From: Woeseiaceae bacterium
Lineage (GTDB): Bacteria > Pseudomonadota > Gammaproteobacteria > Steroidobacterales > Woeseiaceae
Assembly (NCBI GenBank): GCA_021773035.1
Contig: JAJFKU010000024.1
Location: 1-64,000 of the forward strand
Length of the DNA: 64,000 nucleotides
Direction of reading: 5' to 3'
Position numbers and translations under genes: made by a program. The notes under the pieces were generated by a model, which worked only from the letters and a program-made list of their open reading frames with translations, ran no database searches and was not told the origin of the DNA. Below, piece after piece: positions 1 through 64,000 of this stretch (position 1 is the stretch's first letter; each line of letters starts with the position of its first letter).

Positions 1-60
1 GGGGGGCCCGCGCCGGCCGCGGGTGGCGTGCCACCCCCCCCCCCCCCCGCCCGGATCAAC
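1..60. other. G/C-only low-complexity contig-end sequence
   Basis: The first 50 bases are almost entirely G and C, with a run of 15 C at 34-48 and a self-complementary GGGTGGC/GCCACCC pair just before it. Nothing codes here, and the composition is unlike the rest of the window. From 61 to 119 I see nothing. The likeliest reading is an assembly or contig-end artefact; a real GC-rich repeat is possible. Confidence 0.45.
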
Positions 61-119
61 ACCGGATTAAGAACTACACCGGCTATATTGGCGAAACGAT
101 TCGCCGGATCGTCAAATGC

Positions 120-142
120 AAAAAAGGCCCCTGACGGGGCCT
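120..142 (-). terminator. Rho-independent terminator of the VWA operon
   Basis: A perfect 7-bp stem (AGGCCCC at 125-131 with GGGGCCT at 136-142) closes a TGAC loop. On the minus strand it is followed by a run of six T (120-125). It lies about 25 bp after the stop codon of the VWA gene, in the right orientation to end the PspA/membrane protein/VWA transcript. Confidence 0.8.
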
Positions 143-166
143 CTTAGTTTCTGCGGCTCTTGTCAA

Positions 167-1351
167 TCAGTACGCTGGTCCATCTTCATACTCGAGACCG
201 GCTTCGCCCGCCTGGTCCTTGACTGCCTCGTAGAGCTTCTGGTCCAGTGAACTCTTCAGCCCGCCGGCTTCGTCCACTTTCTTGGCGATATAATCGCTAC
301 GGTCTGCCGACAAAGTCCGAATCTGTCGCTGCAGGTTTTCCCGCTTTTCAGACAGTTCGGCAACAAAGGCCTTCTGTTCGGCAGGAGCCATAGGCTTGAG
401 CGCCTCTGGCAGCGCATCTTCCTCCAGTTCATCGAGATCGACCGTGCCGTCGGTTACGGCGGCGATTAATTCCTTGTCGCCAAGCAGATTGGCTCTGCCG
501 CCGACCGACGCATTGAACTCGGCGCGCCGTGCGCGCGATGCAAAAGACAGCCCGTCATGTATTTTGTCGGTCGCAGCCATTTTTCCCTGCATCTTTTGCT
601 TTTCTTCCTCTGTGCCGTAGTAGATTCGCGTGTCATCAAGTTGCGCTGACAATTTGGCGATTTCTTCATCAAAAGGCGTGTTGAACGCGACGGCACTTCC
701 GGCTTGTTCAACCTGGAAGAACTTGCCGTCGCTTAAACGCGCGATCTGGGTCCAGGGCTCAACCGTTATCGGCATGTCGCCACACTGGATAGTATTTACG
801 ACAATGCCTTTGTCCGAGGCTGAAGCGATGATCTCCGGATAGCGCACTTCGTTGTAGTCCATGTGCGGCGGCGCATCGCCGACAAGGAAGATCGCCTGGT
901 AGGCCTGGCCACCCTCGCTCCAGGACATGTTGTGTACAGCGTCGTAAAGCGCCTTGTTTACGCTCTCAGGAGTATCGTTTCCGCCGTCTGCCTCGAAGTC
1001 CATCAGTGTCGCGTAGACGGAATCGAGATCAGAAGACAGATCCACGACCTTGGTCACGTACGCATCGCCTCGATCGCGATAGGCGACCAGGCCGATACGA
1101 ATTTCAGGCGTTTGCTGCGCCGAGGCCATGGTCGTCGCGATCGACCAGATCTTTTCCTTCGCTGTCTGGATGAGACCGCTCATGCTGCCGGTCGTATCCA
1201 GAACAAAGACAACATCGACCTTGGGCTTGGCCACAAGCTGGTGCTGAAGCGGTGGATCGATCGGGATATTTTTCGCCATCAGTTGCGGGTAATACACAAC
1301 GGCGCCAAGAGTGAGTCCAAAAAGGGCAATACCAAGTAGTTTGTTTTTCAT
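167..1351 (-). CDS. Secreted or membrane-anchored VWA-domain protein
   Basis: The product has 394 residues. An N-terminal hydrophobic segment (about residues 4-22) should anchor or export it, so the rest probably lies in the periplasm. A von Willebrand type A domain follows, with a metal-ion-dependent adhesion motif D52-x-T54-G-S56 and a hydrophobic strand just before it. The C-terminal third is charged and helical (Glu/Lys/Arg-rich), probably coiled coil. I chose the ATG at 1349-1351 because an AGGACC ribosome site lies upstream and the signal segment begins there; the frame stays open further upstream without such signals. It is the last gene of a three-gene run after the PspA-like and membrane protein genes. 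VWA domains usually mediate metal-dependent protein contacts; the partner is unknown. Confidence 0.8.
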   Translation of the reverse strand: MKNKLLGIALFGLTLGAVVYYPQLMAKNIPIDPPLQHQLVAKPKVDVVFVLDTTGSMSGLIQTAKEKIWSIATTMASAQQTPEIRIGLVAYRDRGDAYVTKVVDLSSDLDSVYATLMDFEADGGNDTPESVNKALYDAVHNMSWSEGGQAYQAIFLVGDAPPHMDYNEVRYPEIIASASDKGIVVNTIQCGDMPITVEPWTQIARLSDGKFFQVEQAGSAVAFNTPFDEEIAKLSAQLDDTRIYYGTEEEKQKMQGKMAATDKIHDGLSFASRARRAEFNASVGGRANLLGDKELIAAVTDGTVDLDELEEDALPEALKPMAPAEQKAFVAELSEKRENLQRQIRTLSADRSDYIAKKVDEAGGLKSSLDQKLYEAVKDQAGEAGLEYEDGPAY

Positions 1352-1385
1352 GATCAGGTCCTGTTTCAATATTCCGGGAGAAATT

Positions 1386-1952
1386 CTATTGCGTGAACAG
1401 CTGACGTAACGCTTCGTCCGCGCTGCGTTTTGCCCGCTCAAAGCCTTCGTTATCGGATACGGTGTTGTGTTGCTGCCTGCGTTTGCTCTTTATCGAGGCC
1501 GGGATTGCAACGAACAGCGCCTGCACCAGGAAGAAGCACCAGGTGGCAAGAAATACACTGCCGGAACGGCTTATCGCCCAGACCGCGGCGGAGATGCTGA
1601 GGGCGCTAACGCCTAGGTCCATCAGTGCGGGCATTACACCCGAATAGAAATACAGCGAGCGCAGCAGCCATATCGCTCCAACATGTACCAGTAGATAGAG
1701 TGGCAGCGGTGGCGCTATCCACCATATGACAGCGGCCAGGCCACTCCAGAGAGTGAGTGCGGTCAGACGTCCAAACCGCTCATCGCTGCGACTGAACAGG
1801 TATAGGAGATAGGCAAATGCCAATGCGGGAATCACGAGCCGAAGCACAGCGCCCAGGCCAATGAAGGGTGTCAGAGTGGCAACGATCGCACTGGCGAAGA
1901 AGCCGAGTATTGCTGCGACGATCACGCCATGAAAAAAGGAAGGTCGCTTCAT
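1386..1952 (-). CDS. Polytopic inner-membrane protein of unknown function
   Basis: The product has 188 residues with about five hydrophobic segments between residues 8 and 155, then a basic, polar C-terminal tail (KSKRRQQ onward) likely to be cytoplasmic. I recognise no family. Its start overlaps the stop of the PspA-like gene by 4 bp, so the two are almost certainly translationally coupled, and the VWA gene follows after a short gap. The context suggests an envelope-stress module in which this protein is the membrane partner of the PspA-like protein. That role is inference only. Confidence 0.75.
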   Translation of the reverse strand: MKRPSFFHGVIVAAILGFFASAIVATLTPFIGLGAVLRLVIPALAFAYLLYLFSRSDERFGRLTALTLWSGLAAVIWWIAPPLPLYLLVHVGAIWLLRSLYFYSGVMPALMDLGVSALSISAAVWAISRSGSVFLATWCFFLVQALFVAIPASIKSKRRQQHNTVSDNEGFERAKRSADEALRQLFTQ

Positions 1953-2503
1953 GACGCGCTCCTTGAGTTTTTCTCGCTTAAAAACGCGATCTCAACCTCG
2001 TCCTCGCCGACGACCATTTCCCGGGTCAGCCAGGCTGTGTCATCAAAGTCTGTGCTGTCGCCGGTATGAGCCGGGGTCTGTTGTGCGAAGAGTTCGGCTT
2101 TTTGACGAAGACTTTCGAGTGTCGCGCTATTCTGGTCGAGCACTGACCGCTGCTCGGTTAGGTACTTCGCATTCGCGATCTGCTTCGCGTTCAGGCGCTT
2201 CAAACGGCTCTCTGCTTCGAGCCGCCTGCGAATGACAGTTCTCGCGAGGTCCTCTTTTTCCGACTCGAAGCAAAGGTCGAGTTTGATCTCAAACTCACGG
2301 ACTGCGTCTTCAAGTTCAGTCTTGCGTGCAGCCAACACTTCCTGGTCGTGCTCACACAGATTAATGCGCTGGGTGGCGCTTGCCAGGTCGTCCTCCATGT
2401 CGCGGATAGCCTGTCTGAGTAAAGCTTCGGGCTCCTCGATCTGGTCCAGAACAGCGTGGAAGTCCGCTTTGAATAAGCGCGAAATTCGATTGATTAGTGC
2501 CAT
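1949..2503 (-). CDS. pspA: PspA/IM30 family protein
   Basis: The product has 184 residues and is largely helical coiled coil. It begins with the amphipathic helix and the pattern typical of PspA/IM30 (MALINRISRLFKADFHAVLD, then an IEEPEALLRQAIRDME segment). Family members bind stressed membranes and oligomerise on the cytoplasmic face; E. coli PspA is somewhat longer (about 220 residues), so the C-terminus is short here. The ATG at 2501-2503 has a GGGAG site upstream and matches the family start. It leads the operon with the membrane protein and VWA gene. No PspF, PspB or PspC gene is in view, so control probably runs through another route, perhaps the divergent two-component system. Confidence 0.85.
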   Translation of the reverse strand: MALINRISRLFKADFHAVLDQIEEPEALLRQAIRDMEDDLASATQRINLCEHDQEVLAARKTELEDAVREFEIKLDLCFESEKEDLARTVIRRRLEAESRLKRLNAKQIANAKYLTEQRSVLDQNSATLESLRQKAELFAQQTPAHTGDSTDFDDTAWLTREMVVGEDEVEIAFLSEKNSRSAS

Positions 2504-2670
2504 GCCCGTGTCTCCCGGTATCTTCAGTCCAAAAAGTCGATGCGGGAATATTAGCCATTGGCGACAGGCCGAATAAGACACGGATTGGTAAAATCCGGCG
2601 GGCGGAATTTACAAAAACGTTACACTCGATCACGGATCAAACGGTCCCGGAGTGCTAGCCTGAGTAACAG

Positions 2671-3372
2671 ATGAATAAGCAGATACGCATACTGGTTGTA
2701 GAAGACGAGGAGGCCATTCGTGCGGGCCTTATCGACGTGCTGATTTTTCATGGTTACGACGTGGCCAGCGCTGAAACAGGCCCCGACGGCCTTGAGAAAG
2801 CGCTGACGGGCAAGTACGACCTGATTTTGCTGGATATCATGTTGCCGGGAATGGACGGTTATGAGATATGCAATCGAATTCGTAGCGAGGATCGCAACCA
2901 GCCCATCATCATGTTGACCGCCAAAGCCTCGGACGAGGAGATTATCCAGGGCCTGAAACTCGGCGCCGATGACTATGTACCGAAGCCATTTTCGATCCAG
3001 CAGCTCGTGCTGCGGATCGAGGCGGTATTGCGACGCTCCCAGGTGGGGCAGGAAATGGCGAGGACCCTGCTTGTCGGTGGCATCGAAATCGACACTGCAA
3101 ACCTCAGCGGCGTAAAAGACGGTGACGAACTCACCTTCACAAAGCGTGAGGTCGAAGTCCTGACCTATCTCTCCCACAACAGCGACCGACCGGTGTCACG
3201 AGAAGAGTTGTTGTCGAAGGTATGGGGATATGCGCGGAACCTCGACATCGAGACACGCACCGTCGACATTCACATCGCGAAACTGCGGCGTAAAATCGAG
3301 GCTGACAACAAAAACCCCGAGCTGCTGATAACGGTGCGTGGCGCTGGCTATCGCCTGGTAGCGGAGCAATAA
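2671..3372 (+). CDS. OmpR/PhoB-family response regulator
   Basis: The product has 233 residues. The receiver domain (about 5-120) has the acidic pocket E11-D12, the phosphoacceptor D55 in a LLDIMLPG context, T83 and K105. A winged-helix DNA-binding domain follows (about 135-230), with the usual TFTKREVEVL start and GAGYRL end. It would be phosphorylated by the histidine kinase encoded 3 bp downstream. The promoter region is shared with the divergent PspA-like operon (2504-2670), so that operon is a plausible target, though no direct binding repeat is obvious there. Confidence 0.92.
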   Translation: MNKQIRILVVEDEEAIRAGLIDVLIFHGYDVASAETGPDGLEKALTGKYDLILLDIMLPGMDGYEICNRIRSEDRNQPIIMLTAKASDEEIIQGLKLGADDYVPKPFSIQQLVLRIEAVLRRSQVGQEMARTLLVGGIEIDTANLSGVKDGDELTFTKREVEVLTYLSHNSDRPVSREELLSKVWGYARNLDIETRTVDIHIAKLRRKIEADNKNPELLITVRGAGYRLVAEQ

Positions 3373-3375
3373 GGC

Positions 3376-5583
3376 ATGTTGCCAGGACGGATGATCGAAG
3401 GCCTCGACAGGACTCGACTGCGAAACCTGCTCGTAGTGTTCTTTTTGGCACTGTCCGCGCCTACGGCAGTTTTAGTATGGCAGGCATACAGCCAGCTCAA
3501 ATGGGAGGCTTTTCATCAGTACCGCGGCATTGCCGAAGAACTGACGCAACGGATTGACGCTCGTCTCAACGAGATGGTCGAAGTAGCCGACGCCCGCAGC
3601 TTCGCGGACTATACCTTCCTTGTCGTATCGGGCGATCCGAGCGCCAAGTTTGTGCAGCGTTCGCCGTTGTCCGCCTATCCCGTCGTTGCACACTGGCCCG
3701 GTGTGCTGGGTTATTTCCAGGTAGATGCCGATGGTGACTTCAGCACGCCGATCCTGCCACCCGATGGCACGGCGGCCGACAGTCTCGGTATAAGCGACGA
3801 TGAATACAGCCGTCGCCTGAAACTGGCACAGGAGCTGCAGGCTGTTCTCGCCGACAACCGCCTGGTTAGATCCCGCCCAGACATCACTGCCGGTCGTGGA
3901 TTCGCTTCATCCCTGTATGCACCCGCTACATTGCTGGAAGAGGAAAAGGAGGCGGTCGGTGAAGGTGGACCGGCGACTTCCGGACTCACCGACAAAGAGA
4001 CCGTCGATCGACAGGATGCGAAGCTGCCTGAACGATCTGCTTACTCTGATACGAGCTACAGCCAGCAGGTTTTCGACGAATTGAATCAGCCCAGGCAGAG
4101 CCGGGGACACGAACCCGGGCGTGCCGGCTCACTGGAATCCGATGATGCGGCAGCCGAGCTACTGCCAGCGGAACAACGCGCGAACGTCGTTGGCAAGGTC
4201 AGCGCCCTGAATCTGGATGTCGACCTGCAGAAGAAGATCGAAGCTCTTGAACGCAAAGCACCGCCGGAGCTGTACGGTAGTGACGGCTCGGCCATTGCGG
4301 CGGGCCGAAGAAAGCGCATGGAACAAAGCGCGCTGCCCGAATCGGTCGCCATCGCAAACGACGAGTCGTTTGCAGATGAACTGGTCGCGAACGTACCCGG
4401 ACCTACAGACCTGCGTATCAGTACCTTTGAAAGTGAGATCGACCCGTTCGAGTTCAGTCTTCTCGACAGCGGTCACTTCGTCCTGTTCCGCCAGGTATGG
4501 CGCGACGATCAGCGAACCATCCAGGGTTTATTGCTGGATTCGGCGGTTTTCACGCAGGACATTGCCGGCACGAGCTTCATGGGTACGGCGCTTGCTGACA
4601 CGACAAGCCTGATCATTGCGTACCAGGACGATGTGATTTACACACTCGGCGGGCGCGATGTTCTGAGTTATCCCGATGTTGCCGAGGATCTTGATGGGAC
4701 GCTGCTGTATCGCAGCCGCCTGATCGCACCGCTGAATAGCCTGGAACTGATTTTCAGCATCAAGCGCCTGCCTCCGGGTCCGGGTGCGACCGTACTCGGC
4801 TGGGTTACGCTGGTTCTGGCTGCTGTTCTCGTCGGCGGCTTCGCTATTTTGTACCGGATAGGCCTGGGCCAGATCAGGCTCTCCCGGCAACAGCAGGACT
4901 TCGTGTCGGCAGTCAGCCATGAGCTCAAATCGCCACTCACGTCTATTCGTATGTATGGCGAAATGCTCAAGGAAGGCTGGGCGGACGAGGAGAAAAAGCA
5001 GAGCTATTACGAATTCATCCACGATGAGTCAGAGCGCCTGTCCAGGCTTATCTCCAATGTCCTGCAGCTTGCCAGGATCACCAGAAACGAACCGCAATTC
5101 GATATGAAACCGGCACCGGTTGCCGAGTTGATGGGTAATATCGAATCCAAGATATCAAGCCAGATCGAGAGCGCCGGTTTTGAGCTCAGGCTCAACAGGG
5201 CCGAAGACGCCGATCGCGCCACGATCAATATTGACGAAGACTGCTTCGCCCAGATGATCATCAACCTGGTTGACAACGCCATCAAGTTCTCCAGGGACGC
5301 GGGAGACAAGATCATCGAGATCAGCAGCCAGACTGCGGGCGATGATCGGGTCTTGTTTTCGGTCCGCGACTACGGTCCCGGGATTCCCGCGGAGCAGATG
5401 AAAAAGATCTTCCAGCTTTTCTATCGGTCCGAGTCGGAGCTTACTCGCGAAACCGTCGGTACCGGCATTGGACTGGCGATCGTGCACCAGCTCGCAGTAG
5501 CAATGGACGGTAACGTGGATATGGTCAATGCAAATCCCGGAGCGGAGTTCAGGTTCTGGTTTCCGACGGTGGACCAGGAGTAA
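3376..5583 (+). CDS. Sensor histidine kinase with very large periplasmic region
   Basis: The product has 735 residues. A first membrane segment lies near residues 15-37 and a second near 471-495; between them are about 430 residues, probably periplasmic, rich in acidic and polar residues and with no fold I can name. Directly after the second membrane segment comes the HisKA box (SAVSHELKSPL, H515), with little room for a HAMP domain, then the HATPase domain with N box (NLVDNAIKFS near 629), DYGPGIP and GTGIGLAIV. All kinase motifs are intact. It is coupled to the OmpR-type regulator and so is the cognate kinase. The large sensor domain suggests detection of an envelope component. An internal ATG five codons in is an alternative start. 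Confidence 0.9.
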   Translation: MLPGRMIEGLDRTRLRNLLVVFFLALSAPTAVLVWQAYSQLKWEAFHQYRGIAEELTQRIDARLNEMVEVADARSFADYTFLVVSGDPSAKFVQRSPLSAYPVVAHWPGVLGYFQVDADGDFSTPILPPDGTAADSLGISDDEYSRRLKLAQELQAVLADNRLVRSRPDITAGRGFASSLYAPATLLEEEKEAVGEGGPATSGLTDKETVDRQDAKLPERSAYSDTSYSQQVFDELNQPRQSRGHEPGRAGSLESDDAAAELLPAEQRANVVGKVSALNLDVDLQKKIEALERKAPPELYGSDGSAIAAGRRKRMEQSALPESVAIANDESFADELVANVPGPTDLRISTFESEIDPFEFSLLDSGHFVLFRQVWRDDQRTIQGLLLDSAVFTQDIAGTSFMGTALADTTSLIIAYQDDVIYTLGGRDVLSYPDVAEDLDGTLLYRSRLIAPLNSLELIFSIKRLPPGPGATVLGWVTLVLAAVLVGGFAILYRIGLGQIRLSRQQQDFVSAVSHELKSPLTSIRMYGEMLKEGWADEEKKQSYYEFIHDESERLSRLISNVLQLARITRNEPQFDMKPAPVAELMGNIESKISSQIESAGFELRLNRAEDADRATINIDEDCFAQMIINLVDNAIKFSRDAGDKIIEISSQTAGDDRVLFSVRDYGPGIPAEQMKKIFQLFYRSESELTRETVGTGIGLAIVHQLAVAMDGNVDMVNANPGAEFRFWFPTVDQE

Positions 5584-5586
5584 GCG

Positions 5587-6099
5587 TCAGTCAGTCGTCG
5601 TTCGCAAATGCTCGATTGAAAACAGGTAATCCGACGCTTTCAGTGGCGAGTGGCAGGCGCGACAGGCATCGAGATTCTTGCCCGCCGACGTGCCGTCAGG
5701 CTTATACGCCGCAAAGTCCCAGTCACCGACATCGATCGGGGAGCTGCTGGTATCTGCCCAGCCGTCGTTTTTCTCCATTACCGCGATAAGCACCATCTTG
5801 TTGCTGATGCGGCGGCCAAGCGCAGTATTTACGATTTCGCCGTTCTCGTCTTTCAGCACCGAATACACTTCTCCGACCAGAACCGACCCGGCCGGAAGCT
5901 CACCCGAATCGTCAGTTCCCTGGATCGCAACGGGGTCTGCAAACAAGCGAATGAACTGATCGTGGTTCTGTGTGCGGTCGAGTGACAAATACTCAACAAA
6001 CGTCTCGCGGTAGTTCTCGGGCAGCGATACACGATCTTCGGCTGTCGCCGGTGATTGGGTGATGATTGCGAGCAACGCGCCTAAATAGAGTGTCTTCAT
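5587..6099 (-). CDS. Secreted cytochrome P460-like c-type haem protein
   Basis: The product has 170 residues: a cleavable signal peptide (about 1-20, ending near ATAEDR), then a domain matching the cytochrome P460 pattern, with one haem-binding CRACH motif near the C-terminus and the VxDxWxFxxY-type stretch before it. It acts in the periplasm; family members bind c-haem and some oxidise hydroxylamine or detoxify NO, but the substrate here cannot be read from sequence. I chose the ATG at 6097-6099 because GAGGA lies just upstream; an ATG 12 bp earlier is in frame. It diverges from the MarR-type regulator, and a palindromic operator sits over its probable transcription start. Its stop is 3 bp from the kinase stop on the other strand. 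Confidence 0.8.
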   Translation of the reverse strand: MKTLYLGALLAIITQSPATAEDRVSLPENYRETFVEYLSLDRTQNHDQFIRLFADPVAIQGTDDSGELPAGSVLVGEVYSVLKDENGEIVNTALGRRISNKMVLIAVMEKNDGWADTSSSPIDVGDWDFAAYKPDGTSAGKNLDACRACHSPLKASDYLFSIEHLRTTTD

Positions 6100-6120
6100 G
6101 ATCGTCCTCATGGTATGTTA

Positions 6121-6191
6121 ACGAATAGTTCGTATACAAATTATATTGCAATGATGAGTCCACCCAGATAGTTTGTCAACAAATAGTTTGT
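6121..6191. promoter_or_regulatory. Divergent promoter with two MarR-type palindromic operators
   Basis: Two 13-bp perfect palindromes share the form ACRAATAGTTYGT: ACGAATAGTTCGT at 6121-6133 and ACAAATAGTTTGT at 6179-6191. A third, degenerate copy (AGATAGTTTGT) lies at 6166-6176. On the minus strand a TATAAT box (6140-6145) places the cytochrome transcription start inside the first palindrome. The second sits just upstream of the MarR-type start. This layout suits repression of both genes by the encoded regulator. Confidence 0.65.
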
Positions 6192-6214
6192 ATGCTCTGC
6201 ACAGGAGATCAGCG

Positions 6215-6640
6215 GTGGCCGCAGCCCGGTTGGACAATCAGCTCTGTTTTGCACTGTATTCGGCCTCGAATCGGCTGACCAGTATCTATCGGCCAATCCT
6301 GGAGCCGTTGGGGCTGACGTATACCCAGTTCGTTGTCCTGATGGCGCTGTGGGAACAAGACGGCGTTTCAATCAGCGAACTCGCGCAAAGAACACAATTG
6401 AGTAAACCGACGATGACCCCGTTGCTCAGGCGTCTGGAAAGCAAAGAGCTGATTCAGCTCGATCGTGTTGCCGGGAACGACCGGCAGAAAAGTGTGACCT
6501 TAACGAGGGAGGGTCAGGCGCTCGCGTCCAAAAGCCTGCCTGCGACCGAAGCCGCCTTCTGTGCGACCGGTATCACGAAAAAACAGGCCAGCGAAATGAT
6601 CGGCTTATGCAATCGAATCGTGCATCACGACCGGTCGTAA
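6215..6640 (+). CDS. MarR-family regulator, OhrR-like
   Basis: The product has 141 residues with a MarR winged-helix domain (VSISELAQRTQLSKPTMTPL as recognition region, then RVAGNDRQK as the wing). The N-terminus reads LDNQLCFALYSASN, which matches the OhrR segment carrying the redox-sensing cysteine; the partner tyrosines typical of OhrR are partly present. It could therefore sense organic peroxides or other electrophiles and lose DNA binding when Cys is oxidised. The start is GTG at 6215, because AGGAGA lies 6 bp upstream; the frame is open upstream to a TTG with no ribosome site. No ohr gene is adjacent; the divergent cytochrome P460 gene is the likely target together with autoregulation. 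Confidence 0.82.
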   Translation: MAAARLDNQLCFALYSASNRLTSIYRPILEPLGLTYTQFVVLMALWEQDGVSISELAQRTQLSKPTMTPLLRRLESKELIQLDRVAGNDRQKSVTLTREGQALASKSLPATEAAFCATGITKKQASEMIGLCNRIVHHDRS

Positions 6641-6672
6641 GTGCAGCACGCTGCGAACCCCGCTTCGTGGTG

Positions 6673-7497
6673 TCAGGCAACACTCTTCAAATACCTGAAA
6701 GCGTCGCTGTCAGGTCGACTACGTTGCTTGCCATAGCGTTTTGACAGGCCCTTGATACGTGCGATTCGCTCGCGGGTTTCCGGGTGAGTCGACATCAGGC
6801 AGGACTGCAACGGGACCTTGCCCGGCTCAAGGGCCAGTAATTTTTCGAAGAAGCTGTGCGCGAGCCGCATGTCGTAGCCGGTCCGGGCCAGTGCGCGAAC
6901 GGAAAACGCATCGGCTTCGTGTTCCTTCAGGCGCGCATAGGCGGTATAGATAATCTCCGGCGCGACCTGGTCAAACTGTTTGGCGACAATGCTGTCACTC
7001 ACCGCCTTACTCTGCCGATTCAGCAAGTTGTGATCAATACTGCGAAACAGCTCCTGCGCCATCATTCGCTCGATGGCATGTCGATGTTCGACATGACCGA
7101 CCTCGTGAGCAATAACAGATGCCAGTTCAACCTCGGATTCGCAGGCGCGTACCAGGCCGCGCAACATGCAAACCACGCCGCCACCCACGGTAAACGCGTT
7201 AATGGCTCCAACGTCGGCAGTACCGATACGCCAGTCCAGCGTCGATCGCGTCGAACTCGTGAATAATGGCTCGGCAATCGACCGCATGGCCCGGTTGAAC
7301 GTCGCGTCATCGATCGGTGAGTACTTCGTGTCCCCTCGTTCGAACTCTCCCTTCATAAAAACGCGCCAGAAATAATCCGCCATCAGTTTTTCCTGCTGCT
7401 CGGATGTCATCAGCTCGGTAGCGGCCATGCTGATGCCGGGCATCAGCAGGCTGCTTGCCGCCAGTAACAAGCGTCGTCGCGTCCGATCCTGAATCAT
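6673..7497 (-). CDS. Exported M48-family metallopeptidase
   Basis: The product has 274 residues. It opens with an arginine-rich n-region and hydrophobic stretch (RTRRRLLLAASSLL) that looks like an export signal. The peptidase core holds the zinc motif HEVGH (131-135) and a downstream EHEAD segment supplying the third ligand (E194). M48 enzymes of this size (BepA/LoiP type) are periplasmic quality-control proteases for outer-membrane proteins. The start at 7495-7497 is four bases after the previous stop, so the gene is coupled to the upstream 543-residue protein. It is the last gene of the CsgG-like operon, where it could process or proofread the envelope proteins encoded upstream. Confidence 0.85.
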   Translation of the reverse strand: MIQDRTRRRLLLAASSLLMPGISMAATELMTSEQQEKLMADYFWRVFMKGEFERGDTKYSPIDDATFNRAMRSIAEPLFTSSTRSTLDWRIGTADVGAINAFTVGGGVVCMLRGLVRACESEVELASVIAHEVGHVEHRHAIERMMAQELFRSIDHNLLNRQSKAVSDSIVAKQFDQVAPEIIYTAYARLKEHEADAFSVRALARTGYDMRLAHSFFEKLLALEPGKVPLQSCLMSTHPETRERIARIKGLSKRYGKQRSRPDSDAFRYLKSVA

Positions 7498-7501
7498 CGA
7501 C

Positions 7502-9133
7502 TTACTCACAGTTCTTGTTGTCGCACTGCACCCGAATTTCGACGGTTGCCGCCGCTCTCGATGGCGCCCGGAAGCGAAAATCCCGGGTCGCTTTCGACTC
7601 GACACGAACATCGATACGCTGACTGAACTCCGACTCGATAACCACGCCGCCGGCATCACGCCATACAGGTTCCAACGTGACTGCATAGGTGCGACGCTTT
7701 TTGTTTCTAAGCGCAATCTCCGCGACGTTGACTGACATCGATACGCCCGTGGATTGATCCTGACGCATAGTCACGAGTTCACTGCGCTCGACCGCAAAGG
7801 CGCTCTTCGCTTTCCTGTCATTCCAGGCAATACTCGGTGGTTTTTTGGCGTTCTCGGTCGAAAACGCTATGGTCAGGCCATTCCAGCGATCGACATCAAC
7901 ATTGGCCGAATAGTTCGACTGCTCCAGCATCGTTCGCAAGTCGTCTGCGAGCGCTACGAATCGCGTCGAGCTGTCCGAGGTAAATGCATACACATGCTCG
8001 TCGCGGGCACTGGTTTCCGTGTCGGGCACCAACTCGCCGTACGAGGCCGGAAACCAGCGTTCTATCTGCTGTAAGGCGCGTCGTCCTGCCGGCTTATCCC
8101 GGCTTACGCCAACGACCCGGACCGACGATTTACGCGGCTGCTTCGAAGACTCGCCACCGGACCTGACCTTCCTGGATAAAACAATTTCGCTGTATTGCTG
8201 CGCAATGTAGTTTGCGACATCCCTGTACATTTGATTATTGAGGTCCGCGCGGGCGAGACTCGCCGAATCGCCTTCGCCGTACTTGGGTATCTCCAGCGGC
8301 AGTGGTGACGGCAACGGGCGCTTCGAATCCGTCCGGAAAAACTTTATGCGCGGTTTGATGGTACCTGGCAATACGCCGCGCCGTGCATCGAAGGCCCCTA
8401 TGTCCATCGCTATGTCTTCTACGACGATAACCGCCTCACGATCCAGCAAGCCCATGCAAGCGTCCTGAGCCGCTTCGAGCTTCGCCACGGTTTGGGCAAA
8501 GTTGCCACCTCTGCCGCGATACTTATCTATGCTCTGTTCGTAGGAGCGACAATCGTTGCGGAGTTCGTCCAGCGGTACGTAGGCATCGACGAAGTAGACG
8601 TCGTAGCCGAGCTGTAACTCCAGGCCGTTGTGAATAAACGCCAGTGCATCGTCAGCATCAAGACCGTTAACGGCATTGCGATCGATCGTCATGGCAACGC
8701 GTAGCCGGTTCGCGGCCGCCTGCTCGAGGTAGGTGCTAACGGCGGAACGTAATTCCTGCATATCAACCACGGCTCGCACGTTGCAGGACACGTTTTCCTC
8801 GCGCTCGCACTGGTAATCGAAAGTATCAAAGAGCCTGGTGTGTACCTGGTGAAAATTCTCCTCGATGTCGCGTTCCAGCCGCCGTCTTGCCGGCTCGTCA
8901 AGCGTAGCCGCCCGACCAAGGACGAGTGACAGTGCGTCGGATAATATCCGTTTGCTGGCATCTTTTACGGCTTCGAATTCGCTGGAGCCGGTCGCATTTT
9001 TCTGAATCCGCTCGTGGCTGCCGGTCTGGTGCATGCTTCGCGATTGCTGCGCGTCAGAGGTTTCGGCGAAGCCCAGCCCCAAAAGCAGGGCAATTAACGC
9101 GCACGCACCGCGTAAAGAATCAAGTTTTTTCAT
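7502..9133 (-). CDS. Secreted protein of unknown function, 543 residues
   Basis: A clear signal peptide (residues 1-28, cleavage after TSDAQQ or just before) precedes a mature region with no motif I can assign. Four cysteines near residues 100-115 and 200-230 and a CDNKNCE pair at the extreme C-terminus suggest periplasmic disulphides. The C-terminal 110 residues look like a beta-sandwich (alternating hydrophobic strands). Its start overlaps the end of the upstream gene by 14 bp and its stop is 4 bp from the M48 gene, so it belongs to the same transcript. It is probably a structural or cargo-handling part of the envelope assembly that the operon appears to encode. Confidence 0.72.
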   Translation of the reverse strand: MKKLDSLRGACALIALLLGLGFAETSDAQQSRSMHQTGSHERIQKNATGSSEFEAVKDASKRILSDALSLVLGRAATLDEPARRRLERDIEENFHQVHTRLFDTFDYQCEREENVSCNVRAVVDMQELRSAVSTYLEQAAANRLRVAMTIDRNAVNGLDADDALAFIHNGLELQLGYDVYFVDAYVPLDELRNDCRSYEQSIDKYRGRGGNFAQTVAKLEAAQDACMGLLDREAVIVVEDIAMDIGAFDARRGVLPGTIKPRIKFFRTDSKRPLPSPLPLEIPKYGEGDSASLARADLNNQMYRDVANYIAQQYSEIVLSRKVRSGGESSKQPRKSSVRVVGVSRDKPAGRRALQQIERWFPASYGELVPDTETSARDEHVYAFTSDSSTRFVALADDLRTMLEQSNYSANVDVDRWNGLTIAFSTENAKKPPSIAWNDRKAKSAFAVERSELVTMRQDQSTGVSMSVNVAEIALRNKKRRTYAVTLEPVWRDAGGVVIESEFSQRIDVRVESKATRDFRFRAPSRAAATVEIRVQCDNKNCE

Positions 9134-10454
9134 GACATGCGTCCCTTTTCAGCAATTTGCTGACTGGTTGTTCTTTTAGTTGTTCAAGTTGCTTTACAAG
9201 CTTTTGCACAGTGGCGTCCAGCGCCTCGCGAGCCAGAATGCCGAGCTCGTATTCGTTCAAGACCGTTGCTACCGGTGTTTCGCGAGGCCGCATCAGCGGC
9301 GGTTCTGTGATCGCCATGCCGACCACAGGATCCGGTCGGAAGGTTTCGTTTTGTCCGGCTTCGGAAGCTCTTAGCGCGGCAGCGGTCGCCAGGCGGACCC
9401 GATGGGCGAGGGCATGCTTCGACAGCTCCGTACTACTTACTTCGATCGCCGCGAGGGTTGTCCGGACGTGCCAGCCTGATACCGGGATAACCCTTACGTC
9501 GCTGTCCTGGGCGCAATCCGCACCTATTACTCGCATTCGCGGTGGCGCCTCGCCCATTACGCGGCGCGCGCCGCTGTTTTCGGAGCGGGCAAAGACCCGA
9601 CGTGCGTACTGCGGCCAGAGGTCGACCAGCAGGTCCAGGGTTTCACGACCCGGCAGGATCACCAGGTGCTCGAGTGAAGGTGCCTTGTTCACGGCCTTCA
9701 TCAGCAGAGATTCTGTTATCTGGGCGACGCGCTTTTGTAGCGAGCCAGAGTCCTGTTCCCCGCCGGCGCCAAAAACTGCAGCGAAATTCTCCCGCGCCCT
9801 GGCACCGGGCGGTGCCGCTTCTATCGAAACGTATCGAATATCCAGGGCGTTCCGGACCACCGATCGGGTCTGGTAGTCCGCCACGTGTTGTGCCAATTCC
9901 CGGATACCTTCCTTTACGGCGCTGAGTTCAAGCTGCTGTATGTCATCGTCATTAAACGGTTCGGAGCCCTGGCCTACGGCGGTGCGCTGATGAGTGATTG
10001 CGGATCGTACTTCCGGGAAAGCGCTCGACATGCCAACACTCAGTCGGTCTTGCCCAACATGGACCCACACCAGCTCAGCGCTTGCGAAGTACCGGTACCC
10101 CTTCTCACGAAACGATTCGGAAGTCGTGTTGAGGCTGGTCAAGATGATCACGCCGACATTGAACGGGTCGTCGAGAGGTCGCCAGTCCGCAAGGCTGTGC
10201 GTCAGGTTCGAAACCTTCGTCTGCTGCATGGCTTCGCGCGCAAACTCCGAAAACGCCCAGCGATCATCGTCGCCGATGCCTGCTCGTGCCTGACCTGTTG
10301 CCGTATTCAGTGCCGGTCCCGTGTCTACACCAAGAAAAAAAACGCCCGGGCTTGTGGCGACTGCCGCGAACACCGGAGCAGATGAATAGCCCTGCAACAG
10401 TAACGCCACAATCAGCAGCCTGGATACGCTAATACTATTTGACAGGGAGTTCAC
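9120..10454 (-). CDS. Secreted protein of unknown function, 444 residues
   Basis: A signal peptide (about residues 1-30, with a hydrophobic LLIVALLLQG core) is followed by a region of mixed alpha/beta character. Residues 60-200 contain FNVGVIILTSLN and WVHVGQDRLSVGM strands that recall, weakly, the alpha/beta core of CsgG-like proteins. The C-terminal 60 residues are charged and helical. I recognise no family. It lies 12 bp after the preceding gene's stop and overlaps the next gene, in the middle of the CsgG-like operon. The product should be periplasmic. Confidence 0.7.
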   Translation of the reverse strand: MNSLSNSISVSRLLIVALLLQGYSSAPVFAAVATSPGVFFLGVDTGPALNTATGQARAGIGDDDRWAFSEFAREAMQQTKVSNLTHSLADWRPLDDPFNVGVIILTSLNTTSESFREKGYRYFASAELVWVHVGQDRLSVGMSSAFPEVRSAITHQRTAVGQGSEPFNDDDIQQLELSAVKEGIRELAQHVADYQTRSVVRNALDIRYVSIEAAPPGARARENFAAVFGAGGEQDSGSLQKRVAQITESLLMKAVNKAPSLEHLVILPGRETLDLLVDLWPQYARRVFARSENSGARRVMGEAPPRMRVIGADCAQDSDVRVIPVSGWHVRTTLAAIEVSSTELSKHALAHRVRLATAAALRASEAGQNETFRPDPVVGMAITEPPLMRPRETPVATVLNEYELGILAREALDATVQKLVKQLEQLKEQPVSKLLKRDACHEKT

Positions 10455-10466
10455 AGTGATTGCTCT

Positions 10467-11387
10467 TTACAGGTCGAGCTCTGTGGCCAGTTGAGATTCG
10501 AAAGCTATGTTCTCTTGAGCAATACGCTCTTCCTCCGCTTTGGACGTACTCTCCAGCAGCACACCGTCTGTTTCCGAGGCCCTGGTCGCTGCGGATACTT
10601 TTTGTATGGAGCCCACCGTATTGCTGAGAAGGGTTGCGTGTGCCTTGAAGTTGGCGAGCCGGGTGCTGCGATTCATCGTCCAGCGCACATTTTCGCCCAT
10701 GTACTCAACGAGTCGCTGATCCCATCCGAGAATCTCCGCCCCATAGGTCATGGCCGCCTGCATCGCTCCGGTAGCTTCCGCCAACAGCACCTCGTTGATC
10801 TCCTCTTTCTCTGCGATACCTTTGTCCACCAGCTTGAGACCGCGATCCAGCTCCTTGCGGATGGTGACGAAGTCGCTACGGCTGGGCGCTTCGTCATCAA
10901 CACCTTCAGCGAACAGGCGATCAGCTTCAATCTGGTGATCGATATCGAGGGCCTCAAGTGCCTTGTTCGTCGCAAGCACAACTTTCTCTGCCCAGAACGC
11001 CGACTTCAGCTCCACGTAGTTCCATCGAACTTCGGCGTAACACGGCGACTCGATCTCCTCCGGTAACTCGATTCCATCGACGTTCAGTTTCTTGGAAAGC
11101 TGTGACAGTGCGAGTTTCGTGGTTCGGACTTTGATTTGTTCACGTAGCCCAAACGAGGCCGCATCTGCAGGCGATAGTCCGCACATGTGTTTCTTCTGTA
11201 CGTCCGACATGGGGAGCACCGTCTCAAGCGCCTCGGTTGTCGCCTGTTCGGCGGTCTCATCGGCCTTGTCGGGAACTCCCGGTATCTTGCGTAACAGGTC
11301 GCCAACACCTGCGCTGGCGACTGGTGCGATCGACGCCAAGGTAAGAATGACAATCGCTTTTTTTAATAGTTTGTTTTTTGCACTCAC
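10467..11387 (-). CDS. Secreted helical protein of unknown function
   Basis: The product has 306 residues. I chose a GTG start at 11385-11387: GAGAGGGA lies about 6 bp upstream, and the signal peptide (KKAIVILTLASIAPVASAG) begins there, whereas the open frame upstream has no signal. The mature protein is mostly helical, rich in Glu, Lys and Leu, with a cysteine pair near residues 75 and 115. It lies between the CsgG-like lipoprotein and the 444-residue protein in the same operon. I cannot name the family. Confidence 0.7.
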   Translation of the reverse strand: MSAKNKLLKKAIVILTLASIAPVASAGVGDLLRKIPGVPDKADETAEQATTEALETVLPMSDVQKKHMCGLSPADAASFGLREQIKVRTTKLALSQLSKKLNVDGIELPEEIESPCYAEVRWNYVELKSAFWAEKVVLATNKALEALDIDHQIEADRLFAEGVDDEAPSRSDFVTIRKELDRGLKLVDKGIAEKEEINEVLLAEATGAMQAAMTYGAEILGWDQRLVEYMGENVRWTMNRSTRLANFKAHATLLSNTVGSIQKVSAATRASETDGVLLESTSKAEEERIAQENIAFESQLATELDL

Positions 11388-11415
11388 AAGTTTTCCCTCT
11401 CCCACATGTGTGTTG

Positions 11416-13173
11416 TTACCAGATTGTCTCTTCGCCTGATTCCGCGGACTCCCGTTCTTCCGCTGATACAGGTTGCAGCAGGAGCCCCGCCTCGGCGACT
11501 GCATCGCCGATCATCCTGGCCTGAATCCAGCCGCTCGCATCAAACCCGATAACGCGAAGACGTCCTACCTGTGCACCACCGATATTGCGCAGTATTTCCC
11601 CTGTATTGGCGTCGACCATATCCTGCCCGGCCTTGAAGACGAGGAACTCGTCATTCGCTCGAACGCCAATTGCGGCTTTGTGGTTCAAGGTAAGCAGCTC
11701 GTCAGATACGAAAGCTACGGCCAGCGGCCGCAGTGCCGTCATCAGTGAGCCGAACATCTTCTGGGCTACCCGGTCCGCCGCGCTGACCATTTCCTGATCG
11801 CCGGCATCAATCGTAACTGCGGTGTCCACGGCAACGGCGGCAATGCTGGCAGCGCTGTTAACATCGATGATGTAAGCCGAACCGCGTGCAATAACCGCGG
11901 CCTCAGTCGCGCGCTCTACCTCTACGTCGTAGACCCGCTCCGTCGTGCTTGTTGCCGCGCTTACGGCAACCGACTCCAGGTTGCAGACGGCCAGATAGTC
12001 TACGCCGCGCAGCGAACCCAGCGGCAGCCCGACCTCTCGTCCTTTGCTGAGGTCATCAAGGAGTTGTTGTCCAAGGACCTTATCGCGAAAGACCTCCCTG
12101 TCCTCGACGAGCTCGACACTGTCGTAGTCCTGCAGGTAGATTGCGAGGCGGTTTCGAACGGTGACCGCCCAGGCAGCATTGAACTCTACCGTGGCTTTTT
12201 GAAGACACGGCGTCAGACCCAGGCGAATCTTTGCAGATGCTGCCGGCAAGTCAGCGTCGTCGGAAATTGGTGTTGGCGCGAACGTGACGTCGGTGTCGAG
12301 CGCGATGCCGGTATTTCGCGCAATCGCATATTCGGGAAAAACCTCGAGGATTTCAATCGTTGTAGCGACACTACCGAGATCATCTGTGCTGACCCGGTAC
12401 CGATCGCCAACCTGCACCCCGGCTGCTCGCCCGCCCGACACCTGGACACGTTGTTCACCGCCCGATGTCTCTACGCGCTCAACGATCAACTCTCCAGCCA
12501 GTCCTCGCAATGCCCTCGTCGTTAGTTCCTGCGCGGCATACTGCAGAAACGCATTCACCTGTGTTTCGGCACGACCGCCATCAGCGAAGGTTTTGTCCAG
12601 AACAACCGTGTCGCTGGCAACCCAGCGTCTGGAGTTGACGTCAACCACCCGAAAGTCGATGCTTGAACGAATACGGTTACCGCGAGCAGACAATGCCGCC
12701 TGGCTGGCGTTTCGAACCGGCGTGACGTCGAACCCGTTGATGCTGCCGATCAACACGAAGTCAGCTGTCGGAAAAACCCGGGCATACTCTGTTGTATCGA
12801 TCGAAGCCCGGGTCGATCCGCCCAGCTCCGAATACTCGTTGTCCGAGTCTTGTTGTTGCATCTCGGGAGCGGCCAGCTCCTCACCCGCGTAGTCGAGTTC
12901 TTCCTCCAGTGTCGCGACTCGCTCACCTTCCATAACCTGCCAGTCCGTTCTCGCCCCGAACTCCGTCGCGACCGCGGAAGTAATTCCCATCAGGCGCAAC
13001 GCGTAAGGGCCGGACTCAGCATCACCCGTCGCGCCGAAACTGGCCACCGCGAGTGTGGGTGTCGCGCCGGCTTCCTGTCCAAACCGGGTTTCCTGATCTG
13101 ACGCCTGCTTCGAGCATCCCAGGAGCGAAACACCACACAGCACTATCGCCGCGGGTATCAACGAGTACTTCAT
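11416..13173 (-). CDS. CsgG-like outer-membrane lipoprotein
   Basis: The product has 585 residues with a lipoprotein signal ending in the lipobox LLGC (acylated cysteine about residue 20). The N-terminal half has features of the CsgG/LpoB-type fold: a PTLAVASFG strand, a helix, a VMEGERVATLEEE segment, and a long FVLIGSINGFDV strand with RSSIDFRVVDVNSRRWVAS following. CsgG-like proteins form outer-membrane export pores or activate periplasmic enzymes. A second region (about 330-480) repeats a similar alternation, so the protein may hold two such domains. It overlaps the next CsgG-like gene by 4 bp. The family call rests on pattern only, and a FlgT-like fold is an alternative. Confidence 0.6.
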   Translation of the reverse strand: MKYSLIPAAIVLCGVSLLGCSKQASDQETRFGQEAGATPTLAVASFGATGDAESGPYALRLMGITSAVATEFGARTDWQVMEGERVATLEEELDYAGEELAAPEMQQQDSDNEYSELGGSTRASIDTTEYARVFPTADFVLIGSINGFDVTPVRNASQAALSARGNRIRSSIDFRVVDVNSRRWVASDTVVLDKTFADGGRAETQVNAFLQYAAQELTTRALRGLAGELIVERVETSGGEQRVQVSGGRAAGVQVGDRYRVSTDDLGSVATTIEILEVFPEYAIARNTGIALDTDVTFAPTPISDDADLPAASAKIRLGLTPCLQKATVEFNAAWAVTVRNRLAIYLQDYDSVELVEDREVFRDKVLGQQLLDDLSKGREVGLPLGSLRGVDYLAVCNLESVAVSAATSTTERVYDVEVERATEAAVIARGSAYIIDVNSAASIAAVAVDTAVTIDAGDQEMVSAADRVAQKMFGSLMTALRPLAVAFVSDELLTLNHKAAIGVRANDEFLVFKAGQDMVDANTGEILRNIGGAQVGRLRVIGFDASGWIQARMIGDAVAEAGLLLQPVSAEERESAESGEETIW

Positions 13174-14084
13174 CGGTTTTCTCCTGTTACGCGCAACGTA
13201 TAACCAGCTTTGATCGCAACCTCCTCGCCGCTGCCAGTCATGAACTTCGCAAACGCGATGTCGTCATGAATTTCCGTAATTACCGCTTCGCCCACAGCGA
13301 TGCCGGGGATGCGCTTTTTCGAACCGTTCGCGAGCTCTACGATTTTCGATTCGGCAAAGACCCGAAACCGGTCGCCTTCGGAAAGACCCGCATCCGCGCC
13401 ACGATCAATCACAAAGTAGTCGGGGTGCACGTCGACAACCGATATTGGATTGATTCGCGTCGATATTGAACTAACGATCTCGGCGACCGCCGCGTCAGTA
13501 CGTGTCCGGAGCGGTGCGGCAGATCGGTATCGGCCCTGGCGTTTTTCCTCAAGCGTTTCTTCCAGTGTTGACCACGTATAACTGCCGGCAACATCCTTCG
13601 TGAATTTCTCCACGCCGTCCGCAGCAAGTATTTCAACTCTAAATTCGTAAGTGGCGGTATCGACGCGCTCAAAGACGTCATCCAGTAGCTCCACAGGGCG
13701 ATAGCTTGTGTGAACATCAAATCGGGTCACGCTGGGTCGAAGCAGAGAGTCGGAAACCTGCAGTCCGAACTGCTGGCTGCCTGAACCGGAAGCCAGGCTC
13801 GAATCGGCCAGGCGCTTTTCTTCGAGGATCATCTGCAGGTCTTTCCGATCGCGGCTCAAAACCTGCACACTGCGAGATTGCTGCAGCTCTGATTGCAGCT
13901 GAGCTACCCAGTCAATTTCGTTCAGCAGGTAGCGCTCGTGGGCTGAAAGACGCTCGGGCGACTCGGTCGCTGTAATGACCAGCCTGGGTTGCTGAGCCTG
14001 GACGTTGCCGGCGATGGTGGCCACCACTATTAGTAGGCTTGCGGCCAACGCTGGCCGTAGGTGTGCAACTTCTCGTCTAAGCAT
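13170..14084 (-). CDS. CsgG-like secreted protein
   Basis: The product has 304 residues with a signal peptide (about 10-31, ending VQAQQ). The N-terminal domain resembles CsgG: a strand (PRLVITATE), helices, then SRSVQVLSRDRKDLQMILEEK, which matches the family pattern of a strand followed by R-x-L-x-x-I-L-x-E-x. The C-terminal half (about 205-300) is beta-rich and looks like a small barrel (DVHPDYFVIDRG, EGDRFRVF), as in FlgT or similar envelope proteins. It is the first gene after the predicted sigma-dependent promoter at 14106-14131 and overlaps the downstream lipoprotein gene by 4 bp. Together they probably make an outer-membrane complex. Confidence 0.6.
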   Translation of the reverse strand: MLRREVAHLRPALAASLLIVVATIAGNVQAQQPRLVITATESPERLSAHERYLLNEIDWVAQLQSELQQSRSVQVLSRDRKDLQMILEEKRLADSSLASGSGSQQFGLQVSDSLLRPSVTRFDVHTSYRPVELLDDVFERVDTATYEFRVEILAADGVEKFTKDVAGSYTWSTLEETLEEKRQGRYRSAAPLRTRTDAAVAEIVSSISTRINPISVVDVHPDYFVIDRGADAGLSEGDRFRVFAESKIVELANGSKKRIPGIAVGEAVITEIHDDIAFAKFMTGSGEEVAIKAGYTLRVTGENR

Positions 14085-14105
14085 GTTCTTCTCCCGTTTA
14101 GCTGA

Positions 14106-14131
14106 TAGACGAAACTCGCCGGCTTGTTTTC
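14106..14131 (-). promoter_or_regulatory. Predicted ECF-type promoter before the CsgG-like operon
   Basis: On the minus strand GAAAAC (14131-14126) is followed after exactly 14 bp by CGTCTA (14111-14106), preceded by a T-rich tract. The spacing and both boxes recur before the sigma gene and before the DUF1036-like gene. The predicted start lies 15-20 bp upstream of the ATG at 14084. The element lies in the gap after the anti-sigma-position gene, so the CsgG-like genes can be transcribed apart from it. Confidence 0.7.
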
Positions 14132-14145
14132 AAAAATCTAGCGAT

Positions 14146-14952
14146 TTATTTTTCTAAGCTGGCGGTCATCTTCAAAGTAACGCGGCACAGTGCCTGATCG
14201 GACCGGTTTGCCGCACTATTAAGATCATTAACATAGCGGCGCCACGGATCTCGAATAATGGCGTTGCGGCCGCTCGCAAGGCCACGCAGCGAAGTCCGCG
14301 CAGCCGCACTTATCTCGATAGCTCCGGTCGACTGGCAAGACTCCTCCAGATTCCGCAACACCGCGCCTAGCTGGCGTAATTTGTCATTCTCACTGCAGTC
14401 GCCGGTGCAATCGGCCACCAGAGAGTTCCCCAGGAACGCGGACCCGCTCGAGGTTTTTCCGGACGCATACCCGAGTCGAATGGCATCGGCTTCCTGTTCG
14501 ACGGCTGATTGTGCGCTGCCCGGTGACTGCACCACGCGCACATTGCGATCCGACGAAACATCGGCCTCCGGACTGAAAACCATGAATGCCACCAATACTG
14601 AGGCGGCGAGCGCGCTGATACCCGTCAGCACGTAGCGCGTACTAAACCGCAATCTGTTTGAAAATCGCTCTCTGGAATCGATAACCGAGGACTGCTCCCC
14701 GGAATCTGCTTCTTTCTCGGCGAGTTCTTCAGCGAGCACCATAACACGGTCACTGATTTTCGGATTATGTGCAATATGCGAGCGGATTTCCCTGCGGCGC
14801 GACTCCTCGAGCCTGCCGCGCAAGTACTCCAGTAACTCGGCATCTCCGGGGCCAGGGCCGTCCCCTGTCCCTGTCTGGGCCAGCAGGCCAAACAACGCGT
14901 ACACGCCATCGCCTCGCTCAAGAGCGTCTGTATCCTTGCGTTTTTCGTTCAT
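14146..14952 (-). CDS. Single-pass membrane protein, probable anti-sigma factor
   Basis: The product has 268 residues. The N-terminal about 110 residues are cytoplasmic in character, with a helical ELLEYLRGRLEESRRREIRSH stretch resembling the anti-sigma ASD helix but without the zinc-binding HxxxCxxC cysteines. One membrane segment follows (about residues 108-127), then a periplasmic part with a cysteine pair (DCTGDC near 185) and a helical end. Its start overlaps the sigma factor gene by 4 bp, the usual arrangement of an ECF sigma and its regulator. The anti-sigma role rests on position and topology rather than on a recognised domain. Confidence 0.65.
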   Translation of the reverse strand: MNEKRKDTDALERGDGVYALFGLLAQTGTGDGPGPGDAELLEYLRGRLEESRRREIRSHIAHNPKISDRVMVLAEELAEKEADSGEQSSVIDSRERFSNRLRFSTRYVLTGISALAASVLVAFMVFSPEADVSSDRNVRVVQSPGSAQSAVEQEADAIRLGYASGKTSSGSAFLGNSLVADCTGDCSENDKLRQLGAVLRNLEESCQSTGAIEISAAARTSLRGLASGRNAIIRDPWRRYVNDLNSAANRSDQALCRVTLKMTASLEK

Positions 14953-15710
14953 AGCGTACCCGCCTCCGCATCAAGATCATGGCGCGAGAAAACGTCCCGA
15001 ATACGTTCGATGGCTTCCTGCCAACGATTGTGTGCAGTACCGATCGAGCACTGCATCATGGCTGCACACGTGGCGAAGCCTTTGTCATTGAGCCCTTTCG
15101 CACGAAGCACGATCCAGTGCTCGTCGCTTAAACTCTGCGCCAGCTCTGCCTGAATTCGTGTGAACACGGCGAGCAGCTGTTCATCGATGTCCGTGCGCAG
15201 CTTTCCTCTCAGACAGTCAAACAGCAGCTGAAAACAGGCTGAACGTTCGACGCCGATCGCCACGGCTTCAGGACTCGTATCGTCAAATGTCCTTGACGTC
15301 GTCGTATCGGCTGCGAATCCATCATGCTTGCGTGCGGTACTGGTGTTCTTGCGAATCGCGTCAATGAGTTTGCGCCTGGTAGCCGAAACCAGGTACGCCT
15401 CGAGGTTGAGCGGTGCCTCGGGTTGCTCGCGCCGGTTAACGCTGCCAAAAACGGCTATCAAAGCTTCATGATAAGCGTCCTCAAGCTCATCGCGAGAGCC
15501 GCTGATTCCACGTAGGACACGCCGACGTATGTTCTCGTAGAGTCGAGCGCTGAGCCACGTATTTTTATTATTGTCGGGCAAGGGCAGTGATTTTCCGGTC
15601 CAATTCGCCGCCTGAGCAGGACGTTGCTCAAACCGCTTCAGCAACGCTATCTCAAGATAGCTTGCACGCTTTAGTCTACCGGCAAACTGGTCAAACGCAA
15701 TAGAAGTCAT
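14949..15710 (-). CDS. ECF-like RNA polymerase sigma factor
   Basis: The product has 253 residues. Region 2 is visible at about 75-140 (ELEDAYHEALIAVFGS, then LEAYLVSATRRKLIDAIRK) and a diverged region 4 at about 190-240 (LSDEHWIVLRAKG, then a helix-turn-helix around MMQCSIGTAHNRWQEAIERI). The protein is longer than a typical ECF sigma (about 180-200), with extra residues at the N-terminus and between the regions. It is likely to direct transcription from the three GAAAAC-N14-CRTCYA elements nearby, including one just before its own start, which implies autoregulation. That promoter sits so close that the message would be almost leaderless if the ATG at 15710 is right. Confidence 0.78.
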   Translation of the reverse strand: MTSIAFDQFAGRLKRASYLEIALLKRFEQRPAQAANWTGKSLPLPDNNKNTWLSARLYENIRRRVLRGISGSRDELEDAYHEALIAVFGSVNRREQPEAPLNLEAYLVSATRRKLIDAIRKNTSTARKHDGFAADTTTSRTFDDTSPEAVAIGVERSACFQLLFDCLRGKLRTDIDEQLLAVFTRIQAELAQSLSDEHWIVLRAKGLNDKGFATCAAMMQCSIGTAHNRWQEAIERIRDVFSRHDLDAEAGTL

Positions 15711-15719
15711 GTCGAGTAC

Positions 15720-15745
15720 TGGATGAGAATAAACCGCTTGTTTTC
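15720..15745 (-). promoter_or_regulatory. Predicted ECF-type promoter before the sigma gene
   Basis: On the minus strand GAAAAC (15745-15740) is followed after exactly 14 bp by CATCCA (15725-15720). This is the same -35 box and spacing as the promoter at 14106-14131, with a -10 differing at two positions. It would give autoregulation of the sigma factor. The predicted start is only a few bases from the ATG. Confidence 0.6.
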
Positions 15746-15801
15746 AAAGACTTCGTTGGGCTGCCGGGCCCTTTGAGCCCTGTTCCATGGTGCATTGTCT
15801 G

Positions 15802-16479
15802 CTAGGCCGAGCACGTTAGTCGCAGCTCCGTATCGCCGCTGGTATCAGTCAACTTCCTCATTGCAAGGGGCTTGTTCTCCAGTTTTGCCGAGTGATCGCC
15901 TTTCCATACCAGTGATTGATCCGTAGTTTCGGCGTAATAATAGGACGCCGTACTGTTCGTCCTTGCGTAGGTTCCATTGTTGAACTTCAAAAACCGTGAC
16001 GAATTCGCGCTGAACGTCCACCAGCCGGCCGTCGTCCAGTTGCCGTCTGGCTGCAGGTAGCGAAGTGCCAGTCGTACCGGTTGCTTGCACTCGTTCGCAA
16101 CGTGGAACTTGAAACCAGTGGGTGAAGTGGATGGAGGTGTAGTAGTCCTCTGCCGTGTCTGGTTATTGTTGCCGGCGCAGGCATCCGGATCGAGGGCGCA
16201 GACAAGCAACCCAACGGTGATCGCGGCCCGGCCGATGTCGTTACCCACAGAGGTTTCGCGTGATATCAGACTGGACGGCTTCACCCAGCTTGTCGTGCCG
16301 TCTGTGCTCCGCCGAACCTTGACCCGATGGCCCTGGTAGTCGATTCGGACGATGTGCACGAGGTCATCAGAAAAAATGCCCTGAACATAAACGCCGTCGC
16401 CGACGTCGAGGTCGCTAATACGGGCAGCGTGAGCGGCACCCAGCACCAATAGTAGAAATAGTCCGATTGTCTTCTTCAC
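15802..16479 (-). CDS. Secreted protein with SH3-like N-terminus and DUF1036-like domain
   Basis: The product has 225 residues with a signal peptide (1-18, LGAAHA). Residues 20-75 (VGDGVYVQGIFSDDLVHIVR, then VKVRRSTDGTTSWVKPSSL) look like a small SH3 or Tudor-like barrel. A short hydrophobic stretch and a Thr/Pro/Asn-rich linker follow. The C-terminal about 100 residues match the DUF1036 pattern: N-ECKQPVRLALRY, a WTTAGWW motif, YYYAETTDQSLVWKGDH, and a closing cysteine. It lies upstream of the sigma gene, on the same strand, with its own sigma-type promoter, so it probably belongs to the same envelope regulon. The DUF1036 role is unknown. Confidence 0.7.
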   Translation of the reverse strand: MKKTIGLFLLLVLGAAHAARISDLDVGDGVYVQGIFSDDLVHIVRIDYQGHRVKVRRSTDGTTSWVKPSSLISRETSVGNDIGRAAITVGLLVCALDPDACAGNNNQTRQRTTTPPSTSPTGFKFHVANECKQPVRLALRYLQPDGNWTTAGWWTFSANSSRFLKFNNGTYARTNSTASYYYAETTDQSLVWKGDHSAKLENKPLAMRKLTDTSGDTELRLTCSA

Positions 16480-16563
16480 CGTTTCCTCCCACGTCGTTGT
16501 TGACGCTAAAGTTCTTTGAAACCAGGATGACCGTGAGTTTCCGAATCCTGTCGCTTTGACAGG

Positions 16564-16589
16564 TAGACGTTCGTCATTGGCCTGTTTTC
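16564..16589 (-). promoter_or_regulatory. Predicted ECF-type promoter before the DUF1036-like gene
   Basis: On the minus strand GAAAAC (16589-16584) is followed after exactly 14 bp by CGTCTA (16569-16564), identical in both hexamers to the CsgG-operon promoter. A run of seven T precedes the -35 box. The predicted start gives a leader of about 75-80 bases before the ATG at 16479. I see nothing else in 16590-16742. Confidence 0.68.
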
Positions 16590-16742
16590 AAAAAAAGGTG
16601 AAAAATCTGCCGCGGGCACGGCAGTCGTGCCGGGGTTTCTGATCGGTGATAACTATCTCGTTGCGGCAAAAAGCGGCGGTGTTCCGGGCTGGTGCAGCCG
16701 CAGGATCGATATTTTCAGGGTCGAACGCACGCCCGCCATTTT

Positions 16743-17429
16743 CTACTTATTGAGGAAGTGTTCTTCCAGAAATTTGGATCTGAAATTCTGTGGGGGCGTC
16801 ATGCGATCCGGCCGTCCTTCGGGCGTGAAGTCCATCAGATTCCAATAGGGCCAGACGGTGTCAACATGATTTCCCTGCAGCTCCGTTCCCCAGAAATGGA
16901 AGATCTCGTCTCCGTCCTTCCTGAACACATTCAGAATGGGCCACTGCATGTCGTCATCTTCGCCCTGGCACTTGTAGTCAGCCTGGTAAGTTGTGCCGTG
17001 GCCGGATACCAGGTCAATCTGAGTCCATCCCCGGGTGTTGGCCCAGGCGTTGATCTTTTCCGCAGGGGCCTTGGCAATTCCGCAGAAAGCTGCGTCCTGA
17101 GATACCTGAAAAGCCGTCCGGTCAAATCCATCCATTAACGACGTACACGACAAGCACGGATTATCCCAGCCGGGGCCATACATGAAGTTGTAGAGCAGTA
17201 ACGTTGGCTTGTCGCCGAATAGCTCAGACAATCTGACCTCCTGTCCGACCGTGCCGTCATTCGCCCACCGAAGCGTATAGTCTTCCTTCAATCGGCCGCC
17301 AAGAGGTAGCTGGCGACGCTTTTCGGCGACGGCTTTGACCTTCTCGACCAGGGCCTTTTCTTCTTCAAGCAATTCATCGCGGGCGCTTCGGTAGCCCTGT
17401 GATTCGTTGGGATATCGCAATTCGCTCAT
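16743..17429 (-). CDS. DUF899-family thioredoxin-like protein
   Basis: The product has 228 residues and matches the DUF899 family across its length: an N-terminal charged helix, then a thioredoxin-like core with LLLYNFMYGPGWDNPCLSC and SLMDGFDRTA, and a C-terminal WPYWNLMDFTPEGRPDR that is characteristic of the family. The CLSC motif stands where a thioredoxin active site would be. The protein is cytoplasmic (no signal). Its substrate is unknown. It stands alone on the minus strand with about 235 bp to the next gene, in which I see no further feature. Confidence 0.85.
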   Translation of the reverse strand: MSELRYPNESQGYRSARDELLEEEKALVEKVKAVAEKRRQLPLGGRLKEDYTLRWANDGTVGQEVRLSELFGDKPTLLLYNFMYGPGWDNPCLSCTSLMDGFDRTAFQVSQDAAFCGIAKAPAEKINAWANTRGWTQIDLVSGHGTTYQADYKCQGEDDDMQWPILNVFRKDGDEIFHFWGTELQGNHVDTVWPYWNLMDFTPEGRPDRMTPPQNFRSKFLEEHFLNK

Positions 17430-17664
17430 ACCGGCAAGACCTCGTTGGCTGTGACCTGGACACAGGCAAGTATAGCTGACGCGACCTGTTGGTACCTTGA
17501 GTCAATCGCGCCACGCTTACGCGTGCGAGGGACGATCCGGATCGTTGCGTTCGTATGTCAATTATTGAGACAGCGCCCCAGGGACCGAATCACGGCTTTT
17601 CTCGAGATGGGCTCGGCGTCAAAACAATCCCCCCTGTCTTTGGTCTCTGCGAAAAGTTGACTGG

Positions 17665-20346
17665 TCAGGCCGCTTGTCTGCGCCTCCTTCCGACGAACAC
17701 GACGAAGATAACAACTAATAAAACTCCCAAGGCAATAGCGACAGCACGTGTACGTTTTGCCGCCGGACCGCCGGCAGACGTCTCGGGACCGGCAAAAGCG
17801 AATCGCGAATCGGCTTCCAAGCGATTCGGATTACCGATACTGAGCTTGACCTCCAGACCGTCAGGAAAAAACGACATGCCGAGAACGGCGGAGCGAAATT
17901 CACTTATGCGTTCGCGCAATCTTTCGGCGGGCAGGGTCTGCGCCAGTAACGCGGACAACTGCTCACCACGCCGGTCGCCCGCGAGGTCTTCAAGTAATGC
18001 GCGTTCCTGGCCGGCGACCAGGTACAGCGTGCCGTCAAGCGCTTCGAATTGCATACCGTAAAACGCTTCTGGCAGGTTGAGATAATAGCCCTTCGTGTTT
18101 TGCAGAGTTCCATCGTAGCCGGGCAGAGACTTGGCCAGCGTTAGCGCTTCCCTTAGAGCATTGTAGTGTGCCGCAAGCTGAGTGTTTATGTTCTGGCCCC
18201 ACAAGTTGAAATCGCGACCCATTTCGAACGAGGACACCTTTTCAAAATCGAGCGCCGCAACAATGTTGTGTTTCGCTCCGACGTGGGCGAAACCGCGCTC
18301 CAGTCGTTCCGAAAAATCCGCTTTACCGACATCCTGCTGAGCGTCGATAATTCGATTCATCGCGATTTGAGAAATTGTCAGATAGAACGCGTCTTCATAA
18401 AAAATGTAGAACACGTTAACGAAGCCGGTCGGCAACATATAGTACTTCTGACCGTTGTACTCGTTGCTAAGCGGTTCTGTACTTGAGAGTTGGAACATCC
18501 CCATTCCGCGGCCACCAAACTCGCTTGCGAAACGAGTCCATAATTTCTTGAAAAATTCCTCCGCGCGCGCACTGTCGTTGAGCTTCAGCCCAAACCAGAC
18601 GTCGATATCCGCAATATTGCTCACTGAAAACGAGTTCTTTTCGCCAACGCCGAGAAAAATTTCATCACCGATGAAATCCAGCAGGCGTTCACCTTCCGCA
18701 AGCTCTTCGTTTAGCAGTTCATTTGAAATCTCTTCTTCGGCCGCACGGATCAAACGTGTCCGCCTGGCTTCCTCTGTTTCGCCATCAAGGGCTTCCCCAC
18801 GACGGCGTCCACCCGCCTGCATTAACAAATTGTCGATCGAAAAGTTACCAGCCAGGTTGACTGCGCCGAGTCGCTCGGCTTCGAAAAGAAACGACAAAAC
18901 ACCAGTTTTCCCGCCGAAAAATTCGGACAACTGACGATAGTCACTGTTGTCGATAAGAGGCAGGATAAGGGTGTGCAGGTATAGCTGGTCGGATATCGTA
19001 TACGCTATACCGACGGGGTCGAAAAACTCCCGGAAGAAGCTCTGGTAACCTGCGGAAAAGCGCTCGTAATTTTCCTTCTCCGTCGTTGAGACGGTCGAAA
19101 TGGGCACCTGGCCGACGGGTACGACAGACCACAAGGAGCCCCACGTGTCGTGTGCGATACGTCCTTCGGAGTCGATACTGTAATTCTCGGGTGCGTAAAC
19201 CGCATCGACCTGAATGTAGTTTTTTTCGAGCATGTCATCGAGCGAGCCTGGCCATTCGCCATGTATCCGTCGATAGGCAAACACGCTGTACTGCAGAGTC
19301 TCCAGTGCGTCGAGTACCGTGTTACGGCGACGTGCATTAATGCGATAGCCCGGGCCGGTCAACTTACGGATGAAAGCTTCGGACATATAGATCAGCCCGT
19401 CGCGTTGCGGCTCCATCTTTAGTAGCGCGTAGTGGTAGTCGAGTGCACTGGCCATGGCGGCTTCCTCGTTTTGCGCCGCGTGTTCTATGCGATCGATAAT
19501 CGCCTCATGCGTTGCTACAACAATATGCTCACCGACTTTCCGGTATATCGCCTGATCGCTTACGACCAGTTCAAACCCTTTCTCGGCGATCGCATTAACG
19601 GGCTTTAGCACCAGTGCATAGTCCGTACGTGGCATAAACGACAGGTCGTCGCTGACAAACGCCAACTCGTCGACCGCTGCGACAAAGGCGTCGACGTCCG
19701 GGATTCCGAGACGTTGCATCATTTTCTCTTTCAGATCGGCAGTGCCTGCCAAGCCATAGACGTCGCCCAGCAGGTCTGTTTGCTGCTCGAGTATTTTCTC
19801 GAGTTCAAGAAACTGTGCGGGATGAATCACGTGCACGAACAGCATATCGCGGGGAACCAGGCCTGCAATTGCAGGCACTTCAACAGCCTGCTCGGCGACC
19901 ATGTCATTCCACGGATGCGACGGTATATCGACCAGCTCAATATCGTCTATCGGGATCGCCCCGGAACGATCATCGCCTGCTCGATTCACGCCGATCGAAC
20001 CGAGCTGCAAGCTCTCGTCAATCGCTCGCTGACCGGTCAGTAGCGTGGCTGAACTCGAGAATGAACTTCGATTGTTGCCGCCCGGCTGAGCGCCAAGCAG
20101 TTCATTTCGCAAATTAGTGCGCGTTCGAGCCCAACGCCAGTCGTTGTTCGCCCTCGCGCCTTCTTCTCGCGCGTGGCTCAGCATGTTGAGCTGCATCTGC
20201 AGAATCGGGTTGGCGGAGTCCTGAGAGAGTTCGTTTCGAACTCGCTGTAGTTCCTCGTCGTCTTGAGCGTAAATTGGTGCAAGGAAACTTAGTGCCAGAA
20301 CGAAAACCGCACCGCGGGTTGCAATGTTCATGGATGGCTTGGGCAT
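17665..20346 (-). CDS. Large C-terminally anchored secreted protein of unknown function
   Basis: The product has 893 residues. A signal peptide (about 6-27, LAPIYAQ) is followed by a long periplasmic region, then one hydrophobic segment at the extreme C-terminus (about 868-886) and a basic end (GRRRRQAA), which together predict a type I membrane anchor. Residues 130-330 hold repeated strand-helix elements (DMLFVHVIHPAQFLELEKIL, DYALVLKPVNAIAEKGFELV) like the DUF3352-type periplasmic fold, and a segment near 360-390 (ILDALETLQYSVFAYRRIHG) resembles it again. I cannot assign a function. It is monocistronic. Confidence 0.7.
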   Translation of the reverse strand: MPKPSMNIATRGAVFVLALSFLAPIYAQDDEELQRVRNELSQDSANPILQMQLNMLSHAREEGARANNDWRWARTRTNLRNELLGAQPGGNNRSSFSSSATLLTGQRAIDESLQLGSIGVNRAGDDRSGAIPIDDIELVDIPSHPWNDMVAEQAVEVPAIAGLVPRDMLFVHVIHPAQFLELEKILEQQTDLLGDVYGLAGTADLKEKMMQRLGIPDVDAFVAAVDELAFVSDDLSFMPRTDYALVLKPVNAIAEKGFELVVSDQAIYRKVGEHIVVATHEAIIDRIEHAAQNEEAAMASALDYHYALLKMEPQRDGLIYMSEAFIRKLTGPGYRINARRRNTVLDALETLQYSVFAYRRIHGEWPGSLDDMLEKNYIQVDAVYAPENYSIDSEGRIAHDTWGSLWSVVPVGQVPISTVSTTEKENYERFSAGYQSFFREFFDPVGIAYTISDQLYLHTLILPLIDNSDYRQLSEFFGGKTGVLSFLFEAERLGAVNLAGNFSIDNLLMQAGGRRRGEALDGETEEARRTRLIRAAEEEISNELLNEELAEGERLLDFIGDEIFLGVGEKNSFSVSNIADIDVWFGLKLNDSARAEEFFKKLWTRFASEFGGRGMGMFQLSSTEPLSNEYNGQKYYMLPTGFVNVFYIFYEDAFYLTISQIAMNRIIDAQQDVGKADFSERLERGFAHVGAKHNIVAALDFEKVSSFEMGRDFNLWGQNINTQLAAHYNALREALTLAKSLPGYDGTLQNTKGYYLNLPEAFYGMQFEALDGTLYLVAGQERALLEDLAGDRRGEQLSALLAQTLPAERLRERISEFRSAVLGMSFFPDGLEVKLSIGNPNRLEADSRFAFAGPETSAGGPAAKRTRAVAIALGVLLVVIFVVFVGRRRRQAA

Positions 20347-20478
20347 AAACTTGATCCTGTTGGGAACAGGCCTGAGTTTATCGCATCCACCGGTGTCAAA
20401 AGTCCTCAGTGGTTCTCATTTTCCAGCGTCGCCCCCCGCCATGGGGACCAGTGCTTGAAGCGCCGATCCCGGTCTGCG

Positions 20479-23097
20479 CTAGTTGCAGGTACTTAAACCA
20501 TCGATCCAGGCACTAATCCGGGCGATGTTCAGCGTATCGAGCACGTTGGACCCAAGCGGCGGCATGCCGTGTATGTCGCGCCGCCGCATCCGTTCGATGA
20601 CTAGCGACGCGTTCGAATTACCGGGTGCTATCAGGCGAGCACCAGGAACACCTAGGTCACCTTCGAGCGGCAGTGCGTCGCAGGCGTTGGTGTCGGCGAG
20701 CGCGGTCGAGTAGCGCAGGTCCATCGTTGACGGCGTCGGACCGTTGGGCCGGTGGCACTGCGCGCAGTTCGTGTGCAGGTAGGCCCGGGCTCGAGGCTCC
20801 AGTGGCGCAGCGGTGTCCGCCGGATCGATAAGCGTATCCAGCGTGTTGGCAGGCGCTGGCAACGGTGCTGTGAACATCATGACGTGCTCGATGGTTTCCA
20901 GCTGGTTAGCGAGTCGTCCCGTCGACGGGTAGGTGACGTCCTTGTTGAGCTGTGCGATTTCCGGACCAAGCGCGAACCCGGCCGTGGCCGTATGGCATTC
21001 CATGCACTGCCCTTCGGACGGGTAAATCCAGTCCTGGCCATTGATATCAACCACTTTGCCGCCGCGAACCCGCGTCGCTTCGGTCCGGGCAGCGTTCCAC
21101 TCGTAGGTGTAGCCTGCCCACACACCATCCGGGTGACGCATCAGGTGACGGGTTTCGATGAGGTTGCCGCCGAGCCGGAAGTTCTTAACGATTACGGTAC
21201 CGTTCGGGAACTCGAAATCACCCTCTGCATCGACGCCGATCGTGGTACCGTTCGGCAGCCCAATATAGCGCTCCTTGTCGGCGCCATCGGACCAGAACGG
21301 AGCGTTGAGGTCGTAGGGCAGCAATCCTCCGTAAGCCTGCGTGACATCGGTCGGGTCTACACATCCGGTATCCGACAGCAGATCGGGAATCGTATCGGGT
21401 ACCGGGCTGGCAGGCGGGTCGATGCGTCGCACGCGCCCGAGACCGTTGTTGCCGTTAATATCGACGAAATAGAGTTCGCCGTCCGGGCCGATACTGAACG
21501 CCGTCGGCTGTATATTGGTATCGATCAGCTCGTCGTTGCTATAGCCGCCCTGGCCGTCAGGTCGCGCCGCCCAGAAGCGCCCGGAGCCGTAGTCGGCAAA
21601 GATATAAAGCCCCTCAAGCTCGGGAATCGCAGTGCCACGGTAGACATAGCCACCGGTGATCGAACTGCCGAAACTGCGACTGTATTGTGTGACGGGATCG
21701 ATCAGTCCGCCGCCGCTGCAGTCCGCCGCATTGATGGTATCGTTCGCGCCCTCGCGGCAACGCCATCCGTAGTTGCCGCCCCGTTCGATCAGGTCCACCT
21801 CTTCCCAGGCGCCCTGGCCGACGTCGGCCGCCCACAGTTCTCCCGTGTCGGAATCGAAACTCCAGCGCCAGGGATTTCTCAGGCCCCAGGCATAAATCTC
21901 CGGGCAGTTACTCGCATTGGCACCCGGGCCGCACTTGGCGTTTGAGCCGAACGGGTTGTCCGGCAGTACGTTGTAACCTGCGGCGGTACCCATCACGTCG
22001 ATACGCAACATCGAGCCCAGCAGTCGTGTTGTGTCCTGCGAACGCTGGCGAGGATCGTTGCCGTCGCCGCCATCGCCGAGACCAAAGTACAGGTAGCCGT
22101 CCGGTCCGAAGGCTATATCGCCGCCGTTATGATTGTCGAAGTCCTGGTCGACTTCGAGTATGACCTGCTCAGTCGTTCCTGCCCCCGGGGTATTTACGTC
22201 GTCGAGTACCATGCGAGAAAGCACGTGGCGCATCGACGGGTTCGTGTGCTGGATCGTGTACGACAGGAAAATCTCCGGTGTGGCCGGATAGTTCGGATGA
22301 AACGCCATCCCCAACAGGCCGCCCTCGGAGTTCGTGCGAATCGAGTGATCGCTCGTCAGATCCATATACACGTTGCTGCTGCCCGGGTTGCTGGTCGGGA
22401 ACGTCACGACCTGTCCGGACTTCTGCAGTACGAACCAGCGACCGGTTGCACCGGGTTCCAGCAGGATCTTGGTGGGCTGCACCAGGTCTGGCAGCGATGG
22501 ATACGCATCCGCTATGGATACGGACGCGTTGGCCGTCGGCCGCGCCGGTGCGATGCAGGTCAGGTTGTCGGGACGGTTGTCGAGACCGGACGCACCCGTG
22601 GGTGAATCGTCGTCGCGAATGGTGCCGGTCGCCGTCGCCTGCGCGATCCTGGCGTCGGTCGGTGAAGACAGCGTAACGGTAAACGTTTCGTCGGCCTCAA
22701 TATCGCTGTCTCCGACAACCTCGATGTCAATCGTGGCCTGGCCCGTGCCGTTCGGGAACTGAACGGTACCGCTCGCGGCCTGGTAGTCGACGCCCTCGGT
22801 TGCTGTACCGGCGGCCGTTGCGTAGTCGACACTTGCCGGCGTGATCGTTGTCCCGACCGGGGCGACAGCGGAGGCCTGCACGGTAAATTGTAAGGTCGCG
22901 GTACCGGTATCGCCCTCCGTGACAACGGCGTCGCTGATCGAAAGCGAAGGATTCGCTGTCATCGGGGGCGGTGTCGTCGGGGGAGTTGCACCGCCACCAC
23001 CGCCGCATGCGGTAGCGAAGACGGTGAGTGTCAGCGCGCTTAAACGTAGCGTCGCACGTAGATTTTGTCGAGATAGTTCGGCGAGCATTATCGGCAC
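20479..23097 (-). CDS. Calx-beta / sugar dehydrogenase / cytochrome c lipoprotein
   Basis: The product has 872 residues with a lipoprotein signal (TACGGGGG). Domains in order: a Calx-beta domain (about 45-155; VTEGDTGTATLQFTV, ADETFTVTLSSP), a glucose/sorbosone dehydrogenase-like six-bladed propeller (about 195-565; GGLLGMAFHPNY, GDIAFGPDGYLYFGLGDGGDG, YAWGLRNPWRWSFD), and a C-terminal region with two c-haem motifs, CMECH (698-702) and CAQCH (778-782). A PQQ-type dehydrogenase domain fused to haem domains would pass electrons to the respiratory chain from the outer periplasm or cell surface; the sugar substrate and the cofactor cannot be read from sequence. The coordinate given is a GTG start; an ATG nine bases inside is equally likely. 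Confidence 0.85.
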   Translation of the reverse strand: MPIMLAELSRQNLRATLRLSALTLTVFATACGGGGGATPPTTPPPMTANPSLSISDAVVTEGDTGTATLQFTVQASAVAPVGTTITPASVDYATAAGTATEGVDYQAASGTVQFPNGTGQATIDIEVVGDSDIEADETFTVTLSSPTDARIAQATATGTIRDDDSPTGASGLDNRPDNLTCIAPARPTANASVSIADAYPSLPDLVQPTKILLEPGATGRWFVLQKSGQVVTFPTSNPGSSNVYMDLTSDHSIRTNSEGGLLGMAFHPNYPATPEIFLSYTIQHTNPSMRHVLSRMVLDDVNTPGAGTTEQVILEVDQDFDNHNGGDIAFGPDGYLYFGLGDGGDGNDPRQRSQDTTRLLGSMLRIDVMGTAAGYNVLPDNPFGSNAKCGPGANASNCPEIYAWGLRNPWRWSFDSDTGELWAADVGQGAWEEVDLIERGGNYGWRCREGANDTINAADCSGGGLIDPVTQYSRSFGSSITGGYVYRGTAIPELEGLYIFADYGSGRFWAARPDGQGGYSNDELIDTNIQPTAFSIGPDGELYFVDINGNNGLGRVRRIDPPASPVPDTIPDLLSDTGCVDPTDVTQAYGGLLPYDLNAPFWSDGADKERYIGLPNGTTIGVDAEGDFEFPNGTVIVKNFRLGGNLIETRHLMRHPDGVWAGYTYEWNAARTEATRVRGGKVVDINGQDWIYPSEGQCMECHTATAGFALGPEIAQLNKDVTYPSTGRLANQLETIEHVMMFTAPLPAPANTLDTLIDPADTAAPLEPRARAYLHTNCAQCHRPNGPTPSTMDLRYSTALADTNACDALPLEGDLGVPGARLIAPGNSNASLVIERMRRRDIHGMPPLGSNVLDTLNIARISAWIDGLSTCN

Positions 23098-23262
23098 CCA
23101 GGTGAGCTCATCTCAGGGCATTATTGCACGCAGACAGGCGCGTTAGTGTGACTCGTTACAGAATCACCGCGTCGTCGCCGATCAGCGACAGTCTGCGGCG
23201 TCGCGTCGTTGCTAAGTCACTGAAAGATAAATCCAGGCAAGTGCACAGACGGTGCGAAAGAT

Positions 23263-23457
23263 TTAGAGCTGCTTGCAGGCGCGCAACTGCTGCGTCAGTT
23301 CAAGCAGTTGCGCAAGGTATCGCCGGCCCTCGTCCTTCGTGTAAGCCTTGTGCATCTCGAAGTCGATCGCGTCGATCGCATCGCGTGTTGTCTTCTCGCA
23401 CTCGGAACGATCCTGCGACGGTGTTACCGGCACCGCGGGCAAGGTGCGCGCCGGCAT
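23263..23457 (-). CDS. Small helical protein with uncertain start
   Basis: The first ATG gives 64 residues, ending in a helical, charged stretch (MHKAYTKDEGRRYLAQLLEL). The same frame stays open upstream to a stop at about 23588 and codes an acidic, natural-looking segment (SEKPAPADDFFDFATPFDEA) with no ATG, GTG or TTG start. So the gene may use an unusual start, or a small lesion has removed its 5' end. Nothing else codes in 23458-23800 besides the terminator at 23709. I recognise no family. Confidence 0.45.
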   Translation of the reverse strand: MPARTLPAVPVTPSQDRSECEKTTRDAIDAIDFEMHKAYTKDEGRRYLAQLLELTQQLRACKQL

Positions 23458-23708
23458 TTCTTCGGCTTCGTCGAAGGGGGTCGCGAAGTCGAAAAAATCA
23501 TCTGCCGGTGCAGGCTTTTCACTTTCTTTACTATCGCGCTGGCTGTTAGCGTCGTCGTCGCCCGTAGGCTCAGGACAAGGTATCTCCTAAAATGCGATCG
23601 TGCCGTCCTCCTGCTCACATCGGTGGATATCTCCTTCTGCCCCGACGCTTAGGCCCGGCAATATCACGAATATCAGCCATGCATTGTGCATACGAATAGC
23701 CTTGTCAC

Positions 23709-23735
23709 AAAAAAGGGCACCTTAGTCGGTGCCCT
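23709..23735 (-). terminator. Rho-independent terminator after the exported SDR gene
   Basis: An 8-bp perfect stem (AGGGCACC at 23714-23721 with GGTGCCCT at 23728-23735) closes a six-base loop. On the minus strand it is followed by six T (23714-23709). It lies about 65 bp after the SDR stop codon, in the right orientation for that gene. Confidence 0.8.
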
Positions 23736-23799
23736 TGATATTTGCCACCGGATACATCCGGTTCGCAACACGAGCGATGGACCTGCAGCTTTCCGGCAC

Positions 23800-24759
23800 C
23801 TATTCCGAAGGAGCATCCCCGGAGAGCGTCTCGTCCAACAGCTCAACCAACTGATCCCGGCTGTAGCTGTAAGGACCCCACTGGTTCAGCTGCACAAGCT
23901 CGTTGATCTTTGTACGTATGGTGAATTCCTGTTCGCCGGCGTTGGGAACAACCACGTAGCGACGCAGGGGATTGTCATCGAACAGGGCGTGCATGAACGC
24001 TGCGGACACCTCATCAGGTTCCTTGTAGGACAGCTCACGCTCGGCAGTCGCCTCGTAGGCCTTTTTCATTTCTGCGGTCATTTCGCCGCCAGCGGCTATC
24101 GCCTGATCATGCTCGCGGGACACGCCGCTGCGACGGATATTCGACTTGTAGTTGCCGGGCTCGACGACACTGACAGCAACGCCTAGCGGCTCCATCTCCA
24201 CGGCCAGCGAATCCGTATACGCCTCGATCCAGTGTTTGCTGCCGCTGTAGGCGCTGAATCCCGGGAATCCCGAGATCGTGCCGGCAATCGATCCGGTCGT
24301 CACGATGCGGCCCTTGGACTCGACAAGCAGCGGTGCGAACGCCTTGGTCGTGCGGTATACACCCTCGACATTGACGGTATAGACAAAAGTCTGGTCTTCG
24401 ATAGGCGTTTCAACAACCTCGCCGCCACCGCCAACGCCGGCATTGTTGACGAGCGCATACAGGCCTGTGCCCTTTTTCCCGATCATCGCGACAACAGCGT
24501 CAACCTGGTCCTGCCGGGTAACATCAAGTTTTACGGCCGTCACGTTGTCAATGGCATCCAGCGCCGCCAGGTCCTTGTCTTTACGCGCGCCGGCGTAAAC
24601 GTGATAACCACCCTCAGCCAGCGTTTCGGTGAGATTTCGGCCGATGCCCGTACTGGCGCCCGTAACCAGGATTGACTTGTGGTCGTCTGCAAGGACTGTA
24701 TGCGGTGCCGCGAAAAGAAAGACTGCGGCGGCAAGGGCAACCTGGAGGAGCTTATTCAT
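23800..24759 (-). CDS. Short-chain dehydrogenase/reductase with signal peptide
   Basis: The product has 319 residues with all classical SDR motifs: TGASTGIG (33-40) for the nucleotide, NNAG (105-108), S157 and the catalytic YSGSK (Y171, K175). Residues 180-210 carry the family's EPLGVAVSVVEPG pattern. The first 24 residues are a convincing Sec signal peptide (hydrophobic core AALAAAVFLFAAP, then ADDH), which is unusual because SDRs need NAD(P). Either the protein is exported with bound cofactor, or the leader is a membrane anchor with the enzyme facing the cytoplasm. The gene stands alone with a terminator downstream. Confidence 0.88.
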   Translation of the reverse strand: MNKLLQVALAAAVFLFAAPHTVLADDHKSILVTGASTGIGRNLTETLAEGGYHVYAGARKDKDLAALDAIDNVTAVKLDVTRQDQVDAVVAMIGKKGTGLYALVNNAGVGGGGEVVETPIEDQTFVYTVNVEGVYRTTKAFAPLLVESKGRIVTTGSIAGTISGFPGFSAYSGSKHWIEAYTDSLAVEMEPLGVAVSVVEPGNYKSNIRRSGVSREHDQAIAAGGEMTAEMKKAYEATAERELSYKEPDEVSAAFMHALFDDNPLRRYVVVPNAGEQEFTIRTKINELVQLNQWGPYSYSRDQLVELLDETLSGDAPSE

Positions 24760-24903
24760 GGCGTTAACCTGTTGTTTTTGATGCTACTGACACTAGCATA
24801 AACCCGATAGCGTGAGGGAATCTGCCTGCGAACTACGCTTATACAGGTAGGACAAATCCGGAGGGCCGCCGCTGGCTCAGGAATCGCCGGGGGGAATAGA
24901 AAC

Positions 24904-25290
24904 ATGAAGACAGGACGGAACACGGTTATCGAGGCCCTGGACATGGCGAGAATCGGGGATGTCGGAAGTGCCAGCAGGCTGTTGCACAAGATGAGAAGAC
25001 AACCCGATCTCGAGGCGGATGCCTGTTACGGTCTCGGCCTGCTCGAGCTGTGCCGGAACAAGATCAATGACTCAGAGGCGTATTTTTGCAGGGCGATACA
25101 GCTCGACCACACACACGCCGATGCGTACTACCAGCTGGCGAAGATCGCCGACTCACGTGGCGATCCTGTTACGGCGACGCTTTATCTGAAGTCGGCGCTC
25201 GCCCAAAAACCGGGGCACGTTATGGCCGCAGAAGCACTTGCCGAGCATGGCGTCGTGGCGGACGTGCCCACGGAAACAATGAAAAGCTAG
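24904..25290 (+). CDS. Small cytoplasmic TPR protein
   Basis: The product has 128 residues with about three tetratricopeptide repeats (GDVGSASRLLHKMRRQ; YGLGLLELCRNKINDSEAYFCRAIQLD; YYQLAKIADSRGDPVTATLYLKSAL). There is no signal peptide. TPR arrays mediate protein contacts; the partner is not visible. A GGGGGGAATAGAAAC stretch supplies the ribosome site. The gene converges on the LCCL gene, and a long hairpin lies between them. Confidence 0.8.
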   Translation: MKTGRNTVIEALDMARIGDVGSASRLLHKMRRQPDLEADACYGLGLLELCRNKINDSEAYFCRAIQLDHTHADAYYQLAKIADSRGDPVTATLYLKSALAQKPGHVMAAEALAEHGVVADVPTETMKS

Positions 25291-25344
25291 TTGCTAAAGG
25301 CAGTTTTCAGGTATCAACACCCGCAGCGAGGTTGCTGCAAAGTA

Positions 25345-25377
25345 GTGGTGGCCATCCGGTTAACGAACGGCCACCAC
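25345..25377. terminator. Hairpin between convergent genes
   Basis: GTGGTGGCC (25345-25353) and GGCCACCAC (25369-25377) form a perfect 9-bp stem with a 15-base loop, between the stops of the TPR gene (+) and the LCCL gene (-). There is no U-run on either strand, so it may act as a bidirectional stabilising hairpin or a Rho-assisted terminator. Confidence 0.5.
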
Positions 25378-25385
25378 GCAGACAA

Positions 25386-26237
25386 CTACTGTTGAACAGC
25401 TGCCACCGGAGGTTTCACAAGCGGAAAAATCAGCTGGCGCGTTCCAGCCGGACCGCTCTTGGATTCGATACCGTTGCGGATGCTGCCTTTGAGTTCGCCG
25501 CCGGGCAATTCCATCTGCACGGTGACGAAACCGCCTTCCGCCGTCAGGCGTCCCGCATGTACCGCGGCCAGGCAAACGTAACTGTTGAAGGCATAGCGAT
25601 CTGTGCCATAAACACGCCGGCCGGCCAGGCTATCCGGCGCTGCCGGGCAATGGAACACGAATTGCTGACCGACAAGCTTGATGTTGGCAAGGCCTGTGGT
25701 TGTGAACTTCGATTTCCACTTCAGGCGCGGTGCGTAGTCCCTTTGTACCGGGTTTAGCGTATTGGCGAACTGTTCGCCGACAAAAACGATGCTGCGCTGA
25801 GTCTGCGGGAAATCTCCGGATATCACTTCGTTGTTCCTGCTACCCACATAGCTGTCGATCCCCGGGTTGAGCTGTACCCGGATTTCGCCGCCGTCGGGGC
25901 CCACGGCACCAGCATGTACTGCCGCGACACAGATCGGGCTATCGCTGGGATAAACATTGGTGCCGTAGAGGCTGTCGTCGCTATCGCGGACCGTGCGCTC
26001 CGGGCAGCGGAAGGAAAACTGCTGACCAACGAACTTGTCACTATCTACCTGAAAGTGCTTGAGCACTGTGTTCCAGTCGAGTTGTGCAGGTGCGGGATTG
26101 ATATCAGCGGCGTAGGCACGCATGCCGGTGTTGAAATAAATCAGCAGCACTGCTGCAACAATCCAGCCTAGTTGTTTGTTGGATATTCTGATGCGCCCTA
26201 TGCCGGTTTTGACGCGATCGATTGGGTCGTTTTTCAT
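25386..26237 (-). CDS. Membrane-anchored or secreted tandem LCCL-domain protein
   Basis: The product has 283 residues. An N-terminal segment (about 22-43, WIVAAVLLIYFN, then MRAYAAD) should anchor or export it. Two copies of the LCCL domain follow, at about residues 60-150 and 165-260. Each has the family pattern: a YPSDS or YAFNS stretch, a cysteine, A-A-V-H-A-G, a GG, a valine-rich strand, then a YVGS or LKGS segment and an Asn-Gly or Asn-Glu. Conserved cysteines at the usual places could form disulphides in the periplasm. LCCL domains bind ligands and polysaccharide-like molecules in animal proteins; here the ligand is unknown. The gene follows the kinase gene on the same strand. Confidence 0.85.
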   Translation of the reverse strand: MKNDPIDRVKTGIGRIRISNKQLGWIVAAVLLIYFNTGMRAYAADINPAPAQLDWNTVLKHFQVDSDKFVGQQFSFRCPERTVRDSDDSLYGTNVYPSDSPICVAAVHAGAVGPDGGEIRVQLNPGIDSYVGSRNNEVISGDFPQTQRSIVFVGEQFANTLNPVQRDYAPRLKWKSKFTTTGLANIKLVGQQFVFHCPAAPDSLAGRRVYGTDRYAFNSYVCLAAVHAGRLTAEGGFVTVQMELPGGELKGSIRNGIESKSGPAGTRQLIFPLVKPPVAAVQQ

Positions 26238-26358
26238 GGTCGTCTCCGATGTTCGATAAAGGTTTATTTCGTCGGATCGACACTGCTGCGCCGATCGTCC
26301 TTACTCCTCTATGCGGAAAAAAGGACGGCCGGCGACAGCACTCATGAAAAAAAGTCGT

Positions 26359-29136
26359 TCAGTCAGGGGCGGGAGGGGGTTGCGGGCATTGATGCTCGTC
26401 GCCCGCTGTCTCGCCGAGGTAGCCGGCGATGGCGTCGACTTCGGGCGCGTATTGTGCAGAAATCAGCGCTTCGGCACTCAGACGCTCGGCGCTGAGCGTC
26501 TGGTATCGCTGCGCCTGTTCGCTCGGCAGGAGCAACGGCGCTGCCAGTGATGCCAGTTGGTCGAGCACACGCCACTGGTCCAGCGCGTCGAAAAAGGCCG
26601 GTGCCGTGTTTTCGTAGAAGCCAACGAAACCGTCAATGTCGGCTTGAGAGAGCGTACTCGCGCGCTGCTTTTGCAGCAGAGCATTCAGTGCCACCCAAAT
26701 CGCGTTTCGTGCATCGCGGTCAACCGGATGTTCCAGCGTTTCGAGGACCGCCAGCAGTTGCTTTTCGCTGCCGCATGCTCGTATCTCGTGACCGAGAGCC
26801 GTGGCCGCGCTCGAGTGGGCGCGGCCAAAAACCAGTACTTTGGCGAAACTTCTGAGCATGCGCTGCGGCACGGCGGGGTCATCGGCAAACGCCTTTTGCG
26901 CTGCTGGCAGTGAGCGTGTCAGCGTGTCGAGTGATTTTCCGACGTCGCCCTTAACAAAGGTGTAGCGCACAAGATTCAGCTCCCCGACAAAGCGCGCGTA
27001 GAACTGCGAACTTGGCGCCAGCAGTGTCAGAGACCGCTCCGTCGCTGCTATGGCCTCGTCTATTCTGCCGGTGCGAAACAGCAAACCGGCGTAGCTGCGT
27101 ATAACCGCCGCAAACGTCGGGTCCTCCAGACCCGCACGCTCGAATATCGCCATGGATTCAAGGAACGCGGACTCGGACTCGTCGTAGCGTTTCTGACGGC
27201 CGAGGTGGATGGCCCAATTGCTTAGAATCACTGCCAGCGCCGATGGATTGTTCGCCGCACGCATATGCTCAACCGCGTCCTGCCAATGCCGGTTCTCAGC
27301 GTCCAGATCGTCGGCGCGCCGCGCCGCGCCAGCCAGCAGTTGACTCAAGCGACCCCGGGTTCTTGCGTTGCTGACGCCATACTCGTCCATTACGTCTGCC
27401 ATCACGAAAGTGCCTGCGTCCGCCCGGCCGTATTCCCTGACGCGATTCAGCGCGCCAACGTAGGAATACTGAGCCCCCAGCCAGGCCTCCAGATCGTCCT
27501 CCGAACGCGGCCGTGTGGGCATGTTTTCATCGAAGTACTGGACGGCTTTGACCGGATTCGTGCGTGCAAGCGCACTGCCGAGACCGGCGACGCCGGTCAG
27601 AAAGTACCTGCCATTCGCGTCCCCAAGCGCACTGGCCGCTTCCAGCATAGCCCGGTACGCGGACATCTCCTGTTCAACCAGGCCAACGCTCTCATAAATT
27701 TGTCCGAGAGCCAGGTTCACCTCCCAGGCGAGTAGCGGGTCGTTTGCAACGCGGACGGCGATATCGGGCTGTGCGCGCGTTAGCGCATCGGCGAGGGTCA
27801 CTGTGGCTCCCTGGCCCGCGAACGGATCCGCCTTCTGAAAAACGTCGGTGAGTATCTGTTGCGCGGCCGCGCTGCGCGTGGCCTGCGCGCTGGCTTCTTT
27901 GGCCATTCGGACCGACACGATCGTTGCAGCGGTCAATGCCAGCGCGCTGAAGCCGACAATACTGGCTATGATCGCGTGCCGCCGTAAAAACCGGCGCGTG
28001 ACATACGACCGGGTTTGCGGCACGGCGTGGACAGGGCGTCCATCGATAAATCGCTGTACGTCTTCTGCGAACGTCGTCACCGTCCGGTAGCGCTCATCCG
28101 GGTCCTTGTTGAGCGCCGTCATGACAATGGCGTCCATGTCCGCGGGGATCTTCGCGTTGTGAACGCTCGGCTTTGGCGGGGTCTGCTCACAAATGACAAG
28201 CAGTGCCTTTCTCAGGGCAATGTCTTTCAGCTCATAAGGCACGGTACCGGTCAGCAATTTGTAGAGCAGCAATCCAAGCTGATAGATATCGCTGGCTACG
28301 GTAACCAGGGCGCCGCTTACCTGTTCAGGGCTCGCGTACTGCAGGGTTAACGGAGTGCCCGAAGACTGTGTGTGTATGCCATCGTCGATATCATCCAGTA
28401 CGCTTGCGACACCAAAATCCAGCAAACGTGGGTGACCGGACCTGTCGACCAATATGTTCTGCGGCTTGATATCCCGGTGCACAATCAAACGTTGATGGGC
28501 GTAGGCCACACTGGCACAGACCTCGACAAACAGCATCAATCGCGCGTCGATTGATAACGACATCGCATACTCGTCGATGTCGATACCCTCGACGTACTCC
28601 ATCGCAAACCACGGCCGACTGTCCTTGAGAAACCCACCGTCAATAAAACGAGCCAGTCCCGGGTGATTGAGCGATGCGAGAATTCGGCGTTCTCGCAAGA
28701 AGCGCGCCCTGGTCTCGCTGGTCGCTCGCTGTGCCCACAGTATCTTGATCGCTGCTTCCTGGACGTAGTCGCCGGAAGCTCCGCTGTCGTTCTCGAGCGC
28801 CTCGCGGGTCGCAAAGAATACCTGGCCCATCCCGCCCGAGCCCAGTTCCCTGTGCAGGCGCCAGCGTCCGGCGGCCCCCCTGTTGCTCTCTCGTACGCGG
28901 TCGCCCTCGTTGCCCGAGTCTGAGCCCAGGCGGTCGATGTTCTCTATGACTGCCTGCGCGTCCCGGGCAATGTCGCTAACGGTCAGCTCGTGGGAAAGCT
29001 CCAGCAGCTTCTGTATATGCCCTCTTTGCGGTTCGGGTAGTTGCTCAACGAACGAGCTGCGCGCTTCGCCATCCAGGGCGTATGCCTGATCAAGGAGTTC
29101 ATCGAGCTGTTTGAAACTGCCGCTACCTGTGTTCAT
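26359..29136 (-). CDS. Transmembrane Ser/Thr protein kinase with TPR-like C-terminus
   Basis: The product has 925 residues. The N-terminal cytoplasmic kinase domain (about 85-340) has the glycine loop GSGGMGQVF, catalytic HRDIKPQN near 217 and DFG near 240 (LLDFGVAS), so it should be active. One membrane segment follows at about 385-410, and the C-terminal half is helical with TPR-like repeats (for example GSALARTNPVKAVQYFDENM, QKRYDESESAFLESMAIFERAG), likely periplasmic. This is the standard layout of kinases encoded next to an ECF sigma gene. It overlaps no gene but lies 14 bp after the sigma gene, so the two form an operon, probably for reversible control of transcription. Confidence 0.88.
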   Translation of the reverse strand: MNTGSGSFKQLDELLDQAYALDGEARSSFVEQLPEPQRGHIQKLLELSHELTVSDIARDAQAVIENIDRLGSDSGNEGDRVRESNRGAAGRWRLHRELGSGGMGQVFFATREALENDSGASGDYVQEAAIKILWAQRATSETRARFLRERRILASLNHPGLARFIDGGFLKDSRPWFAMEYVEGIDIDEYAMSLSIDARLMLFVEVCASVAYAHQRLIVHRDIKPQNILVDRSGHPRLLDFGVASVLDDIDDGIHTQSSGTPLTLQYASPEQVSGALVTVASDIYQLGLLLYKLLTGTVPYELKDIALRKALLVICEQTPPKPSVHNAKIPADMDAIVMTALNKDPDERYRTVTTFAEDVQRFIDGRPVHAVPQTRSYVTRRFLRRHAIIASIVGFSALALTAATIVSVRMAKEASAQATRSAAAQQILTDVFQKADPFAGQGATVTLADALTRAQPDIAVRVANDPLLAWEVNLALGQIYESVGLVEQEMSAYRAMLEAASALGDANGRYFLTGVAGLGSALARTNPVKAVQYFDENMPTRPRSEDDLEAWLGAQYSYVGALNRVREYGRADAGTFVMADVMDEYGVSNARTRGRLSQLLAGAARRADDLDAENRHWQDAVEHMRAANNPSALAVILSNWAIHLGRQKRYDESESAFLESMAIFERAGLEDPTFAAVIRSYAGLLFRTGRIDEAIAATERSLTLLAPSSQFYARFVGELNLVRYTFVKGDVGKSLDTLTRSLPAAQKAFADDPAVPQRMLRSFAKVLVFGRAHSSAATALGHEIRACGSEKQLLAVLETLEHPVDRDARNAIWVALNALLQKQRASTLSQADIDGFVGFYENTAPAFFDALDQWRVLDQLASLAAPLLLPSEQAQRYQTLSAERLSAEALISAQYAPEVDAIAGYLGETAGDEHQCPQPPPAPD

Positions 29137-29149
29137 GACCCGGGCGCCG

Positions 29150-29728
29150 TCACGCTTGTGACATGAAATGGGTCAGCCATGTCTGCGCACGCTGCAGCTT
29201 TCGTTGCACCGACCGCACGTTGCAATCGCTTAGTTCGGCAATCTGTTCATTCGACAAGCCGCCGAAGCAGGCCATGTCGAGCGTCTCCACCAATTCCCGG
29301 TTGTGCTCGGCAAGCGTCTCCAGTGCCTGATGCACCGTAACGAGCTGCTCCGGACTATCCAGTTCGAGCATCTGACTGCCAGTCAGAGTAACCGAGATCG
29401 CACCGCCGCCACGTTTCGCAGCACGGTCGGCGCGGTACATATCGACGACAATCTGCCGCATGGCACGGGATGCGACGGCGAAGAAGTGCCGTCGATCCTG
29501 TAACTGCTGTGTTTTGCCTTGCAGCAATTTTTCGTACGCTTCGTGGACGAGGACAGTTGTATCGACGTGCTGACCGATTTGTGAACGTCGCAGGTGCTGG
29601 TGCGCCATTTGCCGCAGCTCGTCATAGACGAGCGCTACAACTTCATTGAGAGATTCTGACTTCCCTTCGGCATAGCGCCGCAGCAGCACAGTGACCTCAT
29701 GGCTCGACTGGGAATTACAATGCGTCAT
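29150..29728 (-). CDS. ECF-family sigma factor paired with a Ser/Thr kinase
   Basis: The product has 192 residues. Region 2 is clear at about 15-90 (YDELRQMAHQHLRRSQ, then HFFAVASRAMRQIVVDMYRADRAAKRGGG) and region 4 at about 130-185 (LNRELVETLDMACFGGLSNEQIAELSDCNVRSVQRKLQRA). It belongs to the kinase-associated ECF group (Sigma70_ECF type). The start is the ATG at 29726-29728, after a short AAGGCA site; an upstream in-frame ATG would add a non-family leader of 19 residues. It is followed immediately by its kinase gene; a phosphorylation-controlled sigma factor is the likely model. Confidence 0.85.
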   Translation of the reverse strand: MTHCNSQSSHEVTVLLRRYAEGKSESLNEVVALVYDELRQMAHQHLRRSQIGQHVDTTVLVHEAYEKLLQGKTQQLQDRRHFFAVASRAMRQIVVDMYRADRAAKRGGGAISVTLTGSQMLELDSPEQLVTVHQALETLAEHNRELVETLDMACFGGLSNEQIAELSDCNVRSVQRKLQRAQTWLTHFMSQA

Positions 29729-29793
29729 ACTCTGTGCCTTACGCGCGCACGCGGTGGTTCCATTGAGTGTAGCGCAACATCGCAATCACATGC

Positions 29794-30435
29794 TCACCCG
29801 ACAGTATTCGCGGCAAGGCGCAGGCGACGTTGCCAGCCCGAATCGAGGTAAGGCAAACAATCAGCTGCACGCGCGGCGTCCGCAGGCCGGGATCCGGTGA
29901 CGATCGACCAGAGGTCGCGAACGGTGATTCCATGCTCCGGTTGCTCCAGCACCGTAATCGCATCGCCAGTCTGCAGCTCACCTTCCACTTCGACGCGCAG
30001 GTAGAAACCCAGTCGCCCGGCCGTCCAGAATCGGTTCGGAAACGATTCGTCACCCAGCCGTATACCCAGCTTATGGCAGGGTATGCGTGCTTGCGTCACC
30101 ACAAATTCAGCCGTGCCGATTCGGCAACGCGATCCGATGACCACGTCCTCATCCCGACAAGCACTGACCGTCAGGTTTTCGCCGAACTGCGAATCCTCAA
30201 GCTGATCGACCTGCAGTGTCCGCTGCCAGTCGTCGGCATAGTCGGCTGAATATACGTAGACCGCTTTATCACGACCGCCATGCACACTGAGGTCCGATTG
30301 CTGATCGCCCTGCAAGTTGAGCATCGATACCTGTACGGGTCCGACGAGCGGCCGCTTGAAAATACTGGTGGTCACGGTTTTGCCCGAAAACTCGATGGTC
30401 GTCGGTGTGCCGACGCTAACTCTTAGTACCTGCAT
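29794..30435 (-). CDS. MOSC-domain protein (YiiM-like)
   Basis: The product has 213 residues and matches the YiiM-type MOSC fold: an IFKRPLVGPVQV strand, GDQQSDLSVHGGRDKAVYVYS, and a later FGENLTVSACRDEDVVIGSR and RIPCHKLGIRLGD with the conserved cysteine. MOSC domains carry sulphur or bind molybdenum cofactor; YiiM-type proteins reduce 6-N-hydroxylaminopurine with a molybdenum cofactor. The chosen ATG (30433-30435) follows GGGAAGAACC; the upstream open frame does not look coding. The start lies inside the end of the LysR gene, so translation may be coupled to it. Confidence 0.87.
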   Translation of the reverse strand: MQVLRVSVGTPTTIEFSGKTVTTSIFKRPLVGPVQVSMLNLQGDQQSDLSVHGGRDKAVYVYSADYADDWQRTLQVDQLEDSQFGENLTVSACRDEDVVIGSRCRIGTAEFVVTQARIPCHKLGIRLGDESFPNRFWTAGRLGFYLRVEVEGELQTGDAITVLEQPEHGITVRDLWSIVTGSRPADAARAADCLPYLDSGWQRRLRLAANTVG

Positions 30436-31363
30436 GAGGTTCTTCCCGCCGAAGTTGCTGTCGCCATGAGTGCCTGCGGATATCGCCACCGATGCTGCTA
30501 ACGCAGTCGACAAAAGAATCGACATACTTCGGATTGCACCCTGGACCGACAACCGCGCGCCAGTGACGCACGAAACCCTTACGTGTAATGCGCACTGCGG
30601 CGAGGTTCTCGCGGTCGCCGAGATCGTCGAATGCCCAGGCGGCGATTACGGCGATACCCTGGCCGGCGCGCGCCAACTCTATGATCGCTTCCGTGATTCT
30701 GACCTGAATGATTTCCGCCGGATTAACGTTTGCCGGCGCAAGAATCTCGTCGACGATGGCGTGCCGATTACCGGTGTACAGGATCAGTGTCTGGCCCGTG
30801 AACTGCTCCGGTGCGAGGTAGCTGCGTTGGGCGAGCGGATGATCGGCGCTCATTACCGCCAGCAGTTCGTCAGTGAACAGTCCGTGTTCCTCGAGACGCG
30901 CATCCGCGAGCGGGTTGCTGACGAGTGCGACGTCAATGCGATTGGCCAGCAACGACTCGGCGGGCGTGTCCGTCGCTTCCGGGACGACATCGACCGTCAA
31001 CGAGGGGTGTCGTTCGCGCATGTCGCGCACGACAAACGGCAACCAGCGATAGCAGGTGTAGCATTCGGTAGCGATGCGCAGTTGCTGTGCACTGTTTTGA
31101 ACGATCGCGCCGATGTCGCGCTCGGCTGCACGCAGTTCTGCCGCGACGCGTTCCGCCGCCGCGTTGGCACGCACACCCGCGTCTGTCAGCTGCATGCGAC
31201 CGCTGAGGCGTTCGAAAAACCGCACGCCGGTGCGCTCATGAAGCTTGCGCAAGCGCTGACTGACTGCGGATTGACTGATGTGCAGCTGTTCCGCGGCACC
31301 CGTTACGGAGCCGGCGGTAGCGATGCAATACACGAGTTCGAGGTCCTGACTTCGCAAGTACAT
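30416..31363 (-). CDS. LysR-family transcriptional regulator
   Basis: The product has 315 residues. The N-terminal winged helix (residues 3-62) has the family pattern VTGAAEQLHISQSAVSQRLRKL. The effector domain (about 90-300) is the periplasmic-binding-like fold of LysR proteins, including an LARAGQGIAVI stretch. It is divergent from the metallo-beta-lactamase-fold gene and probably controls it and itself. The ribosome site is weak and overlaps a palindrome, so binding there would shut off its own expression. The MOSC gene overlaps its 3' end. Confidence 0.9.
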   Translation of the reverse strand: MYLRSQDLELVYCIATAGSVTGAAEQLHISQSAVSQRLRKLHERTGVRFFERLSGRMQLTDAGVRANAAAERVAAELRAAERDIGAIVQNSAQQLRIATECYTCYRWLPFVVRDMRERHPSLTVDVVPEATDTPAESLLANRIDVALVSNPLADARLEEHGLFTDELLAVMSADHPLAQRSYLAPEQFTGQTLILYTGNRHAIVDEILAPANVNPAEIIQVRITEAIIELARAGQGIAVIAAWAFDDLGDRENLAAVRITRKGFVRHWRAVVGPGCNPKYVDSFVDCVSSIGGDIRRHSWRQQLRREEPHAGTKS

Positions 31364-31366
31364 AAG

Positions 31367-31412
31367 ATAAGAAAAACTTATTTGTAGATTAGAATTATTA
31401 AGTATAGCTTAT
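31367..31412. promoter_or_regulatory. Twin LysR-type boxes between divergent genes
   Basis: Two palindromes of the same form occur: ATAAGAAAAACTTAT (31367-31381) and TTAAGTATAGCTTAT (31398-31412), both TAAG-N5-CTTA. Their centres are 31 bp apart, about three helical turns, so a tetramer could bind both on one face. The first is four bases from the LysR start codon, the second about 50 bp upstream of the metallo-hydrolase start. Confidence 0.65.
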
Positions 31413-31462
31413 GTAGTCTATCTGCTAGCATGCCGCGCTTCCAGTTTCGAAGGTCAATAAAT

Positions 31463-32287
31463 ATGCGGCACTCGTCCGAAACGCGGCCTCTTCTGTTTCC
31501 GCTGCTGGTGATCGTACTTGCCATCTTGCACTCGACGCCGGGTAGCGCGTCGGAGCTGGTCGTTGAGCGCCTGACCTGGGCCGGCGTCAAACTGACTGAC
31601 GGCGATACCACGGTATTGGTCGACGCGGTTGGCACCGACCTGTGGGATGGTGAGGCGCCCGAGGGCCTGGTGCCGGTGACCGTTGATACACGGCGGCGCT
31701 ACGCACTGATTACGCACGTACACAATGACCATTTCGACGTGCCGACGTTACAGGCAGTGCTCGGTGAACGCGGCTACGTCATCTGCCACGAATCGATCGC
31801 GCCCTATGTTGCGTCGCGGGGTTTGCGCGTCATACCTGCAAAGGAACACGTCCCGGTCGTACGCGGTAATTTCGTTTTTACGGCCGTGCCCGCCGTCGAT
31901 GGTTTCGGCGACGAACAGGTGAGTTGGATTATACGCTCGGGCGATAAACGACTGCTGCATGGCGGTGACACGCTATGGCACGGGATGTGGCGGACCACCG
32001 GCATGCAGTTCGGCCCCTTCGACGTCGTGTTTCTGCCAATCAACGGCGCGCGGGTTGCGCAGGAGCCGATGCCGTCGGCGCCGCTCGTTATGACGCCGGC
32101 CCAGGCTGTCGATGTCGCCGAACAGCTGCGCGCCAAAGTGCTGGTGCCTATCCATTATGGACTTAACGACCCGCCGGCTTACGTCGAGGTCGAACAAGCG
32201 CTACAGCAAACTCTGGATATCGCGGCGGACCGTGGCCAGCAGGCAGTGCACCTGCGACCCGGTGAGGTACTGTCGTGGAGAGACTGA
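31463..32287 (+). CDS. Exported metallo-beta-lactamase-fold hydrolase
   Basis: The product has 274 residues with an N-terminal hydrophobic signal (about 9-25, ending GSASE). The fold has a TTVLVDAVGT strand, the metal motif H-V-H-N-D-H-F-D near residue 87-94, HGGDTLW and a final PIHYGL histidine, as in UlaG-like and beta-lactamase-like hydrolases. The substrate is unknown. I chose the ATG at 31463 because AAGGT lies upstream; another ATG 33 bp earlier is in frame. It is divergent from the LysR gene and ends inside a hairpin shared with the convergent nuclease gene. Confidence 0.85.
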   Translation: MRHSSETRPLLFPLLVIVLAILHSTPGSASELVVERLTWAGVKLTDGDTTVLVDAVGTDLWDGEAPEGLVPVTVDTRRRYALITHVHNDHFDVPTLQAVLGERGYVICHESIAPYVASRGLRVIPAKEHVPVVRGNFVFTAVPAVDGFGDEQVSWIIRSGDKRLLHGGDTLWHGMWRTTGMQFGPFDVVFLPINGARVAQEPMPSAPLVMTPAQAVDVAEQLRAKVLVPIHYGLNDPPAYVEVEQALQQTLDIAADRGQQAVHLRPGEVLSWRD

Positions 32288-32297
32288 CCTCACCGGG
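32258..32297. terminator. 11-bp perfect hairpin between convergent genes
   Basis: CCCGGTGAGGT (32258-32268) pairs perfectly with ACCTCACCGGG (32287-32297) across an 18-base loop. It overlaps the stop codon of the metallo-hydrolase gene (32285-32287) and lies about 45 bp past the end of the convergent nuclease gene. There is no strong U-run, but a bidirectional terminator is the simplest reading. Confidence 0.55.
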
Positions 32298-32342
32298 CGA
32301 AAATCGTAACAAGCGGCCATGTTTGTCTGCATGGCGTTCACG

Positions 32343-35300
32343 TTAATGCCAGCCGCCGTCCTTGCAGAGATACAGTACCAGCCCGTCATGATCCGATGCT
32401 CGTAGCGCCAGTTCGTCCAGCGTACCGTCATCCTCGACAAGCTCTTCTGCCGCATCCGCATTTCCGCGTGCGAACTCAAAACCGGTAACGAACTTCCGGA
32501 GTTTCCTGCTGATCATCGCATGGTCGAGAATCTGCGCGTCTCCGCGCGATCCGTCGGCGTTAAAGCTGTCTCTGAAAATGAACGAGTAACGCTCGGCGGG
32601 ATCAATCTTCAAAACCATGTCCGTCAGGTTCCTGGTTACAAGATCGGGACAGCTTGCAAACGAGCACACGAGGCTCTGTTGCGGATCGAAGTCACCTTTG
32701 ATGATGCCGGCAACATCGACGAAACCGTCAGTGAACTCGAACGCGTTGAAATCGCCGATGACAACGAGTTTGACCTTGCGCTTTTTCGTCTGGATGTCCT
32801 GCACCATCTGTGCCACGGACAACGCCTGTTCAAGACGTTTGCGCTGCACACGCTCGGTTTCGATGCCGCCCAGGGACCGCATGTGCAGCACCATCACTTT
32901 CACCCGCAGGCCTCCGCCCAGATTGGCGTCAAGCACCAGTGGTGGTCGATCGTGCAGCGCGGAGCCATCGAAGGAAAACAGTTCGTTGGCACCGAGCTGC
33001 GTAACGCCCTTCACCTTCACTCTTTTTCTCACCAGGAATCCAACGTCGATCGTACCGACGTCGTTACCCTCGATCAGGTACGCCTTGTATTTTACCCTCG
33101 GGTTCTGTGCGCTGATCGCTGCTGCGAGGTCCTCCAGGACTCCTAGCTTTTCCGCCTCCTGCACCGCCAGGATGTCCGGCGAGCGCATGACATCCACCAC
33201 ATGACTCGCAAGCTTCACGAGCCGGCGCGCATACTCGTCTGACGAAACCACCGTGTCATCGCGATTCGCTCCGACGGCATTCAGGCTTGACGGGTCATCG
33301 ACATCGTCGAACAGGCGAAATACATTCAGCGAAGCAACTGTCGCTTCGTCGTGCCTTTTCCGGCGCACCGGCACCGGCAGCGGCGCGCCGTCCACGTTCA
33401 GTTCGCTGGGCCAGAATTCATAGTGATTGAACTCGAAACCAATTACGCCGACGGCGTCGAAGGTCGAACCTGCCGTTATGTTGCGGTTCGGCAGACCCAG
33501 TTTGTCCGGGTCGAGTTCGAATACTTCAGGATTGCCGTCCCACACAGGGATAGTCGGGTTTGCAGGCAGTCCCGGGAATTCGATTCCGGGTTCGCGGAAG
33601 GGTCGCGAAGGTCCCGCCGTCACGTGGATTTCGGCAAACGGATCTGAACCAAACTCCTGGTTGGACGCGGCTACAATGCCCGCTGGAATTTTTACGAGCA
33701 TGCCTTCGTAGCACTCATACTCGATGGAGCAACTCGGCGCCGACGGGTCCGGTGACGGTATGCTGTGGTTGAAAATAACCGGCGTGGGAACTACGCCTAC
33801 ACCCAGTACGCTCACAGTCGGTGAGCCGGTGATCTCGGTGAAGCCAAAGAACTCGTCGACGATACCGTTCACCTCGACCTCATCCCCGACGGCAACTGAC
33901 GGTGCAGTGTCGGTAAAGACGAATATGCCGTCAGACGTATCGGGGTTACCGTCGCTGGTCGTCTGCATGAAGAAGCCGTCGACCGCCAGGGCTGTTACTA
34001 CGCCGGTTGCGATAACGCGACTGCCTTCGAGCGGACTCGATGCGCCGGCTCCCTGGATATCGTAAACCTCGGCAGCTACCGGGCAACCATCGAACTGTGA
34101 TCCATCTATTCTCGTACCCGGCGAGAACAAGCTACCCCCGGAGCCGCTGGCGAGACTATGTCTGACACGCGGTGGGGCGCCGTCGCCATCGGGGTCCAGG
34201 GTGAGTGACTGGTTGTCACCACCTTCGGAGCCATAGTCGGTATTCGATATGTCTGCCGTCCCGTCACCCAAGGTAATGCTGTCGCCGCCATTGTTGAGTC
34301 CCAACGAGCCGCCCGAAGCAACCTGGACCAGGCTATTGCCGAACGGGCCGACTGGCGCGCCGCCGCCGAAGACGGTGACCGAACAACCGTCGAAGACCAC
34401 CGATCCTGCCGGGAACGTATGCCGTACGGAAACCCCGTCCGCCAGCGTCCAGCCCGAGATGTCGACATCGCTGCCGGTGCGATTGACGATTTCGACGAAC
34501 TCATCCTGAGTGGAGCTGCGAGTGCCGTCGCCATTTGCATCCCCGGCAATCGTGCCGTCCGGGTCGGCGTGAATTTCATTGATGACCCATGCCGACGGGC
34601 AGCCTTCGAACTGGCTGCCGTCGATTCTCGTTCCCGGTGAATACAGGGCGCCGTCCGAGCCGGTGGCGGCACTGTGCTGAGCGAAAGAGCCGCCGCTAAT
34701 GTCGGGGTCGCGCGTCAGCGACTGGTTGGCACCGCCTTCGCTGCCATAACCGGCAGAGGCGACGTCACTCAAACCGTTGTTAAGCGTGACGGTGTCGCCG
34801 CCGTTATTCAGTCCCAGCGTGCCGCTGCTCGCGGTCTGGACGACGCTGATTCCAAATGCATCATTTGGTGTTCCGCCGCCGAACACGACGATCGAACATT
34901 CATTGGGGACGACACTACCGGCCGGGAATGTATGTCGGACACCGACGCCATCCAGAAGCGTCCAACCGGAAATGTCCCTATCGCCGCCGGACGTATTGAC
35001 GATCTCCACGAACTCATCCTGCGTGCCGTCTCGTGTACCGTCGCCATTGGCGTCACCGGCAATCGAAGCATCCGGATCGGCATGGATTTCATTGATGACC
35101 CAGTCGCTTGCCGGTGCCGGAGGTGCCGCGCCCGGTGTTGCCGCAAGCACTCCCCAACTGAGTGACAGATCCTCGGAAGTTTCATCGCTGCCGCTGACGC
35201 CGTTACCGCCATTCTGTGTTTCGGCGCCTTCCGTGAAATCGACGCGCTGGAAGGAATCGCCGTTGGCATGGGAAGCGGCGGAGACAACTTCCTGAGTAGC

Positions 35301-36491
35301 AATCGCCGTGTCGGCGGCATAGAACGACTGATCGGTATCTGCGTCCGGACCATCGACGCCGACGCCGGTCTTGTCCACGGCCTCGGCAGCATCGCCCCAG
35401 AGTGCATAGTCGATGTCCTGAACCCGATCGGATGCACCGTCCCAGGTGTAGAGAACGACCACCTCGCCGTCGTTGGTCAGGCCGCCCTGGCTGTTGATCG
35501 AACCGGGCAGGGCCTCGCGCATATCGGCGATCGCGTCCGCGACGGCGTCGTCCTCGTAAAGTTCATACGTTGGATCCATGCCGTATTCGATAGCGAAGTT
35601 GCTTGATCCTGCTAAAGACACTGTCTGGAATTCACCGGCGGCTATGCTCGCGCCGTCGGGGAAGCGAGCATGGAAATCGCCGAAACTGCCACCGCCGGCG
35701 TTAGTGCCTGTGACGATGTTGTAATAAAAAGTGCCGGCGCCTGAAAAAGTGGCATCCGTCAGGTACACATCCGAGAGATCGATGTTCGATGCCGTCGGGT
35801 TGTGAATCTCCACAAATTCACCGCCGGTCGGAGTGACGACCAGTTCGGAAAGCAACACGTCGGGAGTCGGGACGGGCAGGGTGCAGTCGGAGTAGGCGCC
35901 GATCGGGAACGGCACAGCCGCCGTGCCGTTGCTGCTTTCGCCGCTCAAAGCACCCGGACCGCTGAAAGACCAGTTGCCGATAGTGAATGTGCTGCCGTCG
36001 GGGCCCGTGCCGTTGTCGCGGTAAGCCCAGCCGTCGAGGTATTCCCACGGCTCACCGTTGCCATCGACGTTGATATCGCCGAACACATCGACCACTCCGC
36101 CTGACATGAAGAGCTCAATCGCATCGTCGCCGTTGATCGCGGCGGCATTGGCTGTATAGGTTGGCGCAAAGCCGAAGAATTCGGCAAAGCCGCTCGCCTC
36201 GGACGCGACGTACAGGAAGGTGCCGGCGCTGGCGGGGCCGGCAGGAAACGTGATCTCTTCGCCGTCGCTGCCGCCGCCGTTGTTCGCAGAGCCGACACCG
36301 TAGATGCTCAGGTCCGCAACGTCATTGACGACACAAAGCTCGATAGCCTTCGGCACGCCACCGGTGAGTGGGCCGTCGACGACACCGGTTATGACAACAT
36401 CCTGCGCCGCGGCTTGCGGTGACGCTGCCAGTAACAGTACTGCGAGCGTGGGTAAAATCGAAAACTGTAACGAACGACGAGAGTGAGTCAT
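32343..36491 (-). CDS. Secreted lamin-tail / endonuclease-exonuclease-phosphatase exoprotein (ExeM-like)
   Basis: The product has 1382 residues with a signal peptide (1-29, SPQAAAQ). In order: a unique N-terminal beta-rich region (about 30-220), a first lamin-tail-like domain (about 220-390), two near-identical lamin-tail repeats (464-634 and 635-805), an OB-fold-like region (about 815-990; GVVTALAVDGFFMQTT), and a C-terminal endonuclease/exonuclease/phosphatase domain (about 1040-1370) with TVASLNVFRLFDD, IGDFNAFEF and the catalytic ASDHDG. This is the architecture of extracellular DNases of the ExeM/NucH kind, which clear extracellular DNA and phosphate. Expression is likely monocistronic. 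Confidence 0.87.
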   Translation of the reverse strand: MTHSRRSLQFSILPTLAVLLLAASPQAAAQDVVITGVVDGPLTGGVPKAIELCVVNDVADLSIYGVGSANNGGGSDGEEITFPAGPASAGTFLYVASEASGFAEFFGFAPTYTANAAAINGDDAIELFMSGGVVDVFGDINVDGNGEPWEYLDGWAYRDNGTGPDGSTFTIGNWSFSGPGALSGESSNGTAAVPFPIGAYSDCTLPVPTPDVLLSELVVTPTGGEFVEIHNPTASNIDLSDVYLTDATFSGAGTFYYNIVTGTNAGGGSFGDFHARFPDGASIAAGEFQTVSLAGSSNFAIEYGMDPTYELYEDDAVADAIADMREALPGSINSQGGLTNDGEVVVLYTWDGASDRVQDIDYALWGDAAEAVDKTGVGVDGPDADTDQSFYAADTAIATQEVVSAASHANGDSFQRVDFTEGAETQNGGNGVSGSDETSEDLSLSWGVLAATPGAAPPAPASDWVINEIHADPDASIAGDANGDGTRDGTQDEFVEIVNTSGGDRDISGWTLLDGVGVRHTFPAGSVVPNECSIVVFGGGTPNDAFGISVVQTASSGTLGLNNGGDTVTLNNGLSDVASAGYGSEGGANQSLTRDPDISGGSFAQHSAATGSDGALYSPGTRIDGSQFEGCPSAWVINEIHADPDGTIAGDANGDGTRSSTQDEFVEIVNRTGSDVDISGWTLADGVSVRHTFPAGSVVFDGCSVTVFGGGAPVGPFGNSLVQVASGGSLGLNNGGDSITLGDGTADISNTDYGSEGGDNQSLTLDPDGDGAPPRVRHSLASGSGGSLFSPGTRIDGSQFDGCPVAAEVYDIQGAGASSPLEGSRVIATGVVTALAVDGFFMQTTSDGNPDTSDGIFVFTDTAPSVAVGDEVEVNGIVDEFFGFTEITGSPTVSVLGVGVVPTPVIFNHSIPSPDPSAPSCSIEYECYEGMLVKIPAGIVAASNQEFGSDPFAEIHVTAGPSRPFREPGIEFPGLPANPTIPVWDGNPEVFELDPDKLGLPNRNITAGSTFDAVGVIGFEFNHYEFWPSELNVDGAPLPVPVRRKRHDEATVASLNVFRLFDDVDDPSSLNAVGANRDDTVVSSDEYARRLVKLASHVVDVMRSPDILAVQEAEKLGVLEDLAAAISAQNPRVKYKAYLIEGNDVGTIDVGFLVRKRVKVKGVTQLGANELFSFDGSALHDRPPLVLDANLGGGLRVKVMVLHMRSLGGIETERVQRKRLEQALSVAQMVQDIQTKKRKVKLVVIGDFNAFEFTDGFVDVAGIIKGDFDPQQSLVCSFASCPDLVTRNLTDMVLKIDPAERYSFIFRDSFNADGSRGDAQILDHAMISRKLRKFVTGFEFARGNADAAEELVEDDGTLDELALRASDHDGLVLYLCKDGGWH
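34077..35102 (-). repeat. Internal tandem duplication of a lamin-tail domain, 513 bp each
   Basis: Two adjacent 513-bp units (35102-34590 and 34589-34077, exactly 171 codons) encode nearly identical lamin-tail segments, each starting W-V-I-N-E-I-H-A-D-P-D and ending with a GTRIDGSQF motif. The high similarity in DNA and the exact in-frame length point to a recent duplication. Confidence 0.85.
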
Positions 36492-36545
36492 GCTGGCGCC
36501 TCTTATGATTATTATGCGCGTGGGCCGTGCCCGGTGGGCTGCGCG

Positions 36546-36580
36546 AATACTTTTAGTATAGACGAAGACTGTTAAGTATT
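36546..36580 (-). promoter_or_regulatory. Inverted repeat upstream of the nuclease gene
   Basis: AATACTT (36546-36552) and AAGTATT (36574-36580) form a 7-bp inverted repeat with a 21-base spacer, 55-90 bp upstream of the nuclease start. An AT-rich stretch between them could hold the promoter. An operator or a weak hairpin is possible; I cannot choose. Confidence 0.25.
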
Positions 36581-36657
36581 TTTGAACAATAGATAGTGTT
36601 GGTTCCGGTTGGTTTTATGTCCGCTAACGATGGCAGTGGTGGAAAACAATTCCGCGG

Positions 36658-37380
36658 CTATCGTGGTCGTGCACCTCGCAAACCCATCAGCGCGGCATCC
36701 AGCAGATCCAGCGGTATGCTCAAGCGGATTTTCCGGATCAGCGCTGCGCGAATCCGGCGTTTGGAGGCCGCGTGCGCCTGCAGGTCCAGTTTTTCGAATT
36801 CGATCGCGCGGTTCTCGGCAGAAGTCATCAGATCGTCGGAATCGACTAGTGTGTCGAAGAATCCGGCATCGAGCGCGGCATCGACGTCGAAGATCTCGGA
36901 CAGCGTTACCGCGCGCTGGAAAGCCGCCGGACTGAGTCGGTGGTGCAGCATAGCCGCGGCAACGCGCGGCATGGTCAGGCCGATAGCCACTTCGTTGGCC
37001 GCAATCTTGAAGTCGCCACGAGTGCCGATCACATAGTCAGCCGATAGCATCAGAAACACGCCCATTGCCAGCGAGTGGCCGTTGCAGGCAGCAATAACCG
37101 GATAGGGATAGGCCAGAACACGGGCAGGCAGAGCATAGCCCGCTCGCAGCATGCGTAGCGCTTTAAAGCCGCCGCGTTTCATTACATTGAGATCGAAGCC
37201 CGCGGAGAAGACGGATTCTCTGCCGGTCACGATTACAGTCGCACGATCGGATTCGGCCTGATCGAATGCCTGATAAATCTCGCGAAGAACCTGCGGTGAT
37301 AGTGCGTTGCGTTTGCCGTCGTCGATTCGAATCGTCGCAATGCGGTTCTGCAGGCTGTACTGAACGGACCGGGTCGTCAT
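36658..37380 (-). CDS. Crotonase-fold (enoyl-CoA hydratase/isomerase family) protein
   Basis: The product has 240 residues of the crotonase family: IDDGKRNALSPQVLREI, the oxyanion-hole stretch VFSAGFDLNVM and GHSLAMGVFLMLSADYVIG, then a C-terminal helix. In place of the first catalytic glutamate of hydratases it has a small or hydrophobic stretch (GVFLM), while a Glu (ANEVAIGL) is kept at the second position. So hydration activity is doubtful, and an isomerase, thioesterase or other crotonase reaction is more likely. The substrate is unknown. Confidence 0.85.
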   Translation of the reverse strand: MTTRSVQYSLQNRIATIRIDDGKRNALSPQVLREIYQAFDQAESDRATVIVTGRESVFSAGFDLNVMKRGGFKALRMLRAGYALPARVLAYPYPVIAACNGHSLAMGVFLMLSADYVIGTRGDFKIAANEVAIGLTMPRVAAAMLHHRLSPAAFQRAVTLSEIFDVDAALDAGFFDTLVDSDDLMTSAENRAIEFEKLDLQAHAASKRRIRAALIRKIRLSIPLDLLDAALMGLRGARPR

Positions 37381-37504
37381 ACGTCTTGCCTCATGTCAGT
37401 AGGTATCCCTGCCTGTTTCCCCAAAATCTCCGTTACTATAGCGCATTGCAGAATTGAGCTTCATTCGGCGAGAAACCGTAAGCATCGGAAGAGGACATAA
37501 GTTT

Positions 37505-38038
37505 TTGGCGATATTAAAAATAGCGGAGCTAGGTAATCCGGTGCTCCGAAAGCGTGCGGCGGAGGTGGATTCTCATGATATTTCATCCCCGCAAATGCAG
37601 TCGCTGATCGATGACATGATCGAGACAATGCACGAGTATGAAGGCGCAGGTCTGGCTGCACCCCAGGTCCACTGCAGTCAGAGGGTTGTCGTTTTCGAGT
37701 CGCAGGATAATCCTCGGTATCCGGCGGCTTCGGACATTCCGCTGACGGTTGCGATTAACCCCGAGATTGAGGTCCTGACCAGTGATCTTGAGGGCATGTG
37801 GGAAGGCTGCCTGTCTGTGCCGGGTTTGCGGGCTTACGTTGAGCGGCCAGGCCGAATAAGGTTCAGCGCGCTGGATAGACGCGGCGAACGATTCGAACAA
37901 GAGCTTGAAGGTTTCTCGGCGGTTGTTACACAGCACGAGTGCGACCATCTTGACGGGCTGCTATTCATCGATCGCATTGAGTGCAAGGAAAAGCTCGCCT
38001 TCCTGCCGGAATACCGAAAGTATCATCTCGATTCGTAG
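37505..38038 (+). CDS. def: Peptide deformylase
   Basis: The product has 177 residues with the three deformylase motifs intact: GAGLAAPQ (47-54), EGCLS (100-104, metal ligand C102) and HECDH (144-148). It removes the formyl group from nascent proteins in the cytoplasm using Fe2+ or Zn2+. I chose a TTG start at 37505, because GGAAGAGGA lies 9 bp upstream and the protein then begins MAILKIAELGNP, as family members do; an earlier TTG at 37454 lacks a ribosome site. No fmt gene is beside it, so this may be a secondary copy. Confidence 0.92.
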   Translation: MAILKIAELGNPVLRKRAAEVDSHDISSPQMQSLIDDMIETMHEYEGAGLAAPQVHCSQRVVVFESQDNPRYPAASDIPLTVAINPEIEVLTSDLEGMWEGCLSVPGLRAYVERPGRIRFSALDRRGERFEQELEGFSAVVTQHECDHLDGLLFIDRIECKEKLAFLPEYRKYHLDS

Positions 38039-38070
38039 TCGCGGATATTCGGGCGACCGTCGCTTGTTGC

Positions 38071-38538
38071 TCAGTCGCCGAGCAGTCGCTCGAATTGCCG
38101 CTGCATAAATGCGGTGCAGTAGCCCTTGTCCCGGGTCCAGCGCATCTGTTCCAGGCTCAGGTAGAATCCACCGTTGATGCTGCGCAAGCACTCGCTGCTG
38201 CCACATTGACATTCAAAAGTCTGTGACAGTTCGACCTCCGATCCGGGGTAAAAGAAAGTGACCGGCTCGCCGGCGGCAATATCTCGAATGGCCAGCAAGG
38301 CGAGCTTATCAACATCGAGTAGTGCGTTTGGTGAACAACTGTGGTCGACGAAGTTCAGGAACTCGTTTCGCAGGTGGCGACTCTCGTCAACCTGCAGCGT
38401 GCGCCAGGTGCGGTGGTCCTGAACTTCTTCCTCACAGCCTTGCACAATGATCTCGCCGTGGCTGATCGACTCACTCGCAACCAGCTGCAAGCGCAGTCGC
38501 GGTACGATTTCTGCCGATACAACATTGACCTTGCTCAC
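38071..38538 (-). CDS. SET-domain protein-lysine methyltransferase-like
   Basis: The product has 155 residues and covers a SET domain: the HSCSPNALLD stretch (FVDHSCSPN) is the cofactor- and substrate-binding motif, followed by EPVTFFYPGSE and a post-SET cysteine cluster, FECQCGSSECL, which should bind zinc. There is no signal, so the protein is cytoplasmic. The methylated protein is unknown. It converges on the deformylase gene. Confidence 0.85.
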   Translation of the reverse strand: MSKVNVVSAEIVPRLRLQLVASESISHGEIIVQGCEEEVQDHRTWRTLQVDESRHLRNEFLNFVDHSCSPNALLDVDKLALLAIRDIAAGEPVTFFYPGSEVELSQTFECQCGSSECLRSINGGFYLSLEQMRWTRDKGYCTAFMQRQFERLLGD

Positions 38539-38635
38539 CGAGCGGGCTCCTTTCAGGATAGCCCTACCAATACTCTATGACCCTGACTTGCGCAAATAAA
38601 TCCAAAGTTGCTACAGCACGGTGTCGGGCTATTCG

Positions 38636-39193
38636 TCAATACAGTCCATCGATACGCACAAGGATGTTCCTGCCCTTTGGCAGCAGCATGTAAGCTGCGG
38701 TTGGCGGATAATCGTCGATCAGCGATCGCGCTATCCAGCGTCGTTCGTGCATCAATTTCAGACCCATTGCTATCGCCCTGGGCGTAGCACCTTGCAGCAC
38801 TTTCTGCACCTCGCTGAATCGGCGCAACTCCTGATCGATAGCTGCGACCAGCGGCAATGTCCACTTGCGAAAGGCGATGTCCGACTCATCGCGTTGCTGC
38901 ACCAGGCGCGTGAGCGCCAGACATTGATCGCCAATCCCGACGCCGGCCGGCGTAAGCAGGTACTCGGGGCGCATTGGGTGACCGTAGCCTGAGTTCCTTC
39001 TGACGAAGCCGAGATCGATAAGATCGCCCAAAGATGCGCTGAGCGATGAGCGCCCAATATCAAGGGCGTTGACGAGGGTGACGAACTTCGCTCCAGAGCG
39101 GCGCTGCAACTCAGCAACGATGGGAATATTCCATCGATGGTGCACGAGCTCGATAAGAGGCCCCAGTTCCACGATTCTTCTATCAATATTCAC
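38636..39193 (-). CDS. HxlR-like regulator with two tandem winged-helix domains
   Basis: The product has 185 residues. The first half (about 10-95) has the HxlR pattern: HHRWNIPIVAEL, a turn at GAKFVTLVNALDIGRSSLSASL, and a wing ending YLLTPAG. The second half (about 105-185) repeats it: RKWTLPLVAAIDQEL, RFSEVQKVLQGA, then AYMLLPKG. A duplicated HxlR domain in one chain could give a pseudo-dimer. It is divergent from the VOC gene, which it may control; AGTAT-type repeats occur in the gap (39202-39234) but I cannot define an operator. Confidence 0.72.
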   Translation of the reverse strand: MNIDRRIVELGPLIELVHHRWNIPIVAELQRRSGAKFVTLVNALDIGRSSLSASLGDLIDLGFVRRNSGYGHPMRPEYLLTPAGVGIGDQCLALTRLVQQRDESDIAFRKWTLPLVAAIDQELRRFSEVQKVLQGATPRAIAMGLKLMHERRWIARSLIDDYPPTAAYMLLPKGRNILVRIDGLY

Positions 39194-39252
39194 TTGATGT
39201 ATAGTATATTAAGTATAAAAATAGAACCATACTAAAACAGAGGATTTATACT

Positions 39253-39633
39253 GTGGCTGAGACAATCGAATACAAAGACGGGCTGACTCTTTCCATGCCG
39301 GTGGCCGACCTTGACCGGGCAATAGCCTGGTACCAGGAGGTGCTCGGCTTCGAGCTGCGATACCGCATGGACGATATTGGCTGGTGCGAAATGACGTCAT
39401 CCGTCACCGACGTTACTGTGGGACTCAGCGTTGTCGAAAAACCCGATCCCGGCGGAGCGACACCGACTTTCGGCGTTAAGGACCTGTCGGCGGCCAAGGC
39501 ATCGCTCGAAGCCGCCGCGGTTCGAATCGACGGCGACATCATCACCATTGAGAACATGGTGAGCTTTCTGACGTTCTTCGATGCGGACGGCAACACCCTG
39601 ATGTTCTTCCAGTCGCTGAACTCGAATGATTAG
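39253..39633 (+). CDS. VOC-superfamily (glyoxalase-like) protein
   Basis: The product has 126 residues with two beta-alpha-beta-beta-beta units typical of the VOC fold: LDRAIAWYQEVLGFELRYR and VSFLTFFDADGNTLMFFQS. It starts with GTG at 39253 after an AGAGGA site. Members bind metals and act on small molecules, or bind antibiotics; the substrate is unknown. The DUF6265 gene starts inside its last codons, so they are coupled. Both are downstream of the double-HxlR gene's divergent promoter. Confidence 0.85.
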   Translation: MAETIEYKDGLTLSMPVADLDRAIAWYQEVLGFELRYRMDDIGWCEMTSSVTDVTVGLSVVEKPDPGGATPTFGVKDLSAAKASLEAAAVRIDGDIITIENMVSFLTFFDADGNTLMFFQSLNSND

Positions 39634-40150
39634 CCTGGTGCGCCTGTTAGTGGGCGTTGCTATCGCGACAAGCCTTACTATCGATGTGGCTACGGCGCAA
39701 ACCCAGCGCACCGAGCATACGTATCGGCTTGATGAACCCGGCGAGCAGGCACCGGGGACGCTCGCGGATGTGAGTTGGCTGGTGGGGTCGTGGACCGGCT
39801 CCGCCTTCGAAGGCACGTTCGAGGAGGTCTGGAACCGACCTTCCGCCGGCACGATGGTTGGCATGTTCAAACTGATGAAGGCTGGCAAGGTCGAGTTTTA
39901 TGAACTGTTGCTGCTGACTGAAGAAGAGGGTTCACTGCATCTGAAGGTCAAGCATTTCAATGCCGACTTCAGTGCCTGGGAAGAGAAACACGACTATGTC
40001 GATTTTCGCCTGGTCGGTCTTGAGGAAGACGCAGTGCACTTCTCCGGCATCAGCTTCTACCGCGTCGATGACGGAGAAATTCATGCCTATCTGGCGCTTC
40101 GCGACGGCGACAAAGTGTGGGAAGAGAAGTTGATATACAACAGGGACTGA
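39626..40150 (+). CDS. Secreted DUF6265-domain protein
   Basis: The product has 174 residues with a signal peptide (about 1-24, ending ATAQT). The mature part shows the DUF6265 pattern: VSWLVGSWTGSAFEGTFEEVWNRP, GTMVGMFKL, VEFYELLLLTEEEG and a WEEKHDYVDFRL stretch. It is probably a lipocalin-like beta barrel in the periplasm, of unknown ligand. It overlaps the VOC gene by 8 bp, so the pair is co-expressed. Confidence 0.82.
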   Translation: MISLVRLLVGVAIATSLTIDVATAQTQRTEHTYRLDEPGEQAPGTLADVSWLVGSWTGSAFEGTFEEVWNRPSAGTMVGMFKLMKAGKVEFYELLLLTEEEGSLHLKVKHFNADFSAWEEKHDYVDFRLVGLEEDAVHFSGISFYRVDDGEIHAYLALRDGDKVWEEKLIYNRD

Positions 40151-40249
40151 ATCGCAACGCCGGCCGGCGGTATCTGGGTAGGGACAATTCCGTTGCGGTG
40201 TGGCAGCCTTGGCCTTACCAAATGTAGATGAGCCACACCTGCTGCCGCT

Positions 40250-41392
40250 ATGTCCATCGACTACCGTGCGGAATTCGATATTCCGCGAGACATCTGTTAC
40301 CTGAATGCCGCCTACATGACGCCACAGCCGCGGCGGGTTGTAGAGGCCGCGATTCGCGGCGCAGCCCGGCGCTCGCAGCCGTGGCAAATTGCGCCCGCCG
40401 ACTTTTTTAGCGAGGTGGAGTCATTGCGCACTGTGTTCGCCGGGCAGGTTGACTGCCCGGCGGACAATATCGCGATAGTGCCGTCGGCCGGCTATGGTGT
40501 GTCCTCTGCCGCTGCCAATCTGTCGATCGGGCCGGGTGACGTCGTACTGGCGTTGAGCGATCAGTTTGCATCGAACTACTATGCGTGGCGGCGCCAGGTT
40601 ATGGCCGCCGGTGCCGAGTTTCATATCGTCAGCAGGGCGGCGGGACAGTCCTGGGCCGACGCGCTGCTGGAGGCCATCGAACTTCGCGGCGACCGCATCA
40701 CGATTGCGACCCTGGAAGGACATCACTGGGCTTCGGCCGGGTTCGTCGACCTCGAAACCGTCATTCCCGCACTGCGCGAAATTGACGCCCGGGTCGTCCT
40801 CGATCTGACTCAGTCGATCGGTGCTTATCCGACCGATATCAGTAGCCTAGCGCCGGATTTCATGGTCGCAGCCGCGTACAAGTGGCAGTTCTGCCCGTAT
40901 GGTGTCGCTTTTCTGTATGTCGACGATCGGTATTTTGATGGGGTTCCAATCGAGGAGGCGTGGATGAATCGGGACGGCGCAGAAGATTTTTCGCGGCTCG
41001 CCGACTTTACCGACATCTACCAGCCAGGCGCCCGTCGTTTCGATGCCAGCGAAAAGTCGAGCTTTTCGAATGTCGCCGGTGCGCTCGCAGCACAGCGCCT
41101 GATCGAAGAATGGGGTATTGGGACGATTTCGGATACGCTCGCCCGGACGAATGAGCGCATCGCTGCAGTCCTGCAGCGCCGCGGATTCCGGACCATGGCG
41201 GCCGATACTCGTGCACCGCATTTTCAGGGCGCTCGTATCCCGGCCACAGACCCGAGAAAACTGGCTGCGCGACTGATTGATAGTGGTGTCTATGCGAACG
41301 TGCGCGGCGAGTATCTGCGAGTCGCGCCTCATGTGTACACGGATGCGGAGGACATTGAGCGTTTCGACGGTGCGCTCGGAGCAGCGCTCTGA
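40250..41392 (+). CDS. Class V aminotransferase-like PLP enzyme
   Basis: The product has 380 residues with the class V pattern: a CYLNAAYMTPQPRRV start, a VVLDLTQSIGAYPTD strand carrying the pyridine-binding Asp, and the Schiff-base lysine in AAAYKWQF (K211). The large domain is followed by a small C-terminal domain (about 280-380). Class V enzymes include cysteine desulphurases, kynureninases and aminotransferases; no extra motif selects among them here. The gene stands alone with about 100 bp upstream. Confidence 0.85.
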   Translation: MSIDYRAEFDIPRDICYLNAAYMTPQPRRVVEAAIRGAARRSQPWQIAPADFFSEVESLRTVFAGQVDCPADNIAIVPSAGYGVSSAAANLSIGPGDVVLALSDQFASNYYAWRRQVMAAGAEFHIVSRAAGQSWADALLEAIELRGDRITIATLEGHHWASAGFVDLETVIPALREIDARVVLDLTQSIGAYPTDISSLAPDFMVAAAYKWQFCPYGVAFLYVDDRYFDGVPIEEAWMNRDGAEDFSRLADFTDIYQPGARRFDASEKSSFSNVAGALAAQRLIEEWGIGTISDTLARTNERIAAVLQRRGFRTMAADTRAPHFQGARIPATDPRKLAARLIDSGVYANVRGEYLRVAPHVYTDAEDIERFDGALGAAL

Positions 41393-41433
41393 AACTGCCG
41401 CTAACTTGGATACCGATGCTGCAGCCCTGCCTG

Positions 41434-42267
41434 CTATCGGTCTGTGAGTTCCCGGCGCCGTTCGTAGGCGTTGCTGTAACGGAGAATGCTCCTGGTAGCA
41501 AGTTTTTCACCGTTTTCGAATTCGTTACCTCGTGCGCTTACTTCAAGCATCGCCTGTCCGATTTCTTCAGCTCTTACAGCGGCACCGATTGGCGCGAAGA
41601 ACCAGAAAAGAAGGTCCTGTCCGATATGCGCCTGTTCATCGGTTGGTCCGATGTAGTCCGGGCGATACGCGATCACGCGAAACTTCGTCGCTTCCGCAAA
41701 CTCGAACAAGGTCCGCTCGGCACGCACTTTTTCGCGCGCCCACATCGCGCCCGAGTCCTCTGAAATATCGCTGGAACTGATGTAGTGAAACGAAATGTCG
41801 GGCCTGTTGCTGACGCCGGTCCACTCCGTTACGAAGCGCGCGGGAAAATCGACATGAATCATGCCATAGGTTTTTTCGTCCATGCCGATAGAGCTGATTC
41901 CGATAGCCCAGTAAACGGTATCCGCTTCGGCTATCTGCTGCTGCACGGCTGAGTAATCGAGATAATCCATGTGCAGAGTCATCTGCACTTTTCCGGCGGC
42001 AACGCCTGCCTCGATTCTAGGTGTTGCCCGCCGCGTAATGACATGAATTTTGCTGACCCCGGAATCTGCAAGAGCGGCTTTCAGTATGCCGTCGCCCGCG
42101 GTTCCGCTGGCACCGAAGATGGCAATCGTTTTGTAGCTTGCTGCCGGATCTTCGAGGATCGCAATTGGATCGTTCTTTAACGCGAGCGCTATAGCCGCAA
42201 GGATGTACACCAACGCGAACACAACCAGCGGCGTGAGGAGGACAGTTCTTAAGCGCGGCAACTTCAT
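41434..42267 (-). CDS. Membrane-anchored Rossmann-fold NAD(P)-binding protein
   Basis: The product has 277 residues. A strong membrane segment (about 8-30) precedes a Rossmann domain with IAIFGASGTAGDGILKAAL as nucleotide site and a HYISSSDIS strand, like atypical SDRs of the NmrA type. The catalytic YxxxK is not evident, so enzyme activity is uncertain. It lies just downstream of the broken multihaem cytochrome on the same strand; a shared transcript is possible. Confidence 0.78.
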   Translation of the reverse strand: MKLPRLRTVLLTPLVVFALVYILAAIALALKNDPIAILEDPAASYKTIAIFGASGTAGDGILKAALADSGVSKIHVITRRATPRIEAGVAAGKVQMTLHMDYLDYSAVQQQIAEADTVYWAIGISSIGMDEKTYGMIHVDFPARFVTEWTGVSNRPDISFHYISSSDISEDSGAMWAREKVRAERTLFEFAEATKFRVIAYRPDYIGPTDEQAHIGQDLLFWFFAPIGAAVRAEEIGQAMLEVSARGNEFENGEKLATRSILRYSNAYERRRELTDR

Positions 42268-42319
42268 GGATGATAGATACTATCACCGCTGCGAATCGTC
42301 TTCCTGCCGAGATGCGGCC

Positions 42320-42747
42320 TCAGTCGCTGCTGGTGCCCCGCGCTCGCAGCTCCCGGGCCTCTTCACGGATGTGCTGCAGGTCGCGTATCATTTCGCTCCA
42401 TCCGAAAGTGCCATCGGCATCGCGTGCGTAGTCGGCATCGCATCCAGGGCCGCCCAGGCCAGGGCGTGTTTGCCGGCGGAAAACTGCTCGAGCCGCTCTT
42501 CATGACATTTGCCGCAGGTATCGGCCGTTATAGTGCGCAGCCTGTCGACGTCATCGGCCGACTTGTGGCGCCCCTTGTGGCAATCACCGCAGTTGACGTC
42601 CTCTGAGCTATGCCGGCTAAGCTCCCAGTCGACAACAACATTTGGCGTCTCGTTCCTGTGGCAGTCGACACAATCGTCAGCGCCGGCGAGCGGGCTCAAG
42701 ATAATGAGCGCAGTGGCGAATAAGGTGGTTCTCAAGGTGTCTGACAT
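42320..42747 (-). pseudogene. Hydroxylamine oxidoreductase-like multihaem cytochrome c with internal deletion
   Basis: The first 118 codons read a signal peptide (residues 1-23) and three c-haem motifs: DCVDCH (26-30), NCGDCH (53-57) and TCGKCH (78-82), then KHALAWAALDAMPTTHAMPMAL, which matches octahaem HAO-like cytochromes just before their next haem sites. Here the frame meets a stop at 42388. In a second frame a sequence that looks like the family's C-terminus follows (GWSEMIRDLQHIREEARELRARG) to a stop at 42320. So a large middle part, including about five haems, is missing and the ends are out of frame. It cannot make a functional enzyme. I read a true deletion; an assembly join is the alternative. 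Confidence 0.72.
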
Positions 42748-42771
42748 GTCGCTACTCCCTGACCAATCCGG

Positions 42772-43032
42772 CTATTTGTAAATCAACTTCGCTATCACGA
42801 TAGCCCCGACGGCAAGTACCGAGATGACGTTGCCAACAATCAGTGGCCAGGAAGCAACGAGTAAGCCGTATAACAGCCAGAGAATAACAGTGCTCAATAC
42901 GAGAAGGTTGGCCCACAGAGACAGGTCTTTGGTCTCTCTCGTTTTCCATACTTTCAGAGTTTGAGGAATCCAGCAGATGGTTCCTGTTACTGCTGCCATG
43001 TAGCCAACGAATTCAGGAAGATTAGATACCAT
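42772..43032 (-). CDS. SemiSWEET-type sugar transporter
   Basis: The product has 86 residues with three membrane segments (about 8-28, 38-60 and 64-84) and the PQ-loop motif PQTLKVWKTRETKDLSLW between the first two. This is the size and layout of bacterial SemiSWEETs, which dimerise to make a sugar pore in the inner membrane. The sugar is not readable. The next gene on the strand, the broken cytochrome, starts about 25 bp after its stop. Confidence 0.88.
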   Translation of the reverse strand: MVSNLPEFVGYMAAVTGTICWIPQTLKVWKTRETKDLSLWANLLVLSTVILWLLYGLLVASWPLIVGNVISVLAVGAIVIAKLIYK

Positions 43033-43133
43033 GCGACAAGTCTACTCCGGGTGATGAGCGCAATTGAAGCACGCATTATACCTTCCACAGGTTCGCAGTC
43101 GCCTGACGGTTTACGGCGCTGACGGATGTTCGA

Positions 43134-43757
43134 CTAACGGCCTCTGATAAACAGTGTCTTGCTGGTTGCCGGCAAGGCGAGCTGCCAGTCTCGCGCCTTG
43201 ACTGACGTCTGATCGCCAAGTATCACCGCGGCACGGATGGAGCGACTCAACGCACTCGCGTGCAGACGTTGCCAGTAGGGCAGCCTTTGCACGTAAAACG
43301 GCAGGATCTCCTCAAGCGTAAGATCCGTGTCCAGCGACTCGGCAAAAGCGTCGAAAGATCGTCCAACCGCTGCCGCCAATGGTCCGTCCTGGAGCAGTTG
43401 TTCGGACGGGTCGATCGTCCACGTCATATCCGTTTGCAAAACACAGGTGCCAACAAAACCTGCCTGCCGTTTTTTGGACCACTGCTCTGGTGCAATCAGG
43501 CTCAGGCTCCAGGCACCGTCGATCCAGTAGAGATAGTTATCGATACTGACCGCCGGTTTGTACTTGAACTGTGCGGACAGTATCAGCATCGACGTAAAGA
43601 ACTCGGCAAGTATCTGCTGCCGCGGCTTCGCGACCACAGCGCGGGGTTCTGTCTGGTACCAGTCAAGCATGAAGCCATTGACGCCCTTGCCATCCAGGTT
43701 GACCGGCTTTACGGTGAGCGCTGATTCGTGCCCATCTTTTTTTGTTAGCTCATTCAT
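43134..43757 (-). CDS. DUF2452-like protein
   Basis: The product has 207 residues with no signal or membrane segment. It has the pattern of bacterial proteins annotated DUF2452: GKGVNGFMLDWYQ, a QILAEFFTSMLILSAQF helix, a YLYWIDGAWSLSLIAPEQW strand pair and a CVLQTDMTWTIDP stretch. The role is unknown. I chose the ATG at 43755-43757, which fits this pattern; the open frame further upstream (to 44090) overlaps the divergent S9 gene and does not look coding. The 247-bp gap to that gene holds the divergent promoters; I see no clear element there. Confidence 0.7.
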   Translation of the reverse strand: MNELTKKDGHESALTVKPVNLDGKGVNGFMLDWYQTEPRAVVAKPRQQILAEFFTSMLILSAQFKYKPAVSIDNYLYWIDGAWSLSLIAPEQWSKKRQAGFVGTCVLQTDMTWTIDPSEQLLQDGPLAAAVGRSFDAFAESLDTDLTLEEILPFYVQRLPYWQRLHASALSRSIRAAVILGDQTSVKARDWQLALPATSKTLFIRGR

Positions 43758-44004
43758 GAGAGGCCTGATTATGGCAGCCGTGTGTCCGGGCATCGAGTTA
43801 TGGAAACAAATAATTACATTCGTCGCAGCGTGCGCGCAGCTCGTGGTGAAGCTCCCCACAATTGTGGTATTTTTGCAGGAGTGCTCCCGCCTTCCAGACA
43901 GCCAGTTGAAGCAGCCAAGCAGTTGGGCCATGTATGCTCCCTCCGACCGTCCGGTAGTCGAGGTGGATAGCCGGTCACCGAAATAACAACGAGAGATACG
44001 ATAG

Positions 44005-45942
44005 ATGAATCGCACTGTGTTAGTACTCGCACTTTGTTTGCCTGTCTCAACAGCGGCGATAGCAAAGCCGCCGGCAGAGGCCTTCGGCACGCTGCCGAGA
44101 ATTTACGACGCCGCCATATCGCCGGATGCAAAGCAACTTGCAGCAATCGCTAACTATGATGGCACCTACGCTATTCGCGTGCTGACACTGAATATGGAAG
44201 GCGAGCAGTTTCGCGGCATCTCGTTGAACGAGGGTGTGAAGCCCATGTGGATCAGGTGGGTAAACGATCATCGCGTACTGGTCGGTTTGTGGCAGAGCGA
44301 GTCGTTTCGTCGTGTGCCTATAACGTCGAGTTACATCTTTACACTCGACACCCGCACCCTGAAGGGTAAATTCCTGATCCGGCCAAAGGGTGTGTTTCGC
44401 CAGGACAACAGCGACGTCGTCGATTTTCTCGATACCGATCCCGACCATATTCTGATGGCGTTTTCGGATGACGATCAGTTCATTTCCGATATCCAGAAAG
44501 TGGATGTCGTCACCGGCCGATATCGGCGAATCAAGCGAGGTAAACCGTCTGTCCAGGAGTGGTATACGGACAGTGTCGGCGAACCCCGTGTCGGCCAGGG
44601 TTTGAGAGAGTCGTCAACAACCAGCGAAGACTGGGTGCTCACGATCAGGGACAGCGACGGAGACAAGTGGCGCGACTCAAGAGAGTACTCCGGCCTCGAT
44701 GCCGATATCAGAATTTTTGGCTTCACGAGTAAACGCAACGAGCTGGTGATCGGAGATTATGCCGACAAAGACACACTTGGCCTTTACGTCTACGATTTAT
44801 CGGAAAAGCGTGTGTCACGAAAGCTCTTTCATCACGATGAGTACGATGCAGGCGGCCTCGTTATCAATTCCGATACGGACGAAATTATCGGCGCAAGATA
44901 CGTAGCCGACTCGCCGGTCGTGGAGCTTTTCGATGAGCACGATACGTTGTTGGCACGCATGCGCAAAAAATTCTCGGGCCATACCGTTAGTTATGTCGAT
45001 CAATCAAGCGACGGAGAGGTCCTGATCTTTAAAGTATCTAATTCGTACGATCCGGGCGCGCTAATGATGATCGACGCGGTCAAGGAGGAGGCAATAACAC
45101 TGGCCTACTATCGACCGGAATTGCCCACCGCATCGTTGGGGAGTGTCGTGTCCGTTATCTACAAGGCGCGAGACGGTGCAAAAATTCCAGCTTACGTTAC
45201 GTTGCCTCCGTCGATCACTACACAGGAAGCACTCAAGAATCTGCCGTTCATTGTGTTGCCGCATGGCGGGCCTTATGCGCGAAAGTCCAAGCAGTTCGAC
45301 TACTTCGCCCAGTTTTTTGCATCGCGTGGCTTCGGTGTCCTGCAAATGAACTTCCGCGGCTCAACCGGATATGGCACGACGTTCGAGGACTCGGGCAGGG
45401 AAAACTGGGTCGTTATGCAGGAGGATGTGACCGACGGCGCACGGTGGTTGGTCGACAAGGGTTACGCTGACCCTGAGCGGTTGTGCATTGCTGGCTGGTC
45501 TTTTGGTGGCTATGCGGCGCTCATGGGGGCGATCAAGAATCCGGACTTGTATTCCTGCGCCGTATCCATGGCGGGCGTTACCGATCTGTTTGACCTTGTC
45601 AAGGACATCAAGAAATACCGATTCGGAAGGCTGACTGCGCATATGTCCGTGCTGAAAGGCTTTGATAGTCGCGATGACATCAAGGAAAACTCGCCCGTCC
45701 GGCGTGCGGATGAGCTGCAGGTGCCGCTGTTCCTCGCGCATGGAACAAAGGACCAACGCGTTCATTTCGATCAGTTCAAACGCATGAAGTCAGCGTTGCG
45801 AAAATCGCCGGCAGACGTCACGTTCGTCGAATTTGAGGACGAGGATCATTTCCTGTCCGACCAGGAGAATCGACAGGAGTTTTTCGTCAAGCTGGACGAA
45901 TTTCTGGAGGAGACAATTGGCTCCAGCGAGTTTGCGCAGTAG
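44005..45942 (+). CDS. Secreted S9-family prolyl oligopeptidase
   Basis: The product has 645 residues with a signal peptide (1-20, AIAKP). A seven-bladed propeller (about 25-400) gates the C-terminal alpha/beta hydrolase (about 410-640), which has the catalytic triad S499 (GWSFGG), D583 (HGTKDQ) and H615 (DEDHF). It should cleave short peptides in the periplasm, probably dipeptidyl or acylaminoacyl type. It is divergent from the DUF2452-like gene and followed by the epimerase gene. Confidence 0.93.
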   Translation: MNRTVLVLALCLPVSTAAIAKPPAEAFGTLPRIYDAAISPDAKQLAAIANYDGTYAIRVLTLNMEGEQFRGISLNEGVKPMWIRWVNDHRVLVGLWQSESFRRVPITSSYIFTLDTRTLKGKFLIRPKGVFRQDNSDVVDFLDTDPDHILMAFSDDDQFISDIQKVDVVTGRYRRIKRGKPSVQEWYTDSVGEPRVGQGLRESSTTSEDWVLTIRDSDGDKWRDSREYSGLDADIRIFGFTSKRNELVIGDYADKDTLGLYVYDLSEKRVSRKLFHHDEYDAGGLVINSDTDEIIGARYVADSPVVELFDEHDTLLARMRKKFSGHTVSYVDQSSDGEVLIFKVSNSYDPGALMMIDAVKEEAITLAYYRPELPTASLGSVVSVIYKARDGAKIPAYVTLPPSITTQEALKNLPFIVLPHGGPYARKSKQFDYFAQFFASRGFGVLQMNFRGSTGYGTTFEDSGRENWVVMQEDVTDGARWLVDKGYADPERLCIAGWSFGGYAALMGAIKNPDLYSCAVSMAGVTDLFDLVKDIKKYRFGRLTAHMSVLKGFDSRDDIKENSPVRRADELQVPLFLAHGTKDQRVHFDQFKRMKSALRKSPADVTFVEFEDEDHFLSDQENRQEFFVKLDEFLEETIGSSEFAQ

Positions 45943-46048
45943 CCCTGGCGGATTTGTACGAAGATGTAACAGTTGCACCGGAGGCGGTTCTGCGGCCCTC
46001 GCGGCGGTGCTAATCTGGGGCCTGGCCAATTCCTGCAAGGGGTGCGTC

Positions 46049-46969
46049 ATGCGTGTTGCGATTGTCGGCGGCACAGGTTTTATCGGTGGCTACCTGATCG
46101 ACGAACTGCTTCGGGTCGGCCATCAGCCGATCGTATTGCTGCGACCTGGAAATCAGCGCGGCGTTCGACAGCAAGACCGGTGTACGATTGTCGAAGGCGA
46201 TATCGCCACTCCCGAAGTTCTTGCAGCGCTGCTGCAGGGCTGCGATGCCGTGATCTACAACGTAGGGATCCTGAGGGAGAGCAAACGCAAGGGCGTGACG
46301 TTCGAAAACACTCAGTACGAAGGTGTTGCGGCGACCGTCGATGCGGCGCGCAAACTCGGCGTCCCCCGGTTCCTGCTGATGAGTGCTAACGGCGTTAAGC
46401 AGCCCGGAACGCCTTATCAGGAGACCAAGAAACGAGCGGAAGACTGTGCTTTTGCCAGCGGTCTGGATACAACCGTATTCAGACCCTCACTTGTATTCGG
46501 CAATCCGCGCGGCCTGAACGAAATAGCGAGCCAGCTGCACAATGACATGATCGTTCCGCCGCTGCCGGCGATCGCCTTTCATACAGGTTTGTTTCCGGGC
46601 CGCGGGCAGGTCCGAATGTCGCCGGTTCATGTTGAAGACGTCGCATCGGCCTTCGTAGCTGCATTATCGGACGATTCGACGATTGGCCAGATCTATGAAC
46701 TCGGCGGTCCGGAGACGCTGACCTGGCGAGACATGCTGGAACGGGTTGCTGCCGCTACGGCGAAGAATAAGTGGATAGTGCCCATGCCCATCGGTCTGAT
46801 GTGGTGCGCTGCACTGTTGTTCGATCGCCTATCGTTCTTTCCGGTAACACGGGACCAGTTAGGTATGCTCGCGGAAGGTAACATAGCCAGCGACGTCGAT
46901 CTGCGTAAGCTGATCGGTCGCGAGCCGCGATCGATGGCGGTCGCGGAGTTGAGCTACCTGCAATCCTGA
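46049..46969 (+). CDS. NAD-dependent epimerase/dehydratase-like protein
   Basis: The product has 306 residues. The Rossmann start MRVAIVGGTGFIGGYLIDELL binds NAD(P), and residues 115-150 have LLMSANGVKQ and a Tyr/Lys context (PYQETKKRAE) that fits an extended SDR. The C-terminus (about 235-300) is more hydrophobic (IGLMWCAALLF). It resembles the NDUFA9-like and epimerase groups; the substrate is unknown. The ATG at 46049 follows AAGGGG; the frame is open further upstream but overlaps the peptidase gene. Confidence 0.85.
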   Translation: MRVAIVGGTGFIGGYLIDELLRVGHQPIVLLRPGNQRGVRQQDRCTIVEGDIATPEVLAALLQGCDAVIYNVGILRESKRKGVTFENTQYEGVAATVDAARKLGVPRFLLMSANGVKQPGTPYQETKKRAEDCAFASGLDTTVFRPSLVFGNPRGLNEIASQLHNDMIVPPLPAIAFHTGLFPGRGQVRMSPVHVEDVASAFVAALSDDSTIGQIYELGGPETLTWRDMLERVAAATAKNKWIVPMPIGLMWCAALLFDRLSFFPVTRDQLGMLAEGNIASDVDLRKLIGREPRSMAVAELSYLQS

Positions 46970-46998
46970 ACGGGTGGCGACGCTCGATACGCTGATCA

Positions 46999-47919
46999 TC
47001 AGGTATCCGTCGATCGAACGGAGTGACCGCCGAACTGATTGCGCATCATTGCAAGTAGTTTCGCCGAAAAATCCTGCTGCCCCTGGCTGGCAAATCTAGC
47101 CATCAATGCGAGGCTCATTACCGGCGTCGGTATGCCTTGCTCTATCCCTTCGAGTGCCGTCCAGCGTCCTTCGCCCGAATCGGCGACGAACGCTTCTACG
47201 CCGGTGAGTTCCTGGTCGTCAGCCAGTACGGCGGCGGACAGGTCCAGAAGCCAGCTGCGCACAACGCTTCCGTGGCGCCACGATTCCGCGATCCCGGCCA
47301 GATCGAGGCCGAAGTCGTCCCGGCCCTTCAGCAACGCAAAACCCTCGGCGTAGGCCTGCATCATGCCGTACTCGATGCCGTTGTGAACCATCTTGACGAA
47401 GTGGCCGCTACCGACTGGTCCCGTATGAATCCAGCCGCGGTCGGTCGCCGGCGCCAATGCCTCAATCAGCGGTTGCACGGCGGCGAACGATTCGTCCGTT
47501 CCGCCGACCATGAGCGCATAACCGTTGTCCAGACCCCAGACGCCACCGGAAACACCGGCGTCGACGAAAAGAATCCCCGACCTTGCCAGTAACTCACCGC
47601 GACGCATGGTGTCCTTGTAGTAGGAATTAGCGCCATCGATCAGCACGTCGCCCGGCTGCAACTGTTCGCACAGCTCCTGGATACTCGACTCGGTAATGTC
47701 GCCGGCCGGCAACATCAACCAAACAAGCCGCGGTGTGTTGAGTTTGGCAACGAGTGCCCTGGTCGACTCCGCGGTGACGAGTCCGCAGTCCGCGGCCAGT
47801 GAATCCGCCGTGTCGCTATCACGGTCGAATCCGACCACCTCGATATTTGCGTGGCGTAGTCTTCGCGCCATGTTGCCGCCCATCTTTCCCAGTCCGATCA
47901 TGCCGACTTGTGTTGCCAT
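46999..47919 (-). CDS. gnd: 6-phosphogluconate dehydrogenase, decarboxylating (short, NAD-type)
   Basis: The product has 306 residues, the short form of Gnd (YqeC/GndA type). It has MIGLGKMGGNMARRL for nucleotide binding, a DGANSYYKD stretch, the substrate loop DAGVSGGVWGLDNGYALMVGG and the catalytic HFVKMVHNGIEYGMMQAYAEG region (K, N). It oxidises 6-phosphogluconate to ribulose 5-phosphate and CO2 in the cytoplasm. Short forms prefer NAD+. It converges on the epimerase gene with about 30 bp between. Confidence 0.93.
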   Translation of the reverse strand: MATQVGMIGLGKMGGNMARRLRHANIEVVGFDRDSDTADSLAADCGLVTAESTRALVAKLNTPRLVWLMLPAGDITESSIQELCEQLQPGDVLIDGANSYYKDTMRRGELLARSGILFVDAGVSGGVWGLDNGYALMVGGTDESFAAVQPLIEALAPATDRGWIHTGPVGSGHFVKMVHNGIEYGMMQAYAEGFALLKGRDDFGLDLAGIAESWRHGSVVRSWLLDLSAAVLADDQELTGVEAFVADSGEGRWTALEGIEQGIPTPVMSLALMARFASQGQQDFSAKLLAMMRNQFGGHSVRSTDT

Positions 47920-48154
47920 TTCTGAACACCTCTATTGGGCCGTTTCGCCACGTAAGTTTCCCGGGGACCAACTGCCTGACCAACGCTCGACTCTACCATG
48001 TGAGCGTGAAAGCGCTGCCCGTGTCCTCAGTCAGAAACTCTCCAATCCCTCGGAAAAACCTGCTTATTCCCAGGCGATACAAACTGTTACATTTCGCGCT
48101 ATCGGCCAACAAACCCGTTGGCTATGATTTTGCCTCAACCGCCTGGAGAAACTC

Positions 48155-49006
48155 ATGTTCCGATCGTCATTCATTGTCGCGGCATCCGCGATGACACTTG
48201 TTGCCTGCTCGTCCGAAGACACCGAGGTCGTCAATGAAGAGGCTGCAATGGAAGACATGGCAGCCGTTGAAGAGCAGGCCAGCGCGGCCGGTGGGCTCTG
48301 CCTTGAGGCGGGTCCGCAAACGCCGCGAGACATCTCGAGCGTGCTGGGCCTGAACACGGTTAGCTTCGACCGGGCTCCGCCGTCAAGCGAATTGAACCTG
48401 TGCAATATTCACACGCACACCAACGCCGAACACAAGGGTCCCGGATTCAGCGTATTCGTCAACGACACCGACCAGGGTGGTTACGCCTGCAACGAGACAT
48501 CGGAACTGACGGAAGCCGAGCTTGCACCGTTGGACGGAGCATTCAAGGGCGCCAAGCCCGGCGATACGATTGAGGTTCACTGGGTGCACAGCAGTTGCCC
48601 GGTGGCGCCCGGCGAGGGCCTGGGTTCCTGCCTGAGCGAGACCTGCACCGACCCTCTGCTGCGGGTTGAGGCGCAAAGCTTCCTGGTCGTTAACGATCCT
48701 GAAGCAACGGACTTTATGGACTTCAGTTACGGTGACACGGTGCGCAACGGTTTCCACCAGGCACGCGCGATTCCGACCGGTAGCGGCGACCCCGTTGAGT
48801 TCCTGGGCTCGACGACCGGGCCCAGCTACGACCAGTCAACGTGTTCGCCGATGAAGGTCACCTGGAACGTTCGCCCAATGTGCATGAAGGTGGACATGGC
48901 ATCGCTGCATCGCTGGGCCGAGAGCGGCAACGTATTCAATGAGACGAAGTCGCACGGTGTTCGCCAGCTCGTTACGGCGCCCGAGCTGCTGTCGCCGATC
49001 GAGTGA
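48155..49006 (+). CDS. Delta-class carbonic anhydrase-like lipoprotein
   Basis: The product has 283 residues with a lipoprotein signal (TLVACSS, C18). A low-complexity acidic stretch follows (about 20-45), then a domain matching the delta-class carbonic anhydrase pattern: ELNLCNIHTHTNAEHKGPGF (His 86, 88 and 93), DTIEVHWVHSSCP (His 142 and 145), and cysteines at 83, 148, 158 and elsewhere that could form disulphides. Delta enzymes were described from diatoms and hydrate CO2 with zinc. A surface-anchored bacterial copy would act outside the inner membrane. The upstream gap holds a GCCAAC/GTTGGC hairpin at 48105-48122, about 33 bp before the start, of unclear role. Confidence 0.78.
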   Translation: MFRSSFIVAASAMTLVACSSEDTEVVNEEAAMEDMAAVEEQASAAGGLCLEAGPQTPRDISSVLGLNTVSFDRAPPSSELNLCNIHTHTNAEHKGPGFSVFVNDTDQGGYACNETSELTEAELAPLDGAFKGAKPGDTIEVHWVHSSCPVAPGEGLGSCLSETCTDPLLRVEAQSFLVVNDPEATDFMDFSYGDTVRNGFHQARAIPTGSGDPVEFLGSTTGPSYDQSTCSPMKVTWNVRPMCMKVDMASLHRWAESGNVFNETKSHGVRQLVTAPELLSPIE

Positions 49007-49136
49007 GCCTGCACGCCTGAGCTTTGCTGACCGTCGTGCCAGCGACCCTGGCTTCGGACCGCCGGGTGGGGATTTGTTGCATCGCCTGTACTGTGGGTAC
49101 TATTGGGCGTAACAGGCGACAACAGGAAACCACGAC

Positions 49137-50234
49137 ATGTCCGTAAAGACCTCACGACGAAGCTTTATTCGCTCGGCATCGGCCGCGGGCGCCCTGGCAA
49201 GTCTGCCCGGGTCGGTCTTTGCACAGGCTGCCGGGTCGAAAGCCCTCGATATTCTGATTCTCGGCGGGACCGGCTTCATCGGGCCGCACGAGATTAACTA
49301 TGCGCGCTCGCGTGGACACCGAATTACGATGTTCAACCGCGGTAAAACTGCGCCGGATATGTTTCCGGATGTCGAAGCGCTGATCGGCGATCGGGACGAT
49401 CAGCTGGACTCGCTTAAGGGTCGGGACTGGGATGCGGTCATCGACAATTCCGGTTTCTACCCGCGGCATGCGCGCCTGTCTGCCGAACTGCTGTATGGGC
49501 ACGTGGATCACTATATGTTCGTTTCCAGTATTTCCGCCTATGGAGATGCACTGGCGGTTGATGACGACGAGTTCTCTGCCCGCTACGCGGTGATGGACGA
49601 TCCGAGCGATGAGTCCGATTCCATTTACGGCCCGACCTATGGCGCGCGAAAGGCCTTGTGCGAACAGGAAGTCACGAAAGTCTTTGGCGATAAGGCCATC
49701 AACATTCGGCCCGGGATTATCACCGGAACCGGCGATCCGACAGAACGCCTGCGTCACTGGCTGGTCCGTATGCAGGCAGGTAACGAGATACTGGTTCCCG
49801 GCGCGGAGGATCTGCCGGTGCAGTACATCGACGCCGGTGATATGAGTGGCTGGATGGTGCGTATGCTCGAGGAGGGTGGCAGCGGTCCTTATAACGCGGC
49901 CGGCGCCGAAGACCCGTATCGTGCCAGACCGCTGCTTGAAGGCATTCGCGATGCGACGGGGTCGGAGTCGACGTTGACCTGGGTCGATTGGGAATGGATA
50001 CGAAAAGAAGTGTCGAATGTTCCGAGTTATGCACCCTGGTACGGTCTGGGACCGATTCCCTTTATGCAGGTGAGCAATGACAGGGCGCTAGACGCCGGTC
50101 TGACTTTCAGGCCAATCGAGGAAACCGCAAAGGATATGATCGCAGCGCTCGCCGGGGCTGTGGCCCCGGAAGGTGGTTTGGATCTGAAAACGGAAGCCGC
50201 GCTCCTGGAGAAATGGCATTCGGAAAACACCTGA
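49137..50234 (+). CDS. Tat-exported NAD-dependent epimerase-like protein
   Basis: The product has 365 residues. It opens with a Tat signal (SRRSFIRSAS, then a hydrophobic AGALASLPGSVFA), predicting export of a folded, cofactor-loaded protein. The Rossmann site ILILGGTGFIGPHEI follows at about 38-52, with VSSISAYG and a GPTYGARKALCE segment that supplies Tyr and Lys like an extended SDR. The C-terminus is longer than the plain epimerase above. Cofactor would be bound before export, as in glucose-fructose oxidoreductase. The substrate is unknown. The gene stands alone. Confidence 0.85.
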   Translation: MSVKTSRRSFIRSASAAGALASLPGSVFAQAAGSKALDILILGGTGFIGPHEINYARSRGHRITMFNRGKTAPDMFPDVEALIGDRDDQLDSLKGRDWDAVIDNSGFYPRHARLSAELLYGHVDHYMFVSSISAYGDALAVDDDEFSARYAVMDDPSDESDSIYGPTYGARKALCEQEVTKVFGDKAINIRPGIITGTGDPTERLRHWLVRMQAGNEILVPGAEDLPVQYIDAGDMSGWMVRMLEEGGSGPYNAAGAEDPYRARPLLEGIRDATGSESTLTWVDWEWIRKEVSNVPSYAPWYGLGPIPFMQVSNDRALDAGLTFRPIEETAKDMIAALAGAVAPEGGLDLKTEAALLEKWHSENT

Positions 50235-50260
50235 GTAGACCAGCTGTAAGATCCGACTGA

Positions 50261-50560
50261 CTACTCTTTGCTTAGCCGGGTCAGTTCGTAATGGGTTTGC
50301 ATATACCCGCCAACCTCGCCCTTTAAGAAAATGAAGTCTCCGTCGGCGCTCTCATCGTCGGGCAGGCCGAGATTCTGGCACCGCTCGTCGACGCCATGAC
50401 CCTGACAACGCTCAACGTCGACTTCGCGCTGCCACAGCGAACCGGCTGCCTGGGTTTTCGCTCCGACGGCGTGCGGCGTCCCTGCGTGCGCAAGATGATC
50501 GCTATGATCGAAGAAAACGTCGGGCGCTTCCTGGAGCAGACGATTTAGTGGCTTGTATTC
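50261..50560 (-). pseudogene. Remnant of an unidentified gene, C-terminal about 100 codons
   Basis: On the minus strand a frame of 99 codons runs from an upstream stop at 50561-50563 to a stop at 50261-50263. It reads as natural protein (LLQEAPDVFFDHSDHLAHAG, then GDFIFLKGEVGGYMQTHYEL), with no ATG, GTG or TTG near its 5' end. It is therefore likely the 3' part of a gene whose start has been lost where the sigma factor gene now begins. I do not recognise the family. It accounts for most of the 370 bp between the two flanking genes. Confidence 0.5.
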
Positions 50561-50605
50561 CTAACGGGATTCGCTAATGTCGTGAGACCGAGGATGGAGA
50601 GAAGA

Positions 50606-51160
50606 GTGTCCGATTTACCGATTACTCAATTACTGCAGGACTGGGTGGACGGCGATCAGCAGAGCCTCGACAAGCTGACACCGCTCGTTTACGACCAGCT
50701 GCACAGTATTGCGCTGCAGATTTTTCGCGGCGAGCGTGCGGACCATACTCTGCAGGCGACCGCGTTGGTCAATGAGGCTTATTCGCGGCTTGTCGAAGTC
50801 GATGTTGACTGGCAAAACAGCGGCCATTTTTTTTCACTGGCAGCGCGCCTGATGCGCAGAATTCTGGTTGACCACGCGAAAGCGCGTTCGGCATCGAAAC
50901 GCGGCGGGGGCGTACGTAAACTGCCGCTGGACGACGTTATCGTCGTTTCGCCGCAACTCGGTGACGAGGTGCTGAATCTGCACGAGGCGCTCAATGCGCT
51001 TGCCGAACACGATGAGCGAAAGGCCCAGATCCTTGAGCTTCGATATTTCAGCGGCCTGAGCTACAAGGAAATTTCCAAAATGCTCGGCCTCTCCAGCAGC
51101 ACTCTCGACAGGGAAATACGCTTCGCCAAGGCCTGGTTAAGCGACAAGCTCAGCCGGTAG
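50606..51160 (+). CDS. ECF-family sigma factor, second kinase-paired copy
   Basis: The product has 184 residues of the same kinase-associated ECF group as the copy at 29150-29728: YDQLHSIALQIFRGERADHT, SGHFFSLAARLMRRILVDHAKARSASKRGGG for region 2, and AQILELRYFSGLSYKEISKMLGLSSSTLDREIRFAKAWL for region 4. The start is GTG at 50606, because GGAGAGAAGA lies just upstream; an ATG 12 bp earlier and a GTG further up are in frame. The kinase gene is on the opposite strand, tail to tail with 7 bp between the stops, so the pair is not an operon. Confidence 0.87.
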   Translation: MSDLPITQLLQDWVDGDQQSLDKLTPLVYDQLHSIALQIFRGERADHTLQATALVNEAYSRLVEVDVDWQNSGHFFSLAARLMRRILVDHAKARSASKRGGGVRKLPLDDVIVVSPQLGDEVLNLHEALNALAEHDERKAQILELRYFSGLSYKEISKMLGLSSSTLDREIRFAKAWLSDKLSR

Positions 51161-51167
51161 ACGCTGC

Positions 51168-53852
51168 TTACTGCTGATCACCGGTGGCGGTGCGGTATCG
51201 TTCCGCTGCATCGTCGTCGCCGCTTTTTTCGTACAGACTGACGAGGCGCCTTGCGGTCAGCCGGGTTCTGGGATCGTCCGGGCCGCGGCCGCTTTGGAGC
51301 CGTTCATATGCATCCTGCAACAGCGCTTCGGCCTCAACAAACTCGCCGAGACCAACCAGGGCATTGCCGAGGTTACTCTTGCTTTCGGAAACCAGCCGAT
51401 GGTCCTCGCCGAAGGCCTCGCGGCGAATACTGAGCGCCTCGCGCAGGGCCGGAAGCGCTTCATCGTTGCGGCCCTGGCGAACGAATATATCCGCCATCCC
51501 GCTTAGCGGAAACGATCGGTTCGGATGACGTGGTGGCAGGTCGACCGCATCCTGCATGTCTATAGACAGCTGAAAATTCTCTATCGCGCCCGGCAGATTG
51601 CCCTGGTCGCGCAGCAACAGCGCGAGATTATTATAGGTAGCACCGAGGCTCGGGTGGGGACCGCCGTAGACACGTTCCATTATCTCGACGGCCTTGCTGT
51701 TGGCCGCCACGGCGCCGTCTGTATCGCCCATGTCGGCCAACAGCTGACTGTAGCTGCTCCACGTATTCGCAACTTCCATGTGATCGGGGCCCAGCATTTC
51801 TGTCCGGGACTCAATGACCTCGAGGTACAGCAGCTGTGCTTCGTCAAAGCGCCGGCTATTTCGGAGCAGGCCGGCCAGCTGTCGCTTGGCACTGTCGCTG
51901 TCTGGGTGGCGCCCGTCATAAACCCGCTCCTGCATGGCCAGGGCGTCGCGCAGCAGGGGTTCCGCGTCAGTGGCCCGGTCCATGATGCGATAGAGCCCGG
52001 CAAGGTCGGCCATCGCTCCTGCGATGTTCGCATGGTCGCCGCTGTACAGTCGCTGCGACATCGTCAGCGCCTCGTTATAGAGTTTTTCCGCCTCGTCGAA
52101 GTGCCCGACAGTCTCCTCGAGGAAAGCGCGGATGCCGATAATTTCCATGATATCGAAGTTGCTGTCGCCCAATATCGCAAGGCGCGTATTCAGCGCCTCC
52201 CGGTAAAGCGTGTCAGCGGCCTCCGGTTCGCCACGGTCCTGATAGATCAAACCCAGCGAAACCTTCGTCGATGCAACGTCCAGAGATTCCTCGCCAAAAA
52301 ACTCCTTTTGACGAAGCAGGGTATCTTCCAGCAATTCCGTGGCTTCTTCATTCGCGCCCAGGCTGTAGTAGACCTGCCCAAGCACGCTCTGCATCGTCAA
52401 CTGAACGCTGGGACGATCGACCAGGCTGGTTCGAATCCGGGCAGCGCCTTCGTCAAGCAACTCGCGCGCGGTAATCTCTTGTCCGCGTGACTCGGACGGG
52501 TCGGAGACCTCAAAAAGACTGGTAACGAAACGGACTACTTCATTCGCTTTGCGTTGTTCGTCCAACGCGAAGTCTCTCTCCGCCGCAAGCTGAGACGTGT
52601 AGTAGGTAGCCATCGACAAGAACGTGACAACTACACCGATCGCGGCGACCACCCCCGCACGATGGCGGCGGCAGAACTTGCCGATACGGTAAGCCATCGA
52701 GTCGGGTCGGGCGATGACCGGCAGTCCCCGCAGGTGTCGATCGATATCCGCCGAGACCTGATCCGCCGACAGATAGCGGTGGTTCGGTTCACGATGCAGC
52801 GCCATGAGGCAAATCGTATCGAGATCGCCGCGCAGGCTTTTCTTCAGGCGATCGACGTGCAACCCGCGAACCGCACTGACCTGATCGCCGGTTATCCGAT
52901 CGTCGTTACCGTCCGTATCCGCCGGCCGTGCGGTAACCGCAACACTCGGTTTTGCCGGTTGACCGGTGAGCACCAGCTCCCGTAGTTCCGCAGGCGTACG
53001 TTTGACTTCAAAAGGCCGCCGACCCGACAACAACTCGTAAAGTATGACGCCCAACGCGTAAACATCGGTGGCCGTGGTGACAGGTTCGTTAAGGAGTTGC
53101 TCCGGTGCGGCATAGACCGGTGTGTGCATCTGCAGCCCTGTCTTCGTCAGGTGAGGATCCCCTGAATTATCGAGTAACTTTGCGATGCCGAAATCGAGCA
53201 GCTTCAGCTCGCCGGACGCCGTGACAATGATGTTCGACGGTTTGAGGTCGCGGTGCACCACCAGGCTGCGGTGTGCGGCGTGAACGGCTTCGCAGGCGGT
53301 CTGGAAAAGCCGCAAACGATGCCGGACATTCAGCCGGTTTTCGTCACAATAGATCGTAATCGGGAGTCCATCGACGTATTCCATGACAAAATAGGGTCGG
53401 CCGTCGTCGGTGACGCCGCCGTCGAAAACGCGTGCGATGCTGGGATGTTCCAGGCGCGCGAGGATTTGCCGCTCCTGTCGAAAGCGCCGAATGACGTTTT
53501 CGGTATCCATGCCTTTCTTTACGATTTTCAGCGCGACTCGCTGCTCGAAACTTCCGTCCGCGCGTTCTGCCAGAAACACCGAGCCCATACCGCCGACGCC
53601 AATACGTTCAAGGAGACGCCAATGATCGATCGCCGTGCCGACAAGGGCACTGTCAAAGTCTTCGATTCTTTCCAGTAAGGTATCGCTTTCGTCAACATTG
53701 CTGGTGTCGGCTTTGAGGAGCCCGCGCAGATCGGCCAGCAATTCGGTGTCAGCACCACAGGCTTCGAGAAGAAAGGCGTCCCGCTCCGTTTCGGGTAGGG
53801 TAACAGCCTGTTCAAACAGGGTTTGCAGCTTGCCCCATCTATCGTCTGACAT
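51168..53852 (-). CDS. Transmembrane Ser/Thr kinase with TPR C-terminus, second copy
   Basis: The product has 894 residues. The kinase domain (about 75-350) has GVGGMGSVFLAERA, HRDLKPSN near 200 and LLDFGIAKL near 220. A membrane segment lies at about 390-411. The C-terminal part is a TPR array (repeats such as GANEEATELLEDTLL, GEPEAADTLYREALNTRLAI, GHFDEAEKLYNEALTMSQRL), likely periplasmic. I chose the ATG at 53850-53852 because GGAGAAGG lies upstream; the earlier in-frame ATG adds a non-family leader. The adjacent sigma gene is convergent rather than co-directional, unlike the first pair. Confidence 0.88.
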   Translation of the reverse strand: MSDDRWGKLQTLFEQAVTLPETERDAFLLEACGADTELLADLRGLLKADTSNVDESDTLLERIEDFDSALVGTAIDHWRLLERIGVGGMGSVFLAERADGSFEQRVALKIVKKGMDTENVIRRFRQERQILARLEHPSIARVFDGGVTDDGRPYFVMEYVDGLPITIYCDENRLNVRHRLRLFQTACEAVHAAHRSLVVHRDLKPSNIIVTASGELKLLDFGIAKLLDNSGDPHLTKTGLQMHTPVYAAPEQLLNEPVTTATDVYALGVILYELLSGRRPFEVKRTPAELRELVLTGQPAKPSVAVTARPADTDGNDDRITGDQVSAVRGLHVDRLKKSLRGDLDTICLMALHREPNHRYLSADQVSADIDRHLRGLPVIARPDSMAYRIGKFCRRHRAGVVAAIGVVVTFLSMATYYTSQLAAERDFALDEQRKANEVVRFVTSLFEVSDPSESRGQEITARELLDEGAARIRTSLVDRPSVQLTMQSVLGQVYYSLGANEEATELLEDTLLRQKEFFGEESLDVASTKVSLGLIYQDRGEPEAADTLYREALNTRLAILGDSNFDIMEIIGIRAFLEETVGHFDEAEKLYNEALTMSQRLYSGDHANIAGAMADLAGLYRIMDRATDAEPLLRDALAMQERVYDGRHPDSDSAKRQLAGLLRNSRRFDEAQLLYLEVIESRTEMLGPDHMEVANTWSSYSQLLADMGDTDGAVAANSKAVEIMERVYGGPHPSLGATYNNLALLLRDQGNLPGAIENFQLSIDMQDAVDLPPRHPNRSFPLSGMADIFVRQGRNDEALPALREALSIRREAFGEDHRLVSESKSNLGNALVGLGEFVEAEALLQDAYERLQSGRGPDDPRTRLTARRLVSLYEKSGDDDAAERYRTATGDQQ

Positions 53853-54050
53853 CAGTAGACCTTCTCCAAAACCAGTGGTGAATACCCTAATAAGCAGAAT
53901 AACACCCCGAAATTGCCCACCCTGCGCGTAATTAGGCAAAATTCGTCCGCATCCGCGCTGTTAAGGAACGCCGGCGCAGCCAAACACTACGGTATCAGCA
54001 TCGACTGCAGGCACGCCGAGGCGACAGAGTAGGGCGGGTTTCTCTCCCGG

Positions 54051-56021
54051 CTACAGGTTTTCTCGCAGGTACTCCAGCACTTCGGCGAACAGTGCGCGCG
54101 CCCCGGCCGGGCTGGAAATGTTGTGTCCGTACTCAGGCAAGATCCGCAGTTCGTGTCGTTTTTCGTAGAAACTCAGTGCATGCGCCATCCGATAGGCATG
54201 TTCGACATCCACAACGTTGTCCTGTACTCCGTGTACCAAAAGAATCGGTATCTGGCTGCGATCTGCCAATCGCACCGGAGAAATGGCTGCGAGTCTGCCG
54301 AAGTCGCTGCGCGGGTCGCCGATGTATTCTGATGCCCAGGTCCTCTTTCTCTTCACAATATTCGGACTGGCTACGAACAAATTGACATCGGTTACGCCGG
54401 ATATCGAAACTGCGCATCGAAACAGGTCGGGGTACTGAATGCCTACCATCAATGCGGCATACCCGCCATAGCTGGCGCCGACGGCACAGCCGCGATCGGG
54501 GTCTATGTCCGGTCGTTTTCTCACCATGAGATATGCAGCGACGATGTCGTCGAGTATTTTGCCACCCCACTCTTTTTTCCCCGCTTCGAGAAAACTGTCG
54601 CTATATCCCGCTGAGCCGCGATAGTTGACCTGTAGAACCGCGTAGCCGCTGGCCGCCAGGAGCTGTGCGGTTGGGTCAAAAGAATTCATGTCCGCAACAC
54701 CAATCGGTCCGCCGTGAGGGAGCAGAACGAGCGGAAAGGGAGCCTCGCCGGTTACGGGCAGCGTCAGGAGATACGGTATTGCCAGATCGTGGCTCACGAC
54801 GCTTCCACTGCGCGCCTCTGCCAGCGAAGTTGAGTTCAGCCATGGCATAACACTTGCCAGGTTGTGTAATACGTCAGCGCTTCGATCCCAGATATGAAAA
54901 GACCCGGGTTTGTGGAACGCGAGCGCTGAAATAAGAAACAGGCGATTGTCGGGACTGTGTTTGATAAGCCGAATATTCGTATCCGGGAACTGCTCCGCCA
55001 ATTCGTCCGCAGCAACACCCAGTTCATCGTTGAGATACTCGAAGCGAATGTTGCCTCGGTCGACAATTCCCACCGCCTCGATTGTATTAACACCGTCACC
55101 TATCACGACCTGGTAAATATCGGCCGTCGGATGCCGGTAGATTAAGGTTCGTTGCCCCGTCGCAATATTTTCGATATAGAGTCCGTCTGTCTGCCCTTCT
55201 GTATCGGACAGCGTGAAGTACTCATCTGTGTTCGCTCCCATCGCGAGCGGATAGACTCTATCGTCTGAGTCGATATAGCTTGCGCGATCGTCCCACTGCC
55301 GGAGAACGCGCCAGGTCTCCGACTCGTCAGTGGCAGCTATCTGGATATTGCCGCGCGGGGTGACGGCAAAAACGGACCTGAGCGTGTCGTCGTCATCGAA
55401 AAACCACCGAAAAACATATCCGGAGAAATTCGCAATTTCATTCGCAGACGAGAATTGACCACCGTCGACGCGAGTTCCGCGTGACCTGGTTTTGCCCAGC
55501 AGATTCAGCTCATCAATTTCTATCCGATACAGGCTGGAGCGGATACCGGGTCGGCTGTACAGAAACGCGCCATCGATGTGCGGGAGTGCATTCACGATGT
55601 AGCCGCTCGTTCTTACTTTGTAGACCGCTGTACCGGGTTCCTTATCTTCGATTGTCAGGCGTGTTATGTAGGTGCTCGTATGATTGCGCGTGTTGAGCAA
55701 TTCTGCGACGGCGTCGCGATCTTCGGTAACAACAATCGCGACATGATCGGAATCCAGCCAGACAAGTTGATGCACTGAGCTTTGCTCAGTCGACAATAAC
55801 TCACGCGCGTCGAAAACGGGGAAGCGTCGTTTGTCCGTCAGGTCATGAACGGTTACGACAAGCTGGCCGTCGATGTGTTCGGCAACAGCGACACGATGCC
55901 CGTCAGGCGACATCGTTGCGGCGACTGCCTGTGGCGGCCGAAAATACTCACCGATGTCGGTTGCGAGCACGGGCTTCGCAATACCAATAGCCAGGACAAG
56001 GCAAACAACGGCGTACTTCAT
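54051..56021 (-). CDS. Secreted S9-family prolyl oligopeptidase, second copy
   Basis: The product has 656 residues with a signal peptide (about 1-20, LATD). A propeller region (about 25-400) precedes the alpha/beta hydrolase with the triad S517 (GASYGG), D601 (HGVQDN) and H633 (YGHNIS). It is distant from the copy at 44005-45942. It overlaps the upstream secreted-protein gene by 4 bp, so the two form an operon. Periplasmic peptide cleavage is the expected role. Confidence 0.92.
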   Translation of the reverse strand: MKYAVVCLVLAIGIAKPVLATDIGEYFRPPQAVAATMSPDGHRVAVAEHIDGQLVVTVHDLTDKRRFPVFDARELLSTEQSSVHQLVWLDSDHVAIVVTEDRDAVAELLNTRNHTSTYITRLTIEDKEPGTAVYKVRTSGYIVNALPHIDGAFLYSRPGIRSSLYRIEIDELNLLGKTRSRGTRVDGGQFSSANEIANFSGYVFRWFFDDDDTLRSVFAVTPRGNIQIAATDESETWRVLRQWDDRASYIDSDDRVYPLAMGANTDEYFTLSDTEGQTDGLYIENIATGQRTLIYRHPTADIYQVVIGDGVNTIEAVGIVDRGNIRFEYLNDELGVAADELAEQFPDTNIRLIKHSPDNRLFLISALAFHKPGSFHIWDRSADVLHNLASVMPWLNSTSLAEARSGSVVSHDLAIPYLLTLPVTGEAPFPLVLLPHGGPIGVADMNSFDPTAQLLAASGYAVLQVNYRGSAGYSDSFLEAGKKEWGGKILDDIVAAYLMVRKRPDIDPDRGCAVGASYGGYAALMVGIQYPDLFRCAVSISGVTDVNLFVASPNIVKRKRTWASEYIGDPRSDFGRLAAISPVRLADRSQIPILLVHGVQDNVVDVEHAYRMAHALSFYEKRHELRILPEYGHNISSPAGARALFAEVLEYLRENL

Positions 56022-56668
56022 TTCACGTCATCGGTGCTGGTGAGAAAGGTTTCGATGAATGTGTCGCGATAAGTACCGGCGCTGCGCAGCGGGTATGCCG
56101 CGAAAGCCTCCGGAAACGTTGTTCTCAGATCGTCCAGGCTGTAGGCGATTCGATTCAGCAGGAGTACGGATGCGGTATCGCTGGAACGATCCTCGTTTAC
56201 CAGCAATTGACCTGAATAGTTGAGTTGCTGGGCGCGGACGCTGAAACTCCAGCGCTCGTCCTGGGACAGGTCCACTCTGTGCGGTAAGTCATAGTGGGGA
56301 ATGTTGATTTCCGACCAGGCGTATTCTCCCTCCGGCAGCGACAGCAAATAGAGATGCCGGCCTTCGCGCAGCGGCCCGAGTTCAGCGACCGTTTTTAGTT
56401 TCCTCTTTGACGCTGAGGGCGATCCTCTCCATCGTCCGATCGTGATCGCTCCGGTATCGCGCTGGAGATCAAGGTCGACGATCAGGTAGCCGTTCCTCTT
56501 CTTCAGCGGTGCTGGCGCATGTGCGGTGATGGTCGTGTCGGCAAACGATGCGACAGGCGCGAGCAGTACGCAGGTAGCGATGAGCAGGATTAAAAGTATT
56601 CTGTTTGCAATCAAGTACGGTATCCAGCTGGTCCTACTATCGACATAGTAGATCGTCGTCACGTACAT
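56018..56668 (-). CDS. Secreted beta-sandwich protein of unknown function
   Basis: The product has 216 residues with a hydrophobic segment (about 20-43, LLILLIATCVLLAPVASFAD) that serves as signal or anchor. The mature part has alternating strands (GYLIVDLDL, RHLYLLSLPEGEYAWSEI, WSFSVRAQQLNYSGQLLV), a pattern also seen in the N-terminal part of the divergent 585-residue lipoprotein. It may be a distant relative of that domain. It is the first gene of an operon with the S9 peptidase. A TTG 18 codons inside is a possible alternative start. Confidence 0.65.
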   Translation of the reverse strand: MYVTTIYYVDSRTSWIPYLIANRILLILLIATCVLLAPVASFADTTITAHAPAPLKKRNGYLIVDLDLQRDTGAITIGRWRGSPSASKRKLKTVAELGPLREGRHLYLLSLPEGEYAWSEINIPHYDLPHRVDLSQDERWSFSVRAQQLNYSGQLLVNEDRSSDTASVLLLNRIAYSLDDLRTTFPEAFAAYPLRSAGTYRDTFIETFLTSTDDVK

Positions 56669-56731
56669 TGCACGGCGTGTACCAGCGACGATATGCTAGC
56701 AGCTCTGCTGACCGAGTTGCCGAGGCTCATT

Positions 56732-58489
56732 GTGTCAAAACGAATCAAAGTTTCGATGTTGTTACTTCCTGCGCTATTCGTGGCGTCTTGCATGCCACCC
56801 AAGGCGTTGCTGGTGCCCGATACTGATTCTTACACGATCATACCGGCCGGACAGGGCATGATCGCGTTGCAGCTAATCGACACAGACAGAGGCCTGCCGC
56901 TTGAACTGCTGACGCTTGCGCCCAAAGACGTCAATGAGGCAGACGACAAAAAGTTCATCCAGATAGCAGTGCGGAGAGTATCTGACCATGGCACGCATAC
57001 GTACATCGGAGTTGTTCCCGCTGGTCAGTATTCGATATCGAAATTCAGTGGCGACGAGGTGCGAGGACAGTTCTACATAACCCGGTCGATACCGGTTGAG
57101 CCATCGTTCGGTACGTTTCGCATCGAACCCGGTCGGCTAACCAACCTTGGGTCCGCTCACTATTATGCCAAGCCGCGTGCCAGGCTTTATGAGCACATGA
57201 TGGTTCGCAACGGTGATTTCGCCGGGGCGACAAGCATCATTCGTGAAGATCTGACTAATTTGGCCCAGGGTATTGACAACCTGGATGCTCCGATAAGTTG
57301 GGATGAAGACGGTTATGTTGATGAACGTTACGACCGGTATCTGAGCGTTGTTCAGAATCCGCTGTTTCTTGGGAGATGGCAGCGACTGGGTACTGAACTG
57401 GTGGTCTTGTCCAGCGCTGGCGCAATGCTGCGCGCCGATCGAGCGGACAACTGGGCTTCCGACTTCGTCGAATCCGATTACCCGTTGTTGATGATCGACC
57501 GCAATGCGGGGGGGAATCAGGTCGCCATCACCGATGGATCGGGTTTGTTTTCGAAATCGTCGACCTCTGATACCTGGGAACAGATTCCGGTACCCGACGG
57601 CGCTGACCTTATCGCAATAAGGATCGACTCTGCTGGCAAAATCTATGTCATCGATCGCCAGCAGACGTCGCTTGTGGTTCATGAAAGCAGCAGCGTAGCC
57701 GATCCGGACTGGACTGCAACAATGGTCTATCGGCAAAAGACAGGCTGGCTTGCGGCGGATGCGGATCGCGCGATGCAACCTGTGACAGAGCCTAAAGCGC
57801 AGGAAGAACGGCCAGAGGACGGCGATCCTCCCAGGCGCGAGAAAATTCGCGGTGTGATCAGAACTGTGTCAGCGCGCCTGATAGGCGATAGTCTCGTGGT
57901 TTTTGAAGGCGGCAGTACCTACGTGGTCGATGTGCAGGCGAAAACCGCTACCAAGCTGGAAACGCCGAAGAAGTTCGAAGATATTGTTGAGGCAGGCGGT
58001 ATGTTGGTCGGCGTATGGAAAAGTATGCTGTCCGAATCGGACATACCTCGCTACTACTGGGCAGAAGATCTTGCCGGGCCGTGGAAAGCCGTGAAAATCG
58101 AGTATGACGTTTGTCCTGGTGAAGCTCGTCGCGCCGGGCGGGATATCGTCTGTGCAGATGACAAAACCCGAAAGTACAAAGGCATTCGGTTTTTGGGTGA
58201 GCCGATTCTCGCGGGGAACGGCAAAATGTACGCCACGATGCAGATGGCCTCAACGATGTCGATGGCTATGTTTGCACCGGACGCAATGCTGGGTGTCAGC
58301 GAGAACGGCGGCGCCAGATGGAAAATGATAAACGATAACAGCGAGTTGTTGTCCCGATGCCGGACGATACTACCGGGGCTGTCGGAGGATGAACTGATTA
58401 TCGCCTGCGATTCGACCGACGGTAAAATCTACTCCTTCAATCTGGACACCAGGGAATACACGCTGCAGCGGGAACCGGCAGACTTCTGA
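56732..58489 (+). CDS. Lipoprotein with beta-sandwich and repeat-rich propeller-like region
   Basis: The product has 585 residues with a lipobox (LFVASC, acylated cysteine about residue 19). I chose the GTG at 56732, preceded by CCGAGG, over an upstream ATG without one. Residues 25-140 (GMIALQLID, TYIGVVPAGQYSISKF, GTFRIEPGRLTNLGS) resemble the beta-sandwich protein encoded divergently. The remainder (about 150-580) is a series of strand-rich repeats (for example ADLIAIRIDSAGKIYVIDR, DSLVVFEGGSTYVVDV) like a beta-propeller. No family recognised. It probably acts on the outer membrane or periplasmic face. Confidence 0.68.
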   Translation: MSKRIKVSMLLLPALFVASCMPPKALLVPDTDSYTIIPAGQGMIALQLIDTDRGLPLELLTLAPKDVNEADDKKFIQIAVRRVSDHGTHTYIGVVPAGQYSISKFSGDEVRGQFYITRSIPVEPSFGTFRIEPGRLTNLGSAHYYAKPRARLYEHMMVRNGDFAGATSIIREDLTNLAQGIDNLDAPISWDEDGYVDERYDRYLSVVQNPLFLGRWQRLGTELVVLSSAGAMLRADRADNWASDFVESDYPLLMIDRNAGGNQVAITDGSGLFSKSSTSDTWEQIPVPDGADLIAIRIDSAGKIYVIDRQQTSLVVHESSSVADPDWTATMVYRQKTGWLAADADRAMQPVTEPKAQEERPEDGDPPRREKIRGVIRTVSARLIGDSLVVFEGGSTYVVDVQAKTATKLETPKKFEDIVEAGGMLVGVWKSMLSESDIPRYYWAEDLAGPWKAVKIEYDVCPGEARRAGRDIVCADDKTRKYKGIRFLGEPILAGNGKMYATMQMASTMSMAMFAPDAMLGVSENGGARWKMINDNSELLSRCRTILPGLSEDELIIACDSTDGKIYSFNLDTREYTLQREPADF

Positions 58490-58569
58490 TCATGATCGTG
58501 CCTGGCGGACAGGGCACCGAGCCGTCTGCCCGGCGTTGAGACAAAGGTGGGTGTCTGCGGATATCTTGG

Positions 58570-59394
58570 CTAAAGCCGCGGTAACCACATGCCCATGGTC
58601 GCCGCGAAAATACCGACTCCCATGGCTGCAGTGAAAACCAGCAGCGTAGCCGCCGTTGCTACCCTGAGAATATCGCTGCTCGATTTCTGCGCCCGCAGGT
58701 AGAGTTCGAGTATCGCCAGCGGCAGTAAATACTGGCCGAAGCTCCAGAACACTATGAACGGTCCGCTGAAGGTTTCGAAGTCGACCCCCAGTCCACCGGT
58801 CATGAACACCCAGCCCATCAGGCCAACGCGAAAAAACCAGACGCCGCTGGCGACCAGAAACAGACGCAGTGCCCAGCGTCGGTGTTGCCCGATATCCCGC
58901 CTTATGGCATAGGTGACGGCGATAGCGGCAAAGGTAATAATCAGTACGCCGTCCAGGGAAATAGCGACTTCGTTCAGCGTTCCACCGATCGTGCCGCGGT
59001 TCAATATCATGAAGAGACCCGCAACGCTGGTCGCAACGGCCGCCAGGACATAGCTTCGGCCGAGCCAGCGATGCATAGCCGGAAAGCGCTGACGAATTGC
59101 CGGGATCAACTGCAGTGGGCCGCCACCGATTACTATGGCGGCCAGCAGCAAGTGGGCGACGACAGCTGCGTTACCGAGCGTTTCCCCCTCGATAAAACCG
59201 TTGGGAAGATGTGTCCCGCTCAACGCCTCGGTACCGCCGCCAGCCAGCAACAAACCGTAGTAAGCGACGATATAGATCAGAAACAGCAGCTGTCCCGCGA
59301 ATGCGATGCAAAACCAGAGTCTTGCGCTACCCGTCAAAATCTGTGCCGCCGATACCCGTCCCCTGGTGGATACGGCGGCTGCGCTTTGTGACAT
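58570..59394 (-). CDS. DUF2306 integral membrane protein
   Basis: The product has 274 residues with about seven to eight membrane segments from residue 25 on. The DUF2306 pattern is clear: GGGPLQLIPAIRQRFPAMHRWLGRSYV and later VTYAIRRDIGQHRRWALRLF. The start is the ATG at 59392-59394, after AGGAG; the upstream open frame does not look coding. Function unknown. Confidence 0.82.
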   Translation of the reverse strand: MSQSAAAVSTRGRVSAAQILTGSARLWFCIAFAGQLLFLIYIVAYYGLLLAGGGTEALSGTHLPNGFIEGETLGNAAVVAHLLLAAIVIGGGPLQLIPAIRQRFPAMHRWLGRSYVLAAVATSVAGLFMILNRGTIGGTLNEVAISLDGVLIITFAAIAVTYAIRRDIGQHRRWALRLFLVASGVWFFRVGLMGWVFMTGGLGVDFETFSGPFIVFWSFGQYLLPLAILELYLRAQKSSSDILRVATAATLLVFTAAMGVGIFAATMGMWLPRL

Positions 59395-59576
59395 TCGATT
59401 GCTCCTGTGTTCGCAATGGCACAGGCTACAAAACGTGTATCTGTGAGGCATCCGCCGGGAGGATGATTTCATGCTCCAACCGATGGCGGAGGGCGTGGCG
59501 CTTACAAACGCGCACAATAGTCGTGGCACAGAATGAGGTGACAGTCATCGGCAGGATCAACTACAGTGCAGCGACG

Positions 59577-60612
59577 ATGTCTTCGCACTCGTCTCAATCC
59601 GGCCCGACACTTGACTGGCAGCCGTTACGTGGCCCGTTCAGTCGCTGGCCACGCACGGCCGACACCGTTCTGGCGTTGGTTTCTTTGTCGCTGACCGTGT
59701 CCATGTGGTACTCGGACACCGTGATGGCTGAAGTCTCGCCCGGTGCAAAGTTCGCGGCGATGGTGATGTTCCTGATTGGCAACCTGGCGCTTATCTGGCG
59801 CCGAAGCGCTCCGTTCGTCGTGCATGGCGTCGCCGTTTTGATTTCCGCCATTGCTATCGCCGCAAACTTCGCAGGCGGCCCGATCTTTGCGCTGTCGATT
59901 TCGCTGTACAGCCTTGGCTGCTATGAGCCGAAAGACAAGCGGAGTTTTCTCGGTGCAGGTGCAGCGGTCGCGCTGTTGGCAGTCGAGGGTCTGCTGCTTA
60001 GCGCGCCGGGTTCGAGAGATTTTACCAGCCTGGTTTTGGCATTGCTGATCTGGTACGTCGGGAGGCGTATACGATTTCGTGGCAATTATCTGCGTTTGCT
60101 GGAAGAGCGCGCCCTGCAACTCGAGCATCAGCAAAGCGCCGAGGCGACCGGCACTCAACGAACTGCGGCACCCGCTGGGTGTGTTACGTCCCGATGGCGT
60201 CACCGATGCCAGGCTTCCTCAGCCGGGTGTGAAGGACCTGCCGCGTCTCGTTGCGGAACTCTGCAACGCCGGACTGGCCGTGTCCGCAGACATCGCGTCG
60301 GACCTCCCTTCGCTGCCTGCCAGAGTCGATCTGTCGGTTTACCGCATCGTCCAGGAGGCGCTGACCAACGTAATGAAACATGCGGGAGCGGATGCAACCG
60401 TCAGGGTCTCGGTTTCGTCCGACGGGCGACGAATTCTGGTCGAGGTCGAAAACAACCGCGTTGCTGCTGTTACCCTGCCGGGATCCGGCCACGGTATTGT
60501 CGGCATGCGTGAACGTGCGCAGATTCTTGGCGGATCATTGCAGGCGGGTACAACGGCAAGTGGTGAATTCAGGGTCAGGGCAACACTACCGATCGGGGAA
60601 GCTAAGTCATGA
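59577..60612 (+). pseudogene. NarL-type sensor histidine kinase lacking its H-box, frameshifted
   Basis: The N-terminal frame codes about five membrane segments (59.6-60.1 kb) and ends in the linker LRLLEERALQLEHQQSAEA. In a normal DesK/NarL-type kinase this leads into a HisKA_3 domain with the phosphorylated histidine. Here, at about 60138-60152, the sequence jumps, in another frame, to the family segment ALNELRHPLGVLRPDG and then the HATPase domain (QEALTNVMKHA; GHGIVGMRERAQILGG) to the stop at 60612. About 55-60 codons, including the phosphoacceptor, are missing. The gene cannot make a working kinase. The ATG at 59577 is chosen; it overlaps the regulator gene by 4 bp. Confidence 0.8.
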
Positions 60613-61278
60613 GCATTCGAGTGGCGGTCATCGACGACCAGGTGCTGGTTCGAAGCGGTTTTTCGATGATACTGGAGAGTGAGGACGATATTTCCGTGGT
60701 TGCGCAAGGGGCGACAGGTTTGGAGGCGGTTGCTATCGCAAGTAACGAGCCGCTCGACGTCATGTTGATGGATATTCGCATGCCGGAGCTGGACGGTCTC
60801 GAAGCGACCCGGGTTATTCTCGGGGAGCACGAGCGGCCCGTGCGCATTATCGTTTTGACTACGTTTGACCCGGATGAGCACATCTATCAGGCGCTGCGTG
60901 CGGGTGCCAGCGGCTTTCTGCTCAAGGACACGCCGCCACATGAGCTCGTCAGTGCAATACGGTCGGTCTCCGCCGGCGGTGCCTTGCGCTCACCGTCGAT
61001 AACGCGCCGCCTGATCGGGCCGCTTTGCAGGCCGGCTCGCGACAGACACAGCGCGTGCAGCAGCGCTCGAGAACCTGACACAGCGTGAGCGTGAGGTATT
61101 GGCAGCGCTCGCCCGGGGGCTGAGTAATACGGAAATCGCAGAGCAGCTTTTTATCGGTGCTGCGACAGTAAAATCTCACGTGTCCAGCGTTTTGTCGAAA
61201 CTCAGTCTTCGCGATCGCGCACAAGCCGTGGCTTTCGCCTACGAGAGCGGACTCGTTTCCGCCGGCGATAACACATAA
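60609..61278 (+). pseudogene. NarL-family response regulator with a frameshift before its HTH domain
   Basis: The receiver domain is intact (VAVIDDQVLVRSG, LMDIRMPELDG with the Asp near 56, VLTTFDP and LLKDTPP). The frame then goes wrong at 61017-61022: GGG CCG CTT should be GGG CGC TTT, so one extra base (likely the C at 61020) is present. In the shifted frame the expected linker and LuxR HTH follow ([38 protein letters not shown]) to a stop at 61278. The single-base lesion could be real or a sequencing error; the partner kinase is broken too, which favours decay. Confidence 0.82.
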
Positions 61279-61298
61279 AGGGCTCTGACCCCTTTTAT

Positions 61299-62486
61299 CT
61301 AGAGTTCGCGCAGTGCCTGGGCTACCGGCAGTCTCGCCGCCCTGATCGCCGGAAAGAAGCCGCCGACGACACCGATGAGCAGCGCGGCCTGCAATCCCTG
61401 TATTAACAAATCGGGGGTCACAGCAAAATCAAACACGACCTGGCTGAAGCTTGGTCCGTTGAGTGTTGATACCTGGAAACCGTTGAATACCAGGAAGGCG
61501 ATCGCACCGCCGACGATTCCGCCAAGCAACGCCAACAGCGTCGACTCGACAATCGTCGAGACGAGTACCGAAAACGGACCGAAGCCCAGCGCGCGGAGTG
61601 TTGCGATTTCCTTGCCGCGAACGGAAACGGACGAGTACATGGAGTTCAGGGCACCGAAGATGGCGCCTATCGCCATAAGAATCGTCAACGGGTAGCCAAC
61701 CATGCGAATGAACTTGCTGAGTCCCTCGGCCTGGGTCGAGTAATACTCACGCTCACTTAGCACATCGGGATCAATTCGCGGATCGTCTTTCAGGTTTTGC
61801 GCAAGTATCGCGAGACTATCCTCGCTCTCGAGTTTTACGCGCACCGACTGGAAAGAGTTACCGCGGCGGTAGGCACCCTGCAGTACGCGTACGTCCGTCC
61901 AGAGTTCGGATTCGGAAACGCTGCCGCCGGCTTCGAACGTACCGACAATTTCCCATTCAGTCTGGCCAAAGCGGATCTTCGAGCCCAGGTCGAGGCCCAC
62001 AAACTCCTGCTGTGCCGAGCGACCGACGACGATCTCGTTCTTGCCGGGCTCGAATCGACGTCCTTCGGCCAGGGTCACGTTCTTGCGTACGTCAAAGCCG
62101 CCTGCCTGGATGCCGCGGAACGGTACATTGGCATCCGTATTGGTTGAGCGTTTCTTTACGTCGACGATAACGTAGAGCTCTGCCGACATTACCGTAGCAT
62201 CACCTTCTTTCAGTACGCCGGGTGCGTTCGCAACGATCAGCGTTTGCTCGTTGCTAAGGCCGCTGTTCAACTCGGACGTAGAACCACTTCGCATGATGAT
62301 TGCCGTATCGTCGGACCCGGCTGACAGCATGGTGCGTTCGAAACCCTTCGCCATGGACAGCACGGCAGCAAATACCAGCACGACGGCGGCAACACCGATG
62401 ACCGCGACAATCGAGGAGGCGAGGCGCTGCGGCAGATTGGCCAGGTTCAGCCAGGTTACGGCGAAGATCTGTTTGATAGTTCGCAT
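61299..62486 (-). CDS. ABC transporter permease, MacB/FtsX type
   Basis: The product has 395 residues with the MacB/LolC layout: one N-terminal membrane segment (about 23-45), a periplasmic core domain (about 60-270), and three C-terminal membrane segments (about 270-390) with the conserved EIATLRALGFGPFSVLVSTIVES and VAQALREL end. It is the second permease of an exporter whose ATPase is encoded at the right edge. The three genes are tightly spaced. Confidence 0.9.
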   Translation of the reverse strand: MRTIKQIFAVTWLNLANLPQRLASSIVAVIGVAAVVLVFAAVLSMAKGFERTMLSAGSDDTAIIMRSGSTSELNSGLSNEQTLIVANAPGVLKEGDATVMSAELYVIVDVKKRSTNTDANVPFRGIQAGGFDVRKNVTLAEGRRFEPGKNEIVVGRSAQQEFVGLDLGSKIRFGQTEWEIVGTFEAGGSVSESELWTDVRVLQGAYRRGNSFQSVRVKLESEDSLAILAQNLKDDPRIDPDVLSEREYYSTQAEGLSKFIRMVGYPLTILMAIGAIFGALNSMYSSVSVRGKEIATLRALGFGPFSVLVSTIVESTLLALLGGIVGGAIAFLVFNGFQVSTLNGPSFSQVVFDFAVTPDLLIQGLQAALLIGVVGGFFPAIRAARLPVAQALREL

Positions 62487-62497
62487 ACGAAAGGCTC

Positions 62498-63655
62498 CTA
62501 TGCCTTAGCCAGCGCGTCGACGATGGACAGGCGCATGGCTTTCAGCGCCGGAAAAATGCCGGCGACGATACCAGCAGCGAGCATGATGGCGAGAGCCGTC
62601 ACCGCAGCGCCCGGTGAGAGAAAGACGCCCGGCAGGAACGCCCCCATGGCCTGGCTTACGCCCTGCACCACCAGCCAGCCAAACCCAAGGCCCAGCAACC
62701 CGCCCATCAGCATGATCAGAACCGACTCCGAAAGTACGATCCCGAGTACGCTGCCGTTCGAAAAGCCGAGTGTCTTCAACACGGCGAGTTCGGAAATACG
62801 CTCCCGAACCGACTGCGACATGGTGTTTCCGGACACCAGTAGCAGGGTAAAGAAGACGGCGCCGAGAATCAGCGTGACGATCAGAGCAATATTGCCGAAC
62901 TGTTTCGCGAACGACTGTGCAAACGCCGCTTCGGTGCTGGTCTTCGTTTCGCTTGGCGAATTGGCAAACTGCGCGTCGATGGCGTTGGCCACCTGTACCG
63001 GGTCGGCGCCCGGCTTCACGCGCAGTATGTACCAGCCGACCGAGCCCTGGCCGAAGGCGCGAGCCTCGTCGAAATAGTCGTAGTGAAATAGCATGAAGGC
63101 GCTGCTGCCACGCGGTTCGCTGCTTGAGAAGATACCTTCGATATCAAACTCCCAGGTTCGTCCGCCATCGGCCTTGGTCCATATCGTGGCCTGTAAGGGA
63201 ATGCGGTCGCCAACTTCGATGCCGTAGGTTTCGGCGATTTCGCGGCCGATCACCGCGCCCGTGCGATTCTTTACCCAGGCATCGAGTTGCTCCTGCGGCA
63301 GCTGCAGTTCGGGGTACATCGAAAAATACGAGTACGGGTCGGTAGGGAACTGACCGAACTGATTGCGCGGTTCCTGGTAATAGCCGCCGAACCATGACGC
63401 ATGCGTGACCGACTGCACGCTGTCGGTAGACGCAATGCGATTAAGGTAGGACATAGGCAGCGTATTGATCAGCGAAACCTTGTCGATGACGATGAGTCGT
63501 TCGGCGTCGGCCACATCTTCGCCACCTTTGAATGCGTAGCTGATCGCAGCGAGCAGGGCGAACAGCAGGAAGGCCACGAATATCGACAGAATCGTCAGCG
63601 AGGTGCGAATTTTCTTGCGCCAGACATTGCGCCATATCAGCCCGAAGTACTTCAC
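62498..63655 (-). CDS. ABC transporter permease, MacB/FtsX type, first copy
   Basis: The product has 385 residues. Membrane segment one lies at about 18-40, the periplasmic core follows, and three more segments end at [18 protein letters not shown]. The conserved [25 protein letters not shown] stretch is present. The start is GTG at 63655, overlapping the ATPase stop by 4 bp; the upstream in-frame region lies inside the ATPase gene. It probably pairs with the next permease as a heterodimer. The substrate (lipoprotein, peptide or antibiotic) is not readable. Confidence 0.9.
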
Positions 63656-64000
63656 GCGGTTTCCTCCCGCGCCTCGAGCTTGCCCTTGTCGCACATCAGC
63701 GTGCGTTTCGCATAACCGGCCGCCTGCGCATCGTGCGTTACCATGACGATAGTCTTGCCGTGTTCGCGGTTCAGGGTTTGCAGCAGATTCAGAATCTCGT
63801 CTGCCGTTTCGCGGTCGAGGTCGCCGGTCGGTTCGTCGCAAAGCAGCAGGGACGGGTCGGAGACGATCGCACGCGCGATAGCGACGCGCTGTTCCTGGCC
63901 GCCCGAGAGTTCGCGCGGCCGGTGGTTGGCGCGCTCGGCAAGGCCCACAATTTCCAACGCGATGGATGCCCGCTTGGCACGTTCCTTCGCACTGAAATTC
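63652..64000 (-). CDS. ABC transporter ATP-binding protein, partial (5' end outside window)
   Basis: About 115 codons of the 3' end are visible and the frame continues past the window edge. It has the signature [14 protein letters not shown], Walker [13 protein letters not shown] and the H-loop MVTHD, which place it in the MacB/LolD group. It powers the exporter formed with the two permeases downstream. The Walker A part is outside the window. Confidence 0.92.

What the first reader, a model, noticed from the sequence alone, without database searches (positions are those of the whole stretch)
14106..16589. A sigma-factor regulon defined by three copies of one promoter motif
GAAAAC, exactly 14 bp, then CRTCYA occurs before the sigma gene (15720-15745), before the CsgG-like operon (14106-14131) and before the DUF1036-like gene (16564-16589). 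The -35 box is identical in all three; two of the -10 boxes are identical. All face the genes and lie in gaps. A sigma factor that reads its own promoter plus two neighbouring units, with a probable anti-sigma gene, is a compact regulon. I searched the window by eye for further copies and found none, so the motif is specific here.
Basis: partly seen in the sequence, partly recalled or inferred. Interest (0 to 1): 0.78.

Follow-up and report, generated by a model that had tools for sequence, protein, structure and literature searches.

The report
Self-switching sigma factor's three-promoter regulon
One promoter-like sequence occurs in full form exactly three times in a 5.4-million-base genome, before a sigma-factor gene and two neighbouring gene units, so this sigma factor likely switches on its own gene and those likely cell-envelope neighbours: a sound but ordinary kind of local bacterial gene circuit.

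Summary
GAAAAC-N14-CRTCYA occurs three times in the window, at the stated places, facing a gene from a gap each time (shuffles: 0.01 expected). The shared block is longer than reported: TTTGAAAACARGCS-N9-CRTCYA, with exactly three copies in the 5.38-Mb genome; the next-best two have three mismatches and lie inside called reading frames. Among 7140 triples of upstream gaps in the window, this triple is the most alike (17 of 29 columns; next 14). The -10 half is significant by itself (about 1e-4). The gene at 14949-15710 encodes an ECF-type sigma factor, and AAC / CGT is the described ECF promoter signature. Most likely this is a positively autoregulated ECF sigma factor with a predicted membrane anti-sigma, driving a predicted six-gene CsgG-like operon and a DUF1036 gene. 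The sigma family is rare: 1 of 73 genus genomes (many incomplete) and five relatives on short contigs. Equal contig lengths suggest that two relatives keep DUF1036 or the CsgG-like gene beside sigma. No DNA of a locus with a sigma homologue could be had, so promoter conservation and activity are untested. A fourth exact copy of the short motif lies before a DUF4136 lipoprotein gene. New member of a known kind.

The parts
15720..15748 (-). predicted ECF promoter of the sigma gene: TTTGAAAACAAGCG-N9-CATCCA; -10 ends 9 nt before the ATG, so the mRNA would be leaderless or nearly so
   Evidence: sequence
14106..14134 (-). predicted ECF promoter of the CsgG-like operon: TTTGAAAACAAGCC-N9-CGTCTA; -10 ends 21 nt before the ATG, with GGGAGAAG as likely ribosome site in between
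16564..16592 (-). predicted ECF promoter of the DUF1036 gene: TTTGAAAACAGGCC-N9-CGTCTA; -10 ends 84 nt before the GTG start, with GGGAGG as likely ribosome site
14949..15710 (-). ECF-type sigma factor, 253 aa (P0001): about 50-aa N-terminal extension, region 2 (58-123), region 4 (about 176-245)
14146..14952 (-). predicted membrane anti-sigma factor, 268 aa (P0002); overlaps the sigma gene by 4 nt; one membrane helix near 108-126; no Cys in its first 100 residues
   Evidence: assignment inferred
13170..14084 (-). CsgG-like, predicted exported protein, 304 aa (P0003), first gene of the downstream run
11416..13173 (-). predicted lipoprotein of 585 aa (P0005), no Pfam match itself, related to a tandem CsgG/FlgT_C protein of another family (L066)
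10467..11504 (-). gene of the run without a Pfam family; the true start is probably near 11387 or 11405
9120..10454 (-). gene of the run without a Pfam family, predicted exported, 444 aa
7502..9133 (-). gene of the run, predicted exported, 543 aa; only sub-threshold matches (HbpS-like E 0.0018, DUF1425 E 0.048)
6673..7716 (-). M48 peptidase, last gene of the same-strand run; start probably internal
15802..16479 (-). predicted exported DUF1036 protein, 225 aa (P0004)
16607..16624 (-). terminator-like hairpin with T-run, between the DUF899 gene and the third promoter; the scan found no more hairpins than chance (4 against 4.6)

Best explanation
The three sites are most likely promoters read by the ECF-type sigma factor encoded at 14949-15710, which is predicted to switch on its own gene together with a predicted membrane anti-sigma factor, a predicted six-gene CsgG-like operon, and a DUF1036 gene. 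Shown: the three sites, their shared block, their places before the genes, their absence in full form elsewhere in the genome, and the sigma-factor identity of the protein. Inferred: that this sigma factor reads them; that the product of 14146-14952 holds it at the membrane until an envelope signal arrives; that release starts a positive feedback loop which raises sigma, anti-sigma and the exported products together; and that the two target units act in the envelope. The sigma mRNA would start at, or within about 3 nt of, its AUG.
Against: No transcript, binding or mutant data. No DNA from any locus with a homologous sigma gene, so promoter conservation is untested (searches). The conserved -35-side block (14 nt) is longer than a usual ECF -35 box, so part of it could bind another factor; a MarR-family gene (6173-6640) lies next to the end of the run and an OmpR-type response regulator at 2671-3372. 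The sigma promoter leaves only 9 nt before the ATG and no evident ribosome site. One of the three -10 boxes has CAT, not CGT. The anti-sigma assignment rests on layout and a sub-threshold zf-HC2 match. P0001 scores just under the TIGR02937 cut-off, and PDB sequence matches are weak (E 0.09-0.22). Equal contig length is indirect evidence of linkage.
Confidence: 0.8

Rival explanations
1. The conserved block is the binding site of another regulator (an activator or repressor, for example the MarR-family protein of 6173-6640) that overlaps three promoters; the neighbouring sigma factor plays no part.
For: The -35-side block is 14 nt long (TTTGAAAACARGCS), more than an ECF -35 box usually holds (recalled). 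A MarR-family gene lies on the other strand just beyond the M48 gene (PF01047 E 1.4e-14), and an OmpR-type response regulator at 2671-3372.
Against: By eye the block is not a palindrome or direct repeat, which MarR-type sites usually are (recalled). A second conserved box with the ECF -10 sequence follows at a fixed distance. The sigma gene itself carries one of the three sites.
Confidence: 0.1
2. Another sigma factor of the same cell (RpoE, or RpoH with its CTTGAAA-type -35) reads the three sites.
For: TTTGAAA resembles an RpoH -35 box, and the spacing is like that of RpoE promoters (both recalled).
Against: The full motif exists only in this locus, whereas RpoE can have up to 89 target units in E. 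coli (PMC2893595 passage) and RpoH many (recalled). The boxes do not match GGAACTTTT / GTCAAA (PMC1804206 passage). The search for TTGAAA-N12..15-CCCCAT found no site at all, so it neither supports nor excludes RpoH.
Confidence: 0.06
3. Chance or copying: the gaps share sequence because a short promoter segment was duplicated, without present function.
For: All three lie within 2.5 kb.
Against: By eye the similarity stops at the promoter-like block (60-base flanks printed). The chance of a triple within 2.5 kb at the genus background rate is roughly 3e-6 per genome. The -35 side and the -10 side are conserved while the 9 bases between are not.
Confidence: 0.04

Closest known systems
Neisseria meningitidis sigma-E (RpoE) with its small regulon (PMC2893595, passages read)
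   Same: ECF sigma controlling its own operon, very small regulon (rpoE operon plus msrA/msrB), -10 motif CGTCTAAH
   Different: -35 motif differs (GTMAGBWTT there, TTTGAAAAC here); msrA/msrB there, CsgG-like and DUF1036 proteins here
Bacillus subtilis SigW (-35 box ATTGAAACCTTT; PMC8103513, passages read)
   Same: -35 box with TTGAAA core and A-tract followed by AAC; membrane anti-sigma RsiW (recalled)
   Different: SigW has a broad regulon (recalled); the regulon predicted here is three local promoters
E. coli RpoE-RseA (sigma-E boxes seen in PMC1804206 and PMC8103513, passages read)
   Same: Two-domain ECF sigma with co-encoded membrane anti-sigma and positive autoregulation; promoter spacing alike (recalled)
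   Different: -35 is GGAACTT there; large regulon there; P0002 has no sequence match among solved structures, which include RseA
   Same: CsgG-like gene and tandem CsgG/FlgT_C gene one gene apart; P0003 relative at E 3.1e-21, P0005 relative at BLASTP E 3e-16 for the single pair (best of 20 shuffles 0.014)
   Different: L066 carries caspase, SH3, DUF1425 and LpoB genes and no sigma homologue in 19 kb; the other run proteins compared (543 aa, 444 aa) show no relation

Membership tests
ECF (group IV) sigma factor | sigma-70 region 2 | tested here: met
   PF04542 E 2.5e-8, 34 bits against a cut-off of 24
ECF (group IV) sigma factor | sigma-70 region 4, no region 1 or 3 | tested here: met
ECF (group IV) sigma factor | promoters with AAC at -35 and CGT at -10 | tested here: met
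   GAAAAC / CGTCTA, CATCCA, CGTCTA; one of three has CAT in place of CGT; signature from PMC8103513; use of the promoters by this sigma is untested
ECF (group IV) sigma factor | positive autoregulation | not testable with these tools
   the motif lies before its own gene; activity needs an experiment
Membrane anti-sigma factor | gene directly downstream of the sigma gene, one membrane helix after an N-terminal domain | tested here: met
   4-nt overlap with the sigma gene; one hydrophobic segment at 108
Membrane anti-sigma factor | recognisable anti-sigma domain | tested here: inconclusive
   no family above cut-off; zf-HC2 E 0.077
Zinc-binding (ZAS, zf-HC2) anti-sigma factor | HxxxCxxC motif and zf-HC2 match | tested here: not met
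   no Cys in the first 100 residues; zf-HC2 13.6 bits against 22.2
CsgG family | Pfam CsgG domain | tested here: met
   P0003 21.2 bits against a cut-off of 20.8, only 63 of 210 profile positions; its relatives P0011 and P0013 show no CsgG match (P0012 not scanned), so a distant member at best
DUF1036 | Pfam DUF1036 | tested here: met
   P0004 25.9 bits against 23; relative P0015 28.8, relative P0018 20.9, below

The most novel reading that the evidence does not exclude
A new, very rare ECF sigma group with a promoter language of its own (TTTGAAAACARGC-N10-CRTCYA), a leaderless sigma mRNA and a zinc-free anti-sigma factor, travelling as a self-contained cassette with a CsgG-like export machine and a DUF1036 surface protein: a single-purpose sigma factor whose whole regulon lies within its own cassette.
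Probability: 0.35. Interest if true: 0.5.

Novelty: new member of a known kind. Interest (0 to 1): 0.34.

Why it matters
It gives a clean case of a sigma factor whose promoter set can be read off one genome and appears confined to its own neighbourhood. It links a group of unnamed CsgG-like and DUF1036 proteins to one switch, and offers a sigma-promoter pair that could be tested directly. The general principle, an autoregulated ECF sigma factor with a local regulon, is well known.

Tried and rejected
Genomic homologues of the sigma gene: none confirmed in the 84,980-species genome collection by peptide patterns; in 98 other relatives only one weak sigma match (E 9.3e-5, G074); none at E <= 1e-8 in 395 other order genomes or 72 other genus genomes (31 of all 73 are at least 90% complete and at most 5% contaminated); none in plasmids or viral contigs. 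CsgG-like relatives in viral contigs: none. Pattern scans are not proof of absence.

CsgG-like homologues: 8 of 195 other order genomes have weak matches. The one I looked at closely (L046) is a LysM-type protein in an unrelated neighbourhood (by eye). One of 368 other class genomes has a good one (G611). P0005: weak matches in 2 of 195 others. In ten stretches around such matches and in L066 no sigma homologue was found (tblastn at default words; with words of 2 and by profile on 1279 frames), and no GAAAAC-N12..16-CRTCYA. at default words missed the P0005 relative in L066 that searches show, so one search is the one to rely on.

One search used a spacer one base too long by my mistake: its 3 hits are not the three sites. 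It was repeated correctly; one search serves only as a shifted-spacing control (3 hits at 3 mismatches).

The RpoH consensus search found nothing and decides nothing. The structure model is poor (mean pLDDT 51.6), so the fold matches are supporting only. Two comparisons of run proteins with L066 proteins gave nothing. GC content shows no island at the locus.

Papers: searches for CsgG with 'extracytoplasmic function sigma' and 'anti-sigma' and for TGAAAAC with 'ECF sigma' found no paper in the library. PMC8103513, PMC2893595, PMC1804206, PMC3498285 and PMC6180224 were seen as passages (the last also as abstract and outline); others as search listings only. A search with 'Woeseia' (listing only) rested on my guess of the genus and was not followed.

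Full report
What was checked. The pattern GAAAAC-N14-CRTCYA is present at 14106-14131, 15720-15745 and 16564-16589, all on the - strand, with 3 matches in the window against 0.01 expected. I took all 36 upstream gaps of at least 40 bases among 54 genes of a simple reading-frame caller and scored every triple by its best ungapped 29-base block. The triple named by the finding scores 17 identical columns, the single highest of 7140; two triples score 14 and none 15 or 16. First-order resamples of the three gaps reach at most 13 (3000 runs).

The block is longer than reported. Aligned, the three sites read TTTGAAAACAAGCC-GGCGAGTTT-CGTCTA, TTTGAAAACAAGCG-GTTTATTCT-CATCCA and TTTGAAAACAGGCC-AATGACGAA-CGTCTA. 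In the whole genome (5,382,403 bases, 76 contigs, 99.99% complete) the extended pattern has three exact copies and only two more at up to three mismatches, against three for the reversed control; those two lie inside called reading frames. Anchored on the -35 side, the -10 boxes are conserved beyond chance (19 of 200,000 shuffles, 32 of 200,000 random triples). The nine bases between are not conserved, as expected for a promoter spacer.

Background. The short pattern is not rare by itself: 131 matches in the 72 other genomes of the genus, about 0.57 per Mb, against 77 for the reversed control (genome sizes rounded). No sigma homologue was found in those genomes at E <= 1e-8, though many are incomplete. 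In the listing I see no second cluster of three; the closest pair I see is in G026 (374 bases apart, opposite strands). The window's genome has four exact short matches: the three here, and G000:C8:19244-19269. At the genus rate about three would be expected in a genome of this size, so it is the clustering and not the number that stands out. All four lie outside called reading frames, while 25 of the 26 one-mismatch sites examined (of 125; the first in contig order) lie inside. The fourth faces a DUF4136 lipoprotein gene 101 bases away. It lacks the extension and one such site is within expectation, so I list it only as a candidate target.

The proteins. The gene at 14949-15710 encodes a sigma factor with region 2 (Pfam, E 2.5e-8) and region 4 (TIGR02937 spans 58-239; 6 of 6 family members match it). 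The protein itself is 0.9 bits under that family's cut-off, and matches to solved structures by sequence are weak. A low-confidence model matches mostly sigma factors over both domains, with middling Z. In the protein collection it has five relatives, all on short contigs (that search reaches only relatives sharing short words), and 1 of 73 genus genomes holds it, so it is a rare family. The next gene overlaps it by 4 nt and encodes a protein with one membrane helix. Its N-terminal part resembles zf-HC2 anti-sigma domains only below threshold (E 0.077) and has no Cys. I infer a zinc-free anti-sigma factor.

The targets. Promoter 14106-14134 faces a same-strand run of six genes with overlaps or a 12-nt gap between the frames as called: a CsgG-like protein, a 585-aa predicted lipoprotein without a Pfam match, three proteins of which two have no Pfam family and one only sub-threshold matches, and an M48 peptidase. 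Five of the six have an N-terminal hydrophobic segment, counting the probable internal start of the 345-aa frame. A distant genome of the class holds relatives of the first two, one gene apart, with caspase, SH3, DUF1425 and LpoB genes and no sigma homologue within 19 kb. Promoter 16564-16592 faces a predicted exported DUF1036 protein. A terminator-like hairpin separates it from the upstream DUF899 gene, though such hairpins are no more frequent here than by chance.

Neighbourhood. A sigma and a DUF1036 relative each come from a jgi contig of 2274 bases, and a sigma and a CsgG-like relative each from an lgn contig of 3967 bases. If equal length and source mean the same contig, the cassette is kept together across relatives of 85% and 60% sigma identity. 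The other relatives (three sigma, two CsgG-like, five DUF1036) share no contig length. The DNA of those contigs was out of reach, so the motif could not be checked there. That is the main gap.

Other regulators nearby. A MarR-family gene (6173-6640) lies on the other strand just beyond the last gene of the run, and an OmpR-type response regulator with its kinase at 2671-5583.

How it likely works. ECF sigma factors are described as reading AAC / CGT promoters, being co-transcribed with an anti-sigma factor and being positively autoregulated; the A-tract of the -35 box sets the DNA shape for region 4 (PMC8103513, passages). The locus fits this. An envelope signal would release sigma from the membrane, and sigma would then raise its own operon, the CsgG-like operon and DUF1036. 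The signal and the function of the exported proteins are unknown; CsgG-like proteins suggest export or envelope assembly (inference). One odd detail follows: the sigma promoter ends 9 nt before the ATG with no evident ribosome site between, and the first in-frame alternative start is residue 23. The first residues are conserved in three relatives, which favours the ATG, so a leaderless mRNA is predicted.

Verdict. It is a new member of a well-known kind.

Noticed in passing
L001:1501-1526 (G000:C8:19244-19269): Fourth exact copy of the short motif, outside called reading frames, 101 bases before a DUF4136 lipoprotein gene; possible extra target, no extended match.
   Followed up: partly
15710-15720: Only 9 nt between the sigma promoter's -10 box and the ATG, without an evident ribosome site: the sigma mRNA would be leaderless.
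   Followed up: partly
L066 (G611:C1:99000-118000): Cluster of caspase/FGE/PEGA, CsgG-like, tandem CsgG-FlgT_C, SH3, DUF1425 and LpoB genes in another family of the class; relatives of P0003 and P0005 one gene apart without a sigma gene.
   Followed up: partly
17665-20346: An 893-aa protein with an apparent signal peptide and no Pfam match at E 0.001, next to the DUF899 gene.
   Followed up: no
1949-5583: PspA/IM30 gene beside a divergent OmpR-type response regulator and histidine kinase: a possible second envelope-stress unit in the same window.
   Followed up: partly
6173-6640: MarR-family regulator gene on the + strand, 32 bases beyond the M48 gene that ends the CsgG-like run.
   Followed up: partly
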